Shown: piece by piece, positions 1 to 64,000 of the stretch
Layout of the letters: each line of letters opens with the position of its first letter
Position numbering within the stretch: position 1 is the stretch's first letter
Assembly (NCBI GenBank): GCA_016936655.1
Contig: JAFGXL010000030.1
Coordinates: 1 to 64,000 of the forward strand
From: Nitrospirota bacterium
GTDB taxonomy: Bacteria; Nitrospirota; Thermodesulfovibrionia; Thermodesulfovibrionales; Dissulfurispiraceae
Direction of reading: 5' to 3'
Length of the DNA: 64,000 bases
Position numbers and translations under genes: made by a program
Notes under the pieces: model-generated
Told to the model about the DNA's origin: nothing
Seen by the model: the letters and a program-made list of their open reading frames with translations, nothing else
Databases searched by the model: none

Positions 1-547
1 GAATCTGCTGTACAGAGGGCTGCGTCTTTGACTCTTCTGGTTTTGCAGCATCAGGCTCAGCTGTGCGTTCATCAGGCTTTGCACCAGCCTGCTTTTTCGA
101 CAAAACATCTACAACCAAACGCGAAGGATCCTCGAGCATAAATACTTTATATTCATATGCAGGATCTGCTATATCAAAAACTATTCTAACCGTAGAAGCA
201 TTAAACTGGCCCAGCCTTACAGACCTCAGCAGATTGTCGTTTATATTAAAAACTGTCTGTGCACCTTTTTTCAGCTTTGCGTTTCTTATGTCAAAAAAGA
301 GCCGCTCAGGATTCTGGAGCTTGTTTGCGCTGAACTCCACAGACCCACTCAGATCAAGCACCACTCTTATATGTTCTGAAGCAGCCCAGTGCCTAAGACC
401 TTTTATCTCTACAATATCATCTGCGTGTAGCATTGCAGCAGGCAGCAGAAGAGAAAAAAGAATCATGAGCAGGCTTATCAGAAAACTTCTACCTGTGGCG
501 GATAATGTTTGTTGTATGTTTGCAGCAGCTCTTTTATTCATCTTCAT
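1..547 (-). CDS. AMIN-domain cell-envelope protein, C-terminus cut by window edge
   Basis: A minus-strand reading frame stays open from the ATG at 547 to the window edge (182 codons seen). It begins with a basic, hydrophobic signal sequence (about residues 1-42, ending near MLHA). The AMIN fold follows: IVEIKGLRHWAASEHIRVVL, LDLSGSVEF, RLFFDIRNAKL, VRLGQFNASTVRIVFDIADP and SRLVVDVL. A Pro/Glu/Lys-rich linker begins near residue 152. AMIN domains bind peptidoglycan or target proteins to the septum or secretin, and occur at the N-terminus of AmiC-type amidases and PilQ secretins. The catalytic part lies outside the window, so the choice between these is open. A second ATG at 541 is possible. 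Confidence 0.8.
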   Translation of the reverse strand, partial: MKMNKRAAANIQQTLSATGRSFLISLLMILFSLLLPAAMLHADDIVEIKGLRHWAASEHIRVVLDLSGSVEFSANKLQNPERLFFDIRNAKLKKGAQTVFNINDNLLRSVRLGQFNASTVRIVFDIADPAYEYKVFMLEDPSRLVVDVLSKKQAGAKPDERTAEPDAAKPEESKTQPSVQQI

Positions 548-561
548 ATTGGGTTACTTAA

Positions 562-591
562 ATAATAGCGAATTAAAGTATAGACATTCAA
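562..591 (-). promoter_or_regulatory. Sigma70-like promoter of the AMIN-domain gene
   Basis: Read on the minus strand, TTGAAT (591-586), an 18-nt spacer and TATTAT (567-562) end 14 nt before the ATG at 547. The transcript leader would be only about 7 nt. Confidence 0.45.
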
Positions 592-629
592 CCATTTTAA
601 AGATATTTTTATGATCGGCTGTTTTAGGG

Positions 630-635
630 TATAAT
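630..635 (+). promoter_or_regulatory. -10 box (TATAAT) directly ahead of the HDAC-family gene
   Basis: A perfect TATAAT lies 7 nt before the ATG at 643. No Shine-Dalgarno sequence fits between them and the -35 region is poor. If the box is used, transcription starts at or next to the start codon, giving a leaderless mRNA. Confidence 0.4.
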
Positions 636-642
636 TTCAGAA

Positions 643-1566
643 ATGACCAAAACCGGATTTATATACAATAATTTTTTTCTTAAACATGCGCCGCCTGCCG
701 GTCATCCGGACACTGGAGAGCGGCTGCTCGCAGTAATAGATATACTAAAAAAAGCAGGGCTTTGGGAAAAACTGGTCCATATAAAATCGAGGCTGGCTAG
801 CTATGAAGATATAGGAAGGGTTCATTCAGTTGAATATATAAAAAAGCTAACCGAATTTGGTACAGGCTTTATTGATGAAGACACATACATATCCGAGCAG
901 ACTCTCTCCTCCGGACTGCATGCTGCAGGAGCAATCATTGAGGCGATACACAGATGCAGACAGGGAGAAATTGATAGAGCATTCTGTGCGGTAAGGCCTC
1001 CAGGCCATCATGCAGAACCAGATGCCGCAATGGGCTTCTGTATTTTCAACAATGTTGCAGTCGGGGCCAGATATGCACAATCGATCGGATACAAAAAAGT
1101 GTTTATAATCGACTTTGACGCACATCACGGCAACGGCACGCAACACATATTTGAAGATGATGAAACTGTATATTATTTCAGCACACACCAGCACCCGTAT
1201 TATCCAGATACAGGTAAAGAGACAGAGCGCGGCACAGGAAAAGGCGAAGGCTTTACATACAATGTAACAATAAAAGCAGGATCGGGAAATAAAGACTTCC
1301 TCTATGTTTATCAGGATATTCTGCCGGGTCTCATATTCAGATATAAGCCTGACATAGTTTTAGTATCAGCAGGATATGATATATACACAGATGATCCTTT
1401 TGCCGACATATGGGTTTCAGGAGAAGGGGTGCGAGGAATAGTACAAAGCATCCTCTCTTCCTCGCACTGTCCGGTCGTATTCACGCTAGAAGGAGGATAC
1501 GATCCAAAATCACTCGCTGAGTGCGTAAAAATAACTATTGAAGAAATGCTCAAAAACAGCGAGTGA
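643..1566 (+). CDS. Histone deacetylase / acetylpolyamine amidohydrolase family protein (first of a tandem pair)
   Basis: 307 aa, the full length of a zinc-dependent deacetylase domain. Visible motifs are RPPGHHA with the active-site His pair (H122, H123), DFDAHHGNGTQ with zinc ligands D159 and H161, STHQHPYYP, SAGYDIYTDDP with the third zinc Asp, and the closing LEGGYD. The PPGHHA form is typical of class II-like bacterial enzymes. Such enzymes deacetylate acetyl-lysine or acetyl-polyamine substrates in the cytoplasm; the substrate here is unknown. The stop overlaps the start of the paralogous gene downstream (TGATG), so the two are translationally coupled. No signal peptide is present. The start at 643 follows a TATAAT by only 7 nt. 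Confidence 0.92.
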   Translation: MTKTGFIYNNFFLKHAPPAGHPDTGERLLAVIDILKKAGLWEKLVHIKSRLASYEDIGRVHSVEYIKKLTEFGTGFIDEDTYISEQTLSSGLHAAGAIIEAIHRCRQGEIDRAFCAVRPPGHHAEPDAAMGFCIFNNVAVGARYAQSIGYKKVFIIDFDAHHGNGTQHIFEDDETVYYFSTHQHPYYPDTGKETERGTGKGEGFTYNVTIKAGSGNKDFLYVYQDILPGLIFRYKPDIVLVSAGYDIYTDDPFADIWVSGEGVRGIVQSILSSSHCPVVFTLEGGYDPKSLAECVKITIEEMLKNSE

Positions 1567-2501
1567 TGAAAAAAATAGGGTATGCCTACAGTGATATATT
1601 TTTGAGGCACCAGCTGCCCCAGCGGCACCCTGAATCATCAGAAAGACTCGAAGCGATCAATAAAATAATCCATAGCTCAGATCTTATCACCAAGCTTGTC
1701 ACGATTAAGCCGAGGCCCGCAGAAGAAGGTCAGCTTAGCCTTGTGCATACCGAAGCATATATAGATCAGATAAAGACATCCGAACCGGGATATATTGACC
1801 AGGACACATATTTATCAGACGGAAGCTACGAGGCAGCTTTATATGCTGCCGGCGCTGTTATCCGCGCTGTAGAGATGTGCGCCAGCAAGACTATAGATGG
1901 AGCATTCTGCGCTGTAAGACCGCCGGGGCACCATGCTGAATCTGACAGAGCCATGGGATTTTGCCTCTTCAACAACATAGCCATAGCAGCAAGATGCGGA
2001 CAGAAAATCGGATTTAAAAAAGTTTTTATTGTCGACTTTGATGTTCACCACGGAAACGGTACACAAAACACATTTTTGGATAATGACACAGTATTTTATT
2101 TCAGCACTCACCAGCATCCATTTTATCCGGGGTCTGGCAATGAAAATGAGACTGGCATCGGTAAAGGTAAAGGCTTCACAAAAAACATACCGCTAAAAGA
2201 AGGCACTGAGGATAATGAATATATCAAAATCTATAATGAAAAACTTCCCGAAATTGTAAAAGACTTTAATCCTGATCTGATGTTAGTTTCAGCAGGATAC
2301 GACCTGCATATCAACGATCCCCTCGCAAGGATGAATGTCAGCGATGATGGCATAAGAGGCATAGTTGAAGGCATACTCTCTGCTGCTTGGGCAGACAACA
2401 AAATACCTGTTGTATTCACTCTTGAAGGCGGCTATAACCTGAGGCATCTGGCACACTCTGTAAAGATTACTATCGAGAGTATGCTCAACTTTCAGATGTA
2501 G
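1566..2501 (+). CDS. Histone deacetylase family protein (second of a tandem pair)
   Basis: About 311 aa and clearly a paralogue of the upstream gene, with similar residues along the whole length. It carries RPPGHHAESDRAMGFCLFNN, DFDVHHGNGTQ, STHQHPFYPGSG, SAGYDLHINDP and LEGGYN, so the zinc and catalytic residues are intact. The ATG at 1566 overlaps the upstream stop as TGATG; a GTG one codon earlier (1563) is also possible. The 3' end overlaps the tail of the convergent transporter gene by 17 bp. Two intact but diverged copies suggest separate substrates or a heteromeric enzyme, which is inference. Confidence 0.92.
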   Translation: MKKIGYAYSDIFLRHQLPQRHPESSERLEAINKIIHSSDLITKLVTIKPRPAEEGQLSLVHTEAYIDQIKTSEPGYIDQDTYLSDGSYEAALYAAGAVIRAVEMCASKTIDGAFCAVRPPGHHAESDRAMGFCLFNNIAIAARCGQKIGFKKVFIVDFDVHHGNGTQNTFLDNDTVFYFSTHQHPFYPGSGNENETGIGKGKGFTKNIPLKEGTEDNEYIKIYNEKLPEIVKDFNPDLMLVSAGYDLHINDPLARMNVSDDGIRGIVEGILSAAWADNKIPVVFTLEGGYNLRHLAHSVKITIESMLNFQM

Positions 2502-3726
2502 ATGTATCATTTGGAAAGCCGGCATCAACTCCTCTTACAATAAGGAGACCAGAAATAAAAAATAGAGCCAGCGCAAGCACAGCCCACCTCTGGCTCTGCA
2601 TTGTGCTGGAGACTATACCAAAAACCAACGGACCGATTACTGCCGATGATTTTCCAACAAGCGCATATGCCCCGAAATATTCTGCCTCTTTACCTTCAGG
2701 CACAAACTGAGTGAACAATGCCCTTGATGCTGCCTGCACTGTGCCGAGTCCAAATCCTGCCATAGAAGCTATCAGGAAAAATGAGAGCTTGCTCTGAGCA
2801 AAAAACACAGCCCCACACACAGCTGTCCATAGCACAAGAGAATTGATGAGAACACTTTTCGGACCTTTCTTATCTATGCGCGAAGCCATTGCAAAAGAGC
2901 CTGTCAGAGCTGTTCCCTGAACAGTAAGATATACAAGTATGAGCTCATCACTTCTAAACCCTAGTGTCACAGCTGCAAATATGCTTGAAAATACGATCAC
3001 TGTGCTTACTCCATCTTCATAAAGCAGATATGCGGCCATGAACCTCCTCATCTTCGGAGTTTTCCAGATATGCCTAAGAGTCGAAATCGACATACGCATG
3101 CCTGATGCTGCTGCATTTTTGAATGGCATAGGTCTGCGCGCATCAGCAGGAAGGTTAATAAATGCTGGCAATGCAAATATAAGAAAAAAAAAGGCGGTTG
3201 CGGGCCATACAAACTCTATGCTCAAGCGGCTTATAATCAAAAACGCTATTAGAAGAGAAATTACAGATCCGGCATAACCTGTTCCGTATCCCCATGCAGA
3301 GACCCTTCCCTGATGACTGGATGGAGCTATATCCGGAAGAAAAGCATTATAAAAAACCAGTCCGCCTTCCATGCCTATATTTGCAGCTACCACGAGGATA
3401 AATGACTCGAGAGCCATCCCCTTCTGCAAAAACCAGAAAGACGCAACAGCAAAAACAGATAACAGCGTATAAAAAATTAGCAATCTTTTTCTGAAACCTG
3501 ACGAATCAGCAAGTCCGCCCATAACTGGTGATGTAAGCGCCACAAATGCCATGCTAAGACTTATTGCTGAGCCCCACCATAGATCAGCATTATATCCGGA
3601 GTCAGAGGCTATTACAGTTGTGAAGTATACAGGGAATATTACAGCAGCTATTACAGCTGAATATGATGAGTTGGCCAGATCAAACAGACACCAAGAGACA
3701 ACTTTTTTGTCTAAAATATTCTTCAT
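2485..3726 (-). CDS. UMF1/Atg22-type MFS transporter
   Basis: 413 aa with about 12 hydrophobic segments. The N-terminus WCLFDLANSSYSAVIAAVIF is the signature of the Atg22-like (UMF1) branch of the major facilitator superfamily. In fungi Atg22 exports amino acids from the vacuole; bacterial members have no assigned substrate. The gene begins 28 nt after rnc ends and may be cotranscribed with it. It converges on the HDAC pair with a 17-bp overlap. The ATG at 3726 is the first Met and precedes the conserved motif by the usual distance. Confidence 0.85.
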   Translation of the reverse strand: MKNILDKKVVSWCLFDLANSSYSAVIAAVIFPVYFTTVIASDSGYNADLWWGSAISLSMAFVALTSPVMGGLADSSGFRKRLLIFYTLLSVFAVASFWFLQKGMALESFILVVAANIGMEGGLVFYNAFLPDIAPSSHQGRVSAWGYGTGYAGSVISLLIAFLIISRLSIEFVWPATAFFFLIFALPAFINLPADARRPMPFKNAAASGMRMSISTLRHIWKTPKMRRFMAAYLLYEDGVSTVIVFSSIFAAVTLGFRSDELILVYLTVQGTALTGSFAMASRIDKKGPKSVLINSLVLWTAVCGAVFFAQSKLSFFLIASMAGFGLGTVQAASRALFTQFVPEGKEAEYFGAYALVGKSSAVIGPLVFGIVSSTMQSQRWAVLALALFFISGLLIVRGVDAGFPNDTSTSES

Positions 3727-3754
3727 CTGTGGGACAAATTAATAATGGTATACA

Positions 3755-4474
3755 TTATGAACTGTTTTTTGCTGGTTTTATCTTAGCGAGCGCTTCTTTT
3801 GCAGCAGCTTTTTCTGACTCTTTTTTGCTCCTGCCTCTGCCTGTGCCCAGAAGATCGCAATCGATATAGACCTCAGATGTGAAAACCTTTTCATGCTCCT
3901 CGCCCTGTTCATTTACAATATTATATAGAGGCAGCTTGCCAAAAAACTCCTGAGTGAACTCCTGAAGCTCGCTCTTGTAGTCAACTCCATCTTTTTTTGA
4001 TAAAGCGTTCCATATCTTTTTTTCAAATAATTTGAGAACAGTCATCTTTGCAGCATCATAACCGGCATCAAGGAACACTGCTCCTATTAATGCCTCAACA
4101 GCATCTGCGAGCAGTGACTTTTTATGCCTGCCACCGGACAACTCCTCGCCCTTCCCTAGCCTCAGATAATCGCCGACAGCCAGATCCAGAGCGATTTCAT
4201 AAAGAACCGCCTCCTTTACAATCTGAGATTTTAGCTTTGACATCTGTGCTTCTGAAAGCATAGGGGCGAGACCAAAAAGATGCTCTGCCACTATAAGTCC
4301 CAAAACAGAGTCTCCCAGAAATTCGAGTCTCTCATTATAAAAACTTTTTTTATTGTGGGATTCGTGGTGAAAGGATTTATGAGTGAGAGCTTCACTGAGG
4401 ATATCCCTGTTTAAAAAGGATATCCCCAGTAAGGCCTCAAGCTCTGTTGTATTTTTTGAAAAGCAGGCAGGCAT
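3755..4474 (-). CDS. rnc: Ribonuclease III
   Basis: 239 aa from the ATG at 4474. The endonuclease domain has the signature [14 protein letters not shown] (acidic metal ligands E and D), and [14 protein letters not shown] supplies the second acidic pair. A C-terminal dsRNA-binding domain follows (DYKSELQEF..., then [11 protein letters not shown]). RNase III processes rRNA precursors and structured mRNAs in the cytoplasm. The start lies inside the 3' end of fabF in another frame (38-nt overlap), and a TTG at 4486 is an alternative. The acpP-fabF-rnc order is common in bacteria and supports the call. Confidence 0.95.
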
Positions 4475-5687
4475 TAGTGCCGCCAAAACCGAATGAGTTG
4501 GACAGAGCGCAATTTACCTGCATCTGTCTTGCCTTGTTTGGCACATAATCCAGATCGCATTCAGGATCAGGAGTCTCTAGATTGATGGTCGGCAGAACCA
4601 TATTGTTATGTATGCTAAGAGCGGAAAATACAGCCTCTACTCCGCCTGCAGCTCCCAGCAAGTGGCCGGTCATGGACTTTGTTGAGCTTACACAAAGCTT
4701 ATAGGCATGCTCTCCAAAAAGCGTTTTGATCGCAGCTGTCTCAAGCTCGTCACCATATTTTGTAGATGTGCCATGTGCATTGATATAGTCTATCTCTTCT
4801 TTTTCAATGCCTGCATCCCTAATGGCAGCCTTCATGCAGCGAAGAGCGCCCTCTCCCTCTGGAGCAGGAGTTGTTATGTGATACGCATCACTCGACATGC
4901 CGTAGCCGATTATCTCAGCGTATATCCTGGCTCCTCTCGCAAGCGCGTTATCGAGACTCTCCATCACGAGCACTCCAGCTCCTTCACCCACAACAAAACC
5001 ATCTCTGTCAGCGTCAAAAGGCCTGCTAGACCTCTCAGGATCATCATTTCTTGTTGAAAGAGTCTTCATAACAGAAAATCCGCCGACTGCAAGAGGCGTT
5101 ATGACAGATTCTGTGCCGCCAGCTATCATAGCATCAGCATCTCCTCTCTGGATTATCTTGAAAGCATCTCCAATAGAATGGCTTCCTGTAGCGCAGGCAG
5201 TAACCACAGATGAGTTGGGTCCCTTTGCTCCATATTTTATTGATATATTGCCTGAAGCAAGATTTATGATGAGCATAGGAATAAAGAAAGGAGATATCCT
5301 CTTCATTCCCTTTTCGAGATATACCTTGTGGTAATGCTCGATTGCAGGCAGTCCGCCCATTCCAGCGCCTACGATAACCCCCACTCTTTCCGCATTCTCT
5401 GGTGTTATCGAAAGCCCTGAATCATCCATGGCCATAGAAGCTGCTGCTATAGCCAGATGGATAAAGCGATCCATCTTTTTGATCTCTTTGAGCTCAACAT
5501 AGTTGGATGCGTTAAAATCCTTAACCTCTCCTGCTATGCGGACACTCGACTCAGAAGCGTCAAAATGAGTGATCGGCCCTATGCCAGATCTGCCCTTAAG
5601 CGCGGCATTCCATGAAGCATCTGTACCGATGCCCAGAGGGGTAACCAGCCCCAGGCCTGTTATAACTACTCTTCTTTTAGAGATCAT
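4437..5687 (-). CDS. fabF: 3-oxoacyl-[acyl-carrier-protein] synthase II
   Basis: 416 aa, the normal length for KAS II. The active-site Cys is in [13 protein letters not shown]. The two catalytic His are in [12 protein letters not shown] and [13 protein letters not shown], and the GFGGTNA glycine loop is near the C-terminus. The enzyme condenses malonyl-ACP with acyl-ACP in fatty-acid elongation. Its ATG overlaps the acpP stop by 4 nt (ATGA), so carrier and synthase are coupled. The rnc start lies within its 3' end. Confidence 0.97.
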
Positions 5688-5914
5688 CCCAATTTGTTCT
5701 GTATATAGTCGACTGCGTCTTTTACTTTTGCAATCTTTTCTGCATCCTCATCAGGGATCTCGATGTTAAATGCCTCTTCAAAAGCCATTACAAGCTCTAC
5801 TGTATCGAGTGAGTCTGCTCCAAGGTCTTCGACAAATGATGCCTCTTGCGTAACCTCTGCAGCATCTACTCCAAGCTGCTTTGCGATAATCTCTTTAACC
5901 TTTTCTTCTACCAT
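5684..5914 (-). CDS. acpP: Acyl carrier protein
   Basis: 76 aa, acidic, with the phosphopantetheine attachment site [12 protein letters not shown] (Ser35). The ATG at 5914 is preceded by GGAGG at a good distance. An in-frame upstream extension to 5959 lacks family similarity and was not used. The protein carries acyl chains between the FabF and FabG enzymes encoded beside it. Confidence 0.97.
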
Positions 5915-5987
5915 TATTTCCTCCGTAGATTTTTTCTGAATTTGAATAGCAAATATCATAGTGGATTTAGAATATAAAATCCACTAG

Positions 5988-6722
5988 TTACATATACATG
6001 CCGCCGTTTACGTGTATAACCTGGCCGGTAATATATCCTGATGCCGGAGATGCGAGAAAGAGTATGGCATTAGACACATCATCAACTGTTCCAAATTTAC
6101 CCATGGGAATATTTCTGAACATATCCTGTTTAACATTATCAGGAAGCGCGTCTGTCATCGCTGTTACGATAAAGCCCGGAGCAATAGCATTTGCGGTTAT
6201 GCCCCTGCTTGCGTACTCTTTAGCTGTAGTCTTTGTGAGGCCAACTATTCCAGCCTTTGAAGCGCTGTAATTAGCCTGACCGGCATTGCCTATAAAAGCG
6301 ACTATTGAGGCTACATTTATTATCCTTCCATACTTCTGCTTTGCCATCACTTTTACAGCCTCTTTTGTGCAGAGGAATGTACCCTTAAGATTTATATTGA
6401 TAACTGCGTCCCAGTCCTCTTCCTTCATCCTCAGCATAAGACCGTCTTTTGTTATACCTGCATTATTGACAAGTATATCTACACTCCCGAATTCCTTTAC
6501 GACTGATTCAAACAGAGAGGCTACATCTTTAGAAGAGGAAACATCTGTCTTGTATGCAGCTGATCTGACTCCAGACTGCTGAAGCTCTGCGGCAGTCTCT
6601 GCGGCAGCGTCAATATTAACATCAACCACGGCTATATTAACGCCCTGTGCAGCGAATGCAGCTGCAATTGACTTACCTATCCCTCTTGCGCCCCCTGTGA
6701 TTATGGCGGTCTGGCCTTTCAT
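5988..6722 (-). CDS. fabG: 3-oxoacyl-[acyl-carrier-protein] reductase
   Basis: 244 aa short-chain dehydrogenase. It has the NADPH-binding TGGARGIGKS near the N-terminus, NNAG, the catalytic YSASK (Tyr and Lys) and the C-terminal GYITGQVIHVNGGMYM typical of FabG. It reduces 3-oxoacyl-ACP. It is the first gene of the fabG-acpP-fabF-rnc run, 73 nt ahead of acpP. A GGGGGG stretch lies about 10 nt before the ATG. Confidence 0.95.
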   Translation of the reverse strand: MKGQTAIITGGARGIGKSIAAAFAAQGVNIAVVDVNIDAAAETAAELQQSGVRSAAYKTDVSSSKDVASLFESVVKEFGSVDILVNNAGITKDGLMLRMKEEDWDAVININLKGTFLCTKEAVKVMAKQKYGRIINVASIVAFIGNAGQANYSASKAGIVGLTKTTAKEYASRGITANAIAPGFIVTAMTDALPDNVKQDMFRNIPMGKFGTVDDVSNAILFLASPASGYITGQVIHVNGGMYM

Positions 6723-6816
6723 CAGTTATTGTCCCCCCTGTAAAAAGTCGGCTATCATTTTAGCAAAGAACTGTTTGTTATTTCCAGTCCGGAGCTTCTT
6801 TAATGTTGATGTTATA

Positions 6817-7314
6817 TCATCTATAGTTTGAAAATTGCAGGTGTATTCCAAAATCTTTTTCCTTGAGCAGTGATATTACCTGCTGAAGATCGTCTATCTT
6901 CTTTGCCTTTACCCTGACCTGATCTTTCTGAATCTCTGAAGAGACCTTCATCTTTGTATCCTTTATGCATTTTACAATCTCTTTTGCCTTCTCCTGAGGT
7001 ATCCCCTGCTGCAGACTGATTGCCTGACGCACGGTGCTGCCGGCAGCAGACTCTATCTTGCCGTATGTAAGAGCCTTAAGCGAAATGCCTCTTTTGATTA
7101 TTTTTGACTGAAGTATATCAATAACGCTCTTAAGTTTCTGTTCATCGTCAGAAACAAGAGTAATAACAGCCTTTGCTTTATCAAGATCAATGTCGCTCTT
7201 GCTGCCCTTAAAGTCGAACCTCTGGGTCAGCTCCTTAAGCGCCTGCGTAACAGCATTTGTCACCTCCTGCATATCTATTTCGCAGATAACATCAAATGCA
7301 TGTTCATCAGCCAT
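6817..7314 (-). CDS. yajQ: YajQ-family nucleotide-binding protein
   Basis: 165 aa, the full YajQ (UPF0234) length, with the usual RFDFKGSKSDI and the C-terminal DFGIHLQFSNYR. Known members are small two-domain proteins that bind nucleotides or RNA; the Xanthomonas member binds cyclic di-GMP. Two diguanylate-cyclase genes lie in this window, but no functional link can be read from the sequence. It starts 10 nt after the PsiE-like gene and is probably cotranscribed with it. Confidence 0.9.
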   Translation of the reverse strand: MADEHAFDVICEIDMQEVTNAVTQALKELTQRFDFKGSKSDIDLDKAKAVITLVSDDEQKLKSVIDILQSKIIKRGISLKALTYGKIESAAGSTVRQAISLQQGIPQEKAKEIVKCIKDTKMKVSSEIQKDQVRVKAKKIDDLQQVISLLKEKDFGIHLQFSNYR

Positions 7315-7324
7315 TTAAATCCTC

Positions 7325-7759
7325 CTATTGTTCAAGCCTCTGCGCTTTGACAGCCAGATAGTAGCCTATCATAAATATAATAACAACAACCGCTGTAACC
7401 CCTATCTCTATAAGCTTGTCATGCGATATGGTCTCCATAGCAGACCCTTGAGCTTCTATAAGGAGGATCCTTCTTATGGATGCTATAACGCCTATCGCCA
7501 GAAAAGGGGCAAGAGAAAACTTCTGTTTTTTCAAAAACCTGATCACAGTCCAGAGCAGCTCCAGAATAATCAAGGCGAGCAGCACATCATTAACAAGAGC
7601 GATTACTGCTACTCTAGTAGGATCAGCAAGATTAGCAGCTGCATAGTAGAGCACATAACCGCATGCTATAAAAAGAAGCAGCGCTGCTATCGCATGAAAA
7701 AGCATATCAATCTTTATCAAAAAATCCTTCAAATACTCGCTAATATTGATTTTTTTCAT
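7325..7759 (-). CDS. PsiE-like four-helix membrane protein
   Basis: 144 aa with four hydrophobic segments, matching the phosphate-starvation-inducible PsiE family in size and layout (for example NDVLLALIILELLWTVIRFL and FLAIGVIASIRRILLIEAQG). The function of the family is unknown. The ATG at 7759 follows an AGGGAGGTC motif; an upstream in-frame start at 7798 would add a stretch overlapping the SD region and was not used. A TATAAT on the minus strand (7790-7785) lies just upstream. Confidence 0.8.
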   Translation of the reverse strand: MKKINISEYLKDFLIKIDMLFHAIAALLLFIACGYVLYYAAANLADPTRVAVIALVNDVLLALIILELLWTVIRFLKKQKFSLAPFLAIGVIASIRRILLIEAQGSAMETISHDKLIEIGVTAVVVIIFMIGYYLAVKAQRLEQ

Positions 7760-8014
7760 ATGAGACCTGACCTCCCTGCTGATAATTATATCAGCCAATA
7801 ATAGTCTAACTGTTCAACAACTTCTAATCCAGAATACTTAATACAATAATTTATGGATACAAATTATTGATAAATAATATTTATTTTTAATAGGTTGCGA
7901 TGTAAAGATTTATATACAATAATCCTTATGTCTATGTTAGGATACTTTATCTAAATGTAGTGTATTCATTAAAGATTACATTATTGGGTTCGATAATACA
8001 ATAACGGGAGAATA

Positions 8015-10030
8015 ATGGCTGTTAATCTTGAACTCATAGATATCCAATCGCTTTCAACAGTCCTGGAAGCCGTAACCAATATGTCGGACATATCGTTTGC
8101 TGTCTACGACAACAGCGGACTATTGATAATGCCCGCCAAACAGGAAGACAGGCTCTCATCACAGATTAAATCATCCTCTCTAGGAAGAAAAGAATTTGAC
8201 AAATTCATCCAGGCAGGTGTTGAAAGGGCATTAATAAGAAAAGAGTTTTCCGTTATCAAGGGCTTCACAAACCAGAACCAGCTGTTCATACCAGTAAGCG
8301 TAAACGGATCAAGACTCGTATTTGTGAGCACCCCCTTCTACTACATGCAGCAGGATTTTGATGAGTTTGTCATAACAAAAGGCCAGCTTATGGGTCTACA
8401 TGCAGACCAGGCATCATTATGGGGCAAGATGCTCAAGTTCAAGGATCCTGCTGAAATAGAGAAGCTGGCTCTCAGCCTGAAACCACTCTTTGAAACCCTG
8501 CTCTGGTGCAGCTACGAGAAGAATTTAAACAGCAGAAGATACCAATGGGCAAGAACACTCATAGATGTGCTTTACAGCGTCCAGCTGCCTGCTCACAAAG
8601 AAGAGGTCTACAACCTGATCGTTGACGCAATTCTCTTTTTGTTCAATGTTAACACTGTATCCATATTCACAAAAGATCAGTCCGTATACTCAGCCCATAT
8701 GACATCAGGAAGAATGAGGGACGACGTGAGCAGCACACGCCTTGATGAAAACAATAATTTGGTATCTAGGTGCTTCGAAGGATTTTCACCTGTATCAACA
8801 AACGACATGGTCGAACTATCTAGAATGCGTCTGCCAGAATCTGTAAATTCGATACATCTGTTCCCGCTGTCATTCAATAATATACAGTACGGTCTTATGG
8901 CTATATACAATTCCGTAATAAGCAGAGAAGAGACATACAGCATACTGGAGTTCTGCAAACTTGCCAGTCTTGTGCTAAACAACCTATCCCTTCAGAATGC
9001 CTACGACAAGTGCATAGATGATATGTCGCTGTTGCGCACAGCTGTCACAAGGCTGATACCGCATATACATAATATTGATACTCTTCACGACACAATAGTT
9101 GATACAGCAACAGATCTGATGAAAGCAGAAAAAGGATCTCTGCTTATGCCGGATGAAGGCGCACTATTCATCAAAGCTGTAAAAGGCATTAACAAATGGC
9201 TGACAAAAGACATAAAAGTAAGGTTCGGCGAAGGAGTGGCAGGTAAGGTATTTCAGGATGGCAAGCCACTGCTCTCAAAAAATATAAATGCGCTAGATCT
9301 ACCATGCGTTACCCCTAAAAATCATTATAAAACAGACTCTTTTGTGAGCGTGCCTCTTCAATTCGCATCAGAAACAATGGGCGTTCTTAATATAGCTGAC
9401 AAAATAAGCGGCGAGGCATTCAATGAGCGTGATCTGCATCTTTTAAAATACTTCGCATCATACGCATCTATATCGCTAAAGGTTTTCAGCTACTACAGCT
9501 TGGCCGAAGAGATGAAAGAGCTGTCAATAACAGATCATCTCACAGGCCTCTTTAACCGCAGATATCTGCAGGAGCGCTTCACAGAAGAGATCCACCGCTC
9601 TGAGCGGTATGACCTTAACTTCTCTATCGCAATGTTCGACATCGATGATTTCAAGCTCTTTAACGACTCTGAAGGACACATAGCCGGCGACAGCGTTCTG
9701 AGGGATATATCCAGACTCACAAGAGACTGCCTCAGGACCAATGATGTCATGGCAAGGTTTGGCGGCGAGGAGTTTGCGATAATAATGCCTCAGACAACAA
9801 AAGAAGAGGCATTTATGGTAGCAGAAAGGATCAGGATCAAAATACGGGAAGCTTTCCTCTACAAATGGAAAAAGTTCCCTAAAAACACCCTCACAATAAG
9901 CATGGGAATATCCTGCTTCCCGCAGGACGGCAAGACAGCTGAAGACCTTATCAAGAGCGCCGATGAAGCGCTTTATGAAGCAAAGTCATTCGGAAAGAAC
10001 AAGACCGTCCTCTTTTCCTCAAACAGATAA
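8015..10030 (+). CDS. GAF-GGDEF diguanylate cyclase with N-terminal sensory region
   Basis: 671 aa, apparently cytoplasmic. Residues 1-130 resemble a PocR-like ligand-binding fold (tentative). A linker follows, then a GAF domain around 340-490 and a GGDEF domain from about 505. The active site is GGEEF (583-587), with RTND exactly five residues before it, so the product-inhibition I-site is present. It should make cyclic di-GMP. The start has a clear GGGAG SD. The gene is followed directly by the sensor kinase pair that faces the nap cluster. The ligand is unknown. Confidence 0.88.
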   Translation: MAVNLELIDIQSLSTVLEAVTNMSDISFAVYDNSGLLIMPAKQEDRLSSQIKSSSLGRKEFDKFIQAGVERALIRKEFSVIKGFTNQNQLFIPVSVNGSRLVFVSTPFYYMQQDFDEFVITKGQLMGLHADQASLWGKMLKFKDPAEIEKLALSLKPLFETLLWCSYEKNLNSRRYQWARTLIDVLYSVQLPAHKEEVYNLIVDAILFLFNVNTVSIFTKDQSVYSAHMTSGRMRDDVSSTRLDENNNLVSRCFEGFSPVSTNDMVELSRMRLPESVNSIHLFPLSFNNIQYGLMAIYNSVISREETYSILEFCKLASLVLNNLSLQNAYDKCIDDMSLLRTAVTRLIPHIHNIDTLHDTIVDTATDLMKAEKGSLLMPDEGALFIKAVKGINKWLTKDIKVRFGEGVAGKVFQDGKPLLSKNINALDLPCVTPKNHYKTDSFVSVPLQFASETMGVLNIADKISGEAFNERDLHLLKYFASYASISLKVFSYYSLAEEMKELSITDHLTGLFNRRYLQERFTEEIHRSERYDLNFSIAMFDIDDFKLFNDSEGHIAGDSVLRDISRLTRDCLRTNDVMARFGGEEFAIIMPQTTKEEAFMVAERIRIKIREAFLYKWKKFPKNTLTISMGISCFPQDGKTAEDLIKSADEALYEAKSFGKNKTVLFSSNR

Positions 10031-10105
10031 ACTCAAGGCTCCCCTGACGCGCCCTTTTCGTTTCACTTTGCTTAATTCGTTTGGCTATAATTAATAATTG
10101 CAACT

Positions 10106-11824
10106 ATGAAGAACAGACCTGAAAACAGGGACAACATGTCCATACCGCTAAACCTTAAGCTCATTTTCGGATGCTGCATAACTCTGCTAGCAGCCCTCGG
10201 CATATCATTCTATGTAATAGAAACCAAACAGGAACGCCTTATCATGACACAGGTAGAGAATGAGGCGCGTGTAATCTTTCAGCAGATAGTAATTACACGC
10301 AAATGGATAGCAGATCACGGCGGCATTTATATAGAAAAGATGCCATGGAAAAAACCGAGTCCATATATAAAACACTCTGTAATAACAGACAAAACAGGAA
10401 CAAAATATCTTAAAGAGACTCCGGCTATGGTCACAAAAGAGCTCTCAACCTATTCTAAAGATCAGGGACTCTACTGGTTTCATATAACAAGCCTTAAACT
10501 GACAAATCCCGCTAACGCACCTGATGGATTTGAGCGCAAAGCTCTGATGCAGTTTGAATCGAGCAATACAAAAGAGATATTCAACATACAAGACATCGGC
10601 GACAAAAAATACCTGAGATTCATTTCCCCATTGTATATAGAGCAGCCATGCCTCTCTTGCCACTCTCACCAAGGCTATAAGATAGGCGATGTCAGAGGAG
10701 CAATCAGCATAACAATACCAATAGACAAGACTCTGGCGGAAATAACAGAGAACAAGAAAAACATGTTTGTAGCCGGCACAGTAACCATAGGCTCTTTAAT
10801 GTTCGCTCTTTTTCTCATGATGAAGAAGCTGGTGCTCACTCCTGTAAGAAAGCTCAAATCATATATAAAGGCTTTTTCAGAAGGCAGATACAGCAGAGAC
10901 AAGATACTCAAAACAGGAGACGAATTTGAGGACTTATCAAGATCTTTCTCAGACATGGCTGGCAAGCTCTCAGACTATCATGACAGCCTGAACGACAAAA
11001 TCATGGCAGCAACAACAGACATTGAACTCACAAACAAAAAACTCACAGAAGCCAATGCCATGCTGAACGAACTAAATATAAGAAAATCAGACTTCATAGC
11101 AAGGGCATCCCATGAGCTCAGGACTCCGCTAACATCCATCAAGGGAGCTATGGATTTTGTCTCTGCAAGACTCTCATTCCTTCCGGAAAAATACAATATA
11201 GACAAAAACTCTATCGCTGATATACAGACATTTCTAGAAATCATAAACAAAAACTCTGAGCGCCTGATACGCATGGTGAACGACATGCTTGATCTGGAGC
11301 GCATAGAGGCCGGATCATCTGAGCTCTTCTTCAGCTCTGCAAATATCAGCTCTCTTTTATCAGAAACTCTCACATATTTACAGATAGAAGCAGCGCAAAA
11401 AGGCGTCATATTTGAACTCGATACCCCTGCAGAGATAACAGCCGACATGGACGAAGACAGGATAAGACAGGTCTTGATCAACCTTTTGTCAAACGCTCTA
11501 AAAATAAGCCCTCAAGACTCTGCCATAAAAATCTCTGCATCTTCCTCTGGAGGAGCAGCAACCGTATACGTAGCTGATCAAGGACCGGGTGTGGCTCATC
11601 AGTACCACGAGAAAATATTCGAGAAATTTTTTAAATTGGGGCCAAAGAAAGACGGCACTGGTCTCGGTCTTGCCGTATGCAAGAGCATAGTAGAGGCTCA
11701 TGGTGGTATTATATGGGTACAGGATAACAAGCCAGAGGGCGCGGTATTCTGCTTCAGCATTCCAGCCTCACAAAAAAACAAAATCGATATAAAGGAGATA
11801 TGCAGTATTGACAGAGCAAGCTAG
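10106..11824 (+). CDS. Sensor histidine kinase with periplasmic heme-c (DUF3365/Tll0287-like) domain
   Basis: 572 aa. One TM helix at 17-37, then a periplasmic domain ending in QPCLSCHSHQG, a c-type heme motif (C182, C185, H186), then a second TM (about 222-240). HAMP covers about 240-295. The kinase core follows with the phospho-acceptor in ASHELRTP (H336), the N-box NLLSNALKIS, DQGPGVA and GTGLGLAV. Known heme-c sensors of this design respond to redox state or gases such as NO. The next gene is its likely response regulator. The position converging on the nitrate/nitrite reductase cluster suggests it controls that cluster (inference). A TATAAT at 10086-10091 leaves a very short leader. Confidence 0.88.
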   Translation: MKNRPENRDNMSIPLNLKLIFGCCITLLAALGISFYVIETKQERLIMTQVENEARVIFQQIVITRKWIADHGGIYIEKMPWKKPSPYIKHSVITDKTGTKYLKETPAMVTKELSTYSKDQGLYWFHITSLKLTNPANAPDGFERKALMQFESSNTKEIFNIQDIGDKKYLRFISPLYIEQPCLSCHSHQGYKIGDVRGAISITIPIDKTLAEITENKKNMFVAGTVTIGSLMFALFLMMKKLVLTPVRKLKSYIKAFSEGRYSRDKILKTGDEFEDLSRSFSDMAGKLSDYHDSLNDKIMAATTDIELTNKKLTEANAMLNELNIRKSDFIARASHELRTPLTSIKGAMDFVSARLSFLPEKYNIDKNSIADIQTFLEIINKNSERLIRMVNDMLDLERIEAGSSELFFSSANISSLLSETLTYLQIEAAQKGVIFELDTPAEITADMDEDRIRQVLINLLSNALKISPQDSAIKISASSSGGAATVYVADQGPGVAHQYHEKIFEKFFKLGPKKDGTGLGLAVCKSIVEAHGGIIWVQDNKPEGAVFCFSIPASQKNKIDIKEICSIDRAS

Positions 11825-11855
11825 ATCTTAGCACTGACAACACTGCTGATAGGTC

Positions 11856-12539
11856 ATGACAACAACAATACTAGTGATTGACGACGACCCTGACATACTA
11901 AAGGTCTTAAAGGCAAACCTTGAGCTCCACCAATTCAATACACTAACAGCATCAAGCTGGGCAGAGGGCTCAAAACAAATTGCAGATTCCTCACCTGACC
12001 TGCTTATACTGGATCTTATGCTTCCGGACAAGGACGGCATAGAGATATGCAAGTCAGTCAGGTCACAGCACCCCGGCATGCCGATAATAATGCTTACAGC
12101 CAAGGATAAAATCTCAGACAAGGTGACAGGACTCGAGAGCGGAGCGGATGACTATGTGGTAAAACCATTTGAAACCCTCGAACTTATAGCCAGAATAAAA
12201 GCATGCCTCAGGCGCATTGGACCTGAGATGAAAGAGAGCCATCTTACAATAGGCAGTCTGCACATAGACTACAAGAGAAGAATCGTAAAGATTGAGGATA
12301 AAGAGGTGCTGCTCACACCAAAGGAGTATGATCTGTTATGCCTGCTCTCATCAAAGCGCGGATTAGTTATAAGCAGAGAAGAGATCAAGACAGAGCTCTG
12401 GAGGGAGTCCAATATTTATACATGGAGCAGAGTGATAGATGTGCATATTCAGCACCTGCGCCAGAAGATCGAAAAAAACCCCTCAGACCCGGAATATATC
12501 CTGACAGTCTCAGGGGTTGGTTATCGCTTTAAACAATAA
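11856..12539 (+). CDS. OmpR/PhoB-family response regulator
   Basis: 227 aa. The receiver domain has the acidic pair DDD at 9-11, phospho-acceptor D53 in ILDLMLPDKDG, T81 and K103 (VVKPF). The winged-helix DNA-binding domain spans about 125-226 (LTPKEYDLLCLL, VIDVHIQHLRQKIE, VSGVGYRF). It starts 31 nt after the heme sensor kinase stop and is its presumed partner. It ends 13 bp from napD, tail to tail. Confidence 0.93.
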   Translation: MTTTILVIDDDPDILKVLKANLELHQFNTLTASSWAEGSKQIADSSPDLLILDLMLPDKDGIEICKSVRSQHPGMPIIMLTAKDKISDKVTGLESGADDYVVKPFETLELIARIKACLRRIGPEMKESHLTIGSLHIDYKRRIVKIEDKEVLLTPKEYDLLCLLSSKRGLVISREEIKTELWRESNIYTWSRVIDVHIQHLRQKIEKNPSDPEYILTVSGVGYRFKQ

Positions 12540-12552
12540 CTGTTTTTAGAAA

Positions 12553-12825
12553 TTAGTGAGTAAGCTCAGAACCATCTTCTTGTACTGAGCTCGCATCAGC
12601 TCCATCTAGACTGTAATAGGCCAAATATACATTTCTTACGCCATCTATATACTTAAGCTGTTCAAAAACTGCCTTTGCATCGCCAAGCGTATCCCTTTCG
12701 ATAAGAAAAACCACCTTATCGTTTTCAACAGTATCAACCTCAACCTGCCTTGATGCAAGTTCATCCGTAACCGGCTTAACATCATCTGTTGTATTAACCT
12801 CCATATAACCGCTGGCAATTACCAT
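12553..12825 (-). CDS. napD: NapD-like chaperone for periplasmic nitrate reductase
   Basis: 90 aa. The sequence starts VIASGYMEVN and has the compact beta-alpha-beta pattern of NapD (VVFLIERDTLGDAKAVFEQL, DGVRNVYLAYYSLDG). NapD binds the twin-arginine signal of NapA and delays export until the Mo cofactor is inserted; NapA here does carry such a signal. It is the last gene of the napG-napH-napD unit, 18 nt after napH. Small size makes the family call less certain than for its neighbours, but context agrees. Confidence 0.8.
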   Translation of the reverse strand: MVIASGYMEVNTTDDVKPVTDELASRQVEVDTVENDKVVFLIERDTLGDAKAVFEQLKYIDGVRNVYLAYYSLDGADASSVQEDGSELTH

Positions 12826-12843
12826 AAGCCCCCTCTAGAAATT

Positions 12844-13758
12844 TTATTTTAAAGATAGGTTCATTTTAATTATTTTGCTCTTTGTATTGCAAGCCTCTAT
12901 GCATCTGCCGCAGAAAATACAGTTGCTATCACGAATTATTTTATCGCCATTTTTAACATAATCGCTAACCTTAACACCCATATAGCATGCCCTGTCACAT
13001 GCTTTGCAGCCCTTGCAAAGATCATTATCCGTAATCATTAGCTTAAGTCTGCTTACCTTGTTAAAAAGACCGTAAACCCTGCCTACCGGACAGATCAATC
13101 TGCACCACATGCGAGGGAATATAAGCTCAAGAATAATCAGGAAGCCAATGACTGCAAAGGAGAATATTATCACATCCACAGCAACAGGCAGATCCATAAA
13201 AAAGAAATAAGCTCCTGTCAGTGACCTAAAGAAATTTGTGAGGTGTGAAAAATAGTTTGTAAAAACCGGTATGCCAACAGCAAAAGAAACTGCTAAAAAA
13301 ACTAAAGGTATTATATAACCATAATTTGGAGATATTTTAAAATCAAATATCTTGCACTTTCTTATCCTGTCAGCCACATGGAAAATATAGTCCATAGGGC
13401 ATACCCATCCGCAGAATGACCTGCCAAAAATAAGATATACAACAAGTATCGGAAGCGCCGATAAAAGGGCAATCAGTCCAAAATCTTTTGATGCGAATAT
13501 ACTCTCAAGATAAGCAAAGACATCCAGCAGATTAACGAACCATATTGCTAAAGATCCCGTAAGGCTGCCTACAGCAATCTTAACCCTAAGAAACTGAAGA
13601 AGGAAAAAAACAACAACAGCAATCAGTACAAATCTTCTTAGAGTTGATAATTTATGACCTTTAAGCCAGTTTAGCAGCCCTTTTTTATTATTCTTCGATA
13701 AATTAGAGCATGTTGGCTCTTCATCCGGCGTATTGTTTACATTAGTCTCTGTACTCAC
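12844..13758 (-). CDS. napH: NapH-type membrane ferredoxin (quinol dehydrogenase subunit)
   Basis: 304 aa, GTG start, overlapping the napG 3' end by 17 nt. Four to five TM helices carry the cytoplasmic motifs CGWVCPMDYIFH and RLICPVGR typical of NapH. A C-terminal 2[4Fe-4S] ferredoxin domain follows (CKGCKACDRACYMGV, CIFCGRCIEACNTKSK). NapH with NapG oxidises menaquinol and passes electrons to the periplasm. No NapC is encoded nearby, so NapGH is the likely quinol link for this nitrate reductase. Confidence 0.92.
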   Translation of the reverse strand: MSTETNVNNTPDEEPTCSNLSKNNKKGLLNWLKGHKLSTLRRFVLIAVVVFFLLQFLRVKIAVGSLTGSLAIWFVNLLDVFAYLESIFASKDFGLIALLSALPILVVYLIFGRSFCGWVCPMDYIFHVADRIRKCKIFDFKISPNYGYIIPLVFLAVSFAVGIPVFTNYFSHLTNFFRSLTGAYFFFMDLPVAVDVIIFSFAVIGFLIILELIFPRMWCRLICPVGRVYGLFNKVSRLKLMITDNDLCKGCKACDRACYMGVKVSDYVKNGDKIIRDSNCIFCGRCIEACNTKSKIIKMNLSLK

Positions 13759-14512
13759 GCTCTATTATCCTCCCTCTTGACATTATTAACGGTAGATTAA
13801 CTCCATAGACAAGATTGTACCTCTCCTCATTTGTCATATTCATTGTCTTCTTAAAATCAGCTAGGTAGTTATCTTTAACTTTTTTGTATTCATCGCGCGT
13901 TATAATTTTTATCGCAGAACCTCCAAGAGGGCAAAACTTAGCACATAGACCGCAGCCGACACATTTATCATTTATCATTGGCTGATTGCCCCATTCGCCA
14001 TTGTAGAAATCAAATATTGTTGCTCCCATTGGACATGCCTTACTGCATGAGAGACAGACATCACCGTTCCATCCAAAGCATATAGACAGATCAATCAGAG
14101 CCATGCCCATCTTAACATCCTCTTTCTTTACAGGCTGTAGAGCGCCTGTAGGACAACTCTTTAGGCACTCCATACAAAGAGCGCATGGAAAGTCTCGTGT
14201 GTCTTTTACATACGGGAGTCCGAAATTTTTGAGATCACTTAACCCAGCAATTGAAAGGGTATCATACTTCATTGTATGGCAAACATTTACGCACACGCCG
14301 CAACTGATGCACTTAGCCCTAAACTCCTTCTCAGGAAGTGCTCCTGGAGGTCTTATAATACCTCCTATATTGATATTGGGAAGAGGTTCAAACCCTTCCT
14401 TGTTAGCTGCTGCATTGGCGTCATTATCAAAAACAGATATAGCGCCAGATAGCGCACTCGCAGCTCCTGCAGTTAGAGAAAGCTTAAGAAAATCCCGTCT
14501 GTCGAATTCCAT
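13742..14512 (-). CDS. napG: NapG-type periplasmic ferredoxin
   Basis: 256 aa with a twin-arginine signal (DRRDFLKLS, then a hydrophobic stretch to about residue 34). Four Cys clusters for four [4Fe-4S] centres are visible: CISCGVCVNVCH, CALCMECLKSCP, CLSCSKACP and CVGCGLCAKFCP. NapG accepts electrons from NapH on the periplasmic side. The SD (GGAAGG) and ATG at 14512 are clear. A 44-bp palindrome and a sigma70-like promoter lie upstream, so napGHD probably forms its own transcription unit. Confidence 0.93.
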   Translation of the reverse strand: MEFDRRDFLKLSLTAGAASALSGAISVFDNDANAAANKEGFEPLPNINIGGIIRPPGALPEKEFRAKCISCGVCVNVCHTMKYDTLSIAGLSDLKNFGLPYVKDTRDFPCALCMECLKSCPTGALQPVKKEDVKMGMALIDLSICFGWNGDVCLSCSKACPMGATIFDFYNGEWGNQPMINDKCVGCGLCAKFCPLGGSAIKIITRDEYKKVKDNYLADFKKTMNMTNEERYNLVYGVNLPLIMSRGRIIEREYRD

Positions 14513-14538
14513 TCCGCTACCTTCCTATTACTGTTCAT

Positions 14539-14601
14539 AGAGTTATGCTGAAATGTGCATATGCACATTTTAGCATAACTCTGTTTAACAAAATATGTCA
14601 A
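14539..14601 (-). promoter_or_regulatory. napGHD promoter with a 44-bp palindrome over the -10 and start site
   Basis: On the minus strand TTGACA (14601-14596), 18 nt, then TATGCT (14577-14572). A dyad of two 22-nt arms (14539-14560 and 14561-14582) overlaps the -10 and predicted start, with one mismatched pair (14550/14571). Its core is AAATGTGCATATGCACATTT, which resembles CRP/FNR-superfamily operators in shape, though TGTGC is not a standard half-site. It could also fold as an RNA hairpin at the end of the ppiC transcript; no U-run follows, so I favour an operator. Confidence 0.6.
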
Positions 14602-14612
14602 GCTTCAGCCGG

Positions 14613-15548
14613 TTATTTTGCCTGATTTTGCTCTCCAGCATGGCTATTTCCCTGCTGCTCGCTCTTTGGCTTGCCTTGGTTTGCAGCTTTGACAATCTTA
14701 TCTACCTCAGATTTGTTTATATCAATCTTATATTTCTTCTTTACATCTTCTATATATTTTTCGAACATGGCCTGCTGCTTATCCTGCTGCATAACGCGCC
14801 TTATATCCTCTTTAATAGTGTTAAGGTCCAGCGCGCTGCCCTGCTTCACATCTGTAATCTTAAGTATATGGAATCCTAACTGAGTATTTACAGGAGCACT
14901 CACCTCACCTTTTTTCATCTTCTGAACAACCTGATCAAGCCCAGCAGGCAGCCTGCCTGGCTCTAGTATTCCTAAATCTCCACCGTTTTTAGCGGTCTCT
15001 TTGTCCTCAGAAAGCTCTTTTGCTATCTTTGCGAAATCCTCACCTTTGTTAAGACGATCCTTTACTTTGTCAGCATCTGCCCGGGTCTTGACCTGTATGT
15101 GGCTAACCCTGAATGAAGCAGGCGAGCCAAACTGATCCTTATTCTCATTGTAATATGCCTGAACATCCCTGTCAGATATTTTCACATCTTTTTTTGCGAC
15201 CTCTTTTTCAAGTAACATCTGGATGGCAGTAACTTTCTTGATATACTCGATCTTGCTTATATAATCAGGATCACTCTGAACATTCTTGCTCTTTGCTTCA
15301 AAACCTAGAGCCTCTTTGTTGGCATAATCTTCAAGAAACTTTATATATGTCTGCGCATCCCTCATAAGTGTCTGCCTAAATTCTTCAGGCATTTTTTTTA
15401 ATTCCTTGTCAAGATCAGCTTTGCTTATTGTCACATCATTGATCTTTATCAGGTAGTCTCCACCTGAAGCAGTCTTGGGTTGATCAGCCCCTTTGCTGCA
15501 TGCAGCAACAAACAAACAACAGATTACAAGCGCCAAAAACTTTCTCAT
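14613..15548 (-). CDS. PpiC/SurA-type peptidyl-prolyl isomerase lipoprotein
   Basis: 311 aa. The N-terminus is a lipoprotein signal (CLFVAACSK, lipid-modified Cys about residue 17). A SurA/PrsA-like chaperone segment follows, then a parvulin domain at about 140-240 (RVSHIQVKTRADADKVKDRL, LGFHILKITD), then a Gln/Lys-rich tail. It should act as a foldase in the periplasm. It lies 44 nt after the cytochrome c maturation gene ccsB and before napGHD, so it probably helps fold exported heme or Mo proteins; that role is inference. Confidence 0.88.
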   Translation of the reverse strand: MRKFLALVICCLFVAACSKGADQPKTASGGDYLIKINDVTISKADLDKELKKMPEEFRQTLMRDAQTYIKFLEDYANKEALGFEAKSKNVQSDPDYISKIEYIKKVTAIQMLLEKEVAKKDVKISDRDVQAYYNENKDQFGSPASFRVSHIQVKTRADADKVKDRLNKGEDFAKIAKELSEDKETAKNGGDLGILEPGRLPAGLDQVVQKMKKGEVSAPVNTQLGFHILKITDVKQGSALDLNTIKEDIRRVMQQDKQQAMFEKYIEDVKKKYKIDINKSEVDKIVKAANQGKPKSEQQGNSHAGEQNQAK

Positions 15549-15592
15549 TGCTCCTCCTGTGCTATACTTCCGCCTCTAATGAAACGGCAATT

Positions 15593-16975
15593 TTATCTCA
15601 GCAATAAAGCTGCTATCTTATCTATCTTTCTTGTGTGAACTCCGGATCCCCTGTTGGATGAGCCGGCAATAAGCACCCTTGTCTTTGAGCCTACACTTTC
15701 GATTTTTATCCAGAGTCGCTGATGGCTCATAAAAAAACATGCGTACAGACCTGCGCACAAGGCGGCAAAACCAAAATATATTATTTCCATGCCCGGCATG
15801 CTGTTCACCTGAATCCCGGTATACTGGACACCCCAGAGATCCTGAAACTCTATCTTGAATCCTTCTCCAGATATGCCTGTTTCTGGCTTGCGCTTAAGTA
15901 TCCATACATATCCCTTGAGCGTTCCGGATTCCTTTATCTCGAGCTGCACAGCAGGGTTTGTCATGTTATTCTCCCTTATCGATACAGCTCCTGTTGTCTG
16001 GTCAATCACTATGGAAGGATTAAAGTCCACTATCTTTGCTGTTATATCCGTACCCTGTATTGCAAAGGAATCATTGAACTTAAGCCTCTTGATTTCTGAA
16101 CCTGAAGGACCTGACACATTTAACACAAAGAGCGCATTTTTCTGAGGATAGAATCCAAAGTTCGTCTGGTATATTTTCACGCCTTCAAATACATACGGGC
16201 TGTTCACAACCACCTCTGCCTTTTGCAACTCATTGCCGCCCCTGATGATAGTAAGCATGCTCTTATACTCCTTTGCAGAAAAAGAGTTGTCATAAAACCT
16301 TACATCAAAATCATCACACCTTATACTGAATGGAAGCCTCTTCTCTGTGCCGTTTTTAAGAAGTATCGTATCAGTAGTCTCGCCTTCAAGAATATTTATA
16401 TAGCCGTTGTATCCGTAAAGTCCATTAATCATTGCTCCGCCAAAAATGAGCACAATGCTAAGATGAGTCACATACACTCCAAGGCGGCTGAAGCGCCATT
16501 TCTCAGCGCATATTACTTTATTAGTATCGTTAGAAACTATCGGCTTTCTGAACCCTGTTTTTTTGAGAGACTCTACAACAAGCAGCTTAGTCTGCTGCTC
16601 ATCAGACTGAATGATCAGATCTCTGGCATCCAGACTCGAAAAAGCCTCATCAGATAAAGGAGTTATTGGTGACCTTGCAGCCCTGAAAGCACTAGGCAGC
16701 TTATCAATTGTGCATACAACTATATTTACGCAAAAAAGGAAAAGAAGAGATACAAACCACCATGAGCTATACATATCAGTAAGCCCTAGCTTCTCAACAA
16801 CAGGATAAAGACTCTTTGCTGTCTCCTCGCTGAATATCTTCTGGAGCGACCTTACGCCCTGCTCATCAGTGGCATTCTGGATAATTACAGTGCCTATAAT
16901 GGATACAATGGAAATAATGCTAAAAAGAACCACCGCAAGCCTTACAGATGAAAAAAATTTCCATATCCTGTTCAA
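15593..16975 (-). CDS. ccsB: CcsB/ResB-type cytochrome c biogenesis protein
   Basis: 460 aa, TTG start with AGGAAGG about 10 nt upstream. The N-terminus WKFFSSVRLAVVLFSIISIV, TM helices near 70-90 and 165-185, a large periplasmic domain and a last TM near 405-425 are the ResB/Ccs1 pattern. With CcsA it delivers heme across the membrane and ligates it to apocytochromes in system II. CcsA is not in this window. Its place between napA and napGHD fits the need to mature the octaheme and mono-heme proteins encoded upstream. A terminator at 17048-17079 separates it from napA. Confidence 0.9.
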   Translation of the reverse strand: MNRIWKFFSSVRLAVVLFSIISIVSIIGTVIIQNATDEQGVRSLQKIFSEETAKSLYPVVEKLGLTDMYSSWWFVSLLFLFCVNIVVCTIDKLPSAFRAARSPITPLSDEAFSSLDARDLIIQSDEQQTKLLVVESLKKTGFRKPIVSNDTNKVICAEKWRFSRLGVYVTHLSIVLIFGGAMINGLYGYNGYINILEGETTDTILLKNGTEKRLPFSIRCDDFDVRFYDNSFSAKEYKSMLTIIRGGNELQKAEVVVNSPYVFEGVKIYQTNFGFYPQKNALFVLNVSGPSGSEIKRLKFNDSFAIQGTDITAKIVDFNPSIVIDQTTGAVSIRENNMTNPAVQLEIKESGTLKGYVWILKRKPETGISGEGFKIEFQDLWGVQYTGIQVNSMPGMEIIYFGFAALCAGLYACFFMSHQRLWIKIESVGSKTRVLIAGSSNRGSGVHTRKIDKIAALLLR

Positions 16976-17047
16976 ATAAAAATACCTTCCTGTTTTGTCA
17001 TCTTAAAGACTCTGAACCAGACAGCCTGAAGTGGCATCTGCATATAA

Positions 17048-17079
17048 AATACGGGACACGAAAAACCGTGTCCCGTATT
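17048..17079 (-). terminator. Rho-independent terminator after napA
   Basis: A perfect 13-bp stem (AATACGGGACACG at 17048-17060 with its complement 17067-17079) and a 6-nt loop end in a short U-run on the minus strand, 17 nt beyond the napA stop. It closes the onr-Reeler-napA unit, so ccsB-ppiC needs its own promoter or read-through. Confidence 0.85.
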
Positions 17080-17095
17080 ATGACATACATCAAAC

Positions 17096-20000
17096 TTATG
17101 CAACAATCTTTAAAGGCTCAGCCTGCTTGCCTTTTGTTTTACCCTTGTAAATCTTAACAGCAAACATCTTATAGTCAGCCTGGAAGCTGAATGGATCAAA
17201 CGCGTCTCTCATTATCATGTTGACAAGCTTAAACTCGTCAAACCATGGGATAAAGACATAGTCCTGTCTAGGGCCTCCTGTTGCCTTTGTTACATCAAGC
17301 ACCTTTGCAGGAAGCTGAATCTTTCCTCTAGGCGATTCAACTATTACAGCGTCGCCATTCTTGATCCTCAGCTTCTTGGCAAGGATCTCATTAATCTCGA
17401 CATATGCACCCGGAACTGCACGGTTAAGCTCAGGAACTCTGGTTGTCATACTTCCTGAATGCCAGTGCTCGATAACTCTGCCTGTACATGCTCCGTATTT
17501 ATACTGAGTTGTGTCGATGATAACGAGCTCACTGCCGTCAGCCTTCTTGTAAGAGTGTCTGAGGTTTGCGAACTCAGCAGGGCTGAGACCTATATTCTTA
17601 AGCGCATTGAGATCCTTGTTGGGGTCGCCAATGACATTTACAGTATACTTTGCCTTAATATCAAAAGGCAGTACGCTGTTTACTTCAACCTTCTTTGGAT
17701 TGAACACCCTCTCTATTACTTCGACGGTGTTATGCCTTACGAACTTCTTGCCGTCAAATTTGCATGACCACCATGGGTTTGCCCATGCTATCGGCCGACC
17801 GTCGATCATAGGGATCTTCGTACCCTTTTTAGTTGGATGATCGCCAAGACCATGTATGAACGGGTTAGAAGCATAGAAACTGACATACCAGCCTGCAGGA
17901 AGCTTATTAGCTGCATGATAAGCTGTATCCTTCTTCTCTTCCTCCATGTTCTTCTCGAGCCATGCTCCATATACAGGGTTGAAGGTCTTCATTGCTGCAA
18001 TATAACCTTTTGTCCTTTCATCTATATGCGGATCATATGGATACGCAAATTGTATTCTTGATTCATACTTGTCATATCTCGCCTTTACGCTAGGATTGGT
18101 ATGATATGATTCTGGCAAAGGCTGCCTGTAACCATGGTTTCTCTTTAGGAGCATATCACGGTGCATACCAGAAAAGTCATAATATGTATTTCTTGTAACA
18201 TCCCTTATCTCTTCCCAGATGTTAGTAGTGAACTTTCTGTTCCAGTCGAGAGTCTTTGCAGCCTTAATGGTCGTCTCCATCCAGTTTGCTGTATCGTACT
18301 CTGCTGGCCAGAACTGTGACGCAAGACCTTTTGGTATCACACCCTTTTCTTCAAGCCTTCTCATGATCATAGCTGTGATTGTATGGTCAGGGATTGTATC
18401 TCCGTATGGAGTAATTGTGTTTTTGATAATCTGGTATCTTCTCTCCAGGTTACCATAGAGATACTCTTTCTCACCCCATGTTGATGCGCCAAGAACTACA
18501 TCAGAAACCTGTGTTGTAGCGTTAGGGAATGATTCGAATGTTACAATAAAAGGCCACGGAGTTCCCTTGTGAGCGCCACCCATAGCGAGTCTGTAAGGCC
18601 ATGAATATGGGTTACTCTGTCCAGGGTTAACTGTGGATATAAACATAACTTTAACCTGATCAGAACCAAGCCTTCTAAAGCTCTCGACTGTATGCGGACC
18701 AGGCTTGTCATGTATCTTTATCTTTGCGTTCTCAGCAGCTATCTCAGCATCTGACATGCCTTTCTTCTTGAGGTATGCTGCTGTCCTCTTCTTCCAGATA
18801 TCCTCTATCTGCTTTCTGTGAATAGGGTTGGCTACAAGCCTGCCGTATGGAAGTGCATGACAGAGCGCTCCAGGAGCTCTAACACCACCGCAAGCGTTTG
18901 GCTGGCCGGTAAAGCTGAAAGAGAGCTTGCCGGGTTTGCATGTCTGCCCTGTTATAAAATGGAGCATATGCAATGAAGCATTTGTCCATGTGCCCTGAAG
19001 CTTCTGGTTAACACCCATTGTCCAGCATGTTACTGTATGACCTTCAGCAAACCATTTTGCTGCTTGCCTGATAGCTTCAGGACCGCTAATCTTCTTCCAA
19101 GTCCTTGTCTTTCTATCATAAATAAGAGGAGACTCATTCTCGAAACAGATCTCATTAATCTTCTCTGGTTTATAATCCTCAAGAAAATTAAGATACAGAG
19201 CAAATCCCTTATAGAGGTCGTTCATTATCTCGGCCTCAGAGCTGTACTTCTTCTTAGGATTAGGATAAACCTGTGATTTATTACCAGGAAGCGGAGGAGC
19301 TGTGTAGGAAAGATCCCACGCATCGCCTCTTGTTCCGCCGTATGAGGTCTTTATCCATACCTTTTTTACATCATGATGAATACCAAAGCTTACATGCCTC
19401 TCGATGAACTTCTTGTCGAGATACTTCCAGTCAGCAGTAACTGCTCCCTTCTCAAGATCATACTTGGCATTGTCAAGCTCGTGAGCTATAACATAAGCCA
19501 TTGAGTTTAGAAGAACGAGGTCTCTGCCTGTTGAGAATGGAAGCCAAAGATCAGCTATGGTACCAGACCTTGTCTTTCTCGGATCAGCAAGTATGACCTT
19601 TGCGTTAGGATTTTTTGCCTTAACAGTTGCCATTCTGTTAAAGATAATCGGGTGTGCTTCCGCAGTATTTGTGCCGATCAAGAAAAATGTATCTGCATGC
19701 TGTTTGAAGTCAGGATCAGGAACATCTATATCATCAAGAGAGCCCCATGGTTCATCCTTGCCAACTGCGTAGAGATAGCCGACAACAGCTGATGCCATAC
19801 ACATTCTTGGCTGACCCTCAATAGCATTGTTCTGCAATCCGCCCTTCATAAAATCATTGAAAATATGAGACTCTTCTGTGCCAGCCTGACCACTTCCATA
19901 GTAGTTAATACTATGCTTACCATGTTCTTTAAATGATTTTTCTGTCATATCAGCAACAAAGTTAATGGCTGTATCCCAAGGAATTTTAACAAAATTTTCC

Positions 20001-20434
20001 TTAAAGTCAATCTCTGAAGCCTTTATTCCTTTCGGGTCCTTTGAGTTTAAACCATTAACTACTCTCGGGGAATTTACAAAATCTGGCTTCCCTGTTGCAG
20101 GGTTAATCCATTCTTTTCTCACAAAGGCTCCGGAAGGCCTGTCCTTGTAAGCTATTGCCTTATGGAGATAAAAACCTTTTGTGCAGAGCACACCCCTATT
20201 GACTGTACTTTTGAGATCGCCTTTAACAGCGATAATCTTTTTAGGATTACCGTTAGCATCAAGCTCAACCTCCGAGATCATCGCACACCCGATAGCACAA
20301 TAACGGCATGGGCCGGCGGGATACGATTTTACATTATTAGCTGCATGGAGAAGCTCAGGCTTTGCGATTCCTGCAGCAGCTGCTGCAGTTGTGATCGCAC
20401 TAGCCCTCAGAAAATCCCTCCTGCTTAGTTTCAT
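17096..20434 (-). CDS. napA: Periplasmic nitrate reductase catalytic subunit, enlarged NapA
   Basis: 1112 aa. Twin-arginine signal SRRDFLRAS. The [4Fe-4S] motif is CRYCAIGC with the fourth Cys in VNRGVLCTKG. The presumed Mo-ligand Cys is in RMCMASAVVGY, as in NapA (CMAS). The C-terminus GRVIEHWHSGSMTTRVPELN and VFIPWFDEFKLVNMI match NapA closely. It binds bis-MGD and reduces nitrate to nitrite in the periplasm. Proteobacterial NapA is about 830 aa, so roughly 280 residues are extra, spread as insertions (around 330-420, 560-600 and 760-900). Formate dehydrogenase was excluded by the Cys context and C-terminus. It lies 32 nt after the Reeler heme protein. Confidence 0.9.
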   Translation of the reverse strand: MKLSRRDFLRASAITTAAAAAGIAKPELLHAANNVKSYPAGPCRYCAIGCAMISEVELDANGNPKKIIAVKGDLKSTVNRGVLCTKGFYLHKAIAYKDRPSGAFVRKEWINPATGKPDFVNSPRVVNGLNSKDPKGIKASEIDFKENFVKIPWDTAINFVADMTEKSFKEHGKHSINYYGSGQAGTEESHIFNDFMKGGLQNNAIEGQPRMCMASAVVGYLYAVGKDEPWGSLDDIDVPDPDFKQHADTFFLIGTNTAEAHPIIFNRMATVKAKNPNAKVILADPRKTRSGTIADLWLPFSTGRDLVLLNSMAYVIAHELDNAKYDLEKGAVTADWKYLDKKFIERHVSFGIHHDVKKVWIKTSYGGTRGDAWDLSYTAPPLPGNKSQVYPNPKKKYSSEAEIMNDLYKGFALYLNFLEDYKPEKINEICFENESPLIYDRKTRTWKKISGPEAIRQAAKWFAEGHTVTCWTMGVNQKLQGTWTNASLHMLHFITGQTCKPGKLSFSFTGQPNACGGVRAPGALCHALPYGRLVANPIHRKQIEDIWKKRTAAYLKKKGMSDAEIAAENAKIKIHDKPGPHTVESFRRLGSDQVKVMFISTVNPGQSNPYSWPYRLAMGGAHKGTPWPFIVTFESFPNATTQVSDVVLGASTWGEKEYLYGNLERRYQIIKNTITPYGDTIPDHTITAMIMRRLEEKGVIPKGLASQFWPAEYDTANWMETTIKAAKTLDWNRKFTTNIWEEIRDVTRNTYYDFSGMHRDMLLKRNHGYRQPLPESYHTNPSVKARYDKYESRIQFAYPYDPHIDERTKGYIAAMKTFNPVYGAWLEKNMEEEKKDTAYHAANKLPAGWYVSFYASNPFIHGLGDHPTKKGTKIPMIDGRPIAWANPWWSCKFDGKKFVRHNTVEVIERVFNPKKVEVNSVLPFDIKAKYTVNVIGDPNKDLNALKNIGLSPAEFANLRHSYKKADGSELVIIDTTQYKYGACTGRVIEHWHSGSMTTRVPELNRAVPGAYVEINEILAKKLRIKNGDAVIVESPRGKIQLPAKVLDVTKATGGPRQDYVFIPWFDEFKLVNMIMRDAFDPFSFQADYKMFAVKIYKGKTKGKQAEPLKIVA

Positions 20435-20466
20435 TCAAGTACCCTCCTGAGTTTAGTTAAAGTCTA

Positions 20467-20961
20467 TTATTTAGACTTTATTGAGAAAGCGTTTACGCCG
20501 ACTTCATCACCAGCAGGCGAGAAGTCTCCGTTTGCTGCAACTGCCATTACATTAATATTAACATCACCTTCTTTGGCAGGGGCTTTCCAACCGAATTTCC
20601 ATTTTCTGAACTCGGATCCCTCTTTTGTATGAGTTAACATATTATTGTCGCCAATTTGGGTATTTTTCTTATCCAAAACAACAAAACTGCCTGCGTCTGT
20701 CTGTAAACCAAAACCTCCCTGTACTTCGAGGTCACTTTTCATTTTACTGTCCAAAATAAGTGAGAGTTTGTAGAGCTTGCCAGGTGTGTAGACCTTTGGC
20801 ATACCCTCAATTTTAATTGTTACATCGCCTGAGCCGCCCAAGTGGCAACCCATGCATTCAAAGTTGGCGCCGCTGTTGTTGTGGCCGCTACTGACAGATA
20901 CGCCTAATAAAACGAGTGCTGCAATAAGTACAAAACTTATCATTATCTGCCTTTTGCCCAT
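20467..20961 (-). CDS. Mono-heme c-type protein with Reeler-like domain
   Basis: 164 aa. A signal peptide covers residues 1-26, then a single CMGCH heme-c motif near residue 36. The remainder looks like a Reeler-type beta-sandwich (YTPGKLYKLSLILDS, GGFGLQTDAGSF, WKFGWKAPAKEGDVNINVMA). The gene sits between the octaheme nitrite reductase and napA in the same direction, so it is a candidate electron carrier to NapA in place of the diheme NapB, which is not found here. Function is inferred from context only. Confidence 0.7.
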   Translation of the reverse strand: MGKRQIMISFVLIAALVLLGVSVSSGHNNSGANFECMGCHLGGSGDVTIKIEGMPKVYTPGKLYKLSLILDSKMKSDLEVQGGFGLQTDAGSFVVLDKKNTQIGDNNMLTHTKEGSEFRKWKFGWKAPAKEGDVNINVMAVAANGDFSPAGDEVGVNAFSIKSK

Positions 20962-20984
20962 TTTAACCCCTCTTTAATTTATTT

Positions 20985-21012
20985 AAGGGCGGGAGACCAG
21001 TCTCCCGCCCTT
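20985..21012 (-). other. GC-rich intergenic hairpin between onr and the Reeler gene
   Basis: A 12-bp stem (AAGGGCGGGAGA with its complement) and a CCAG-type 4-nt loop begin 7 nt after the onr stop. The U-run on the minus strand is weak (CTTAAAT), so it may be a partial terminator or a 3'-end stabiliser that gives onr more mRNA than the downstream genes. Confidence 0.65.
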
Positions 21013-21019
21013 TTAATGC

Positions 21020-22792
21020 CTACTTCTTTGCTGATGTCTTTGCAGCTATTGCCTTATTAAGGATATCAAGACCCTTCCAGGAGTGAACAATTGACCTGGA
21101 GAGTGTTGCCTTAGCAAGATCAATATTATGGAAACCGTCAGAGTTTTCAGCTGTCCACCACTCCCAATACATATGGGCTTTTTCGTGGTGTAAGCGGACT
21201 TCATCCAATGTCTTGGAGTCAACACCGAAATCCTTGGCTGTCTGGAATCTGCTCACCATTTCTCTCATCCAAACTTCAGCCTTTCTCATCTGCTGCTTGC
21301 CATAAAGCTTTACACCTTCTGTAGCGTATTCAGCATCCTTAGATGTCCAGTCTGTATGGCAGTTAAGACATGGCTGCCAGTTAAAGTCTCTTGGTGATGC
21401 GTGGAAGTGTGATGAATAAACCTTTCCTCCGTCAGGGTGTGCACCACCGCCGCTGCCGCTTACTGTGCCAAAGTTTGTCTTAACCTTGCCTGCTGTATGG
21501 CAGTCTGTGCACTTAGCACCTGCTTTTGCGTGCGGTGAATTGTGCAAAGATTCAAGCTCAGGATGCTGCGCCTTCCAGAGCTTTGCGCCTGTTACATAGT
21601 GGACAAAATCAAAATATCCCCATTTAATAGTATGGTTCCAGAGAGTCTCTTCCACTATCTTCTTGTTTACAACCTTCGCAAGAGGCTTCAGTGGGAAGTG
21701 GTTTGTCCTTCTGTCTGTAGCAAAATCAAGAGCTACAGGCTTCTTTCCATACTCTGTCTTCTTATAGTCGAAGTGCAGACCGCAGTTGTACTCGACATGA
21801 CACTGTCCGCACTGAAGCAATGAGTCATACTTGTCGAGTATAGCGATCTTTCTCTCATGACCGCGAAGACCAAGACCTTCCTTGTTGCCATAAACCTTGA
21901 AGTTAGCCTTATTAGGATATCCTTCATGCCAAAGTGTGTCCTTCTCAGGTCTTGTAAGAGCTTCAATAAGAGCATCTCTTACAATTCTAGGTTCTGCTGA
22001 GTGAGGATCATGACAGTGTATGCATGGCAGACCATTTCTGAGATACTTGTAAGCGTTGAAAGCAGGATTTACTGCTCTGCTTAAGTCTGATGTCTTTGGT
22101 GAAGGGTCTCCCATATACGGCCATGCAAGATGATCGTCCGAGGTCTTACACTTGAGACATACAGGAACAGCTGCCGGAGCTGTCCTCTCAAGGAATGCCT
22201 TCTTTGGAGCTCTAAGATCCTCTTCAGGGTAAGCGTCAAAAAGAACATCCCATACCTTAGGAGCTATGCCGCTCTTGTCAATAACATACTGGAAGCCTCT
22301 TTTTGACTGGAATCTTCCGCCGTATGCTCTATCATTAAAGAGATGGTCGATGAGCATATACTTATGGCTTCTTGGTTCAGCATGGCTGACTTCAAAAGCA
22401 TATGGTCTCATGAGAACTTCCCAATAAGGTGAACGGCCCTTAGGGTCGCCTTTGTCAAAATTGGGTTTCTTTCTGTAGTTGTGCTGGATAAAGCTTGCAT
22501 GTTGCTCTTTGTGGCATTTTCCGCATGCTTCGTGGTCTGTGTTGCTGAGAGGTCTCTTTGTTACATCCTTCATATGTGTTGCGAGACCTGAATGGCAGTT
22601 ATTGCAGTTAATATCTTTGTGAGCGCCCCTTGTGTGGAAATCCTTAATCAGGGCATGACATTCGTAGCACTTTTTCACATCTACAGGCCACTCGTCAGGT
22701 GTTCTGACAGCGTTTGCGCTTGAGAAGAAGGCAAAGCCTGCAACTGCGATGAGTGCAACGAATACAGTTGCTAAAATGAATTTCTTACTCAT
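21020..22792 (-). CDS. Octaheme nitrite reductase (ONR/TvNiR-type, ammonia-forming)
   Basis: 590 aa from the ATG at 22792, which has a GGAGGGAG SD; residues 1-28 are a signal peptide. Eight heme motifs occur: CYECH (42), CNNCH (63), CGKCH (90), CLKCK (212), CIHCH (257), CGQCH (328), CTDCH (428) and CLNCH (475). A CxxCK at the fourth heme, followed by a five-heme NrfA-like half, is the hallmark of ONR, not of hydroxylamine oxidoreductase. CHVEYNCG supplies the catalytic Tyr335 two residues from Cys337, the spacing that forms a Tyr-Cys thioether in TvNiR. It should reduce nitrite to ammonium in the periplasm. First gene of the onr-Reeler-napA unit; no NrfH is present. Confidence 0.92.
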   Translation of the reverse strand: MSKKFILATVFVALIAVAGFAFFSSANAVRTPDEWPVDVKKCYECHALIKDFHTRGAHKDINCNNCHSGLATHMKDVTKRPLSNTDHEACGKCHKEQHASFIQHNYRKKPNFDKGDPKGRSPYWEVLMRPYAFEVSHAEPRSHKYMLIDHLFNDRAYGGRFQSKRGFQYVIDKSGIAPKVWDVLFDAYPEEDLRAPKKAFLERTAPAAVPVCLKCKTSDDHLAWPYMGDPSPKTSDLSRAVNPAFNAYKYLRNGLPCIHCHDPHSAEPRIVRDALIEALTRPEKDTLWHEGYPNKANFKVYGNKEGLGLRGHERKIAILDKYDSLLQCGQCHVEYNCGLHFDYKKTEYGKKPVALDFATDRRTNHFPLKPLAKVVNKKIVEETLWNHTIKWGYFDFVHYVTGAKLWKAQHPELESLHNSPHAKAGAKCTDCHTAGKVKTNFGTVSGSGGGAHPDGGKVYSSHFHASPRDFNWQPCLNCHTDWTSKDAEYATEGVKLYGKQQMRKAEVWMREMVSRFQTAKDFGVDSKTLDEVRLHHEKAHMYWEWWTAENSDGFHNIDLAKATLSRSIVHSWKGLDILNKAIAAKTSAKK

Positions 22793-22803
22793 CCACTCCC
22801 TCC

Positions 22804-22861
22804 TTGTGTAGGTTTTACAGCTTTTGAAGATAATCGTGATCAACTTCTAAAACCTATACAA
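22804..22861 (-). promoter_or_regulatory. Leader hairpin abutting the onr ribosome-binding site
   Basis: On the minus strand a 14-nt arm (22861-22848, TTGTATAGGTTTTA) pairs with 22817-22804 (TAAAACCTACACAA) with a single U-G pair, and an inner GAAG/CTTC pair extends the fold. The 3' arm ends directly at the AAGGAGGG SD. Such a structure can control access of ribosomes. The loop holds TTGATCACGATTAT, a weak FNR-like half-site. Its function is untested. Confidence 0.55.
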
Positions 22862-22995
22862 CTTATAGTGCTTTGATTACGCTTCTGGCATCACCTCCTG
22901 ATTATTGAATTTTGGATTTCAGAGTGTATTTTACACCTAGCCAAATCCAAAAAAACAGCTTTAAAACTGTTAATTTTTTGTTAACTCAACCAGCA

Positions 22996-23024
22996 TTGAC
23001 ATTAAGGTTTCTTATATATAAACT
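22996..23024 (+). promoter_or_regulatory. argS promoter
   Basis: TTGACA (22996-23001), 17 nt, TAAACT (23019-23024), 8 nt before the ATG at 23033. No SD is present, so the mRNA is probably leaderless. Confidence 0.55.
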
Positions 23025-23032
23025 ACACACCT

Positions 23033-24784
23033 ATGGAAAAGTCAATCTTCAGAAGCTTAATCCAAATCATATCAAAAGTTCAAGGGGCAGAAAATAACTC
23101 TCCTGATATCGCAAAGATTGAGATTGAACTGCCACGTCAGGAGGCATTCGGAGATCTCGCAACCCCTCTTGCTATGAGCCTGTCTAAAACACTTCGCAGA
23201 CAGCCGAGGAGTATTGCTGAGGAAATTGTAAAACTAATTGATAATAAGAAGGTTTTCGAAAAAATAGAGATAGCAGGACCCGGCTTTATAAACTTTACAT
23301 TCACCCGGTCTTTTATTTCTGAAAGACTCTCTGAGCTGCTGAAAAATCCTGACTCTTACATTAAAACAGATGTAGGACAAGGCAAAAACATAGAGATTGA
23401 GTTCGTCAGCGCTAACCCGACAGGCCCTCTGCATCTGGGTCATGGCAGGGGCGCAGCTCTGGGCAGCGCACTTAGCAATCTTCTGCGTGAAACGGGATAT
23501 AAAGTTACTAACGAATATTATATAAATGATGCAGGCATACAGGTGAGGCTGCTGGGCATGTCAGTATACGCAAGATACAGACAGATTGATGACAAGTCAT
23601 ACCCTTTTCCTAAAGACGGATATAAAGGAGATTATATTGTTGAGCTGGCTGCTGAATTTTGTGAAACGAGCAACAAGGATTTAGTCAGCTCTCTGAATGA
23701 GGATGAGCTTATCGCAGCTATAACAGACTTCTCCTATAAAAAGATGCTTGTTGATATAAAGACAGACCTCGAATCATTCGGGGTTGCTTTTGATATATGG
23801 CAGAGCGAAAAGGAGCTTTTCAAAAACTGCGGCACAGCAACTCAGCAGCATGGCAGCACAATAGACAGCTCTGAATGCACATCAGAAGTCAAGCGAGCCA
23901 TTAATGATCTTAAAGAGCGCGGCTATATTTATGAACAGGATGGAGCGCTCTGGTTCAGGTCAACAGATTTTGGAGACGACAAAGACAGGGTCATTGTTAA
24001 AAACGACGGAGAGTTTACATACTTTGCCTCTGATATCGCTTACCACAGACATAAATTAGAACAGAAAAATGATGAGCTGATTAACATCTGGGGAGCTGAT
24101 CATCATGGATACATTCCGCGTATAAATTCTGTTATCGAGGCTCTGGGCTATCCAAAAGACAAACTCAGGGTTCTACTGGTTCAGATGGTTACGCTTCTAA
24201 GGGCAGGCGTTCCGGTGCAGATGTCAAAAAGATCCGGCGAATTCATAACGCTTAGAGAAGTTATGGACGAGATCGGTCCTGATACAACAAGATTTCTCTT
24301 CCTCACAAGAAGACCGGACAGCCAGCTCGAGGTGGATATTGAGGTAGCAAAGTCACAGTCTCAGGAAAATCCTGTCTATTATGTGCAGTATGCGCATGCA
24401 AGGATAAACAGCATATTTGAAAAAGCGAAAGAGACAGGAGCTGTTGAGCTGGGGGCTGATGCTGCATCAGGCGCCGGACTGCATGCTGTTGAGCTGCCTG
24501 ACTTTAATCCTGAACTCTTTAACGACGAAGATCTAAAGCTGATAAAAAAGCTGCTCATCTACCCTATGGTGCTAAAGAATGCAGCTCTGGCTCATGAGCC
24601 GCACAGAATAACATTCTATGTGCAGGAGCTTGCTGCGATGTTCCATCCATACTATCACAGAAACAGGGTTGTATCAGAAAACAGGGAACTTACAGCAACA
24701 AGGCTGAATATCTGCAAGGCTGTGCAGATAGTACTCAGGCACGGGCTGAAAATTCTTGGAGTAAACGCTCCTGACAGGATGTAG
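23033..24784 (+). CDS. argS: Arginyl-tRNA synthetase
   Basis: 583 aa, full length. It has the N-terminal additional domain of ArgRS, the class I HIGH-type motif PLHLGHGRGAALG, the KMSKS-type loop VQMSKRSGEF and the C-terminal helical anticodon-binding domain with HPYYHRNRVV. It charges tRNA-Arg. It is divergent from the onr unit and converges on folP. There is no Shine-Dalgarno sequence before the ATG. Confidence 0.97.
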   Translation: MEKSIFRSLIQIISKVQGAENNSPDIAKIEIELPRQEAFGDLATPLAMSLSKTLRRQPRSIAEEIVKLIDNKKVFEKIEIAGPGFINFTFTRSFISERLSELLKNPDSYIKTDVGQGKNIEIEFVSANPTGPLHLGHGRGAALGSALSNLLRETGYKVTNEYYINDAGIQVRLLGMSVYARYRQIDDKSYPFPKDGYKGDYIVELAAEFCETSNKDLVSSLNEDELIAAITDFSYKKMLVDIKTDLESFGVAFDIWQSEKELFKNCGTATQQHGSTIDSSECTSEVKRAINDLKERGYIYEQDGALWFRSTDFGDDKDRVIVKNDGEFTYFASDIAYHRHKLEQKNDELINIWGADHHGYIPRINSVIEALGYPKDKLRVLLVQMVTLLRAGVPVQMSKRSGEFITLREVMDEIGPDTTRFLFLTRRPDSQLEVDIEVAKSQSQENPVYYVQYAHARINSIFEKAKETGAVELGADAASGAGLHAVELPDFNPELFNDEDLKLIKKLLIYPMVLKNAALAHEPHRITFYVQELAAMFHPYYHRNRVVSENRELTATRLNICKAVQIVLRHGLKILGVNAPDRM

Positions 24785-24795
24785 CAATAACTGCA

Positions 24796-25632
24796 TCAGG
24801 CATTTTTGATGGCATCAACCACTCTGGCAACCTTTGACATCTCTTTAACATCGTGAACGCGAAGGATATCTGCTCCCTTCATTATAGAGACAGCAACCGC
24901 TGCGGCTGTTCCCTCAAGCCTGCTGTCAGCAGGAGCATTATCCAGCAGTCTGCCTATAAAAGATTTGCGTGATACACCAACAACAAGAGGCATGCCCATA
25001 AGTTTAATCAGATCAAGCCTGTTAAGTATCTCGAGATTATGATCCAGTGTCTTGCCAAAACCTATGCCCGGGTCGAGCATAATCTTTTCCGGCACAACGC
25101 CTGCTTCGAGTGCCGTACCTATACCCTGCCTGAAATATTCACAAATCTCCGGAACGAGCGCATCATAAACAGGATCAGTCTGCATATCTTTAGGAGTGCC
25201 TTTCATGTGCATAATTATGAGATAAGCTCCGGAAGCTGCTGGTATATTCTTCATGTGCGGATCAGACCGCAAACCGCTTATGTCATTTATTATGACTGCT
25301 CCGGCCTCAACAGCCTGCCTCGCAACCTCTGCCTTGTATGTGTCGATGGATAGGGGTATGGATAGTTTAGAAGATATGGCTTCTATTACAGGAATTGTTC
25401 TTTTAATCTCTTCCTGCAGTTCAACAGGGTCTGCTCCCGGCCTTGTAGACTCTCCTCCTATGTCGATAATATCAGCGCCTTCATCAGCCATGCGTAGAGC
25501 GCAGTCTATGGCTGAAGCCTTAGTTAAATATAGGCCTCCGTCAGAAAATGAATCGGGCGTGACATTAATCACGCCCATGATAAGACTCTTTTTAGGTCTG
25601 CTGTTGAGCAGCGCGTTCAATACGCTTGTCAC
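24796..25632 (-). CDS. folP: Dihydropteroate synthase
   Basis: 278 aa with the family signatures MGVINVTPDSFSDGG, DIGGESTRPGA, IDTYKAEVA, INDISG, DPGIGFGKT and VGVSRKSFIG. It joins the pterin pyrophosphate to p-aminobenzoate in folate synthesis. The GTG start overlaps the ftsH stop by one base (TAGTG). The ftsH-folP order is common in bacteria. Confidence 0.96.
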   Translation of the reverse strand: MTSVLNALLNSRPKKSLIMGVINVTPDSFSDGGLYLTKASAIDCALRMADEGADIIDIGGESTRPGADPVELQEEIKRTIPVIEAISSKLSIPLSIDTYKAEVARQAVEAGAVIINDISGLRSDPHMKNIPAASGAYLIIMHMKGTPKDMQTDPVYDALVPEICEYFRQGIGTALEAGVVPEKIMLDPGIGFGKTLDHNLEILNRLDLIKLMGMPLVVGVSRKSFIGRLLDNAPADSRLEGTAAAVAVSIMKGADILRVHDVKEMSKVARVVDAIKNA

Positions 25633-27485
25633 TATGCTCCTGCAGGCTTCAGCCCCTGCTCTTCCATAGCAGATGGAGAGCCGCCTCTGGCCTTCTCTAT
25701 AATCTCGTCAATCTCGGCAGCATCAATAGTCTCACGCTCTAAAAGGGAGTTTGCAACCGCATCCAGTAAATCTTTGTTTTCTGTAATGAGCTGCTTTGCA
25801 TCAAGATAGGCCTTCATAACTATATTTTTGACCTCATCATCTATATCTTCCGCTGTCTTTTCGCTGTAGTCCTTATGCTTGGCTATCTCCCTGCCGAGGA
25901 ATATCTGCTCATCCTTTTTACCAAAAGTCAGAGGACCAAGTTTCTCGCTCATGCCCCACTCTGTCACCATCTTGCGCGCCAGATCAGTAGCTCTTTCAAG
26001 GTCGTTGCCTGCGCCGGTTGTCATATGGTTAAGAGCAAGCTCCTCTGCAGCCCTGCCTCCCAAAAGCACTTTCAGCGTATTTGAGAGATACTCTTTGTTA
26101 TATGTATACCTGTCGTCAATAGGAAGCTGCTGGGTGACGCCTAGCGCCCTGCCTCTGGGTATTATGCTCACCTTATGGATAGGGTCTGTACCCGGTGTAA
26201 GTATGGCTACAAGCGAGTGACCAGCTTCATGATAAGCTGTATTCTTCTTTTCATCATCGCTCAGAACCATGCTTCGCCTCTCGACACCCATAAGCACCTT
26301 GTCTTTAGCTGATTCTATATCCTTCATCTCTATGCTGTCCTTGTTCTGCCTTGCTGCAAGCAGAGCAGCCTCATTTACAAGGTTAGAAAGATCAGCTCCT
26401 GTAAATCCTGGAGTGCCTCTGGCTATCTTTTCCAGCATCACATCCTCTGCCATAGGCTTGTTGCGTGTATGCACCTTGAGTATCTCCAGCCTGCCCTTAA
26501 AATCCGGAGCAGGCACTACTATCTGCCTGTCGAATCTGCCCGGCCTAAGAAGAGCCGGATCGAGCACATCAGGCCTGTTGGTAGCAGATATTATGATGAT
26601 GCCTTCATTTCCTTCGAATCCGTCCATTTCTACAAGAAGCTGGTTAAGAGTCTGTTCTCTCTCATCATGTCCGCCGCCTAATCCTGCTCCCCTATGCCTT
26701 CCAACAGCATCTATCTCGTCAATAAATATAATGCATGGAGCGCTCTTTTTTGCCTGCTCAAAGAGATCCCTTACTCTGGATGCTCCTACTCCGACAAACA
26801 TCTCTACAAAATCAGATCCTGATATAGAGAAAAACGGCACTCCTGCCTCTCCTGCAATTGCCTTTGCAAGCAGGGTCTTTCCTGTGCCCGGAGAGCCTAC
26901 AAGCAGTACGCCCCTAGGTATCTTGCCGCCCAGCTTCAAAAACTTCTGAGGGTCTTTCAAAAAATCTATTATCTCCTCAACCTCTACCTTTGCCTCTTCA
27001 ATGCCTGCCACATCTGCAAAGGTGACCTTTACAGACTTCTCTGATACCAGCTTGGCTTTGGCCTTGCCGAAAGACATAGCCTTGTTTCCGCCTGTCTGCA
27101 TCTGACGCATAAAAAATATCCAGATTACTACCAGAAAAATTATCGGCCCCCATGAGAAGAAAAAGGTTATGTACCATGGATTCTGCTCAGGCGGCTTGGC
27201 AGTGATCTTCACATTTTTTGACCTGAGCTCCTTTACAAGGTCAGGATACTGCGCTGAATATGTCCTGAACTTTGTGCCGTCCTTGAGCCTTCCGTTAATG
27301 TTGTTTTCCTTAATTGTGACCTCTGTGACCTCATCTGAATCCACTTTTGCTATGAAATCAGAAAATACAAGCTCCTTCTCTGTCTTTGGAGGCACATTCA
27401 TCATGTTGAACAGCAGTATCATGGCCATTATGAGAAATAGCCATACAAAAAGGCTTTTGTACATTCCGGGTTTAGGCTGCTGCAT
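25632..27485 (-). CDS. ftsH: ATP-dependent zinc metalloprotease FtsH
   Basis: 617 aa. Two TM helices (about 10-27 and 106-126) flank a periplasmic domain. The AAA+ module has Walker A GSPGTGKT, Walker [13 protein letters not shown] and the SRH region [20 protein letters not shown]. The zinc protease has HEAGH. FtsH degrades membrane and regulatory proteins at the inner membrane. It is upstream of and coupled to folP. Confidence 0.98.
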
Positions 27486-27520
27486 ATCGGTTTATCTATT
27501 CTCCTTAATTCTTAATTTAT

Positions 27521-28252
27521 TTAATATTTTAGCATATTAGAGACTAAGAGCTCTTTCTGCACAGAGATAAGCTCCGTTATGCCCTTTTCAGCCAGAGAGA
27601 GCATATTGTTAAGGCTTTCTCTCGAAAATGGATGAGCCTCTGCTGTACCCTGAATCTCTACAAGCCTGCCGCTTTCTGTCATAACAACATTCATATCTAC
27701 ATCAGCAGATGAATCTTCAGAATAGTCTAGATCCAAAACAGGCTCGCCGCTGACCATGCCGACACTAACTGCAGCGAGATGTTCTGTAATAGGACTTTTG
27801 TCTATAAGCCCTTTTGTCAACAGCTGATAAAAAGCATCAGACATTGCGATGAAAGCTCCTGTGATAGAAGCTGTCCTTGTACCACCGTCAGCCTGTATGA
27901 CATCACAGTCTAACCATATTGTCCTTTCTCCAACATCCTCAAGATTTACAACAGACCTCAGAGACCTTCCTATAAGCCTCTGGATCTCATGAGTTCTGCC
28001 GCCCACCCTGCCTGTTGATGACTCCCTTGTCATCCTTGAGTGAGTTGATCTCGGTATCATTCCGTATTCAGCAGTTATCCATCCTTTTTTCTGATCCCTC
28101 AAAAAATGCGGCACCCTGTCCTCTATGCTCGCTGTGCATATAACTCTTGTGTTGCCCATTTCTATAAGCACAGACCCATCCGCGTTCTGTATAAAACCCC
28201 TGTTGATCTTCACCTTGCGCAATTCATCAATCTTTCTGTTGTTACGCCTCAT
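27521..28252 (-). CDS. rph: Ribonuclease PH
   Basis: 243 aa from the ATG at 28252 (GGAGGG SD). Features are [58 protein letters not shown] and the C-terminal [14 protein letters not shown]. It is the phosphorolytic 3' exonuclease for tRNA maturation. It is 16 nt downstream of murI. The next gene downstream is ftsH, after a 35-nt gap with no strong terminator. Confidence 0.96.
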
Positions 28253-28268
28253 CAACCCTCCATTTTTA

Positions 28269-29066
28269 TTAAAGCGCTGCCATGCTTATGTCTGTTATTT
28301 TTTTATCTAAAAATCTCTCGCCCACAGCGACAAATCTTTCCGGCGCGTCTGTAACAAAATACTTTACGCTTCTTCTGCTTACATCATTATTGATCATGTC
28401 AGCAGCTGTGAGAGCATCTTTAACAGCTCTAGCCGTCTCAATAGCAGAGTCTATAAGCGCTACTTCAGGCATAACCTGAGATATAACGCCCTTTAAAAGC
28501 GGATAGTGGGTACAGCCAAGAACAAGCGCATCTATTCCGGCTTCTGCCATACCTGACAGGTATTTGACAGCAGCAAGACGCGGCACCTCTCCGCTGGTCC
28601 AGCCCTCTTCTACAAGAGGCACAAACAATGGGCATGCGAGTCCCTGCACATCTGCTGAGCTGTCAATCGCCTTTATAGCCTTCACATAAGCGCTGCTTTT
28701 AATGGTAGCCTCTGTGCCTATAACGCCTATCTTCCTGTTCGGAGATACTGCAAGCGCTGCCCTCGCTCCCGGCTCTATAACACCAATCACAGGGATATCG
28801 AAAGAAGCCCTGATGTCATCAAGACTTAATGCTGAGGCTGTGTTGCAAGCTATAACCAGCAGCTTTATGTTGTGCCGCATAAGAAATCTTGCACACTCAA
28901 AAGAGTATCTTTTCACAGTTTCCGCTGATCTTATGCCGTAAGGCACGCGCGCAGTGTCTCCAAGATAGACCAAACTCTCTGAAGGCATATGAGAAGCTAT
29001 CTCCTTCATGACTGTCAGGCCGCCTATTCCTGAATCAAAAACTCCTATTGCACTATATCGATCCAT
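28269..29066 (-). CDS. murI: Glutamate racemase
   Basis: 265 aa. It starts with [17 protein letters not shown], and the two catalytic Cys are in VIACNTASA and LGCTHYPLL. It makes D-glutamate for peptidoglycan in the cytoplasm. It lies downstream of the GerMN and amidase genes, so this stretch has a cell-wall theme (amidase, GerMN, murI). Confidence 0.96.
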
Positions 29067-29110
29067 ATTGTCTCAAGTATTGGGGTTAAAGGACTTGAAG
29101 AGACAGTATT

Positions 29111-29722
29111 CTATAGCCCGAATGTCTCTTTCAAAGGATAAGACCCGAAAAAATGACCTCCAAAACTCTCTATCTCCTTCCCTGCTATCAAGACTTTCAC
29201 ATCCTCAGCTCCTGAGCTGGCAGCTGCTGTCCTGTAAAAAGCCCTCATAAGATTGTACTCATTCTGCGCATCCATATTGAAGCCCTTGAGAAACTCAGGG
29301 CTCATGTCAACATATACAATATTGCTTCTGTCTCTGAATATCGTCAGCACCCGAGCCTCGGAAAAGCCCTTGCCTATCGCCTTTATGAATTCCTGCAGAG
29401 CGGCCTCTGTTATCTTCAGCGGAGAGAAATCACTCTTTACCATTGCCTCGATAATAGTAAGGCCTGACACCTGATATGCCTCTACAGAATGGTCTGCGCT
29501 TGAGCCAGACCCTGCAAAATCAGGAAGATATATCTTTACAGCTATTGAGCTGTCTGGCCCTGAGCTTGGTAAAGGCATAGACTTATCACTGTCCTTTAGC
29601 TCTATCAAAGGCACCTCGCGCAGCTGTTCAACAGACACAAACTGCCTCGTGATTATCCAGCCCGCTACCACCGCTGCCACGAGCATAACTCCAGCTATGA
29701 TAAATGCCTTGTTTCTACTCAT
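29111..29722 (-). CDS. GerMN-domain membrane-anchored protein
   Basis: 203 aa. One N-terminal TM helix (7-24) is followed by an extracytoplasmic GerMN domain (VKIYLPD, YVDMSPEFLKGF, EYNLMRAFYRT, VKVLIAGKEIESFGGH). GerMN domains occur in spore-germination protein GerM and in many non-spore cell-envelope proteins. They often sit next to N-acetylmuramoyl-L-alanine amidases, as here, where the start overlaps the amidase 3' end by 8 nt. A role in cell-wall turnover is likely; the reaction is unknown. Confidence 0.88.
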   Translation of the reverse strand: MSRNKAFIIAGVMLVAAVVAGWIITRQFVSVEQLREVPLIELKDSDKSMPLPSSGPDSSIAVKIYLPDFAGSGSSADHSVEAYQVSGLTIIEAMVKSDFSPLKITEAALQEFIKAIGKGFSEARVLTIFRDRSNIVYVDMSPEFLKGFNMDAQNEYNLMRAFYRTAAASSGAEDVKVLIAGKEIESFGGHFFGSYPLKETFGL

Positions 29723-30803
29723 CTGTCTTTAGCCCCCTTATAATAGCGAGCAACAACTTCTCTCTAACCTTCTTGTCGTACTTGAAGAGATCAGGAGACG
29801 GCAGCTCCAGAACAAATGCAGGCATTGATGAGTATTTAAGCAAAGGCAGAGGCACAGATACATGCCTCGCCTCTATCGAAAGCTCATTCTTGATTGAGAT
29901 TGCCATTTTTTTTGCAATAGCAGCATCTGCATTGTCTTCAGCAAGTGAAGCCCCTGACTGCCCCTCTTCCGATATCTTCCTAAGCGCTTTCTGATATGTG
30001 TAAATAACCAACTCCGGTCTGGAAGAAACATGGACGCTCAGAAATATATCCGAGCTCTTCTTGTTTGCTGTCTTTATGCGATCCTCCAGCGAAAGGCTCT
30101 GATCTGTCTTGCGTGTAAGCGCTGCGCTCTTGCCCTTTTTAGAGACTATTGCTGCAAGATCCCGCGAAAATGCCAGAACAAAATCCTTTTCCCTGAATGT
30201 CTGGCCTGTAATGCCGAGATCTGAACCTCCATGCCCAGGGTCAATAACAACCGAATTGAATAAAATTACTGTATCAACAGCAGTAGGAGCAGGCAGAGAA
30301 ATTTTAGCCTCCTTCTTTGGCTGCTGGCTATTTTTTATATAATAGGCATCAATAACTATTCTGGATGGCATCCCGAGTTTTGATACACTTATATCATCAA
30401 GGCCTTCGACATGTATTATATATTTTGATCCGCTGCCTGATATGCTGACACCCTTGATCAAATCCAGAAGCTTGTCCTGCTTTACAGCATCTCCCTTTGG
30501 AGTAGTGACTGTTACTGCAGAACGGAAATCAACTGATATAGCGCTGTTTGAACCAAACAGGACAGAAGTTTTCTGCGTATTTGAATCTGAGGTTTCCATC
30601 ACAATCCTGTAATAGTTGTGATGCTTGCCAACCCTTACAAGTATTCTGTCTGTCATGTCAGCAGGCTTCTGCACCTGTTGCAGGTTGATCTTCGGCTGCT
30701 CAGCCTCTGCATAAAGCATGAATTTGCTGCCACACGAATCATTAACCAAGCCGGCAGACAGGATTGTTAATAAAAGGATAAAAAGAAGGCATATACTCTT
30801 CAT
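29715..30803 (-). CDS. N-acetylmuramoyl-L-alanine amidase (Amidase_3) with AMIN-like domain
   Basis: 362 aa. Signal sequence at 1-20, an AMIN-like domain about 50-155 (DRILVRVGKHHNYYRIVMET, PSRIVIDAYYI), then the zinc amidase about 180-360. Zinc and catalytic residues are visible in VVIDPGHGG (His), FREKD (Glu), FLSVHVSS (His) and the late VLELPSP (Glu). It cleaves the bond between MurNAc and the peptide stem in the periplasm, as AmiC does at cell separation. It is first in the amidase-GerMN-murI-rph run. Confidence 0.93.
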   Translation of the reverse strand: MKSICLLFILLLTILSAGLVNDSCGSKFMLYAEAEQPKINLQQVQKPADMTDRILVRVGKHHNYYRIVMETSDSNTQKTSVLFGSNSAISVDFRSAVTVTTPKGDAVKQDKLLDLIKGVSISGSGSKYIIHVEGLDDISVSKLGMPSRIVIDAYYIKNSQQPKKEAKISLPAPTAVDTVILFNSVVIDPGHGGSDLGITGQTFREKDFVLAFSRDLAAIVSKKGKSAALTRKTDQSLSLEDRIKTANKKSSDIFLSVHVSSRPELVIYTYQKALRKISEEGQSGASLAEDNADAAIAKKMAISIKNELSIEARHVSVPLPLLKYSSMPAFVLELPSPDLFKYDKKVREKLLLAIIRGLKTDE

Positions 30804-30847
30804 ATCCTAAAAGATTACTAAACTATATAAGGAACTTGCAAGCAGAT

Positions 30848-30982
30848 CTATCTGCACTTACTGTTGAAGGAGCAGCCGGAGCAGCGGCCGCTGCAGCTCG
30901 GTTTCTTCCATAAGGACTTGTAAAGAAGGTAGACAGCTCCTGAAATAATTCCAGACATAAAGACAATATCAATCAACCCCAT
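30848..30982 (-). CDS. FeoB-associated Cys-rich membrane peptide
   Basis: 44 aa. GGGGGA lies 6 nt before the ATG. One TM helix (about 3-21) is followed by a short cytoplasmic Cys-rich tail with five Cys (CSGRCSGC, then C at 43). This matches the FeoB-associated Cys-rich membrane protein family, short peptides encoded after feoB. It starts 15 nt after the feoB stop, clearly in the same operon. Its role in ferrous iron uptake is unproven, perhaps metal handling at the cytoplasmic face. Confidence 0.85.
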   Translation of the reverse strand: MGLIDIVFMSGIISGAVYLLYKSLWKKPSCSGRCSGCSFNSKCR

Positions 30983-30997
30983 ATGATCCCCCTTTAA

Positions 30998-33202
30998 TTA
31001 TTCAAATCCCAATAACCTGCCGCCCTGATAAACAACAAATGCTGCAATCCATGCCAGAGCGGTCTGATATGCAAATGCAAGACCATACCATTTCCATGTG
31101 CCGAACTCCTGCTTCATAGCTATAGCAACAACCATGCATGGCATATACAGAAGCACAAATACCATAAAAGAATATGCGCTTAACGGAGTAAACTCTTTTT
31201 TCAGCAGTTGTTTGAGTCCTCCTGCATCTTCATCATCTTCCAATGCAAGACTCGAAATCCCGAATGTAGAAAACACATTTATTGCAGACTCTTTCACAGC
31301 CTTTACAAATGAAGCTGATATATCTTTCAGCTCATTATATGCAGAGCCGGCGTTCTCCGATTTAACAGCATCATTAGCCCGTTCATCTGTAGTATAAATC
31401 TCTCCCATAGTGCCAACAATTATCTCTTTGGCTATAACACCGGTTATGAGTGAAGAAGCTGCCTCCCACTTGCCAAAGCCAAGCGGCTCAAGAGCAGGAG
31501 CCGCAACCTGTCCGGCTCTGCCCAGAAAAGAGTCCTTCTTGTGCTCCACACCCCACGGCAGATTGAGGAGAAACCATACTAGCACAGACATAGCTAATAT
31601 ATATGTGCCTGCCTTGACGAGAAAATGTTTCCCCTTTTCCCATGTATGCACAGTAAGGTTCCTGAACGAAGGCATCCTGTAAGGCGGTAGTTCCATAATA
31701 AACATTGGTGCCTCGCCCCTGAAGAGCGTTTTCTTAAACACCAAGCCCATCAGAACTGCCAGCAAAATGCCCATAACATATAGCGACCATATGACAACTC
31801 CGGCGTATGCTGAAAAAAATACAGCTGTAAACAGCGCATACACAGGCAGCCTAGCGCCACAAGACATAAGAGGAATGAGCAGCGCTGTGAGTATCCTGTC
31901 CCTCTTATTCTCGAGCATGCGTGTAGCATATACAGCAGGCACATTACAGCCAAACCCGAGCAGCATAGGTATAAAAGATTTTCCATGAAGACCTATAGTA
32001 TGCATAGCCTTGTCCATCACAAAAGCTGCTCTAGCCATATAGCCGCTGCCTTCTAGAAAGGTGATAAAAAACATCATCGCAAATATCACAGGCACAAAAA
32101 CCAGTACAAATCCGACTCCAGCGACAACCCCCTCAGTAAACAACGAGACTGTCCAGTCAGGCAGTCCAAAAGATTGCATGGCTGCAGCAGACCATTTGCT
32201 GAACGGACCTGCAGTCACCCCGTCTATCCAGTCCATAAAAGGGCTTGAAATATCAAAGGTGAGTTTAAAGACGAGCCACATAGCCGCAAAAAAAATGGGT
32301 ATGCCTAGATATTTATTAAGCACTACTCTGTCTATCTTTTCTGTAAGCTCAACCCTCTGAACCCCCGGACGCACGAGCGCTTCGCGTACAAGACCAGATA
32401 CAAGTCCATACCTGGCATCAGCCATTACTGACTCGAGATCTGAATCATGCGCTGCATGCAGGTGTGATGTAATATGTTCGATCGCTGAATTGTCAATTTT
32501 CAGTCCTGAATCCTCAATCGCCTTTGAGTCGCCTTCTATAGCCTTGAGCGCTATCCATCTGATCGGGATATCTTTAATATTTTGATGATTCACCTCTTCA
32601 ATCATTTCTGCTGTCTTCAATGCTGCTGCATCGATGTCTGCACCATAGCTCAGAATTTTAGGGCTGAATTTATCTGGATTTAGTTCAACCGATTTTACAG
32701 TGTCAAGAAGATCGTCAAGCCCCTCTTTTCTGGTAGCTACAGTATTTATAACCCTGACTCCCAAAATTTCTTCTATCGATTTTTTATCAATCCTGAAGCC
32801 TTTTGCTTTTGCCTCATCATACATATTCATAGCGACAACAACAGGTATGCCGAGCTCAAGCAGTTGGATTGTGAGATAAAAGTTCCTCTCCAGATTAGTA
32901 GCATCCACAACATTTATGATTACATCAGGCTTTTCGTGCACAAGATAGTCTCTTGCTACAATCTCTTCCTGCGTGTATGGGCTGAGGCTGTATGTACCCG
33001 GCAGATCAACGAGCAAAATCTCTGCTTCGCTTGTATTAAGTAGAGCACTCTTCTTCTCCACAGTTACTCCGGGCCAGTTACCCACATTTAGCCTGCTGCC
33101 TGAGAGAGCATTTATAAGCGTCGACTTGCCGGAGTTTGGATTGCCAGCAACGGCGACAACTATCTTTTTTTTATTCGGCTCGCCTTGATCTACGCTTCCC
33201 AT
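30998..33202 (-). CDS. feoB: Ferrous iron transporter FeoB
   Basis: 734 aa, full length. The N-terminal G domain has GNPNSGKST, WPGVTVEKK, LVDLPGTYSL and the specificity motif NMYDEAK. The transmembrane part has both gate motifs, including GFGCNVPAVYATR and SCGARLPVY, with conserved Cys. It imports Fe(II) across the inner membrane. The start overlaps the feoA 3' end by 13 nt. The operon also encodes a second FeoA, an outer-membrane barrel and a Cys-rich peptide. Confidence 0.97.
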   Translation of the reverse strand: MGSVDQGEPNKKKIVVAVAGNPNSGKSTLINALSGSRLNVGNWPGVTVEKKSALLNTSEAEILLVDLPGTYSLSPYTQEEIVARDYLVHEKPDVIINVVDATNLERNFYLTIQLLELGIPVVVAMNMYDEAKAKGFRIDKKSIEEILGVRVINTVATRKEGLDDLLDTVKSVELNPDKFSPKILSYGADIDAAALKTAEMIEEVNHQNIKDIPIRWIALKAIEGDSKAIEDSGLKIDNSAIEHITSHLHAAHDSDLESVMADARYGLVSGLVREALVRPGVQRVELTEKIDRVVLNKYLGIPIFFAAMWLVFKLTFDISSPFMDWIDGVTAGPFSKWSAAAMQSFGLPDWTVSLFTEGVVAGVGFVLVFVPVIFAMMFFITFLEGSGYMARAAFVMDKAMHTIGLHGKSFIPMLLGFGCNVPAVYATRMLENKRDRILTALLIPLMSCGARLPVYALFTAVFFSAYAGVVIWSLYVMGILLAVLMGLVFKKTLFRGEAPMFIMELPPYRMPSFRNLTVHTWEKGKHFLVKAGTYILAMSVLVWFLLNLPWGVEHKKDSFLGRAGQVAAPALEPLGFGKWEAASSLITGVIAKEIIVGTMGEIYTTDERANDAVKSENAGSAYNELKDISASFVKAVKESAINVFSTFGISSLALEDDEDAGGLKQLLKKEFTPLSAYSFMVFVLLYMPCMVVAIAMKQEFGTWKWYGLAFAYQTALAWIAAFVVYQGGRLLGFE

Positions 33203-33447
33203 TTTGTTTCCTCTTTATTTTCTGGCACGCAGTCAAGCATTATGCCCTCTGCCTCAGACTTTCTGAGAGAGAGCCTGTAATTTTTTATGACCACCTCAAT
33301 CGGGTCTCCCATAGGCGCCACCTTTTTGACAATAATTTTTTCTCCAACTATCAGACCCATGTCCATTAATCTTATTTTTAGCGGTCCTTTTATATCCAGC
33401 TTTGAAATTACACCTGACTCTCCAGGTTTGAGCATCCCCAGATTCAT
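33190..33447 (-). CDS. feoA: FeoA-domain protein 1
   Basis: 85 aa, SH3-like FeoA fold (LKPGESGVISKL, RLMDMGLIVGEKIIVKKVAP, VVIKNYRLSLRKSEAEGIML). FeoA binds the FeoB cytoplasmic part and supports transport. It directly precedes feoB and overlaps it. An AGGAGT-type SD is present. Confidence 0.93.
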   Translation of the reverse strand: MNLGMLKPGESGVISKLDIKGPLKIRLMDMGLIVGEKIIVKKVAPMGDPIEVVIKNYRLSLRKSEAEGIMLDCVPENKEETKWEA

Positions 33448-33507
33448 AACTCCTCCTGATATTCGTTCAATATTTTCTGTTGTGGACTAAAACAGTTTTA
33501 CAACTCG

Positions 33508-33771
33508 CTAATTCGAAGCCTGCTGCTTCACCATTATCTTCATTGCTATGCCTCTGCCTATTGCTACTCGCGACTCATCTATCTTGAGCAGCATTGGGCC
33601 ATGCAGCTCATTATTAAGTACCTCTACAACTTTGCCCGGCCTTAACCCAATATCTTCAGTGCGGCAATCGAGATCTGTCTTCTTCAATGAGCAGCCACGT
33701 TCGCGAATGCTCACAATCTCTGCTTTTTCTCCTCTGCGAAGCAGCCCAAGCGGAAGCACTAAAACCTCCAT
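33508..33771 (-). CDS. FeoA-domain protein 2
   Basis: 87 aa, a second FeoA-type SH3-like protein (PLGLLRRGEKAEIVSI, DIGLRPGKVVEVLNN, LKIDESRVAIGRGIAMKIMV). Its first part resembles FeoA1 only weakly. It overlaps the 3' end of the outer-membrane gene by 13 nt and lies 60 nt before feoA. Paired FeoA proteins with one FeoB are seen in other bacteria; the division of labour is not known. Confidence 0.88.
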   Translation of the reverse strand: MEVLVLPLGLLRRGEKAEIVSIRERGCSLKKTDLDCRTEDIGLRPGKVVEVLNNELHGPMLLKIDESRVAIGRGIAMKIMVKQQASN

Positions 33772-34544
33772 GCTATGCCAAAAAGAATAGATGTATCAGT
33801 TTCAGGGCCATTTAATGATTTTTTGAGGCCTGCAGTGATATCCATAGTTTCACTAACCGAATAAACAATGCCGCCGAGCATAAAGGCTGGATTTGTTGAC
33901 TCTAACTTGTCAGGATTTTTCTCAATACCAACATTGGCCACCAATTTAATATCCTTGATCACCTCGGCTCCAGCTGCAGCAGATGCATGCCACAAGTTGT
34001 TTTTCTCATCGAGCTTATTTTCGTTACGTATATATCCTAGATTAATGTGAAAATCAAAATGCTTCAGCTCCTGGGTAACAATCAGATAAGAACCGAATGT
34101 TGACCTGCCGCTGCCGAGGCCCTTTTCATCGTCACCTGTAGGCAAAGTAACAAATGGCTTAATAGCGAGGCTGAAACCATTTTTTTTATAAAACCTCCAC
34201 TTCATTTCTAGCGAGAGATCAGATATACCTGAACTCTTTTCGACTAGATTCCCATTCTCATAGTTCCTGTTTAACTGATAAGGGAAGCCAAGCGTGATAA
34301 TGTCCAGATTTTCTGTAAGCCCATATGAGTATATTGCTGAAAATGAGCTTGACTTGCTCTTGGTAGCCGCACCTTCTTGCTTTGAACTGTCTCTACTAAA
34401 CTCTGCTTGAACCTCGATCTGTGAATTTCCTTTACCCTGTGTGCCGGTGTCATCTGTAATAAGTGGATGATACGCCTCTGCTTTAACAGAAAAAGATAAC
34501 GCAAATACTGCAAGAATACATAATGAACAAGCTTTTTTTATCAA
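33759..34544 (-). CDS. Outer-membrane beta-barrel protein, first gene of the feo operon
   Basis: 261 aa from the TTG at 34544, chosen because AGGAGGT lies right before it and a signal peptide follows (IKKACSLCILAVFALSFSVKA). The mature part has alternating polar/aromatic strands and ends in AWRF, a C-terminal aromatic typical of outer-membrane barrels. It starts HPLITDDTGTQGKGNSQIEV, as in the phenol meta-pathway (PF13557-like) porin family. Position in the operon suggests a route for iron across the outer membrane (inference). An ATG at 34574 would place the coding start inside a dyad operator and was rejected. Confidence 0.8.
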   Translation of the reverse strand: MIKKACSLCILAVFALSFSVKAEAYHPLITDDTGTQGKGNSQIEVQAEFSRDSSKQEGAATKSKSSSFSAIYSYGLTENLDIITLGFPYQLNRNYENGNLVEKSSGISDLSLEMKWRFYKKNGFSLAIKPFVTLPTGDDEKGLGSGRSTFGSYLIVTQELKHFDFHINLGYIRNENKLDEKNNLWHASAAAGAEVIKDIKLVANVGIEKNPDKLESTNPAFMLGGIVYSVSETMDITAGLKKSLNGPETDTSILFGIAWRF

Positions 34545-34558
34545 TGTACACCTCCTAT

Positions 34559-34573
34559 TGAGATAAAATCTCA
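34559..34573. promoter_or_regulatory. Dyad TGAGAT-AAA-ATCTCA upstream of the feo operon (candidate Fur box)
   Basis: A perfect 6-3-6 palindrome of 15 bp lies 15 bp before the TTG of the outer-membrane gene. Length and the TGA/TCA ends fit the 7-1-7 Fur motif. The same TGAGAT-N3-ATCTCA core recurs at 34719-34733. Confidence 0.55.
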
Positions 34574-34708
34574 TTTGATCTGAGCAAAAAAAATGCTCTT
34601 ACTTATTTAATAGTGTCAAAATTGAAAACGGCCTTATAAGTTCAATTCAATTAAAATTTAATGCTGATATATCAAAATCTGAACAATGCTGTAACTATTA
34701 CTTTATTC

Positions 34709-34741
34709 ATTTAAAATTGAGATCTTATCTCAATTTTAAAT
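34709..34741. promoter_or_regulatory. 33-bp perfect inverted repeat in the feo/feoB2 divergent region (candidate Fur operator)
   Basis: Arms of 15 bp (ATTTAAAATTGAGAT and its exact complement) flank CTT. The core TGAGATCTTATCTCA matches the dyad at 34559. It lies between the divergent feo operon and feoB2-fur, about 84 bp upstream of a TATAAT at 34825-34830 that may drive feoB2-fur. Confidence 0.55.
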
Positions 34742-34887
34742 GGGCACTATTAAGTTTGTCAACAGTTTTTTTTAATGACATTTGGTTCGTAAGACGCTGT
34801 TGAAGTCTTGCATTGCATCTTATATATAATATAGACTGATTGAGACTGCGATTTAATTTCAATTAACCCATACTGAGGACTTCAACA

Positions 34888-36858
34888 GTGCAACATAGAC
34901 ATAGGCATGGACATGAAAAAGATATCGAAAAGATAGCCCTGCTCGGCAATCCCAATGTCGGCAAAAGCGTAATATTCGGCCTGCTAACAGGCAAATATGT
35001 AACCGTATCCAACTATCCAGGTACAACCGTAGAGATAACCAGAAGCAGCATCAACCTCAATAAATCAAGGTATCTGCTGATAGACACCCCGGGAGTCAAC
35101 AGCCTTGTGCCTATGAGTGAAGATGAAAAGGTGACAAGAGACATCCTTCTTAATGAAGAACCCTCCAATGTTGTACAGGTTGGTGACGCAAAAAATCTCA
35201 AACGCACGCTTCTTATAACAATACAGCTTGCTGAAATGGGGATGCCCTCTGTTTTAGCCCTTAATATGGCAGATGAGGCAACGGAAAAAGGCATCTCAAT
35301 AGATATAGGCAAGCTTAAGGAGTTTCTAGGTATTGAAGTAGTCTCCACAATCGCACCTCAAAGAAAGGGGATCAGAGAGTTGAAAGAGGCTATGCTCAAA
35401 CCAAATCTTTCAGCTATAAGACCTAAATACCATCCATCTATAGAATATGCTGCTGCTGACATAGCTGACCTTCTACCTCATGGTCATATATCTAAAAAAT
35501 CACTTGCCTTAATGATACTTTCTGGAGACTGCAGTCTTATGGACTGGATGAAAGATAATCTGGCAGAGCCATCCATCGGACATATTCTATCCATTAAAGA
35601 TAACTGCGAAGCTCAGCTCAAAGGATCAACAGCTCTGCATATAAATAAAGCAAGACTACAATTGGCTGAAAAAATAGCAGACTCTGTAACAACAAAGACC
35701 GGGATAACATCATGGAAGCCTCTGGCGGTTGCTGGTAATCTGAGTATGCATCAAGTGTACGGCATACCTATACTTTTAGCCGTGCTTTATGCTGTTTATC
35801 TCTTTGTAGGTGTTTTCGGAGCAGGCACTCTGGTAGATTTTTTCGAAGAAACGATCTTCGGTCAGTATATAAACCCTTCTGTAACCAAGCTCGCACAGAC
35901 ATTCGTCCCCTGGCAGCTTCTGCAAGATCTTCTTGTAGGCCAGTACGGAATTGTAACCGTGGCTCTCACATATGCGCTGGCTATAATACTGCCTATCACA
36001 ATAACTTTTTTCATAGCGTTCGGCCTGCTTGAGGACAGTGGATATCTGCCTCGACTGGCTATAATGAGCAACCGGTTCTTCAATCTTATGGGACTAAATG
36101 GCAAAGCAGTACTTCCTATGGTGCTTGGACTCGGCTGCGGTACAATGGCAATTATGACAACCAGAATACTAGAAACAAAGCGTGATCGAATAATAACAAC
36201 ATTTCTGCTCGCACTCGCTATACCATGCTCAGCCCAGCTTGGCGTCATACTCGGCATGCTCGGCGCGCTATCCATAAAGGCTGCTATTATTTGGACATCC
36301 TGCATAATAATTGTACTTTTTATATCCGGATTTCTTGCATCAAAAATTGTGATCGGCGGGAAAACAAATTTTTTCCTCGAGATTCCTCCTATCAGAATAC
36401 CCAATATTATGAATATCATAATTAAAACTATAGGAAGAGTTGAATGGTATCTCAAAGAGGCTGTGCCTCTATTCATCCTCGGCACGCTTATACTTTTTAC
36501 ACTCAATGAACTGGATCTTATCAAGCGCATCGAAGCTGCGGCATCCCCAATAGTAGTTAATCTGCTAAGCCTTCCACAGGAGACTACCAGCTCCTTTATA
36601 ATGGGTTTCCTTAGAAGAGACTATGGAGCCGCAGGGCTTTTTGATCTTTCACAAAAAGGGCTTCTAACGCCTGTTCAGTCAATAGTAAGTCTTGTGACAA
36701 TTACTCTGTTTGTGCCCTGCCTTGCAAGTTTTTTTATGATCATAAAAGAGATGGGGATAAAAACAGCGCTTGTGATAATAACAATAGTATTCACACTCGC
36801 AATTATTTACGGTTCAACAATAAATTTAATACTTAACAGTATTAATATAAATCTTTAA
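34888..36858 (+). CDS. Second, diverged FeoB-family GTPase transporter
   Basis: 656 aa, GTG start with GAGGA upstream. The N-terminus is His-rich (HRHRHGH). G motifs are GNPNVGKS, YPGTTVE, DTPG and NMAD. The membrane part keeps LEDSGYLPRLA and ETKRDR but the gate motifs differ from FeoB1: GLGCGTMAIMTTR instead of GFGCNVPAVYATR, and CSAQLGVILG instead of CGARLPVYAL. It is about 80 residues shorter than FeoB1. It is linked to a fur gene 12 nt downstream. It likely moves a divalent metal; whether iron or another metal cannot be told. Confidence 0.85.
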   Translation: MQHRHRHGHEKDIEKIALLGNPNVGKSVIFGLLTGKYVTVSNYPGTTVEITRSSINLNKSRYLLIDTPGVNSLVPMSEDEKVTRDILLNEEPSNVVQVGDAKNLKRTLLITIQLAEMGMPSVLALNMADEATEKGISIDIGKLKEFLGIEVVSTIAPQRKGIRELKEAMLKPNLSAIRPKYHPSIEYAAADIADLLPHGHISKKSLALMILSGDCSLMDWMKDNLAEPSIGHILSIKDNCEAQLKGSTALHINKARLQLAEKIADSVTTKTGITSWKPLAVAGNLSMHQVYGIPILLAVLYAVYLFVGVFGAGTLVDFFEETIFGQYINPSVTKLAQTFVPWQLLQDLLVGQYGIVTVALTYALAIILPITITFFIAFGLLEDSGYLPRLAIMSNRFFNLMGLNGKAVLPMVLGLGCGTMAIMTTRILETKRDRIITTFLLALAIPCSAQLGVILGMLGALSIKAAIIWTSCIIIVLFISGFLASKIVIGGKTNFFLEIPPIRIPNIMNIIIKTIGRVEWYLKEAVPLFILGTLILFTLNELDLIKRIEAAASPIVVNLLSLPQETTSSFIMGFLRRDYGAAGLFDLSQKGLLTPVQSIVSLVTITLFVPCLASFFMIIKEMGIKTALVIITIVFTLAIIYGSTINLILNSININL

Positions 36859-36870
36859 CGGAGCTGGCTA

Positions 36871-37302
36871 ATGGCCCAACAAAAATTCAGGGCTTTTCTT
36901 CTCAGAAAAGGGCTCAAGTTTACAAAAGAACGCTTTGAGATCCTGGATGAAATCATCTTAATCGAAAATCATTTTGATCCTGAAGAACTTTACGATAAAA
37001 TGAAAAAAAAAGGATCAAAGGTCTCACGGGCATCCGTATACAGGACTATTCCCCTGCTTGTTGAGAGCGGGATAATTCAAGAAGTTGAGCGAATATCTAA
37101 ACATACACATTATGAAAAGGTTTTTAATGTGCCTCACCATGACCATTTAATATGCCTCAGGTGCGGAAGTATCACTGAGTTTTTTTCTCTCACACTTGAG
37201 ACACTTCAGTTAGAGATATGCCAAAAAGAAAACTTCAAAAGCGTAAGACACAGCCTCGAGATATTCGGCTATTGTGACAAATGCGCAAAATTGAACAAAT
37301 AA
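36871..37302 (+). CDS. Fur-family metalloregulator
   Basis: 143 aa. An N-terminal winged helix (KFTKERFEILDEI, SRASVYRTIPLLVESGII) is followed by a dimerisation domain with HHDHLICLRCG and a second CxxC (CDKC), the structural zinc site. It is cotranscribed with the second feoB, and it probably acts on the dyads between the two feo units. Fur, Zur and Mur cannot be separated from sequence alone; the iron context favours Fur. Confidence 0.92.
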   Translation: MAQQKFRAFLLRKGLKFTKERFEILDEIILIENHFDPEELYDKMKKKGSKVSRASVYRTIPLLVESGIIQEVERISKHTHYEKVFNVPHHDHLICLRCGSITEFFSLTLETLQLEICQKENFKSVRHSLEIFGYCDKCAKLNK

Positions 37303-37326
37303 CAGAAGGTCAAATATTAATTACCC

Positions 37327-37566
37327 ATGAAGATAATCCTTTTAATAAGCTTCCTTGCCTTTATAATCAATTTGCCGGCAGGCTATCTTCGGAGCCGTTC
37401 AACGAAATATTCTCTTAAATGGTTTGCTTATATACACATGCCAATACCGCTCATTATAGCGGCCAGAATCTTTTCACAGACAGAGTACATATATATACCG
37501 ATATTCATTGTTGCTGCATTTGCAGGACAGCTTATCGGCGGCAAGATAGAGAGATCAGGATGCTGA
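37327..37566 (+). CDS. Small membrane protein of unknown function
   Basis: 79 aa with two to three hydrophobic segments (IILLISFLAFIINLP, IPIFIVAAFAGQLIGG). I do not recognise the family. It begins 24 nt after fur and its end overlaps the start of the alcohol dehydrogenase gene by 7 nt, so it is likely cotranscribed with both. Confidence 0.6.
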   Translation: MKIILLISFLAFIINLPAGYLRSRSTKYSLKWFAYIHMPIPLIIAARIFSQTEYIYIPIFIVAAFAGQLIGGKIERSGC

Positions 37567-38573
37567 CAAGCTTTCTCCTGAGTCCCGGCAAGATCGAACT
37601 TAGAGACATACCTGTGCCAACACCAGGCCGTGGAGAGGTGCTGATAAAAATAAAGGCAGCGCTGACTTGCGGCACTGACCTTAAAGCATTTCTAAGAGGC
37701 CATCCCTTGATACCTATGCCCGGACCTTTTGGGCATGAATTCTCCGGTGTTATAGCAGAAATAGGGGCAGGAGTCATAAAGTTTAAAGAAGGCGATCATG
37801 TAATGTGCGTACATAGTGCGCCATGCGGCTTATGCCAGTACTGCAAAACCGGCAGCTTCAATCTTTGTGAAAATATAATGCAGACAAAAGTTCTCGGGGC
37901 ATTCGCTGAGTACATATTAATACCTGAACATATAGTAAAGCAGAACCTTTTTATAAAACCGCCTTCAATTCCTTTCGAACAGGCTGCCATGATGGAACCG
38001 CTTGCCTGCGTTGTACATGGCGCAAGTCAGCTCAGGGTGGATAAAGACACCACTGCATTAGTAATAGGCAGCGGCCCTATCGGTCTAATGCATCTGGCTG
38101 TCATGAAGATGAAGGGCGCCAAAGTGATAGTAACAGCACGAAACGAAAAGAGACTATCCATAGCAAAACAGCTGGGAGCTGATGTATGCGTGCAGCCGGA
38201 ACTTTTGCGTGATGCTATAAACAACATGACAAACAAACTGGGCACAGATATTGTAATCGAGTGCACTGGCCAGCCTGAAATATGGGAACGCTCAGTAGAC
38301 TATACAAGACGCGGAGGAACTGTTATGCTCTTTGGCGGATGCAAAAAAGGAACCCTAGTCTCCTTTGATACATACAGACTGCATTATGACGAAATCACAC
38401 TAAAAGGCGCATTTCATTTCACTCCGGCTGATGTAGCACATGCAAAAGAGCTTCTCGAAAATGGACTGGATTTATCATCAATAATAACTGGAACCTATCA
38501 GCTCAATGACCTGGAAAAAGCTCTTCTCAGACTAAGCAACAGCGACGGACTAAAATACGCAATAATCCCTTAA
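37560..38573 (+). CDS. Zinc-type medium-chain alcohol dehydrogenase
   Basis: 337 aa from the ATG at 37560, where the family begins (LLSPGKIELRDIPVPTPGRG). It has the catalytic zinc region CGTDLKAF with GHEFSG, the four-Cys structural zinc loop CGLCQYCKTGSFNLC, and the Rossmann motif GSGPIGLMHL. Members oxidise sugars, polyols or threonine; the substrate is unknown. Reading further upstream in this frame gives no family similarity. A paralogue lies at 48971-49999. Confidence 0.88.
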   Translation: MLTSFLLSPGKIELRDIPVPTPGRGEVLIKIKAALTCGTDLKAFLRGHPLIPMPGPFGHEFSGVIAEIGAGVIKFKEGDHVMCVHSAPCGLCQYCKTGSFNLCENIMQTKVLGAFAEYILIPEHIVKQNLFIKPPSIPFEQAAMMEPLACVVHGASQLRVDKDTTALVIGSGPIGLMHLAVMKMKGAKVIVTARNEKRLSIAKQLGADVCVQPELLRDAINNMTNKLGTDIVIECTGQPEIWERSVDYTRRGGTVMLFGGCKKGTLVSFDTYRLHYDEITLKGAFHFTPADVAHAKELLENGLDLSSIITGTYQLNDLEKALLRLSNSDGLKYAIIP

Positions 38574-38591
38574 AAAATCAGACGCTCAAGA

Positions 38592-39158
38592 TCATCGCCA
38601 ATATCTGTAAGGGTAGTACCTCCACCATGGCCTGTATCCAAACGGATAGTCCCATGGATCGTACCAGGGATCATACCAATACGGATACGATCTTAAGTAA
38701 TACTCTGTCCTCTCAGGCCACAAATATATTCCCCTTATCTCAAAAAGAAGGAACTGATAAGGCATCTGCTGTATTACTCCATCCCTGTTCTCGATGTATA
38801 TACCAGCAATTGTGATATCTCTGTCTTTCTTGTAAATAAGGGGATCAAGAATTCCCTTATCTTTTGGGAGCAGCGCCAAAATCCTTCTGTCAGGGCCTCT
38901 TCTGCTGGACAAGTATCCGCGGGAATCTACAGGAGTATAGGCAACTTCAAGAAGAGACCCTTCTTCCACCAGTTTTATATCGGTAATTGTGCCTCCAAGC
39001 AGAAACATCCTGCCCTGATATCCGCTGGAAGATCTAAGCATATTGTCAAAAGGCGGATCAATTGCTGCCTGTTTCATAAGCTCAGGAGCAAATACCGGAG
39101 TGCATGATACAAGGGATAAGAGCAATATATAAAATAACCTGCTGATCTTCATAACCAT
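38592..39158 (-). CDS. Slp-family outer-membrane lipoprotein with aromatic tail
   Basis: 188 aa. The lipoprotein signal ends in LLSLVSC. The Slp-like part follows (YQGRMFLLGGTITDIKLVEEG, VAYTPVDSRGYL, YIENRDG). The last 40 residues are extremely rich in Tyr, Trp and Pro (YPYWYDPWYDPW and onwards). Slp is a starvation- or stress-inducible outer-membrane lipoprotein in enterobacteria. The start at 39158 has AAGGTG upstream; an in-frame GTG at 39167 is also possible. Confidence 0.8.
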   Translation of the reverse strand: MVMKISRLFYILLLSLVSCTPVFAPELMKQAAIDPPFDNMLRSSSGYQGRMFLLGGTITDIKLVEEGSLLEVAYTPVDSRGYLSSRRGPDRRILALLPKDKGILDPLIYKKDRDITIAGIYIENRDGVIQQMPYQFLLFEIRGIYLWPERTEYYLRSYPYWYDPWYDPWDYPFGYRPWWRYYPYRYWR

Positions 39159-39218
39159 CTTTTTCACCTTTTAGACGATGATGACAACCATGGGCTGAAT
39201 CAATATCTTTTACCAGCT

Positions 39219-39488
39219 TCAGATCGAGAACATAGACTCAAGATCATGCCTTGAATAAGCCCTGAAAGCAAGAAGCGTATCTGTCTTTTCAATACCCTCG
39301 ATCTTGAGCAGATGCTCGGTAACCAGTGCGGCAAGGTCATCATTTTTTTCGACACGCACAATAGCGATCAGGTCATAATTACCGCTTACGGAAAAAACCT
39401 CCGATATCTCCTTCATCCCTGCAAGGTACTCTGCAACATCATTAATCTTATGCCTTTCAGCATTTATAAGAATTATTGAGGTGACCAT
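39219..39488 (-). CDS. Stand-alone Lrp/AsnC ligand-binding (RAM) domain protein
   Basis: 89 aa, just the RAM effector domain of Lrp/AsnC regulators (TSIILINAERHKINDVAEYL, SVSGNYDLIAIVRVE, LLKIEGIEKTDTLLAFRAYS) without a helix-turn-helix. Such proteins bind amino acids and may mix with full-length Lrp proteins. It follows the CHASE2 kinase by 19 nt and may be in the same operon. Confidence 0.9.
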   Translation of the reverse strand: MVTSIILINAERHKINDVAEYLAGMKEISEVFSVSGNYDLIAIVRVEKNDDLAALVTEHLLKIEGIEKTDTLLAFRAYSRHDLESMFSI

Positions 39489-39507
39489 AAACTCCCTCCC
39501 TGTGAAA

Positions 39508-41784
39508 TTATATATCCAATGGGAATCTCATTGTAAATATAGAGCCCTTTCCAGGCTCACTCTCTACATTTATGCTGCCTCCCTGCAGTTCGGAAGCATA
39601 CTTAACAAAAGTGAGGCCGAGACCGTGGCCAGCAACATCAGCAGCGCGCTGTGAATGAGCGCGGTAAAACTTATCGAATATTTTATCCAGTATTGTGCTG
39701 TCCATGCCAACGCCCTGATCAGCTATAGTTAACACCAGTTCTTTTGCATCAGCTCTAGCTTTAACATAAATCTCGGATTTTTCATAGCTGTATTTAATCG
39801 CATTTTCAATAATATTCAGCACACACTGTCTGAGCAGGTCTTCGTCAAGCATGATTTGCGGCAGAGGCTGCTGCATATCAAGCTTTATGCTTATGCCTTT
39901 TTTCTGCGCAACAGGATCTGCTGTCATTATTACAGAGTCGAGCAGCAGACCTAAATCAATTGGCCGCTTCTGTACAAGACGCTCTCCTGATTCGAGATGT
40001 GAAAGATCCAGATATGTTGATATGAGGCGGTTCATTCGGTCAGCCTCTCTGTTAATGATAGCGATATACTGTTTTTCTGAATCTTCAGCGTTCATATCCA
40101 GTATATTCGCATATCCCTGAATTGCTGTAAGCGGGGTGCGGAGCTCGTGAGATATAAGCGAGACCATCTCATTTTTCATCATCTCGAGTCTTTTGATCTC
40201 ACTAACATCTGTCAATAAAAAGAGCAGATAGCTTTCGTTCTCAAAAGATATCATCACAGCATCGGCTTTTACATAAAAATCACCGCCCGAGCAGAGTGTA
40301 AAAGATACAGCCTGGCCATGGCTCGATAGCGTCTTAAGTGTATGCATTGTTGAGGAACTGCCCATCACAGAGCTGAACAGAGAGTTAATAAAAGTATCTA
40401 GACCAGAGAGATCCAGTTTTACAGATTTCGCTATTCTGCGGGCCTTGTCATTGGCAATTGCAAGCTGACCTGCGGTTTCAAAAAGCAGTATGCCGCTCAT
40501 TGAGTTGGATATAACCGCATCAGCCAGAGCTTTTTCGAAAAGAAGCTCACGAGTCAGCTTGTCAGCCATCTCGACCTGTGCATTTATGCCGCCTGCTAAA
40601 AGCAGTCCCATTATGCCATAGCCAGACTCTTTATGAACTGTTCCAAGCTGCTTAGCAATATCTTTATATTCGCTGTTAAGCAATGCTGCTGCCTGGTCAA
40701 GCTTAACCATATATGAAACACCGAATACAGATATCGCTGTTGCATAAATAAAAGAGGGTTTGAGCCAAAGATTAAAATAAGCAAACAGCGAGTATGAAAC
40801 AATAAAAATAGCGCCCAGTGTCAGAGTCAACACCAAAAGCGTGCGCATCTCATTTAATCGCATGAAGAGCAAAAATAAAAGCACCATAAAGACAAGAGCA
40901 GCAACAAAACGTAAGGATTCAGGCAGTATTTTAATGCTGTTTTTTAACAAAAGGTTGTTCAGTATATTTGCGTGCAGCTCTATGCTCGACATGCCCCCGC
41001 GCTTGTCGCTTATTGGAGTAAAAAAACGGGTCTGCATAGCATCGGCAGTCAGTCCGATAAGCACAATCTTGTTATTGAAATACGAAACAGGATACATGCC
41101 CTCAACAATCTCGTAGAAGGACAGCTTTTGAAATGTGCCTAACGGTCCAAAGAAATTTATGCTCATCGGATTATATTGATATAATGCATTTATGCTAATC
41201 TGTGACTCTTTAACAGGAACCGGCGTCTGCTCTATTTTTGTTTTTGTAGCAACCTCGTATACTGACGAAGCAAATGAAGAATAGATATTCCCATTAAGAT
41301 AAATAGAGTGGTAGACCTGCCTCACTTTGCCGTCTATATCCTGATCAACATGAACATGACCGGTCTTAACTGGATGAAACATATCCAGCGGAGATACAGG
41401 CGTGATTTCTGACCCTACATATGCTGGCAGAACCACCCTGCCATGCTGCTGTACTGCTCCGGCAAGTATATCATCTTCTGCTGAGGGTTCAGACCATATG
41501 ATATCAAATCCAACCGCCCTGGCAGATGCGGTTCTTGCGAGCAGCTTTGCATAGTAGTTTCTTGGGATCGGCCACTTGCCGTATTTGGCGAGAGTCTTTT
41601 CGTCTATCGCAGCTATAACTATATCGCTGCTTCTTGTCTGCGCGCCGCGCAGCCTGAAGTTAAGATCATAAAAAAAGAGATCAATTCCATTAAATGCACC
41701 CAGAAGCTCCAGTAAAATTACAACTACGGAAGCAGACAGCAGGGCAATAAATGTATTCAAAAAGCTTTTCTTATATCTATCCAT
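39508..41784 (-). CDS. CHASE2-domain sensor histidine kinase
   Basis: About 758 aa. A short cytoplasmic tail and TM (about 10-28) lead into a periplasmic CHASE2 domain (to about 280; RGAQTRSSDIVIAAIDEKTL, GLTADAMQTRFFTP). Three TM helices, a PAS-like region and a HisKA/HATPase core follow (SLISHELRTPLTAIQGYA, NIIENAIKYS, DQGVGMD, GHGLGLTFVKY). The stimulus is unknown. The ATG at 41784 was preferred over a GTG three codons upstream; neither has a good SD. It lies just downstream of a LysM-FecR gene, a frequent partner of CHASE2 proteins, and no response regulator is adjacent. Confidence 0.9.
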   Translation of the reverse strand: MDRYKKSFLNTFIALLSASVVVILLELLGAFNGIDLFFYDLNFRLRGAQTRSSDIVIAAIDEKTLAKYGKWPIPRNYYAKLLARTASARAVGFDIIWSEPSAEDDILAGAVQQHGRVVLPAYVGSEITPVSPLDMFHPVKTGHVHVDQDIDGKVRQVYHSIYLNGNIYSSFASSVYEVATKTKIEQTPVPVKESQISINALYQYNPMSINFFGPLGTFQKLSFYEIVEGMYPVSYFNNKIVLIGLTADAMQTRFFTPISDKRGGMSSIELHANILNNLLLKNSIKILPESLRFVAALVFMVLLFLLFMRLNEMRTLLVLTLTLGAIFIVSYSLFAYFNLWLKPSFIYATAISVFGVSYMVKLDQAAALLNSEYKDIAKQLGTVHKESGYGIMGLLLAGGINAQVEMADKLTRELLFEKALADAVISNSMSGILLFETAGQLAIANDKARRIAKSVKLDLSGLDTFINSLFSSVMGSSSTMHTLKTLSSHGQAVSFTLCSGGDFYVKADAVMISFENESYLLFLLTDVSEIKRLEMMKNEMVSLISHELRTPLTAIQGYANILDMNAEDSEKQYIAIINREADRMNRLISTYLDLSHLESGERLVQKRPIDLGLLLDSVIMTADPVAQKKGISIKLDMQQPLPQIMLDEDLLRQCVLNIIENAIKYSYEKSEIYVKARADAKELVLTIADQGVGMDSTILDKIFDKFYRAHSQRAADVAGHGLGLTFVKYASELQGGSINVESEPGKGSIFTMRFPLDI

Positions 41785-41817
41785 TAAAAACACTGTTCAT
41801 ATTATTAAGCTTGCTTG

Positions 41818-43497
41818 TCATAGCGCCAAGAGCAGTATGAGCAAAGCTCCCCCGATTATTGTAATAAGCTCATAAGGCATTCCCTTTTTCTCTTGCGCTG
41901 GAGGTTTTATTTCAAAACTCTGCGGTTGAGAAAAGTCCCCCTCAAAATCCTTATGATCTATTGATGATGTACGCACAAAATATGTTCCGGGCTCCGTAGG
42001 CTTTTCCAAAGCAACAGATGGCATCACGACTCTCTTGTCAACAAGCACGTTTTTGAAGCTGCTATCCTTTGCCATCTGGAAGTGGTATTGGCTTGCTCTC
42101 TGCACCTTCTGCCATCTAATCTGTATCTCTTTGCCTGTATCATCAGGCTTATCTACAGGAGGGGCTGGCGGCGGCGGAACTACCGTAAAGCTCTGAGTGT
42201 CCGACCATGCTGCTTCATATCCATCCTGCGCTGCGGAACATAGCCTGAAGTAGTATGTTTTATAGTCTAACGGCTTTGTCATGTACTCTGGCTGTTTGAT
42301 GCCGCTTATGTCATTTACAACTTCGGTAAACTCTCTGTCTTCAGCTATCTGGAGATGATATGATACCGCATCTGAGACCTTAAGCCAGCTGAACTCTACA
42401 GTCTTTTGTCTGCTCCTTATCTCAGCCTTGTCAGCAGGAGACTGAGTAAAGGGAGGCACTGGATTAACACGAATCTTAACCTCATAAGGAGCTGATTCCA
42501 TGCCCTCCAGCCCCTGTGCGTCAATAGAGCTGCTGCGCATATAATACAATCCATCCTTAAGCCCTGAAACATTGAGCTTTTCATTAGGTTTAATAACAGC
42601 CTGATGCAGAGGAAACTTAAATTCCATGTCCGATGCTATAACTGCAAAATATTTATCCGCTCCTTCTATCTTTTCAAAACTGATATCAAATGGAATAGAC
42701 TTGAATATTGACTGCAATGAAACAGGTTTTGGCGAGGAAAGCAGCTTTACCGCATTTAAAGGAGGCTCTCCTTTATTCACCAGCGCGCCCTCACCCTGAG
42801 ACAACAATGTATTTTTATTCATAGCGCTAAGCTGTACGACACCTTCAAACACTTCAGATCGTGTAGTTTTTTGATCATCAACTGATGTCCTGAACTCAGT
42901 GCCTTTTACGCCAGCCACTGCTGATGGGGTATGGATCTCAAACCTCGATTCTGTGCCAAGCGCTTTTTTTATTTTAGTTATAATCCTGCCAGTTTCTACA
43001 ATCAGCCTGCGTTCAGTTATGGTCTCACCTCTCTTGCCAGATGCAGCTATACCCACAGTCGTATCAGGTCTTATATAAACAATTGTGCCGTCAGAGTATG
43101 TAAGTTCAGCAGAGCTGCCAGAGCCGGCTGTCCTGATCACAGAGCCTTCAGTCAGCTTTTCGTAAACTGATAGTTTTCTCCAGTCAGATTCGCCTTTGGC
43201 TCGAACCATAGCCTCACCTGAAACGAATGTGACAGTAGATGGATATGGTTCAGGCCTTAAAAGCCTTGAAGGCATAATCAGTTTGTCGCCCGGAAATATT
43301 CTGTATGGTTTTTTTAGGTTATTAACCTTAGCAATTTCAGGCCAGCGGGATGGATCTTCCAGCAGCTTTTTGGAAAGGCCGATAAGCGTGTCGCTCTTTA
43401 TGATTTTTACATCAACAAGTTCTTCAGAACAGAGAAGTAAAGGAATAAACAGAATTATGCAGCTTAACAAAAAAAGAAGCGGAATTTTCTTTAACAT
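41818..43497 (-). CDS. LysM-FecR domain envelope protein with tandem sandwich repeats
   Basis: 559 aa from the ATG at 43497 (AGGAGA SD). Signal peptide at 1-24, a LysM domain about 28-75 (DTLIGLSKKLLEDPSRWPEI), a FecR domain about 90-200 (GSSAELTYSDGTIVYIRPDT), then three or more fibronectin-like repeats (VSDAVSYHLQIAEDREF, VQRASQYHFQMAKDSSF). A hydrophobic C-terminal anchor closes the protein. It likely binds peptidoglycan and faces the periplasm. It is followed by the CHASE2 kinase, a common pairing; a shared signalling role is inference. Confidence 0.87.
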   Translation of the reverse strand: MLKKIPLLFLLSCIILFIPLLLCSEELVDVKIIKSDTLIGLSKKLLEDPSRWPEIAKVNNLKKPYRIFPGDKLIMPSRLLRPEPYPSTVTFVSGEAMVRAKGESDWRKLSVYEKLTEGSVIRTAGSGSSAELTYSDGTIVYIRPDTTVGIAASGKRGETITERRLIVETGRIITKIKKALGTESRFEIHTPSAVAGVKGTEFRTSVDDQKTTRSEVFEGVVQLSAMNKNTLLSQGEGALVNKGEPPLNAVKLLSSPKPVSLQSIFKSIPFDISFEKIEGADKYFAVIASDMEFKFPLHQAVIKPNEKLNVSGLKDGLYYMRSSSIDAQGLEGMESAPYEVKIRVNPVPPFTQSPADKAEIRSRQKTVEFSWLKVSDAVSYHLQIAEDREFTEVVNDISGIKQPEYMTKPLDYKTYYFRLCSAAQDGYEAAWSDTQSFTVVPPPPAPPVDKPDDTGKEIQIRWQKVQRASQYHFQMAKDSSFKNVLVDKRVVMPSVALEKPTEPGTYFVRTSSIDHKDFEGDFSQPQSFEIKPPAQEKKGMPYELITIIGGALLILLLAL

Positions 43498-43631
43498 GTA
43501 GCGTCTCCTATGAAGACAACCGAAATGTCGCTGCCTTTGATAATTATACAAGAGGAAATACTATTCTGCAATTAAGATATTGTTTTTAGTGTATACTTAT
43601 TTCGAAGTACATCACTACGGAGGGTATGAAT

Positions 43632-44135
43632 ATGAAAAAACTGGTTCTTGCTGCAATTCCTCTTATTATCGCTGCACTGCTGTTTACGCCTGCATTGGCA
43701 AAGGCAGAGAATCTTCCGCAAAACTGCATCGAATTTAAGGAAGTAAAGTTCAGCTACATTCCTAAAAACAACTACAAATTCGGCGGTCAAAAAGTATGGC
43801 TGCAGTTCAATAACAACTGCGGAGTTGATCTTGATGTTAATAATTTTGAACTAATCGGTTATATAACAAAAGACAACTCACCACAAAACTGGACACACCA
43901 GTTTGCAGCAGCGCTCTTTCCTGTAAAAGCCGGGGCTGTAGGCACAATAGCTGCTAATTATACTGCAAAAGACGCCACATTCCTTCGCATTGTTATAAGA
44001 AAAGACAGCAAGGTGCTTGGTGAAAAAGTTTTTGAGCCAAAAGATTTTGATAAAATGAGAGCTGTAACTCAAACAAAAAGCAAAGTGCTAGACAAGTCTC
44101 CTTTGCAACCCAAAGATCTTCCGAGATTGAAATAA
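43632..44135 (+). CDS. Exported protein of unknown function
   Basis: 167 aa. The signal peptide ends near AKAEN (about residue 24). The mature part is a small beta-rich domain with two Cys (NCIEF and NNCGV) and a Lys-rich C-terminal tail. I do not recognise the family. The ATG at 43632 fits the GGAGGG SD at 8 nt better than the ATG at 43626, which is too close. It is divergent from the LysM-FecR gene. Confidence 0.75.
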   Translation: MKKLVLAAIPLIIAALLFTPALAKAENLPQNCIEFKEVKFSYIPKNNYKFGGQKVWLQFNNNCGVDLDVNNFELIGYITKDNSPQNWTHQFAAALFPVKAGAVGTIAANYTAKDATFLRIVIRKDSKVLGEKVFEPKDFDKMRAVTQTKSKVLDKSPLQPKDLPRLK

Positions 44136-44147
44136 CAGACAGACAAA

Positions 44148-44184
44148 AATAGGGCAAGAGAATAATCAGATCTCTTGCCCTATT
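44148..44184 (-). terminator. Rho-independent terminator of the DUF4282 gene
   Basis: A perfect 13-bp stem (AATAGGGCAAGAG, 44148-44160, and its complement 44172-44184) with an 11-nt loop and a U-run on the minus strand. It can also stop plus-strand transcripts from 44135, though without a U-run in that direction. Confidence 0.85.
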
Positions 44185-44204
44185 AAAAAACATATCAACT
44201 GTTG

Positions 44205-44456
44205 TTATGCCTGTCTATCAGCAATCTTTTTTGTATTATCATGAATCTTGAATATAACAATCAGCAGTTCACAAAAAACACGAACAGATATGACGCCCCC
44301 GATAATAGTGAGGATCCCAAAAAGAAAAGCACTGAATGATTGAGGGTTAAATGCGATTGAGAGCCCGCTCACCAATACAATTAACAGCATAATCCAATAA
44401 AGCACTGTAATCAGTCTCGGCGTTAACAGCGAATTTAAAAAAAGAATTTCCTTCAT
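44205..44456 (-). CDS. DUF4282-family membrane protein
   Basis: 83 aa with two TM helices (about 15-35 and 42-70) and the family ending VRVFCELLIVIFKIHDNTKKI. DUF4282 proteins have no known function. Single-gene unit with a clear terminator downstream. Confidence 0.82.
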   Translation of the reverse strand: MKEILFLNSLLTPRLITVLYWIMLLIVLVSGLSIAFNPQSFSAFLFGILTIIGGVISVRVFCELLIVIFKIHDNTKKIADRQA

Positions 44457-44591
44457 CCTTCCCTCCTATTTTTTGAAAGCATAACCAATACTGATAAAAC
44501 CATACACAATATGGCTGCATACAATCAAGAGCAAAATAATTGCAGCAATTTTATCAGCAAATCGAAGCAGGAAAGTTAATAAACAGCTTTT

Positions 44592-45440
44592 TTAAAGCCT
44601 CTTGTACCATACATTCATGCTCTCAATATTTCCAGAAATATTGGTATTGTTTTTAAGCCTGCCGGCATAAACATAACCCTGCCGGCTGAATGTGATATTC
44701 ATCCCATACGACAATGCCCTTGCTATTGTGTATCCGGTCTTAATGCCTTCATTGCGAAGATCTGACTCCATAAAAGCCAAAAGATGCTGTCCAAAGCTTT
44801 TGCCCCTGTATTTTGGCAGGGTTGCAAAGTCTGTCATCTCTGAATTTGAGTAATCCTTGTCTATCTCTGCTGAAGAGAGTGCAACTATTCCGTCATCAGT
44901 ATCCACACAAAAATATGCGATATGTGACTCCATAGTTTTCAAAAGATATTGTTGGTCAGATATTGGAAAGGGATAAGAAGGAAAAACATTATTGTACAAT
45001 GAAGCCATTACAGGTATATCAGTTCTGCAGCATTTGCGAATTATGTTTTTCCTATTAAACTCGGGCAAATCTTCAACCCCTGACTTATCTTTTGAGACTT
45101 TCAGCACATCTGCCATCTTATCAGCTTCAGACTCATAACTTCTTTCTGTCTTTACATAATAAACCATAAAGACAGCAGCATCTTGACCACTGAAAAAACC
45201 GGGAATACACGCTTCTTGAATATATCCTGCACTCAAAAAATCAGACTCTTTGCTGGCCGGTACTTTTGCAAATATTTTTGAATATCTCTTGCATGATGCA
45301 AGGTCAAGCAGATCCTGTGGGATGCCAGAAGAAGCAGACTCAGTCATCTTCATAAGATATACGCGATCGTTGTATGACCCATGCTGTATAACAGCTCCCT
45401 TGAAATTCTCAACAACATCATTGCAAATATATTTTGTCAT
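44592..45440 (-). CDS. ablB: Beta-lysine N-acetyltransferase
   Basis: 282 aa. The C-terminal half is a GNAT acetyltransferase fold ([20 protein letters not shown], then [15 protein letters not shown] with the acetyl-CoA loop). The N-terminal part matches AblB enzymes ([20 protein letters not shown]). AblB acetylates beta-lysine at the epsilon amine to give N-epsilon-acetyl-beta-lysine, a compatible solute. The ATG overlaps the ablA stop by 4 nt, which secures the pairing. Confidence 0.92.
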
Positions 45441-46744
45441 TCCTCCCGCCTCTCGATTCTGCTATTGTCTTCTGGCACCAAGGCGATGGTTTCATCATAG
45501 TCTGCAAGAAGCTTCTCTATGCCGACTGCCCTGTATTCAGCAGCATCTTCCATAGGGAGCTGAAGATTGCACTCGTTGCAGTTCCTGTCGCAATAGTTCG
45601 ATTCGTAAGATTCAGGCTCCATATATGTTGTTATTACGCCCTCATAATTCCTTAGGATAACCTTGTTCGTAGACCATGAAATGAGATAATTTGGCATAAC
45701 AGGTATTTTCCCACCTCCTCCGGGAGCATCTATAACATAAGTAGGAACGCATAGCCCGCTTGTGTGTCCTATAAGGCTTTCAATTATCTCAATACCTTTA
45801 CCTACAGGCGTTCTGAAGTGGCTCAATCCTTCAGAAAGGTCACACTGGTAAAGATAATACGGCCTTACCCTGTTGGCAACGAGCTTATGCACAAGCGATC
45901 TCATAATTCTCGGACAGTCATTTACACCTGCAAGAAGCACAGTCTGGTTTCCAAGCGGTATGCCTGCATCAGCGAGCATCGCAAGCGCCTTTCTGGATGA
46001 GTTAGTAATCTCCCTTGGATGATTAAAATGCGTATTTATCCAGATGGGATGATGTTTTTTTAGCATATTTACAAGATTTTCTGTGATACGAAAAGGAAGC
46101 ACAACAGGCGTCCTTGTACCTATCCTGATTATCTCAACATGTTCAATCTTTCTCAGCTCAGTCAATATCCAGTCCAGATATTCATCAGACAATAGAAATG
46201 GATCGCCTCCGCTCAGGAGCACATCCCTTATATTTGTGTTGCTGCGTATATACTCGATAACTTTGAGTATCACATCTTTTGTAGGTATGTTATCTATATC
46301 ACCTACCCTACGCTTTCTTGTGCAGTGTCTGCAGTACATTGCGCAGACATTGCTCACAAGAAAAAGAACCCTGTCAGGATACCTGTGAGTTAGCCCGGGT
46401 ACAGGACTGTCTTTATCCTCATGCAGAGGATCACTCATGTCAGCCCTCGAGAGCACCAGTTCGTTTGCAGAGACCACTGACTGTTTAAAAATCGGATCAT
46501 TTTCAAAATCATCAACATCAATTAAAGAGAGGTAATAAGGTGTAATCGACATGGGAAACTTCTCAATCGTCTGCTGCAACGATGTTCGTGTATCAGGCAG
46601 AAATTTCAGACCAAGAATATTCTCCACCGCATCCAGAGACTTAATCCTGTTTGCAGCCTGCCAGCGCCAGTCTCTCCATTTTGAATTTGATACATCAGAA
46701 CCAATACTATCCAGAATTTTTTGTTCATTTTCTGTAAATGTCAT
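45437..46744 (-). CDS. ablA: Lysine 2,3-aminomutase
   Basis: 435 aa radical-SAM enzyme. The cluster motif is [15 protein letters not shown], the PLP lysine lies in [11 protein letters not shown], and C-terminal Cys (YCDRNCNEC) probably bind zinc. It converts L-lysine to beta-lysine. Coupled to ablB, it makes an osmolyte rather than serving lysine fermentation. AAAAGGAGAA gives a strong SD. Confidence 0.95.
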
Positions 46745-47134
46745 AAGTTCTCCTTTTTATGCACAAAACATAAAATTAATGCGCTAAAATTCAAGGTTAT
46801 TAGAAGCAGATTATTGCTGTATATCAGGATATGAAAATACGACAGGATATTTGCGATACAATAGGACAGTTATTTAAAAAGGTGAAGAATATATGCTGAT
46901 TTAATCGCGAGAAGAAAGAAATGACTCTATGGTCAAAAATAGGCAGCCCTATCAAATATAAAGGCTTTTGCTGAACCATTTGAATCAAAGATCGTTTGCA
47001 ACCTAATTATAATAGCAAAAAACCGTTCATTATGTCAAGGGATTTCATTGAATTTAAGGGATATTTCTCGCGCCAGCGTAAAATAAGGCTGATTTAACAG
47101 ACATTAAGCTTTGTTAAAAAAATGACAACGCATT
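46745..47134 (-). promoter_or_regulatory. 390-nt non-coding region with the ablAB promoter and long leader
   Basis: On the minus strand TTGACA (47038-47033), 18 nt, TATTAT (47014-47009) would start transcription near 47002, leaving about 257 nt of untranslated leader before ablA. I saw no recognised riboswitch in it. A 17-codon frame on the plus strand (46921) has no support. Confidence 0.45.
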
Positions 47135-47908
47135 TCAGATCTTTTTACCAATATAAAACACATAGCCATAAAAATCTTTATATTTACGATAGAGCTCTGC
47201 TTCATGCCTTTGGTATGCCACAAGCTCTTCAGCAGCCTTGTTGCCTGCATACTTTTTTAAAAACTTTTCCTGCGCTGAAACCTGCAGAGCATAAAAGTGA
47301 TCTGTCCAACACTTTTCTGGCAGCATAAAAGTGGCGATCGGCATATATCCCGCTTTTTCGATCTGTCCAACTTTGGTCGAGATAATATCAATTTCAGGAT
47401 ACGCATCATTCCAGAACCTGTCTATCTCATCAGGCCTTTCTCGCGTAAACCACGACGCCTCAGTAACAGCTATGAAGCCGCCAGGTTTTAAAAACCTGCG
47501 CCACTCATTTATGCCGCGCTCAAATCCAACATTGTAGATAGCTCCTTCTGACCAGATCAAATCCAGCTCTTGATCCTGAAAATCAAGATTATCCATTGAG
47601 CAGACAATGCCCTTCACCCTGTCCTGAAGATTCTCTTTACTGACATTTTCGTTAAAGATATTGATAAAGTCAGCAAACAGATCTATGCCTGTGATATGCC
47701 CTGTTGTATTTCTTGCGAGCACAATAGTCTGTCCGCCTGTTCCACATCCAAGATCAGCGATTCTTGATTCATCAGACAGGTTGTCAATAAAGCTCAATGC
47801 CTTTAGAGTAGCATCAGGACTCCCCGGCCCTTGCCGTTCGATGCTTGAGAAATATTCGCATATCAATTTGAAGTCAAACTCATGGATCGATTTATCATCT
47901 TCTCTCAT
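47135..47908 (-). CDS. Class I SAM-dependent methyltransferase
   Basis: 257 aa. Motif I is [16 protein letters not shown] with the acidic ribose-binding residue in ITGIDLF, and motif post-[16 protein letters not shown]. Methyl acceptor unknown. It stands alone, upstream of the ablAB leader, in the same direction as ablA. Confidence 0.88.
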
Positions 47909-47959
47909 AATCTCTCCTTGTCATTTAAGTCTTAAAAATTTAGAAATTTAAAAAGTGGC

Positions 47960-48364
47960 TTAGTATTGTCTTTTAGTATCCAATGAATTGGATTGTTGAT
48001 CAAAATCATTCCACCTTCTCTTGCTCAAAATCCCTATGGGCAATAAAAGAGGGAGCATCCAAGCAAAATTCCACCACTTGAGCCCAACAGTATTAAAGCC
48101 ACCATATGACCATACACACCAAAATATTGAGATATAAAATAAAAGATACGGTATAACCATTAACTTCTAATAAAGAGTTGATGGGAACCTCCACGGAGAG
48201 AAGTAGAAAATAGAGCTGCCCGCAATAAAAACAAGAACTAACCCCGACAGGCCTTGAATAAATTTACCCTGAAAAAGAAAGACAGCCGATAATACAGCGA
48301 CCCATATAAATCCTCCCATCCAGCCAGCTGTCCATCCGATCTTTTCCCCTTTTCTGTTTTGCAT
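47960..48364 (-). pseudogene. Membrane protein gene interrupted by an in-frame amber codon
   Basis: From the ATG at 48364 (GAGGTGGG SD) a 65-residue reading frame with two hydrophobic segments ends SPWRFPSTLY at TAG 48169-48167. The same frame then continues without a break: K-L, then Met at 48160, then 66 residues with two more hydrophobic segments (VIPYLLFYISIFWCVWSYGG, WWNFAWMLPLLLPIGI) to 47960. The whole reads as one 135-codon four-helix protein with a single nonsense codon, most simply TGG to TAG. Either it is a recent pseudogene, or it has become two small coupled proteins, or the amber codon is read through. Confidence 0.6.
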
Positions 48365-48447
48365 ATCCCACCTCAATTACTTGTGATTTTTTGAAGCAAG
48401 CCATGCCTAATTGACTTTAGTTATATTTTAAAATCAACAATAATTTA

Positions 48448-48768
48448 TCAGGCTGGTGTTGCGAGTTTTAACCCAACAATACCTGCGATAATAAGCGAAA
48501 CACTTACAAGCCTTGCTGCATTAAACGGCTCACCAAACAGCAATATCCCAAGCAGCACAGTTCCAGCAGCGCCGACTCCTACCCAGACAGCATAGGCTGT
48601 TCCAACAGGAAGAGACTTCATTGCAATACCTAGCAGCAAAACACTTATTATCATGGATAGAAGTGTTCCTATAGTAGGCCAGAGACGGGTAAATCCTTCA
48701 GTATACTTAAGACCAATAGCCCAACAAACTTCAAATACTCCTGCAACAACTAGTATTATCCAGGCCAT
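48448..48768 (-). CDS. sugE: SugE/Gdx-type small multidrug resistance exporter
   Basis: 106 aa, four TM helices. The N-terminus [20 protein letters not shown] with the essential Glu (E13), [20 protein letters not shown] and the C-terminal GIVGLKL match SugE (Gdx), which exports guanidinium. The ATG at 48768 has GGGG upstream. No guanidine riboswitch of a class I recognise is visible before it. Confidence 0.9.
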
Positions 48769-48934
48769 ATTCCCCTTTCGTATATGCAAAATTTATTACT
48801 GATGCACGCAATTCATTTAGCAAACATCCAACAGGCATCCTGTAATATCAGATTATTGTGTTTAACTTCAATTTCAAAGCTAATATATCACATTTATTAC
48901 GAGTATTAAATCATATTTCAGATTAAATACCATA

Positions 48935-48964
48935 TTGGTGTTATAAGACAGCTTCTGTTAAAAT
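48935..48964 (+). promoter_or_regulatory. Promoter of the second alcohol dehydrogenase
   Basis: TTGGTG (48935-48940), 18 nt, TAAAAT (48959-48964), 6 nt before the ATG at 48971. There is no SD, so a leaderless mRNA is likely. Confidence 0.4.
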
Positions 48965-48970
48965 TTCATA

Positions 48971-49999
48971 ATGAAGGTTGCTAAGCTCTATTCATTCGAA
49001 GATATCAGGATCGAGGAGATGGCTGTTCCAAAGGTCGGTCTTCGTGATGCGCTTATCAAAACAAAGGCATCAGGCATATGCTCTGGGGATGTGATGCCCT
49101 GGTATATCGAAAAGAAGGCTCCACTTATACTGGGACATGAGCCTGCCGGAGAAATAGTTCAGCTCGGAAGTGAGCTAATAACATCTCGCTTCAAGGTTGG
49201 CAATAGAATTGCTGTTCATCATCATGCGCCGTGCATGTCCTGCTCCTGTTGTGATCGCGGTGATTATGTGCAGTGCGACACCTGGAGAAAGACTTTTATT
49301 AATCCAGGCGGTATAGCTGAATTCATACTTATACCAGAAACAAACCTTATGAATGATGCTCTTTTGCTTCCTGATTCTGTGCCTTTTGAAGACGGCTGTC
49401 TTGTAGAGCCTGTGGCATGCGTTGTTAAATCCCTGAAAAGAGCGTGCATAAAAAAGGGAGATACTGTTTTGATTATCGGGCTCGGCGTTATGGGACAGAT
49501 GCATGTGCTTATTGCAAGGGAGTTTGGCGCTAACAGGATTATTGCTGCTGACAAAGTTAAATACAGGCTGGACAAGGCTCTGGGGTTTGGCGCTGACAAT
49601 GTGATAGATGTATCAAAGGATGGTCTTCATGATAAGCTTGCCGAGCTTACTGAAGGGCAGCTTGCGAATATTGTGATAGTAGGACCAAACAGCGCTGGGG
49701 CAATGAAGCAGGGTATCAACTGCGCAGGACGCGGTGGTACTGTTCTTCTATTCACGCCAGCCCTGCCTAATGAAAGACTCGAAATAGATCCGAATGAGAT
49801 TTATTTTAAAGATGTATCAATAGTATCAAGCTATTCTTGCGGCCCTGACGATACAAAGACAGCGCTTGGAATTATCGAAAAGAGGATTATTACTGCCGAC
49901 AAAGTAGTTACGCACAGATTCCCCATAGAAAAAACGGCCGAGGCCTACAGGCTCACGACCGCTGCGAAAGATTCTCTTAAATCAATAATTACTTTCTGA
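48971..49999 (+). CDS. Zinc-type medium-chain alcohol dehydrogenase (second copy)
   Basis: 342 aa. Catalytic zinc ligands in GICSGDV and GHEPAGE, a structural-zinc loop with extra Cys (CMSCSCCDRGDYVQC), and the NAD site GLGVMGQMHV. It shares domain layout with the gene at 37560 but differs in sequence, so it is not a recent copy. The substrate is unknown; sorbitol-dehydrogenase-like enzymes are the nearest. It overlaps the convergent cheV 3' end by 11 bp. Confidence 0.88.
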   Translation: MKVAKLYSFEDIRIEEMAVPKVGLRDALIKTKASGICSGDVMPWYIEKKAPLILGHEPAGEIVQLGSELITSRFKVGNRIAVHHHAPCMSCSCCDRGDYVQCDTWRKTFINPGGIAEFILIPETNLMNDALLLPDSVPFEDGCLVEPVACVVKSLKRACIKKGDTVLIIGLGVMGQMHVLIAREFGANRIIAADKVKYRLDKALGFGADNVIDVSKDGLHDKLAELTEGQLANIVIVGPNSAGAMKQGINCAGRGGTVLLFTPALPNERLEIDPNEIYFKDVSIVSSYSCGPDDTKTALGIIEKRIITADKVVTHRFPIEKTAEAYRLTTAAKDSLKSIITF

Positions 50000-50963
50000 T
50001 GAGCAGCTTATCAACCTCTGCCAGTATTACTGAGGCATCGAATTTAACCATATAGCTGTCTGCACCAACCAGTTTAGACTTTTCCCTATTCTCCTCACCG
50101 CTCAAAGAGGTATTTATTATAATCGGTATATTCTTAAGCTTGTCGTTGGCTTTAACATTTTTTGTGAAAGTGAGACCATCCATCTCAGGCATCTCGACAT
50201 CAGAAATGATCAGCTGCAAATAGTCTGTAACAGGCTTGTCACCGGCTCTGGCAACAAAATCATTAAGCATCTCAAGAGCCTTGCTTCCATCAATGGCTTC
50301 CATCACATGCAGACCTGCTCCTTCGAGTATGTCTCTTAGAATTCTGCGTGCAACAGCAGAATCATCTGCTATCAGAACTGTGCCCTTAAATTTACGGTCG
50401 CTCACATGGGCTATCTCACCTGCTGCCGACTCTTTTTTGGCAGAAAGCATGCCTATTTCGGATATAACACTCTCAAGGTCGAGTATCAGAAGCAGTGGTG
50501 CATCTTCACGCTCCTCGAGCTTTGTTACTCCTGTAACCCTTCCGCTATGCTTGGCCTGCAGCAGAGCTGGTGGAGGCTGTATCTGGGTCCATTTTATGCG
50601 CCTTATCCTCTCAACATCATGCACTATCATTCCGATGGTAGTAGCAAGCATCTCGAGCACCACAACCTTGGGCTTTATATGCATCTGCGCAGGAGGCTCT
50701 ATTTTCATCCATTTACCCAGATCAACTATAGGCACAACCTCACCGCGCACATGTGCAAGAGCTTCAGCATAAGAGGGCATGTCAGGCACTTTTGTAAGAA
50801 CCGGAATCGGTATAATCTCTCTCACCTTTGCCACATTTATGCCGTACTCCTGAGACTCTATCGTGCCGTCAGGAAGAGAGCTGTACATTCTAAATACAAT
50901 AACCTCAAGCTCGTTTGTGCCAACCTTGAGAACTTCTGGCAATGCGCCAACCCCGCGTGACAT
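49989..50963 (-). CDS. CheV-like chemotaxis coupling protein (CheW-REC)
   Basis: 324 aa. CheW domain about 15-170 (YGINVAKVREIIPIPVLTKV, VRGEVVPIVDLGKWM), then a receiver domain about 195-320 (LIADDSAVARRILRDIL, ISDVEMPEMDGLTF with the phospho-Asp, YMVKFD). CheV couples chemoreceptors to CheA and adapts by phosphorylation. No other chemotaxis gene is in the window. Confidence 0.92.
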   Translation of the reverse strand: MSRGVGALPEVLKVGTNELEVIVFRMYSSLPDGTIESQEYGINVAKVREIIPIPVLTKVPDMPSYAEALAHVRGEVVPIVDLGKWMKIEPPAQMHIKPKVVVLEMLATTIGMIVHDVERIRRIKWTQIQPPPALLQAKHSGRVTGVTKLEEREDAPLLLILDLESVISEIGMLSAKKESAAGEIAHVSDRKFKGTVLIADDSAVARRILRDILEGAGLHVMEAIDGSKALEMLNDFVARAGDKPVTDYLQLIISDVEMPEMDGLTFTKNVKANDKLKNIPIIINTSLSGEENREKSKLVGADSYMVKFDASVILAEVDKLLIRK

Positions 50964-51094
50964 ATACCCTCCGTATTAATAATCTATGATATTTATTATC
51001 GAGCAAATTATAAATTTCTTGACTAACTAGAAAATATTACTTGGAAATCAGATAACCAGTTTTAAAACAGCCATCAATTAATTTATACTAACTG

Positions 51095-51637
51095 ATGGTT
51101 AATAAAGAAAAATCTCACAAAACTCTTACACTTTGCGACTGGAAAATGAACTCAAAAACAGTTTCAGACAACAGCTCCAAAATAATCAGGCATAAAGAAA
51201 ATTGCAAATGGAAAGACTACATTCCCACAAAATACAAAAACATATCAATGGGTGGATGGTCTGACATATCAAGGAATGTGCTTATCGGCGAAAGAGGAGA
51301 AAGCGCTAAATTTCATCTCAGATATTTTGAGATCAATCCCGGAGGCTGCAGCAGCCTCGAATTTCATAAACATGAGCATGTTGTTGTTGTGATCAAAGGA
51401 ACAGGCAGAGTAAAGCTTGGTAAAAAGAATTATAAGGTCACATACCTGGATACTATTTATATATCTCCTTATACTGTTCATCAGCTAACAAATCCGTTTG
51501 ATGAGCCCTTTGGCTTCTTCTGCATTGTAAATGCAAAGAGAGACAAACCGAAAAGAGTTAGGGAGTTAGGGGGGGGTAAAGGAGTTCAGGAGTTAAAAGC
51601 AAAAGGCAGTCAGGGAGTCAGAGAATTAGTGAGTTAG
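51095..51637 (+). CDS. Cupin-domain protein with a repeat-derived C-terminus
   Basis: 180 aa. The cupin barrel spans about 60-150 with the metal-binding pattern SLEFHKHEHVVVVIKGTGRV and SPYTVHQLTNPF. Function unknown; sugar isomerase-like and regulator-like cupins share this fold. After KRDKPK the last 30 residues (RVRELGGGKGV and onwards) are encoded by GAGTTAGG-type repeats beside a broken S23 gene, so the original stop was probably lost. TATACT (51084-51089) lies 5 nt before the ATG and no SD is seen. Confidence 0.78.
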   Translation: MVNKEKSHKTLTLCDWKMNSKTVSDNSSKIIRHKENCKWKDYIPTKYKNISMGGWSDISRNVLIGERGESAKFHLRYFEINPGGCSSLEFHKHEHVVVVIKGTGRVKLGKKNYKVTYLDTIYISPYTVHQLTNPFDEPFGFFCIVNAKRDKPKRVRELGGGKGVQELKAKGSQGVRELVS

Positions 51638-51640
51638 GTG
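51555..51640. repeat. Degenerate GAGTTAGG short tandem repeats
   Basis: GAGTTAGG occurs twice in tandem (51555-51570), then a run of eight G and variants GGAGTTCAGG, GGAGTTAAAAG, GGGAGTCAG and GAGTTAGG. The opposite flank of the S23 pseudogene (52007-52025) carries the same motif in inverse orientation (GAGTTATGGAGTT read on the minus strand). Confidence 0.7.
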
Positions 51641-52006
51641 GTTTTAGAGTTTGAGAGGTAGTTCATAAAACTCTGTATCATCTTAGATACTTCTTCAGCC
51701 GTTGCGTATAAAACATCAAAGTCATTCTTTGCAATATAGTTCAAATCCAATGCTGCATATAGATGAAACTGGACTTCAGCTGCGGACCCGTGTGCTATAT
51801 TCAGGAAATTTATAAACTCTTTATGTGTCCATCTCCCATACCCTTGTAATATTTGACATTATCGAAATTTAAGCTCTCGTAAGCTGTTTTTGCAAACAAG
51901 AATCTTTAGAAAAAGCAAAGCTCTGCGTAAGAGAATATATATCTTTGTTCAACTCTCTTGCTTTCTGCCATGCCTGTATATCCTCAAACCTGCTAATCTT
52001 TGGCAT
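51633..52006 (-). pseudogene. Broken four-helix-bundle (S23 / 23S rRNA intervening-sequence) protein
   Basis: From the ATG at 52006 the frame reads KISRFEDIQAWQKARELNKD, typical of the four-helix-bundle family, to LQKQLTRA. A TAA follows, then ISIMSNIT in the same frame. After a frameshift the rest is intact: GYGRWTHKEFINFLNIAHGS, AAEVQFHLYAALDLNYI, EEVSKMIQSFMNYLSNSKTT and a stop at 51635-51633. One nonsense codon and one frameshift make it a pseudogene. It lies between secA and the cupin gene, flanked by GAGTTA-type repeats. Confidence 0.85.
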
Positions 52007-52026
52007 TCAACTCCATAACTCTCTTA

Positions 52027-54693
52027 TTATTCTTTACCGCAGCACTTTTTGTACTTTTTGCCGCTGCCGCATATGCAGGGATCATTTCTGCCTACTTTAT
52101 GATCCTTATGCGCCGCCTGCAGTGGTGCAGATGAGCTCTCGCCCCTGTTATATGACAGCTGCTGTTTATGCTGCTTAACTTCAGGCGCCTTTTCCTGCTT
52201 CACCTGAATTTTGAAGAGCCTTGATACAACCTCAGCGGATATTCGATCAGACATATCTGCAAAACATGCAAATGCCTCTTTTTTGTACTCAACAAGAGGA
52301 TCGCGCTGAGCATATCCTCTTAGTCCTATGCCTTCCTTCATATGATCTATGCTGAGCAGATGGTCTTTCCATTGATTGTCTATAACCTGAAGGAAAATCA
52401 TCTTCTCTACGTATCTGAGAAACTCAGGTCCTGCCTCTCGCTCCTTTTCTTCATAAAGCTGAGTGAGCTTAGCAACAATGCCGGAAACCAGTTCGTCCCT
52501 TGACATTGTGTTTGTAATCCCCAGTCTTCTGTCAAACATTCCAAACAAAGAATCATCAAATGTCTTTATATCCCACTCATCAGGCACCTGATCTTCAGGG
52601 CAATAAACATCAGCAAAAGCCTCGACCTCATTTGTCATCAGCTCCAGAACCTTGTCTTTAAGAGAGCTGGATGTCAGAACAATGCGCCTGAATGAATATA
52701 TCTCAAGCCTCTGCTTGTTCATAACATCATCATATTCGAGCAGATGTTTTCTTATATCAAAGTTATGCGACTCCACCTTCTTCTGCGCATTCTCAATAGC
52801 CTTGGATACCATCCTGTTTTCGATGGGGATTGTGTCATCAATATTGAGCATGCTCATAAGACCTGTTATGCGGTCAGATCCAAAGATCCTCAGTAGATCA
52901 TCCTGCAGTGAAAGATAAAATCTCGATGATCCCGGATCTCCCTGCCTGCCGGATCTTCCCCTAAGCTGGTTGTCTATTCTTCTTGCTTCATGACGCTCTG
53001 TTCCGATAATATGCAGACCGCCAGCCTCTAGAACAAGCGACTTCTCTTTTTCACAAATCATTTTTGCCTCTGCAAGAGCAGCGCTGTAGTCCTCTTCTGT
53101 GTAATTCTCATTCTCCTTAAGCATCTGCCTTGCAAGTCCGTCAGGATTGCCGCCAAGAACTATATCTGTACCTCTGCCTGCCATATTTGTGGCTATGGTA
53201 ACTGATTTATGCCTGCCAGCCTGTGCAACTATCTCTGCCTCTCGTTCATGATATTTGGCATTAAGCACATAGTGAGGAATGCCCTTTTTCTTCAGCAGAC
53301 TGCCAAGCACCTCTGATTTTTCAATCGATGTTGTGCCTACAAGAACAGGCTGCCCTTTTAAGTGAGACTGTACTATATCCTCAATAACAGCATCGAACTT
53401 AGCTGTTTCTGTCTTGTATATAACATCAGCGCGGTCATCTCTGCTCATCTGCCTGTTTGTAGGTATGACAACTACATCTAGATTGTATATCTGGGCAAAC
53501 TCCTGCGCCTCTGTGTCTGCAGTGCCTGTCATTCCTGAAAGTTTATTGTACATCCTGAAATAGTTCTGAAATGTTATTGTGGCCAATGTCTGGTTTTCGC
53601 TCGCTATCTTTGCGTTCTCTTTTGCCTCTATTGCCTGGTGAAGTCCATCGCTCCACCTTCTGCCAGGCATGAGTCTGCCAGTAAACTCATCAACTATTAT
53701 CACTTCTCCATCTTTAACAACATAGTCCACATCTTTTTTGAATAGATGATGAGCTCGCAAGCCCTGAAGCACGTGGTGCACCATCTCTATATTTACTGGG
53801 TCATAGAGGTTGTCCAGAGACAAAAGTCGCTCAACCTTCTGGCTGCCTGATTCAGTAAGAACTATAGTCTTAAGCTTTTCATCTATCTTAAAGTCCGCCT
53901 CATTCTTGAGGCTTGGTATTATTCTATTTATCTTGTAGTATTTGTCAGTAGATTCTTCTGAGGGGCCAGATATTATGAGAGGAGTTCTCGCCTCATCGAT
54001 AAGTATGCTGTCCACTTCATCAACAATCGCATAGTTGAGCTGCCTCTGGGAAAACTCATCAAGATCATACTTCATGTTGTCCCTAAGGTAATCGAAACCA
54101 AACTCATTATTTGTACCGTAAGTTATATCAGCCCTGTAAGCCTCGCCCCTTGTGCATGGTCTCAGCATTGTATAGCGTTTGTCTCTCAAAACATATGTCT
54201 GATCAAAGATAAATGATGAATCGTGCTGTATAACGCCCACAGACAGCCCGAGATAGTTATATAGAGGCCCCATCCATTGTGCGTCTCTCTTTGCGAGATA
54301 ATCATTTACTGTTACAACATGCACGCCTTTTTGGTCTACGGCATTTAGATATACAGGAAGTGTAGCAACAAGCGTCTTGCCCTCTCCTGTCTTCATCTCA
54401 GCAATTCTTCCTTGATGAAGCACCATGCCACCTATAAGCTGCACATCAAAGTGCCTCATTCCAAGAACGCGCTTTGATGCCTCGCGGACAACAGCAAATG
54501 CTTCAGCTAAAATATCAGCAAGAGAGTCGCCGGACTGCAGCCTCGACCTGAACTCGCCTGTCTTATTCATGAGACCGTTATCATCAAGACTGCCAATAGA
54601 CTGTTCGAGACTATTTATTGAATCAATTGCAGAAAAAAGCCTTTTAAGCTCCCTTTCATTCTTTGTTCCGAAGATTTTTTCTAGTATTTTCAT
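52027..54693 (-). CDS. secA: Protein translocase ATPase SecA
   Basis: 888 aa, full length. The DEAD-type motor has [53 protein letters not shown] and [13 protein letters not shown]. The C-terminal zinc SecB/ribosome-binding tail is [13 protein letters not shown]. SecA drives preproteins through SecYEG. The ATG has no SD; a promoter ends 6 nt upstream. Two stop codons (TAA TAA) end the gene, directly against the S23-associated repeats. Confidence 0.98.
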
Positions 54694-54699
54694 TCAAAT

Positions 54700-54729
54700 A
54701 TACTAAACAACATCTATTCTTTTGTGCAA
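54700..54729 (-). promoter_or_regulatory. secA promoter
   Basis: On the minus strand TTGCAC (54729-54724), 18 nt, TAGTAT (54705-54700), then 6 nt to the ATG at 54693. The transcript would be leaderless. Confidence 0.5.
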
Positions 54730-54849
54730 CCTCAAGACTATTAGATATCAGACGATACAATAAACAAAATATTGCTTCAATGCCGGAGTAATGCGTGATA
54801 TAATTCGTTAAGAGATAAATACGGGAAATTATAAATCTTGGGGGAATTA

Positions 54850-55923
54850 ATGGAAATTCTTGATATCATGAGTGCTGCTGTTGATTCAAAAGCTTCAGAC
54901 ATACACCTAGTCGTTGGCAAGCCTCCTATGGTCAGAATATTCGGCCATATAAAACCTATACAAAAATTTGAACCGCTCTCTGCAGAAGAGTGCAAATCTC
55001 TTATATACGGTATGCTTTATCAGGATCAGATAGCGCGTTTCGAAGAGAAGCTTGAGCTCGACTTTTCTTACAACATTCCAGGACTGAGCCGCTTCAGGGT
55101 CAATGTAATGTCACAAAAAAACGGCATTGAAGCTGTCATGAGGCTCATTCCGACAAAAATTCCCAATCCAAAAGACATAAAACTCTCTGATTCTGTTATG
55201 AATCTTACAAGACTTCCAAGAGGGCTAATACTCGTTACAGGACCTACAGGATGCGGAAAATCTACAACTCTAGCTGCAATGCTTGACACAGTAAACATAG
55301 AAAGAAACGACCACATTATTACAATCGAGGATCCTATAGAATTTGTCTATGACCACAAAAACTGCATTGTTCGTCAGAGAGAGGTGGGTCTGAACACCCA
55401 TTCTTTTACAGATGCGCTCAAGCACGCGCTGCGTCAGGATCCTGATGTGATACTGGTCGGAGAAATGAGAGACCTGGAGACAATATCGCTCGCTCTGACC
55501 GCTGCTGAAACCGGACATCTTGTTTTTGCGACACTGCATACACAGGATGCACCGCAGACAGTGGACAGAGTTATAGACGTATTCCCTCCTCACCAGCAGC
55601 AGCAGGTTAGAGTTCAGCTGGCAGCAACACTAAAAGGCGTAATATGCCAGCAGCTTATACAGCGCACTGACAACAGGGGACGTGTAGCTGCACGAGAGGT
55701 GATGATAGTTACACACGCTATATCAAACCTTATACGTGAAGGAAAGACTCACCAGCTATACAGCTCTATAGAGACAGGATCAAAGTTCGGCATGGCAACA
55801 CTCGAAGCATCACTTGCAGAACTCGTTAAGGAAAAACTTATAACTCCTGATGCGGCATTCTCAAAATCAAATAACCCCGATACGCTCAGAATAAAACTTT
55901 CAGCTCTCGGCATTAAGGTTTAA
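54850..55923 (+). CDS. pilT: Type IV pilus retraction ATPase PilT
   Basis: 357 aa from the ATG at 54850 (GGGGGA SD); a TTG four codons earlier is less likely. PilT features are SDIHLVVGKPPMVRI, Walker A GPTGCGKSTT, the Asp and His boxes (EDPIEFVYDH, GHLVFATLHTQDA), and AISNLIREGK, the AIRNLIRE retraction motif. It powers pilus disassembly for twitching motility. A TATAAT lies at 54799-54804. The next gene is a close relative. Confidence 0.93.
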   Translation: MEILDIMSAAVDSKASDIHLVVGKPPMVRIFGHIKPIQKFEPLSAEECKSLIYGMLYQDQIARFEEKLELDFSYNIPGLSRFRVNVMSQKNGIEAVMRLIPTKIPNPKDIKLSDSVMNLTRLPRGLILVTGPTGCGKSTTLAAMLDTVNIERNDHIITIEDPIEFVYDHKNCIVRQREVGLNTHSFTDALKHALRQDPDVILVGEMRDLETISLALTAAETGHLVFATLHTQDAPQTVDRVIDVFPPHQQQQVRVQLAATLKGVICQQLIQRTDNRGRVAAREVMIVTHAISNLIREGKTHQLYSSIETGSKFGMATLEASLAELVKEKLITPDAAFSKSNNPDTLRIKLSALGIKV

Positions 55924-55945
55924 AGGCAATTAAAGGAGAATATCT

Positions 55946-57079
55946 ATGAATATAGAATTTTATCTTAAAACGCTTGTAGAAAGAGGAGGATCGGACCTCC
56001 ATCTTAAGGTTGGCAGGCCTCCGCTTATGAGGCTGAAAGGCGATCTGCTGCCTACAGAATTTCCAGTAATAGAAAGACACCAGATGGAACAGCTGATTAT
56101 GCCGATGATGTCTGAATACCAGAGAAAGAAGCTCGAAAAAGAAAAAGAGATGGACTTCTCATATCTTTTGGAAGGAATAGCAAGATTCAGAGGCAACATC
56201 TTTTTTCAGCTCGGAGAGGTTGGCGCTGTATTCAGAACCATACCTCTTAAAATAAAAACTATTGATGAATTAAACCTTCCACCTGTTCTGAAAGAATTGA
56301 TTTTTCACAAGCAAGGTCTCATACTCGTGACAGGTCCAACAGGTTCAGGAAAATCGACAACATTAGCAGCAATGCTCGACCTGCTGAATGAATCAGAGGC
56401 AAAACATATCATATCCATAGAAGATCCTATAGAATTCGTTCATACTGACAAAAAATGCACAATCAACCAGCGAGAGGTAGGATACGACACACTCTCTTTT
56501 ACTGATGCAATAAAGAGAGCGCTGCGTCAGGACCCTGATGTGATACTGGTTGGAGAAATGCGTGACCCTGAAACAATAAGAACAGCGCTTACGGCATCTG
56601 AAACAGGCCACCTTGTGCTCAGCACACTTCACACAAACTACGCAAGACAGTCTATAAGCAGAATAATAGATGCATTCCCTCCTGAAGAACAGCATCATAT
56701 CAGAGTGCGTCTTGCAACATCATTGGTAGGCGCGCTTGCACAAAAGCTTGTCAAGAGATCTGACGGCACTGGGATGACGGTTGTTATGGAGATAATGCTG
56801 AATACTCCAACAATAAAGAAAGCTATCGCTGAAGAGAAGCTCGACCAGATCGACAAGCTGATTCATGACTCTGCTGAACTCTATAAGATGCAAACCCTAA
56901 ACCAACATCTATTCAAATATATAAAAGATGAAGTGCTGACTCCTGATGATGCATTCGCAATATCTAACAACCCTAACGACCTTAAGGTTATGCTCCAGAC
57001 ACAATCTGTATTTGCGAAGGAGCAGGAGAAAAAGCAGGGGTTTGGCGCCCAGCGTCCGGACTGGATGAAGAGCAAATAA
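55946..57079 (+). CDS. PilT/PilU-family ATPase
   Basis: 377 aa, 22 nt after pilT, same fold: SDLHLKVGRPPLMRL, GPTGSGKSTTLAAM, EDPIEFVHTDKKCTI and GHLVLSTLHTNYARQ. The region equal to the AIRNLIRE motif is TPTIKKAIAEEKLDQI, which departs from PilT, so it is more like PilU or another paralogue that acts with PilT. The C-terminal tail is Lys/Gln-rich. Confidence 0.92.
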   Translation: MNIEFYLKTLVERGGSDLHLKVGRPPLMRLKGDLLPTEFPVIERHQMEQLIMPMMSEYQRKKLEKEKEMDFSYLLEGIARFRGNIFFQLGEVGAVFRTIPLKIKTIDELNLPPVLKELIFHKQGLILVTGPTGSGKSTTLAAMLDLLNESEAKHIISIEDPIEFVHTDKKCTINQREVGYDTLSFTDAIKRALRQDPDVILVGEMRDPETIRTALTASETGHLVLSTLHTNYARQSISRIIDAFPPEEQHHIRVRLATSLVGALAQKLVKRSDGTGMTVVMEIMLNTPTIKKAIAEEKLDQIDKLIHDSAELYKMQTLNQHLFKYIKDEVLTPDDAFAISNNPNDLKVMLQTQSVFAKEQEKKQGFGAQRPDWMKSK

Positions 57080-57112
57080 ATTCAGAACGAAGAACAGAAA
57101 AAAATATCAGAT

Positions 57113-57152
57113 AAACAGAATAGGCTGCGTAATTATGCAGCCTATTCTGTTT
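57113..57152. terminator. Bidirectional terminator between the pilT pair and glgB
   Basis: A perfect 16-bp stem (57113-57128 with 57137-57152, starting AAACAGAATAGGCTGC) and an 8-nt loop. U-runs occur on both strands. The right arm ends at the glgB stop codon. Confidence 0.88.
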
Positions 57153-59371
57153 TAAGGCTTGAAAACGAGACAGGAAAGAGGCGGAAGTGTAATTCTTATG
57201 CTATGACTAAATCCTTCATGAGAAACAAATTCATCTGAACTCACTCCGCCTGCATTTCCCATATTGCCTCCCCAATATACAGAAGAGTCGCTATTGAGAA
57301 GCTCCCTGTAGTATCCAGCATGCGGCACGCCGATAGAGTAGTTATACCTTGGAACCGGCGTAAGATTGTAAACAAATACAAGCAGGTCATCAGATTTTTT
57401 TGCCCTTCTTATAAAAGAGAGCACCGAGTTTTCAGAATCTCTAAAATCTATCCATTGAAAACCGTGCCAGTCAAAATCGACCTGATGCATCGCAGGCTCT
57501 GATCTGTATAGATTGTTCAGATCTTGCATATAATTAAGCAGCCCTGTGTTAGGCTCGTTGCTGAGCAGATGCCACTGAAGTCCTTCATCGTGATTCCACT
57601 CACTCCACTGGCCGAATTCAGACCCCATAAATAGCAGCTTCTTGCCAGGATGTCCGTACATATACCCATACAATGCTCTGAGATTTGCGAATTTCTGCCA
57701 TATATCACCAGGCATCTTATCTATCATTGATCTTTTGCCATGCACAACCTCATCATGAGAAAAGGGCAATACAAAGTTTTCTGTAAATGCGTAAAGCATG
57801 CTGAATGTGAGAGCTCCTGAGTGATACTTTCTGAATAAAGGGTCTTTCGAAAAATATCCGAGAGTATCATGCATCCATCCCATGTTCCATTTAAGGCTGA
57901 ATCCGAGGCCTCCAATATATGTCGGTCGTGATACACTCGGCCAAGCTGTTGATTCTTCTGCTATTGTGAGAACTCCGGGATGGCGTTGATGAAGAACCTC
58001 ATTAAATGTCTTCAAGAACTGCACAGCCTCTATGTTTTCATTTCCGCCGTATTTATTCTGTATCCATTCACCCGAACCCTTTGAATAGTCAAGATAGAGC
58101 ATGGATGCAACAGCATCAACACGCAACCCGTCGATATGATACTTTTGTACCCAAAAAAGTGCATTGGATATAAGGAAGCTTCTCACCTCATTTCTTCCGT
58201 AATTGAATATGAGTGTTCCCCAGTCCTTGTGCTCTCCCATCTTTGGATCCATATGTTCATAAAGGTGAGTTCCGTCAAAAAAAGCGAGGCCATGTCCGTC
58301 TTTAGGAAAATGCGCAGGCACCCAGTCAACGATAACTCCGACGCCGTTTCTATGGCACATATCAACAAAATACATAAAGTCATCAGGAGCGCCGAACCTG
58401 CTTGTTGGAGCATAGTATCCGACAGTCTGGTATCCCCATGAGCCGTCAAATGGATGCTCAGAAACAGGCAGCAGCTCAATATGAGTAAAGCCGAGCTTTT
58501 TAACATAAGGAATCAGATTTGTAGCGAGCTCTCTGTAAGTCAGAAACCTGCTGCCGTCATCCGCAGCGCGCATCCATGAGCCTAGATGCACTTCATAAAC
58601 CGACAGAGGACTCTGGTGCCAGTCTGTTTTGGCGCGATTGTCAACCCACTCTGCATCACCCCATTCATAGCAATTAATGTTGTAAACAACAGCAGCGCTC
58701 TTTGGCCTAACCTCAAAATGAAAGGCATAAGGATCTGCCTTCTGCTGAATATGGCTTTGATAGCGAGACTTGATCTCGAATTTATAAACGCAGCCCTGTC
58801 CTAGCGCGGGGATAAAAAGTTCCCATATGCCGGAGCTGCTTAGCCTGCGCATAGGATGCCGCCTGCTGTCCCATCCGTTAAAGTCGCCAATAACACTGAC
58901 CCTTTTTGCATTCGGAGCCCATACTGCAAAACGCACTCCGGATATACCATCAATTTCCATAATATGAGAACCTAGCTTTTCATAACTGTTATAGTGAGTT
59001 CCCTCATTCAGAAGGTGCTGGTCAAAATCTGTAATGGTTGGCTGGAAACAGTAAGGGTCATAAGACTCCCTCATCTCATCCCAGACAGTCATGAGCCTTA
59101 TCTTGTATCGAAAGGAGCTTATATCTTTTTTGGTTTTAAGTCTGATCTCAAAGAATCCGGCATCTCCTGTTTTAAGCATCTCTTTAATAATTTCGGATTC
59201 AGCGTAACTGGAAGGTCCGTTTTTTTTGGAATAAACTATCCATGCTGCTTTTGCCTCTGGAAGAAATGACCTAACAATAATACCGCCGTCAAAAGTGTGA
59301 GGCCCGAGTATTTCAAAGGGATTACCGCATTCAGCTGAGGCGATCTGCCTTAGTATCTTTTCGTTTTCCAT
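57152..59371 (-). CDS. glgB: 1,4-alpha-glucan branching enzyme
   Basis: 739 aa, the long GlgB form with two N-terminal carbohydrate-binding domains (the second starts near [20 protein letters not shown]). The GH13 domain has [28 protein letters not shown] with the nucleophile Asp, AEESTAW with the acid Glu, and [15 protein letters not shown]. It adds alpha-1,6 branches to glycogen. No other glycogen gene is in the window. TAGAAT lies 7 nt before the ATG and no SD is seen. Confidence 0.97.
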
Positions 59372-59378
59372 TATTTTA

Positions 59379-59420
59379 ATTCTATCACATTTGACCGCAT
59401 GCTCCTAAGTATCTTAAAAT
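59379..59420. promoter_or_regulatory. Back-to-back glgB and aroC promoters
   Basis: Plus strand: TTGACC (59391-59396), 18 nt, TAAAAT (59415-59420), 9 nt before the aroC ATG. Minus strand: TAGAAT (59384-59379), 7 nt before the glgB ATG, with no clear -35. Only 58 bp separate the two genes, and neither has an SD. Confidence 0.5.
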
Positions 59421-59429
59421 TAACGCACA

Positions 59430-60590
59430 ATGATCAGATACCTCACATCAGGAGAGTCGCACGGTCAAGCATTAACAGGCATAGTCGAAGGAATGCCTGC
59501 TGGACTGAAGCTTAACTCTGAAGATATAAACAAAGACCTGAGCCGCAGGCAGATCGGATACGGCCGAGGCGGCAGGATGAAGATAGAGAAAGATAAAGCT
59601 CAGATACTCTCTGGCGTGAGATGGGGAGAGACGCTCGGCTCGCCTATTTGCCTGCAGATAACCAACAATGACTGGAATAACTGGAAAGAAGGCATGTCTG
59701 CTGAAAAAGAGCATGCAAAATCTATAGCCGCTGTCACCAGACCAAGACCTGGTCATGCAGACCTTTCAGGCGCGCTTAAATACAGGCAATACGATATAAG
59801 AAACATCCTTGAACGTTCAAGCGCCAGAGAAACAGCTATGCGCGTCGCTGTCGGAGCTGTATGCAAAAAACTGCTTAGCGCATTTCAGATTAAAGTAATC
59901 AGTTATGTAACATGCATAGGTCGAATCCATGCCAAGGATATGCCTGAGGGGCTTGATGAAAGATTTGATGCTGCTGAAAACTCTGACATCAGATGCCCAG
60001 ATAGCAATGCTGCTGTAATGATGAAAAAATTAATTGATGAAGCAAATGCAAAAGGAGATACTCATGGAGGCATCTTCGAGGTTGTTGCAACAGGCGTACC
60101 AGCAGGACTTGGCAGCCATGTACATTGGGACAGACGGCTCGATGGTAAACTTGCACAGTCTATAATGAGCATTCAGGCTATAAAGGGCATAGAGATTGGC
60201 GATGGTTTTGCAATGGGTATCAAGCCAGGCTCGGAAGTTATGGATGAGATCTTCCACAGCAAGGAAACTAACTTCTACAGAAATACAAATCACGCTGGCG
60301 GAATTGAAGGGGGGATAACAAACGGCATGCCGATTTTATTACGAGCAGCCATGAAGCCTATTCCTTCCCTAAAGAAACCATTGCAGTCTGTTGATATAAT
60401 TTCAAAAGAAGAATTTGAGGCAGCATATGAAAGATCAGATGTCTGCGCCGTGCCTGCTGCTGCAGTCACAGCAGAAGCGATGTCAGCAATTGTAATAGCT
60501 AATGCCCTTTTGGAAAAATTCGGCGGCGACAATATATCAGAGACCATGGATAATTTTTGCAGATACAAGCAGGGGCTGGACAGCTTCTGA
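59430..60590 (+). CDS. aroC: Chorismate synthase
   Basis: 386 aa. Family signatures are TSGESHGQALTGIVEGMPAG near the N-terminus, RPGHADLSGALKYRQYDIRN, ERSSARETAMRVAVGAV and GGIEGGITNGMPILLRAAMKP. It makes chorismate from EPSP with reduced FMN, the last common step of aromatic amino-acid synthesis. No SD; promoter 9 nt upstream. Confidence 0.97.
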   Translation: MIRYLTSGESHGQALTGIVEGMPAGLKLNSEDINKDLSRRQIGYGRGGRMKIEKDKAQILSGVRWGETLGSPICLQITNNDWNNWKEGMSAEKEHAKSIAAVTRPRPGHADLSGALKYRQYDIRNILERSSARETAMRVAVGAVCKKLLSAFQIKVISYVTCIGRIHAKDMPEGLDERFDAAENSDIRCPDSNAAVMMKKLIDEANAKGDTHGGIFEVVATGVPAGLGSHVHWDRRLDGKLAQSIMSIQAIKGIEIGDGFAMGIKPGSEVMDEIFHSKETNFYRNTNHAGGIEGGITNGMPILLRAAMKPIPSLKKPLQSVDIISKEEFEAAYERSDVCAVPAAAVTAEAMSAIVIANALLEKFGGDNISETMDNFCRYKQGLDSF

Positions 60591-60616
60591 TTTTCGTTTA
60601 CTTAAAAATTTTTCCT

Positions 60617-62575
60617 ATGAAAAACTCAAGACAGAAAATAAAACATAGCTTATTTATTTATCTATGCATACTGGGAATATTTTTTATATCACCTTTAGCA
60701 ATTTCTGCGCAAGAGCCTCTGGCTGAAGGTCTTGCGCAGCTTAAATTAGGAAAAGATCTGCTTGATAAGAGAGAACACTCTAAAGCTATTCCTGAACTTT
60801 CATCTGCCATTGTAAATGAGCCTCTGCTTGCTGACTACGGCCTGCTGTGGCGTGCTACGGCATATGAAGGCATTGAAGAGCCATCACTCGCACTAAATGA
60901 TATTACAACCATACTTTTAGAACATAAAACATCACCGCTTATCAAAGCAGCCCGCAAAAAAGAGGTGGAACTGAATCATAAGCTCGGCAGCGCAAGTACT
61001 GATGAGCTATTTGAAGCATATACAAAAGAATTTCCTACAGACTGGGGTATAAAGTTTTTATATGCAGCTCACCTTAAGAACAACGGACATAAAGAAAAGG
61101 CTGAAGCTATTTACAAAAATTTATACATACAGGTCACACCTTTTTCAGCTTCAGCACAAAAAGAACTCACTGTCTCAGAAATCTCTACAGAAGATATGGT
61201 CAGAAGAGGAGAAAACCTTAATAAGGCATGGCTCTTTCAGTCTGCTGAAAAGGTATTCAGAGATGCCTCATTAAAAAATAGCAGCAACCTGTCACAAAGA
61301 ATAAAGGAGGGGCTGGCGCTATCTGTTTTCAGGCAAAAGAAATATGTTGAGGCTGCTGAGATGTACAGGCAGCTTAATAACACATTCTGGCAAGCACGGT
61401 CGCTTCTGAGATCCGGCAATATTGAAGGTTTTGAAGCATTAATTCCTGATCTAAGTAAATTTTCTGATAAAAATACAGCAGCACTCCTTGTAGCTTATGC
61501 CTCAATTAAGCGCAGAGAAGGAGATATTGAAAAAGCTCTTTCTGTCCTTAATAGCCTACTGCCTCAATACAGCTCATGTACTGAAGATATAATGTGGTCA
61601 AAAGGCTGGATACTAATGCTCAAAGGAGACAAAACAAAGGCTGCCGAGATATTCAGCGAACTCCACAAAAAATATAGAGATCCAAAGTATCAATACTGGA
61701 GCAGACGTGCTGGCAGCAACAGCAGCTCAGAAAATTCGAACAGCAGTCCAGCAGTTACAACATCGCTAAATAATATGTTGCCTGATTTTTATACTTATGC
61801 AAATATCCTGATAAATGGGAATACTCTTAATCACATCGACAAAAAAGCTTTTTCGTTGCTTGACACAATCTGTTGTTCAAAAAGAGCAGCATTGCTAGCA
61901 GAGGCAGGATTTAAGAAAGAGGCCGCAGCAGAACTTCAGCATTATGCAAAAAGACCCGATAGAAAACTAACTGGTGCAGAAATATCAGCATCCCTGCACA
62001 AACTCGGCAGCCACAGGCTGGCTATGATATTTATTGGTAAAAATGGATATTCAGACGACATACATGAACTGCTCTATCCTGCAGCTTATATTGATGAAGT
62101 AAAGGAAGCTGCAAACGAGACAGGAGTTGATCCTATGCTGCTGCTGGCAATTATTAGAGAAGAGTCTAGATTCGCACCTGACGCAAGATCAATAGCCGGA
62201 GCCTTAGGACTGCTGCAGCTTATGCCTTCAACAGCACAAAGGGTAGCCAAGTCCGCCAAGGTGCAGCTTAATGGGAATGGAGATCTCACAAATCCAAAAA
62301 CAAATATAAGGCTGGGCGCTCACTACATAAAACAGCTCATAACGAGGCTCGGATCTGTGCCTATGGCAATTGCTGCATATAATGCAGGAGAGCATATGGT
62401 GCTCAAATGGATAAAGCAAGTCAATTATACTGATATTGATCTCTTTATAGAAGACATTCCGTTTAGTGAGACAAGGAACTATGTAAAAAAGGTGCTCACA
62501 AGCTACATCGAGTATACAAGATCCCTGAATCCGGAAAATACAGAGGCGCTACGCAGACTTTTCAACAAAATGTAG
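60617..62575 (+). CDS. Soluble lytic murein transglycosylase
   Basis: 652 aa from the ATG at 60617, which starts a signal peptide (SLFIYLCILGIFFISPLAIS). An N-terminal helical superhelix (about 30-480) is followed by the lytic transglycosylase domain (about 500-640) with the catalytic Glu in AIIREESRF, then GALGLLQLMPSTAQ and AYNAGE. It cleaves glycan strands of peptidoglycan in the periplasm. An upstream in-frame start overlapping aroC lacks a purpose and was not used. Confidence 0.92.
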   Translation: MKNSRQKIKHSLFIYLCILGIFFISPLAISAQEPLAEGLAQLKLGKDLLDKREHSKAIPELSSAIVNEPLLADYGLLWRATAYEGIEEPSLALNDITTILLEHKTSPLIKAARKKEVELNHKLGSASTDELFEAYTKEFPTDWGIKFLYAAHLKNNGHKEKAEAIYKNLYIQVTPFSASAQKELTVSEISTEDMVRRGENLNKAWLFQSAEKVFRDASLKNSSNLSQRIKEGLALSVFRQKKYVEAAEMYRQLNNTFWQARSLLRSGNIEGFEALIPDLSKFSDKNTAALLVAYASIKRREGDIEKALSVLNSLLPQYSSCTEDIMWSKGWILMLKGDKTKAAEIFSELHKKYRDPKYQYWSRRAGSNSSSENSNSSPAVTTSLNNMLPDFYTYANILINGNTLNHIDKKAFSLLDTICCSKRAALLAEAGFKKEAAAELQHYAKRPDRKLTGAEISASLHKLGSHRLAMIFIGKNGYSDDIHELLYPAAYIDEVKEAANETGVDPMLLLAIIREESRFAPDARSIAGALGLLQLMPSTAQRVAKSAKVQLNGNGDLTNPKTNIRLGAHYIKQLITRLGSVPMAIAAYNAGEHMVLKWIKQVNYTDIDLFIEDIPFSETRNYVKKVLTSYIEYTRSLNPENTEALRRLFNKM

Positions 62576-62655
62576 ACTTCTTGTCAGACCTTATTTTATC
62601 ATTATTAGCATTAACGCATTTTCGTATGAATCAAGCTATTAAAAGGAGGCAAAAG

Positions 62656-62877
62656 ATGGATCTTTTGAAGACATTTGATGAAAAAATAGCAGCAGCAGTA
62701 GAAAAGGTGAAGGCGCTTAAAGACGAAAACGGAGAGCTTAAGCTTAAGCTTAGAGAATATGAAACCCTTTTGGCTATAAGGGATGAAGAGCTCCAGAAGC
62801 TCTCTGGCGAAAAATCATCCATACGCAACCAGATTGAAGAGCTGCTCGAAGAGCTTGATTCAATAGAGACGCACTAG
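62656..62877 (+). CDS. ZapB-like coiled-coil cell-division protein
   Basis: 73 aa from the ATG at 62656 with GGAGG upstream. It is nearly all coiled coil (KVKALKDENGELKLKLREYE, RNQIEELLEELDSIE). Size, helix content and position 7 nt before zapA suggest a ZapB-type partner of ZapA; sequence alone cannot prove it. Confidence 0.7.
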   Translation: MDLLKTFDEKIAAAVEKVKALKDENGELKLKLREYETLLAIRDEELQKLSGEKSSIRNQIEELLEELDSIETH

Positions 62878-62884
62878 GAGCTGT

Positions 62885-63160
62885 ATGGGAAGCGTAGAGG
62901 TCTTTATACTCGGCCAGAGATACATTATAAAAGGAGATGAAGATCCTGAATATATAAAAAAACTGGCTGAGTATGTTGATGCAAAGCTTAAAGAGGTGCA
63001 TAATTCCATGCCAGGCATTACGCCTCTTAAAGCCTCTATTCTGGCATCACTCTCAATAGCTGATGACATGCACAAAATCAAATTGAGGTACAACTCCGTA
63101 TCTGAGAGGATTAAGAATATAGAAGACCGTGCTGACTCGATTATAAAACTGTTTGACTAA
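62885..63160 (+). CDS. zapA: Cell division protein ZapA
   Basis: 91 aa. It has the ZapA pattern VEVFILGQRYIIKGDEDPEY, IKKLAEYVDAKLKEV and a C-terminal coiled coil. ZapA bundles FtsZ at the division ring. AGGAG precedes the ATG. It converges on the GGDEF gene with a 3-nt gap. Confidence 0.9.
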   Translation: MGSVEVFILGQRYIIKGDEDPEYIKKLAEYVDAKLKEVHNSMPGITPLKASILASLSIADDMHKIKLRYNSVSERIKNIEDRADSIIKLFD

Positions 63161-63163
63161 GGC

Positions 63164-64000
63164 TCAGACCACTCTCTGATCTGTCTTGGAGCAACCGCCT
63201 CCGCACATCTTTGCAAACTTCTTCATCTCTGAAGCCACCTCTGCCATCTCGCCGTAATGCTTAAAAGATCGTTTGCTGTTATGGGTAATGCCTACAGACA
63301 GACCCATTACAGGGAACGTCCTGTGCGCCCCTTCCCTGTCAACAGACTCTATGCATCCTTTAGCCCTGTCCTCAGAATCATAAAATGTGGGCACAATATT
63401 GCTGAAGTTGTCTATCAGATCCTGAGAAACCTCTTCCATAACATCATGATTAACTATAAAAACAAAATCATCGCCTCCAATATGTCCAATAAAGCTACCC
63501 TGCGGCTGTTTCTGCCTCACAGTGTTTAGAACAAGCCTGCCTAGCATTTTCAGCACCTCATCACCGCGTGCAAATCCGTATTTGTCATTGAAAGGTTTAA
63601 AGTAGTCGATATCTACCCATGCCATAGCAAAGATCACTCCAGATTCAATTCGACTCTGCACCTGCTTGAGTATAGTTATGTTGCCAGGCAACCTGGTAAG
63701 TGGGTTAGTCTCTACAACCCTGTCTGCCCTTGCAAGACATATACATATACGTGATAATACCTCCTCCTCTTCAGCAGGATATCTTATGAAATCATCAATC
63801 GGCAGCAGGCTGTTATCCGGCATCTCCTGATCATCACCAAAAAGTCCCACAATAGAGACCTGACCAAAAATTGAGTCAGCCTTTAGATCAGACACAACCG
63901 TAAATGCAGCAGGATTCCCCTGAATAAAATCAACGATGAGAAGATCCGGAATTGAATTATAGATATAATCCAGAGCGAGATTAAGACTGCTAAAAATTAT
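63164..64000 (-). CDS. REC-GGDEF response regulator, N-terminus cut by window edge
   Basis: The frame is open to the right edge; 278 residues are visible. The first part is the latter portion of a receiver domain: PDLLIVDFIQGNPAAF with the Asp, then VSDLKADSIFGQVSIVGLFG and DDFIRYP. The usual Thr/Ser and Lys switch residues look replaced (Gly and Arg), so it may be a degenerate receiver. The GGDEF domain has NPLTRLPGN, DIDYFKPFNDKYGFARGDEV and the active-site variant HIGGDDF. A Cys cluster (KMCGGGC) lies near the C-terminus. Likely a cyclic di-GMP protein; activity uncertain. Confidence 0.85.
   Translation of the reverse strand: MIFSSLNLALDYIYNSIPDLLIVDFIQGNPAAFTVVSDLKADSIFGQVSIVGLFGDDQEMPDNSLLPIDDFIRYPAEEEEVLSRICICLARADRVVETNPLTRLPGNITILKQVQSRIESGVIFAMAWVDIDYFKPFNDKYGFARGDEVLKMLGRLVLNTVRQKQPQGSFIGHIGGDDFVFIVNHDVMEEVSQDLIDNFSNIVPTFYDSEDRAKGCIESVDREGAHRTFPVMGLSVGITHNSKRSFKHYGEMAEVASEMKKFAKMCGGGCSKTDQRVV

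Follow-up and report, generated by a model that had tools for sequence, protein, structure and literature searches.

Eight open reading frames on the minus strand, spanning 12553-22861 of the 64,000-nucleotide stretch of Nitrospirota DNA analysed here (the window), encode in order of transcription an octaheme nitrite reductase (ONR), a Reeler protein, a long periplasmic nitrate reductase NapA, ResB, a PpiC lipoprotein, NapG, NapH and NapD, which confirms in full the content that the sequence-only reading had listed for this strand. The gaps between these genes are short; argS borders the ONR end, and at the other end napD converges with the first gene of a response regulator, histidine kinase and GGDEF group. 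The OmpR-type response regulator (11856..12539, plus strand; PF00072 and PF00486) and the sensor histidine kinase, which has a Tll0287-like periplasmic domain with a CxxCH haem motif (10106..11824, plus strand; PF11845, PF00512 and PF02518), are both candidate regulators. A homologue of the former lies near 18 of the 38 related loci (>50 bits), and the latter is linked in many relatives, including a locus with a NapM-type enzyme (L049), and promoter and terminator scans gave results no better than chance level. The source genome, whose relatives are Nitrospirota, is a 1.99 Mb draft in 42 contigs and 97% complete.

The ONR gene (21020..22792, minus strand) most likely starts at the ATG at 22792, with GGAGGGAG before it, and then encodes 590 aa; an alternative TTG start at 22843 would yield 607 aa. 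The product matches PF02335 and belongs to the ONR/TvNiR family of octaheme ammonifying nitrite reductases. It contains eight haem motifs, the fourth being CxxCK, as in 27 of the 27 ONRs compared, and aligns over its full length with TvNiR of Thioalkalivibrio (2ot4, E 6e-116), retaining the active-site stretches EPRS, EYNC and QHP (Arg, Tyr-x-Cys and His) in register with that structure. A Hao-like or OTR identity of this octaheme protein is ruled out by PF02335, the CxxCK motif and the TvNiR alignment; the Hao-like family PF13447 (Multi-haem_cyto) was not matched, PF02335 being matched instead. Judging from what is known of the family, the enzyme is predicted to convert nitrite to ammonium. 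A whole-genome search found it to be the sole NrfA/ONR-family protein of its genome, in which no NrfHA system, comprising an NrfH quinol dehydrogenase and a pentaheme NrfA, was found, and a search of plasmids returned no ONR.

Long NapA (17096..20434, minus strand; 1112 aa) has a Tat signal, one [4Fe-4S] cluster bound by C43, C46, C50 and C84, and a bis-MGD cofactor whose Mo ligand is C212 in the stretch CMASAV. Besides its Pfam and NCBIfam matches, its best sequence relatives in the PDB are the NapA of Desulfovibrio desulfuricans and other NapAs, and the nearest solved fold is likewise the monomeric D. desulfuricans enzyme (TM 0.87 on 2jio). The NCBIfam NapA equivalogs score below their cut-offs (438 vs 904 bits and 411 vs 931 bits), so that the protein, judged by its sequence, is best described as NapA-like and outside the curated range; nitrate would be its substrate in the window organism. 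Approximately 350 residues, which NapM-type enzymes do not have, are added at a dozen places, above all between 780 and 975. Conservation in these segments is somewhat lower than in the core (mean majority residue 0.74 vs 0.84), and they are mostly folded with confidence in the predicted model. In a tree, full support separates 34 long NapAs from the shorter NapAs, albeit with long branches involved, and lengths in this clade range from 1107 to 1139 aa.

Directly upstream lies the gene for a monoheme Reeler, or choice-of-anchor-V, cytochrome c of 164 aa (20467..20961, minus strand), a protein that we propose as electron donor to NapA or as its docking subunit. The protein matches PF02014 and scores 88 bits against NF041895 (choice_anch_V; cut-off 42), a family that all 39 Reeler proteins match. 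Its single CxxCH motif (residues 36-40) is invariant in 39/39, as expected of a working haem, and candidate distal ligands are His111 (38/39) and Met139 (36/39), neither of them invariant. In the AlphaFold model (pLDDT 88), the haem motif stands ahead of a reeler beta-sandwich, and Foldseek aligned this model with the reeler domain of F-spondin (2zot, E 6e-8); a weaker match to a cytochrome f entry may serve as a lead only. Cytochrome f, too, is a c-type cytochrome that contains a beta-sandwich domain, and Reeler domains in animals are extracellular protein modules. No Reeler was found on the viral contigs searched. NapB carries two haems and NapM four, beside which a single haem is few for a shuttle; furthermore, operon partners can be maturation factors. 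Both points speak against a donor role.

The pairing of these two genes is fixed. Long napA is immediately preceded, on its own strand and with an annotated gap within 165 nt, by the Reeler gene in all 39 distinct loci compared, which comprise the window and 38 relatives and represent several phyla of two domains; apparent overlaps in L056 and L071 stem from NapA reading frames extended upstream. Conservation over these 39 loci excludes chance as the source of the locus arrangement, and the gene order, which the sequence-only reading had named as one point on which its module could fail, proved to be conserved among relatives. Within Nitrospirota, long NapA occurs in 19 of 296 genomes, window included, of which 17 hold a full-length copy (68-100% identical), and other NapAs of this phylum match it in parts only, at ~30-50%. 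A profile built from the Reeler proteins detected one copy in each of the same 19 genomes and none in the other 277 (Fisher p 2e-30; 3e-19 counting genera). Measures of co-inheritance based on distance-matrix comparison did not set the Reeler-NapA pair above other operon pairs. Outside Nitrospirota, a scan of 84,980 genomes, which gives a lower bound because it was limited to two exact peptide patterns, recovered long NapA from Thermodesulfobacteriota (including Caldimicrobium and Desulfurivibrio AMeS2), Kryptonia, Ignavibacteriales (Ignavibacteria) and two archaeal-labelled MAGs, although such labels may be wrong. Plasmids yielded only ordinary NapAs with <60% identity to the long form. The invariant unit across loci is the Reeler protein together with long NapA.

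The remaining genes of the locus are constant to different degrees. NapG (13742..14512, minus strand; 256 aa) is a Tat-exported polyferredoxin (PRK09476, E 2e-34; TAT_signal), and its gene overlaps by 17 nt that of NapH (12844..13758, minus strand; 304 aa), a membrane ferredoxin and quinol dehydrogenase (TIGR02163, 139 bits; PRK09477). NapG lies 3' of long napA wherever a flank of at least 450 nt is present, except in L034, where NapH is found on the same contig ~8 kb from napA. The NapD-like chaperone (12553..12825, minus strand; 90 aa) matches PF03927 weakly (24.5 bits; cut-off 28), and a homologue ends most related operons, in the same place as in the window. ResB/CcsB (15593..16975, minus strand; 460 aa; PF05140, 296 bits) is a haem-ligation protein, and the PpiC-type peptidyl-prolyl isomerase (14613..15548, minus strand; 311 aa; PF13145/PF00639) is a lipoprotein with the lipobox FVAAC. 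ResB was found in at least 3 and PpiC in at least 8 of the 39 loci, counts that are lower bounds because contigs end. Since a second ResB adjoins CcsA on another contig of the genome (C8), the ResB of the locus, which contains no CcsA, is an additional copy. ResB and PpiC are helpers of particular lineages that plausibly attach haem to the ONR and fold the secreted parts, and the earlier picture of a self-contained module that brings along proteins for haem ligation and folding does not hold for the group as a whole.

NapB, NapC and NrfH had been noted as lacking at the locus, and this extends to the genome: a whole-genome search found no NapB and no member of the NapC/NirT/NrfH family (PF03264), claims that are strong, but not absolute, in view of the draft state of the assembly (42 contigs, 97% complete). 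NapGH is the only quinol dehydrogenase at the locus, in agreement with the sequence-only reading, which had named the Reeler haem as one of two routes to NapA; its role as the likely intermediate is also supported. NapB was found in none of the 19 Nitrospirota genomes with long NapA, an absence that is not significant on its own (p 0.38), and in none of 11 such genomes of other groups. Seven of the 19 are also without the whole NapC/NirT/NrfH family, and therefore neither NapC nor NrfH can be required.

Natural exchanges affect the Reeler slot as well as the nitrite reductase. NapM was first described in Desulfovibrio desulfuricans, and NapAs of ~767 aa in Nitrospirota mostly adjoin a four-haem, NapM-like gene. 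In G014 and G225, a tetraheme NapM-like gene occupies the slot of the Reeler gene; in the window, no tetraheme NapM lies next to napA, the slot being filled by the monoheme Reeler. In particular, G014 belongs to the same family as the window organism and carries at the same chromosomal site (L049) argS, then ONR, NapM, a short NapA (767 aa), NapG and NapH, and then the same response regulator, kinase and GGDEF group, while its ONR nests among ONRs from Reeler loci. Conversely, the Reeler and long NapA are kept where the neighbour is NrfHA (L037 and L067), where it is a Hao-like octaheme (L032 and L063 by match to PF13447, L054 and L077 by BLAST), and where there is no nearby nitrite reductase (L083 and L066). 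Because the pairing is kept when the nitrite reductase changes, the Reeler tracks NapA and not the nitrite reductase. The nitrite reductase itself is exchangeable, being ONR, NrfHA or Hao-like, so the ONR is not a fixed part of the module.

As is established for these protein families, NapGH is a quinol dehydrogenase, NapA reduces nitrate, and ONR reduces nitrite to ammonium. Taken together, the locus is probably a nitrate-to-ammonium operon in which long NapA uses the monoheme Reeler as a dedicated redox partner, replacing diheme NapB or tetraheme NapM. Electrons would pass from menaquinol to NapH and on to NapG, from NapG through the haem c of the Reeler to the [4Fe-4S] cluster of NapA, and from there to the Mo-bisMGD, where nitrate would be reduced to nitrite. 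The adjacent ONR would then produce ammonium from this nitrite, fed either by NapGH itself, the one local candidate, or by some periplasmic carrier; this supply is the weakest step. The direction and order of these transfers, the contact between Reeler and NapA, and the donor of the ONR are what we infer from the arrangement of genes and families.

Other roles for the Reeler protein are conceivable. NapG may reduce long NapA directly, the extra segments forming its docking site, and the Reeler would then be a structural, maturation or haem-delivery factor that carries no respiratory current. We consider this unlikely, although NapG is nearly always downstream, the ~350 extra residues absent from NapM-type enzymes could provide such a site, and animal Reeler domains are extracellular modules, as the haem motif is retained throughout the Reeler proteins, as for a working haem, and the protein occupies the slot of tetraheme NapM in the sister system. 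A direct transfer from NapGH to NapA has, however, been proposed for NapB-less systems (PMC5317091). That the Reeler instead carries electrons to the nitrite reductase, alone or along with NapA, appears improbable: it is kept with NapA beside NrfHA, beside a Hao-like enzyme and where no nitrite reductase is adjacent, and the locus that combines ONR with a NapM-type NapA (L049) has no Reeler, even though the Reeler gene lies between ONR and napA in most loci and the ONR of the source genome is without an NrfH partner.

A further question concerns the substrate, as a long NapA that chiefly reduces another oxyanion than nitrate would imply that the locus is not a module for dissimilatory nitrate reduction to ammonium. 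The curated NapA score well below its cut-off (438 vs 904 bits) and the many insertions around the core point in this direction, but the closest relatives by sequence and fold are NapAs, Cys212 and the cluster residues are kept, NapD and NapGH are linked, and a nitrite reductase adjoins in most loci. Together with the nitrate induction seen in Desulfurivibrio (PMC5516251, PMC12142623), this renders another substrate very improbable.

Returning to the Reeler as redox partner of long NapA, we lean towards the view that periplasmic nitrate reductases comprise, beside NapAB and NapMA, a third class in which long NapA and a monoheme Reeler form an obligate pair. This class would be spread over several bacterial phyla and archaea, would be exchangeable as a cassette for the NapM type and would join any available nitrite reductase. 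What donates electrons to NapB-less NapAs of this type has been asked from 2017 at the latest, and the Reeler is a testable, small and cloneable candidate, present in a culturable organism (Desulfurivibrio). We know of no earlier respiratory role for choice-of-anchor-V/Reeler haem proteins, and if true, this would be the first. Likewise, long napA with reeler would become a marker for nitrate ammonifiers missed by surveys based on napB, napC or nrfH, for instance in aquifers, hot springs and sulfur-disproportionating communities. In a literature search that covered subscription journals thinly, no paper linked Reeler proteins to periplasmic nitrate reductase or choice-of-anchor V proteins to nitrate, and for the choice_anch_V and MXAN_6652 proteins (NF041895 and NF041894), no redox partnership is recorded in searchable sources; the strict pairing thus looks unreported in the searchable literature.

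Several known systems resemble the locus in part. In Trichlorobacter ammonificans, Sorokin et al. are said to have described in 2023 a periplasmic Nap beside the octaheme ammonifying reductase TaNiR, with NapGH proposed as the quinol dehydrogenase for both and the Nap reportedly being NapAB; it shares with the window the combination of Nap and octaheme, whereas a long NapA and a Reeler are not reported there. NapMADGH with a Hao-like octaheme in Deferribacter (PMC6896113) and Caldithrix (PMC5317091) likewise has no NapB or NapC, but NapGH and an adjacent octaheme as candidate for nitrite reduction; it differs in having tetraheme NapM in place of the Reeler, a Hao-type enzyme in place of ONR, and no long NapA described. 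The combination of NapA and an octaheme without NapB or NapC, to which the sequence-only reading had drawn attention, was already known (PMC6896113, PMC5317091, PMC5516251, PMC12142623), and Nap with an octaheme but without NapB, NapC and NrfH is a variant of known modules. A further parallel is Desulfurivibrio. D. alkaliphilus has a nitrate-induced napAGHD operon without napB, whose NapA was recognised as a novel type similar to that of Kryptonia and whose donor was called unknown (Thorup et al. 2017, PMC5516251), and in D. dismutans AMeS2, NapA is strongly raised during growth on nitrate (PMC12142623); the main texts of both papers do not mention a Reeler gene. In the AMeS2 assembly (L083), napA would be RS11645, going by the gene order NapAGHD. 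Unlike in the window, ONR does not lie beside napA in Desulfurivibrio, and there is no ResB or PpiC. Both organisms, D. alkaliphilus being known here from the paper only, nevertheless share with the window napGHD and ammonium formation by ONR, and AMeS2, in which no NapB was found, also has the Reeler and NapGHD together with a NapA that falls in the long clade.

In the related locus L037, which pairs a long NapA with a Reeler protein, NrfH-NrfA (L037:6047-8627) lies directly 5' of Reeler-NapA, in the position held by the octaheme nitrite reductase in relatives, a natural swap of one nitrite reductase for another. Two other relatives encode TPR-repeat proteins immediately 3' of the long napA (L033:4514-5458 and L034:6108-7013). 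In two MAGs labelled archaeal, the Reeler proteins adjoining long NapA (L073:1-522 and L074:7435-7995) have a hydrophobic helix at the C-terminus that resembles a membrane anchor.

The genome containing the window encodes a second ResB, paired with CcsA, on another contig (G000:C8:20881-23314); the window's own ResB is an additional copy, with no CcsA nearby. Elsewhere in the window, two divergent feoB genes of unequal length are separated by ~1.7 kb (30998-36858), and two type II/IV secretion ATPases (PilT/PilU-like) stand in tandem (54838-57079).

Convergent with the operon lie a sensor kinase, whose Tll0287-like domain bears CxxCH, and an OmpR-type regulator (10106-12539); the sensor kinase is adjoined by a GAF-GGDEF diguanylate cyclase (8015-10030), as also in L037 and the NapM-type locus L049. 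Such kinase-regulator pairs are linked to many related loci, one NapM-type among them, and the pair is a candidate for controlling the operon in response to nitrate/nitrite or redox state.
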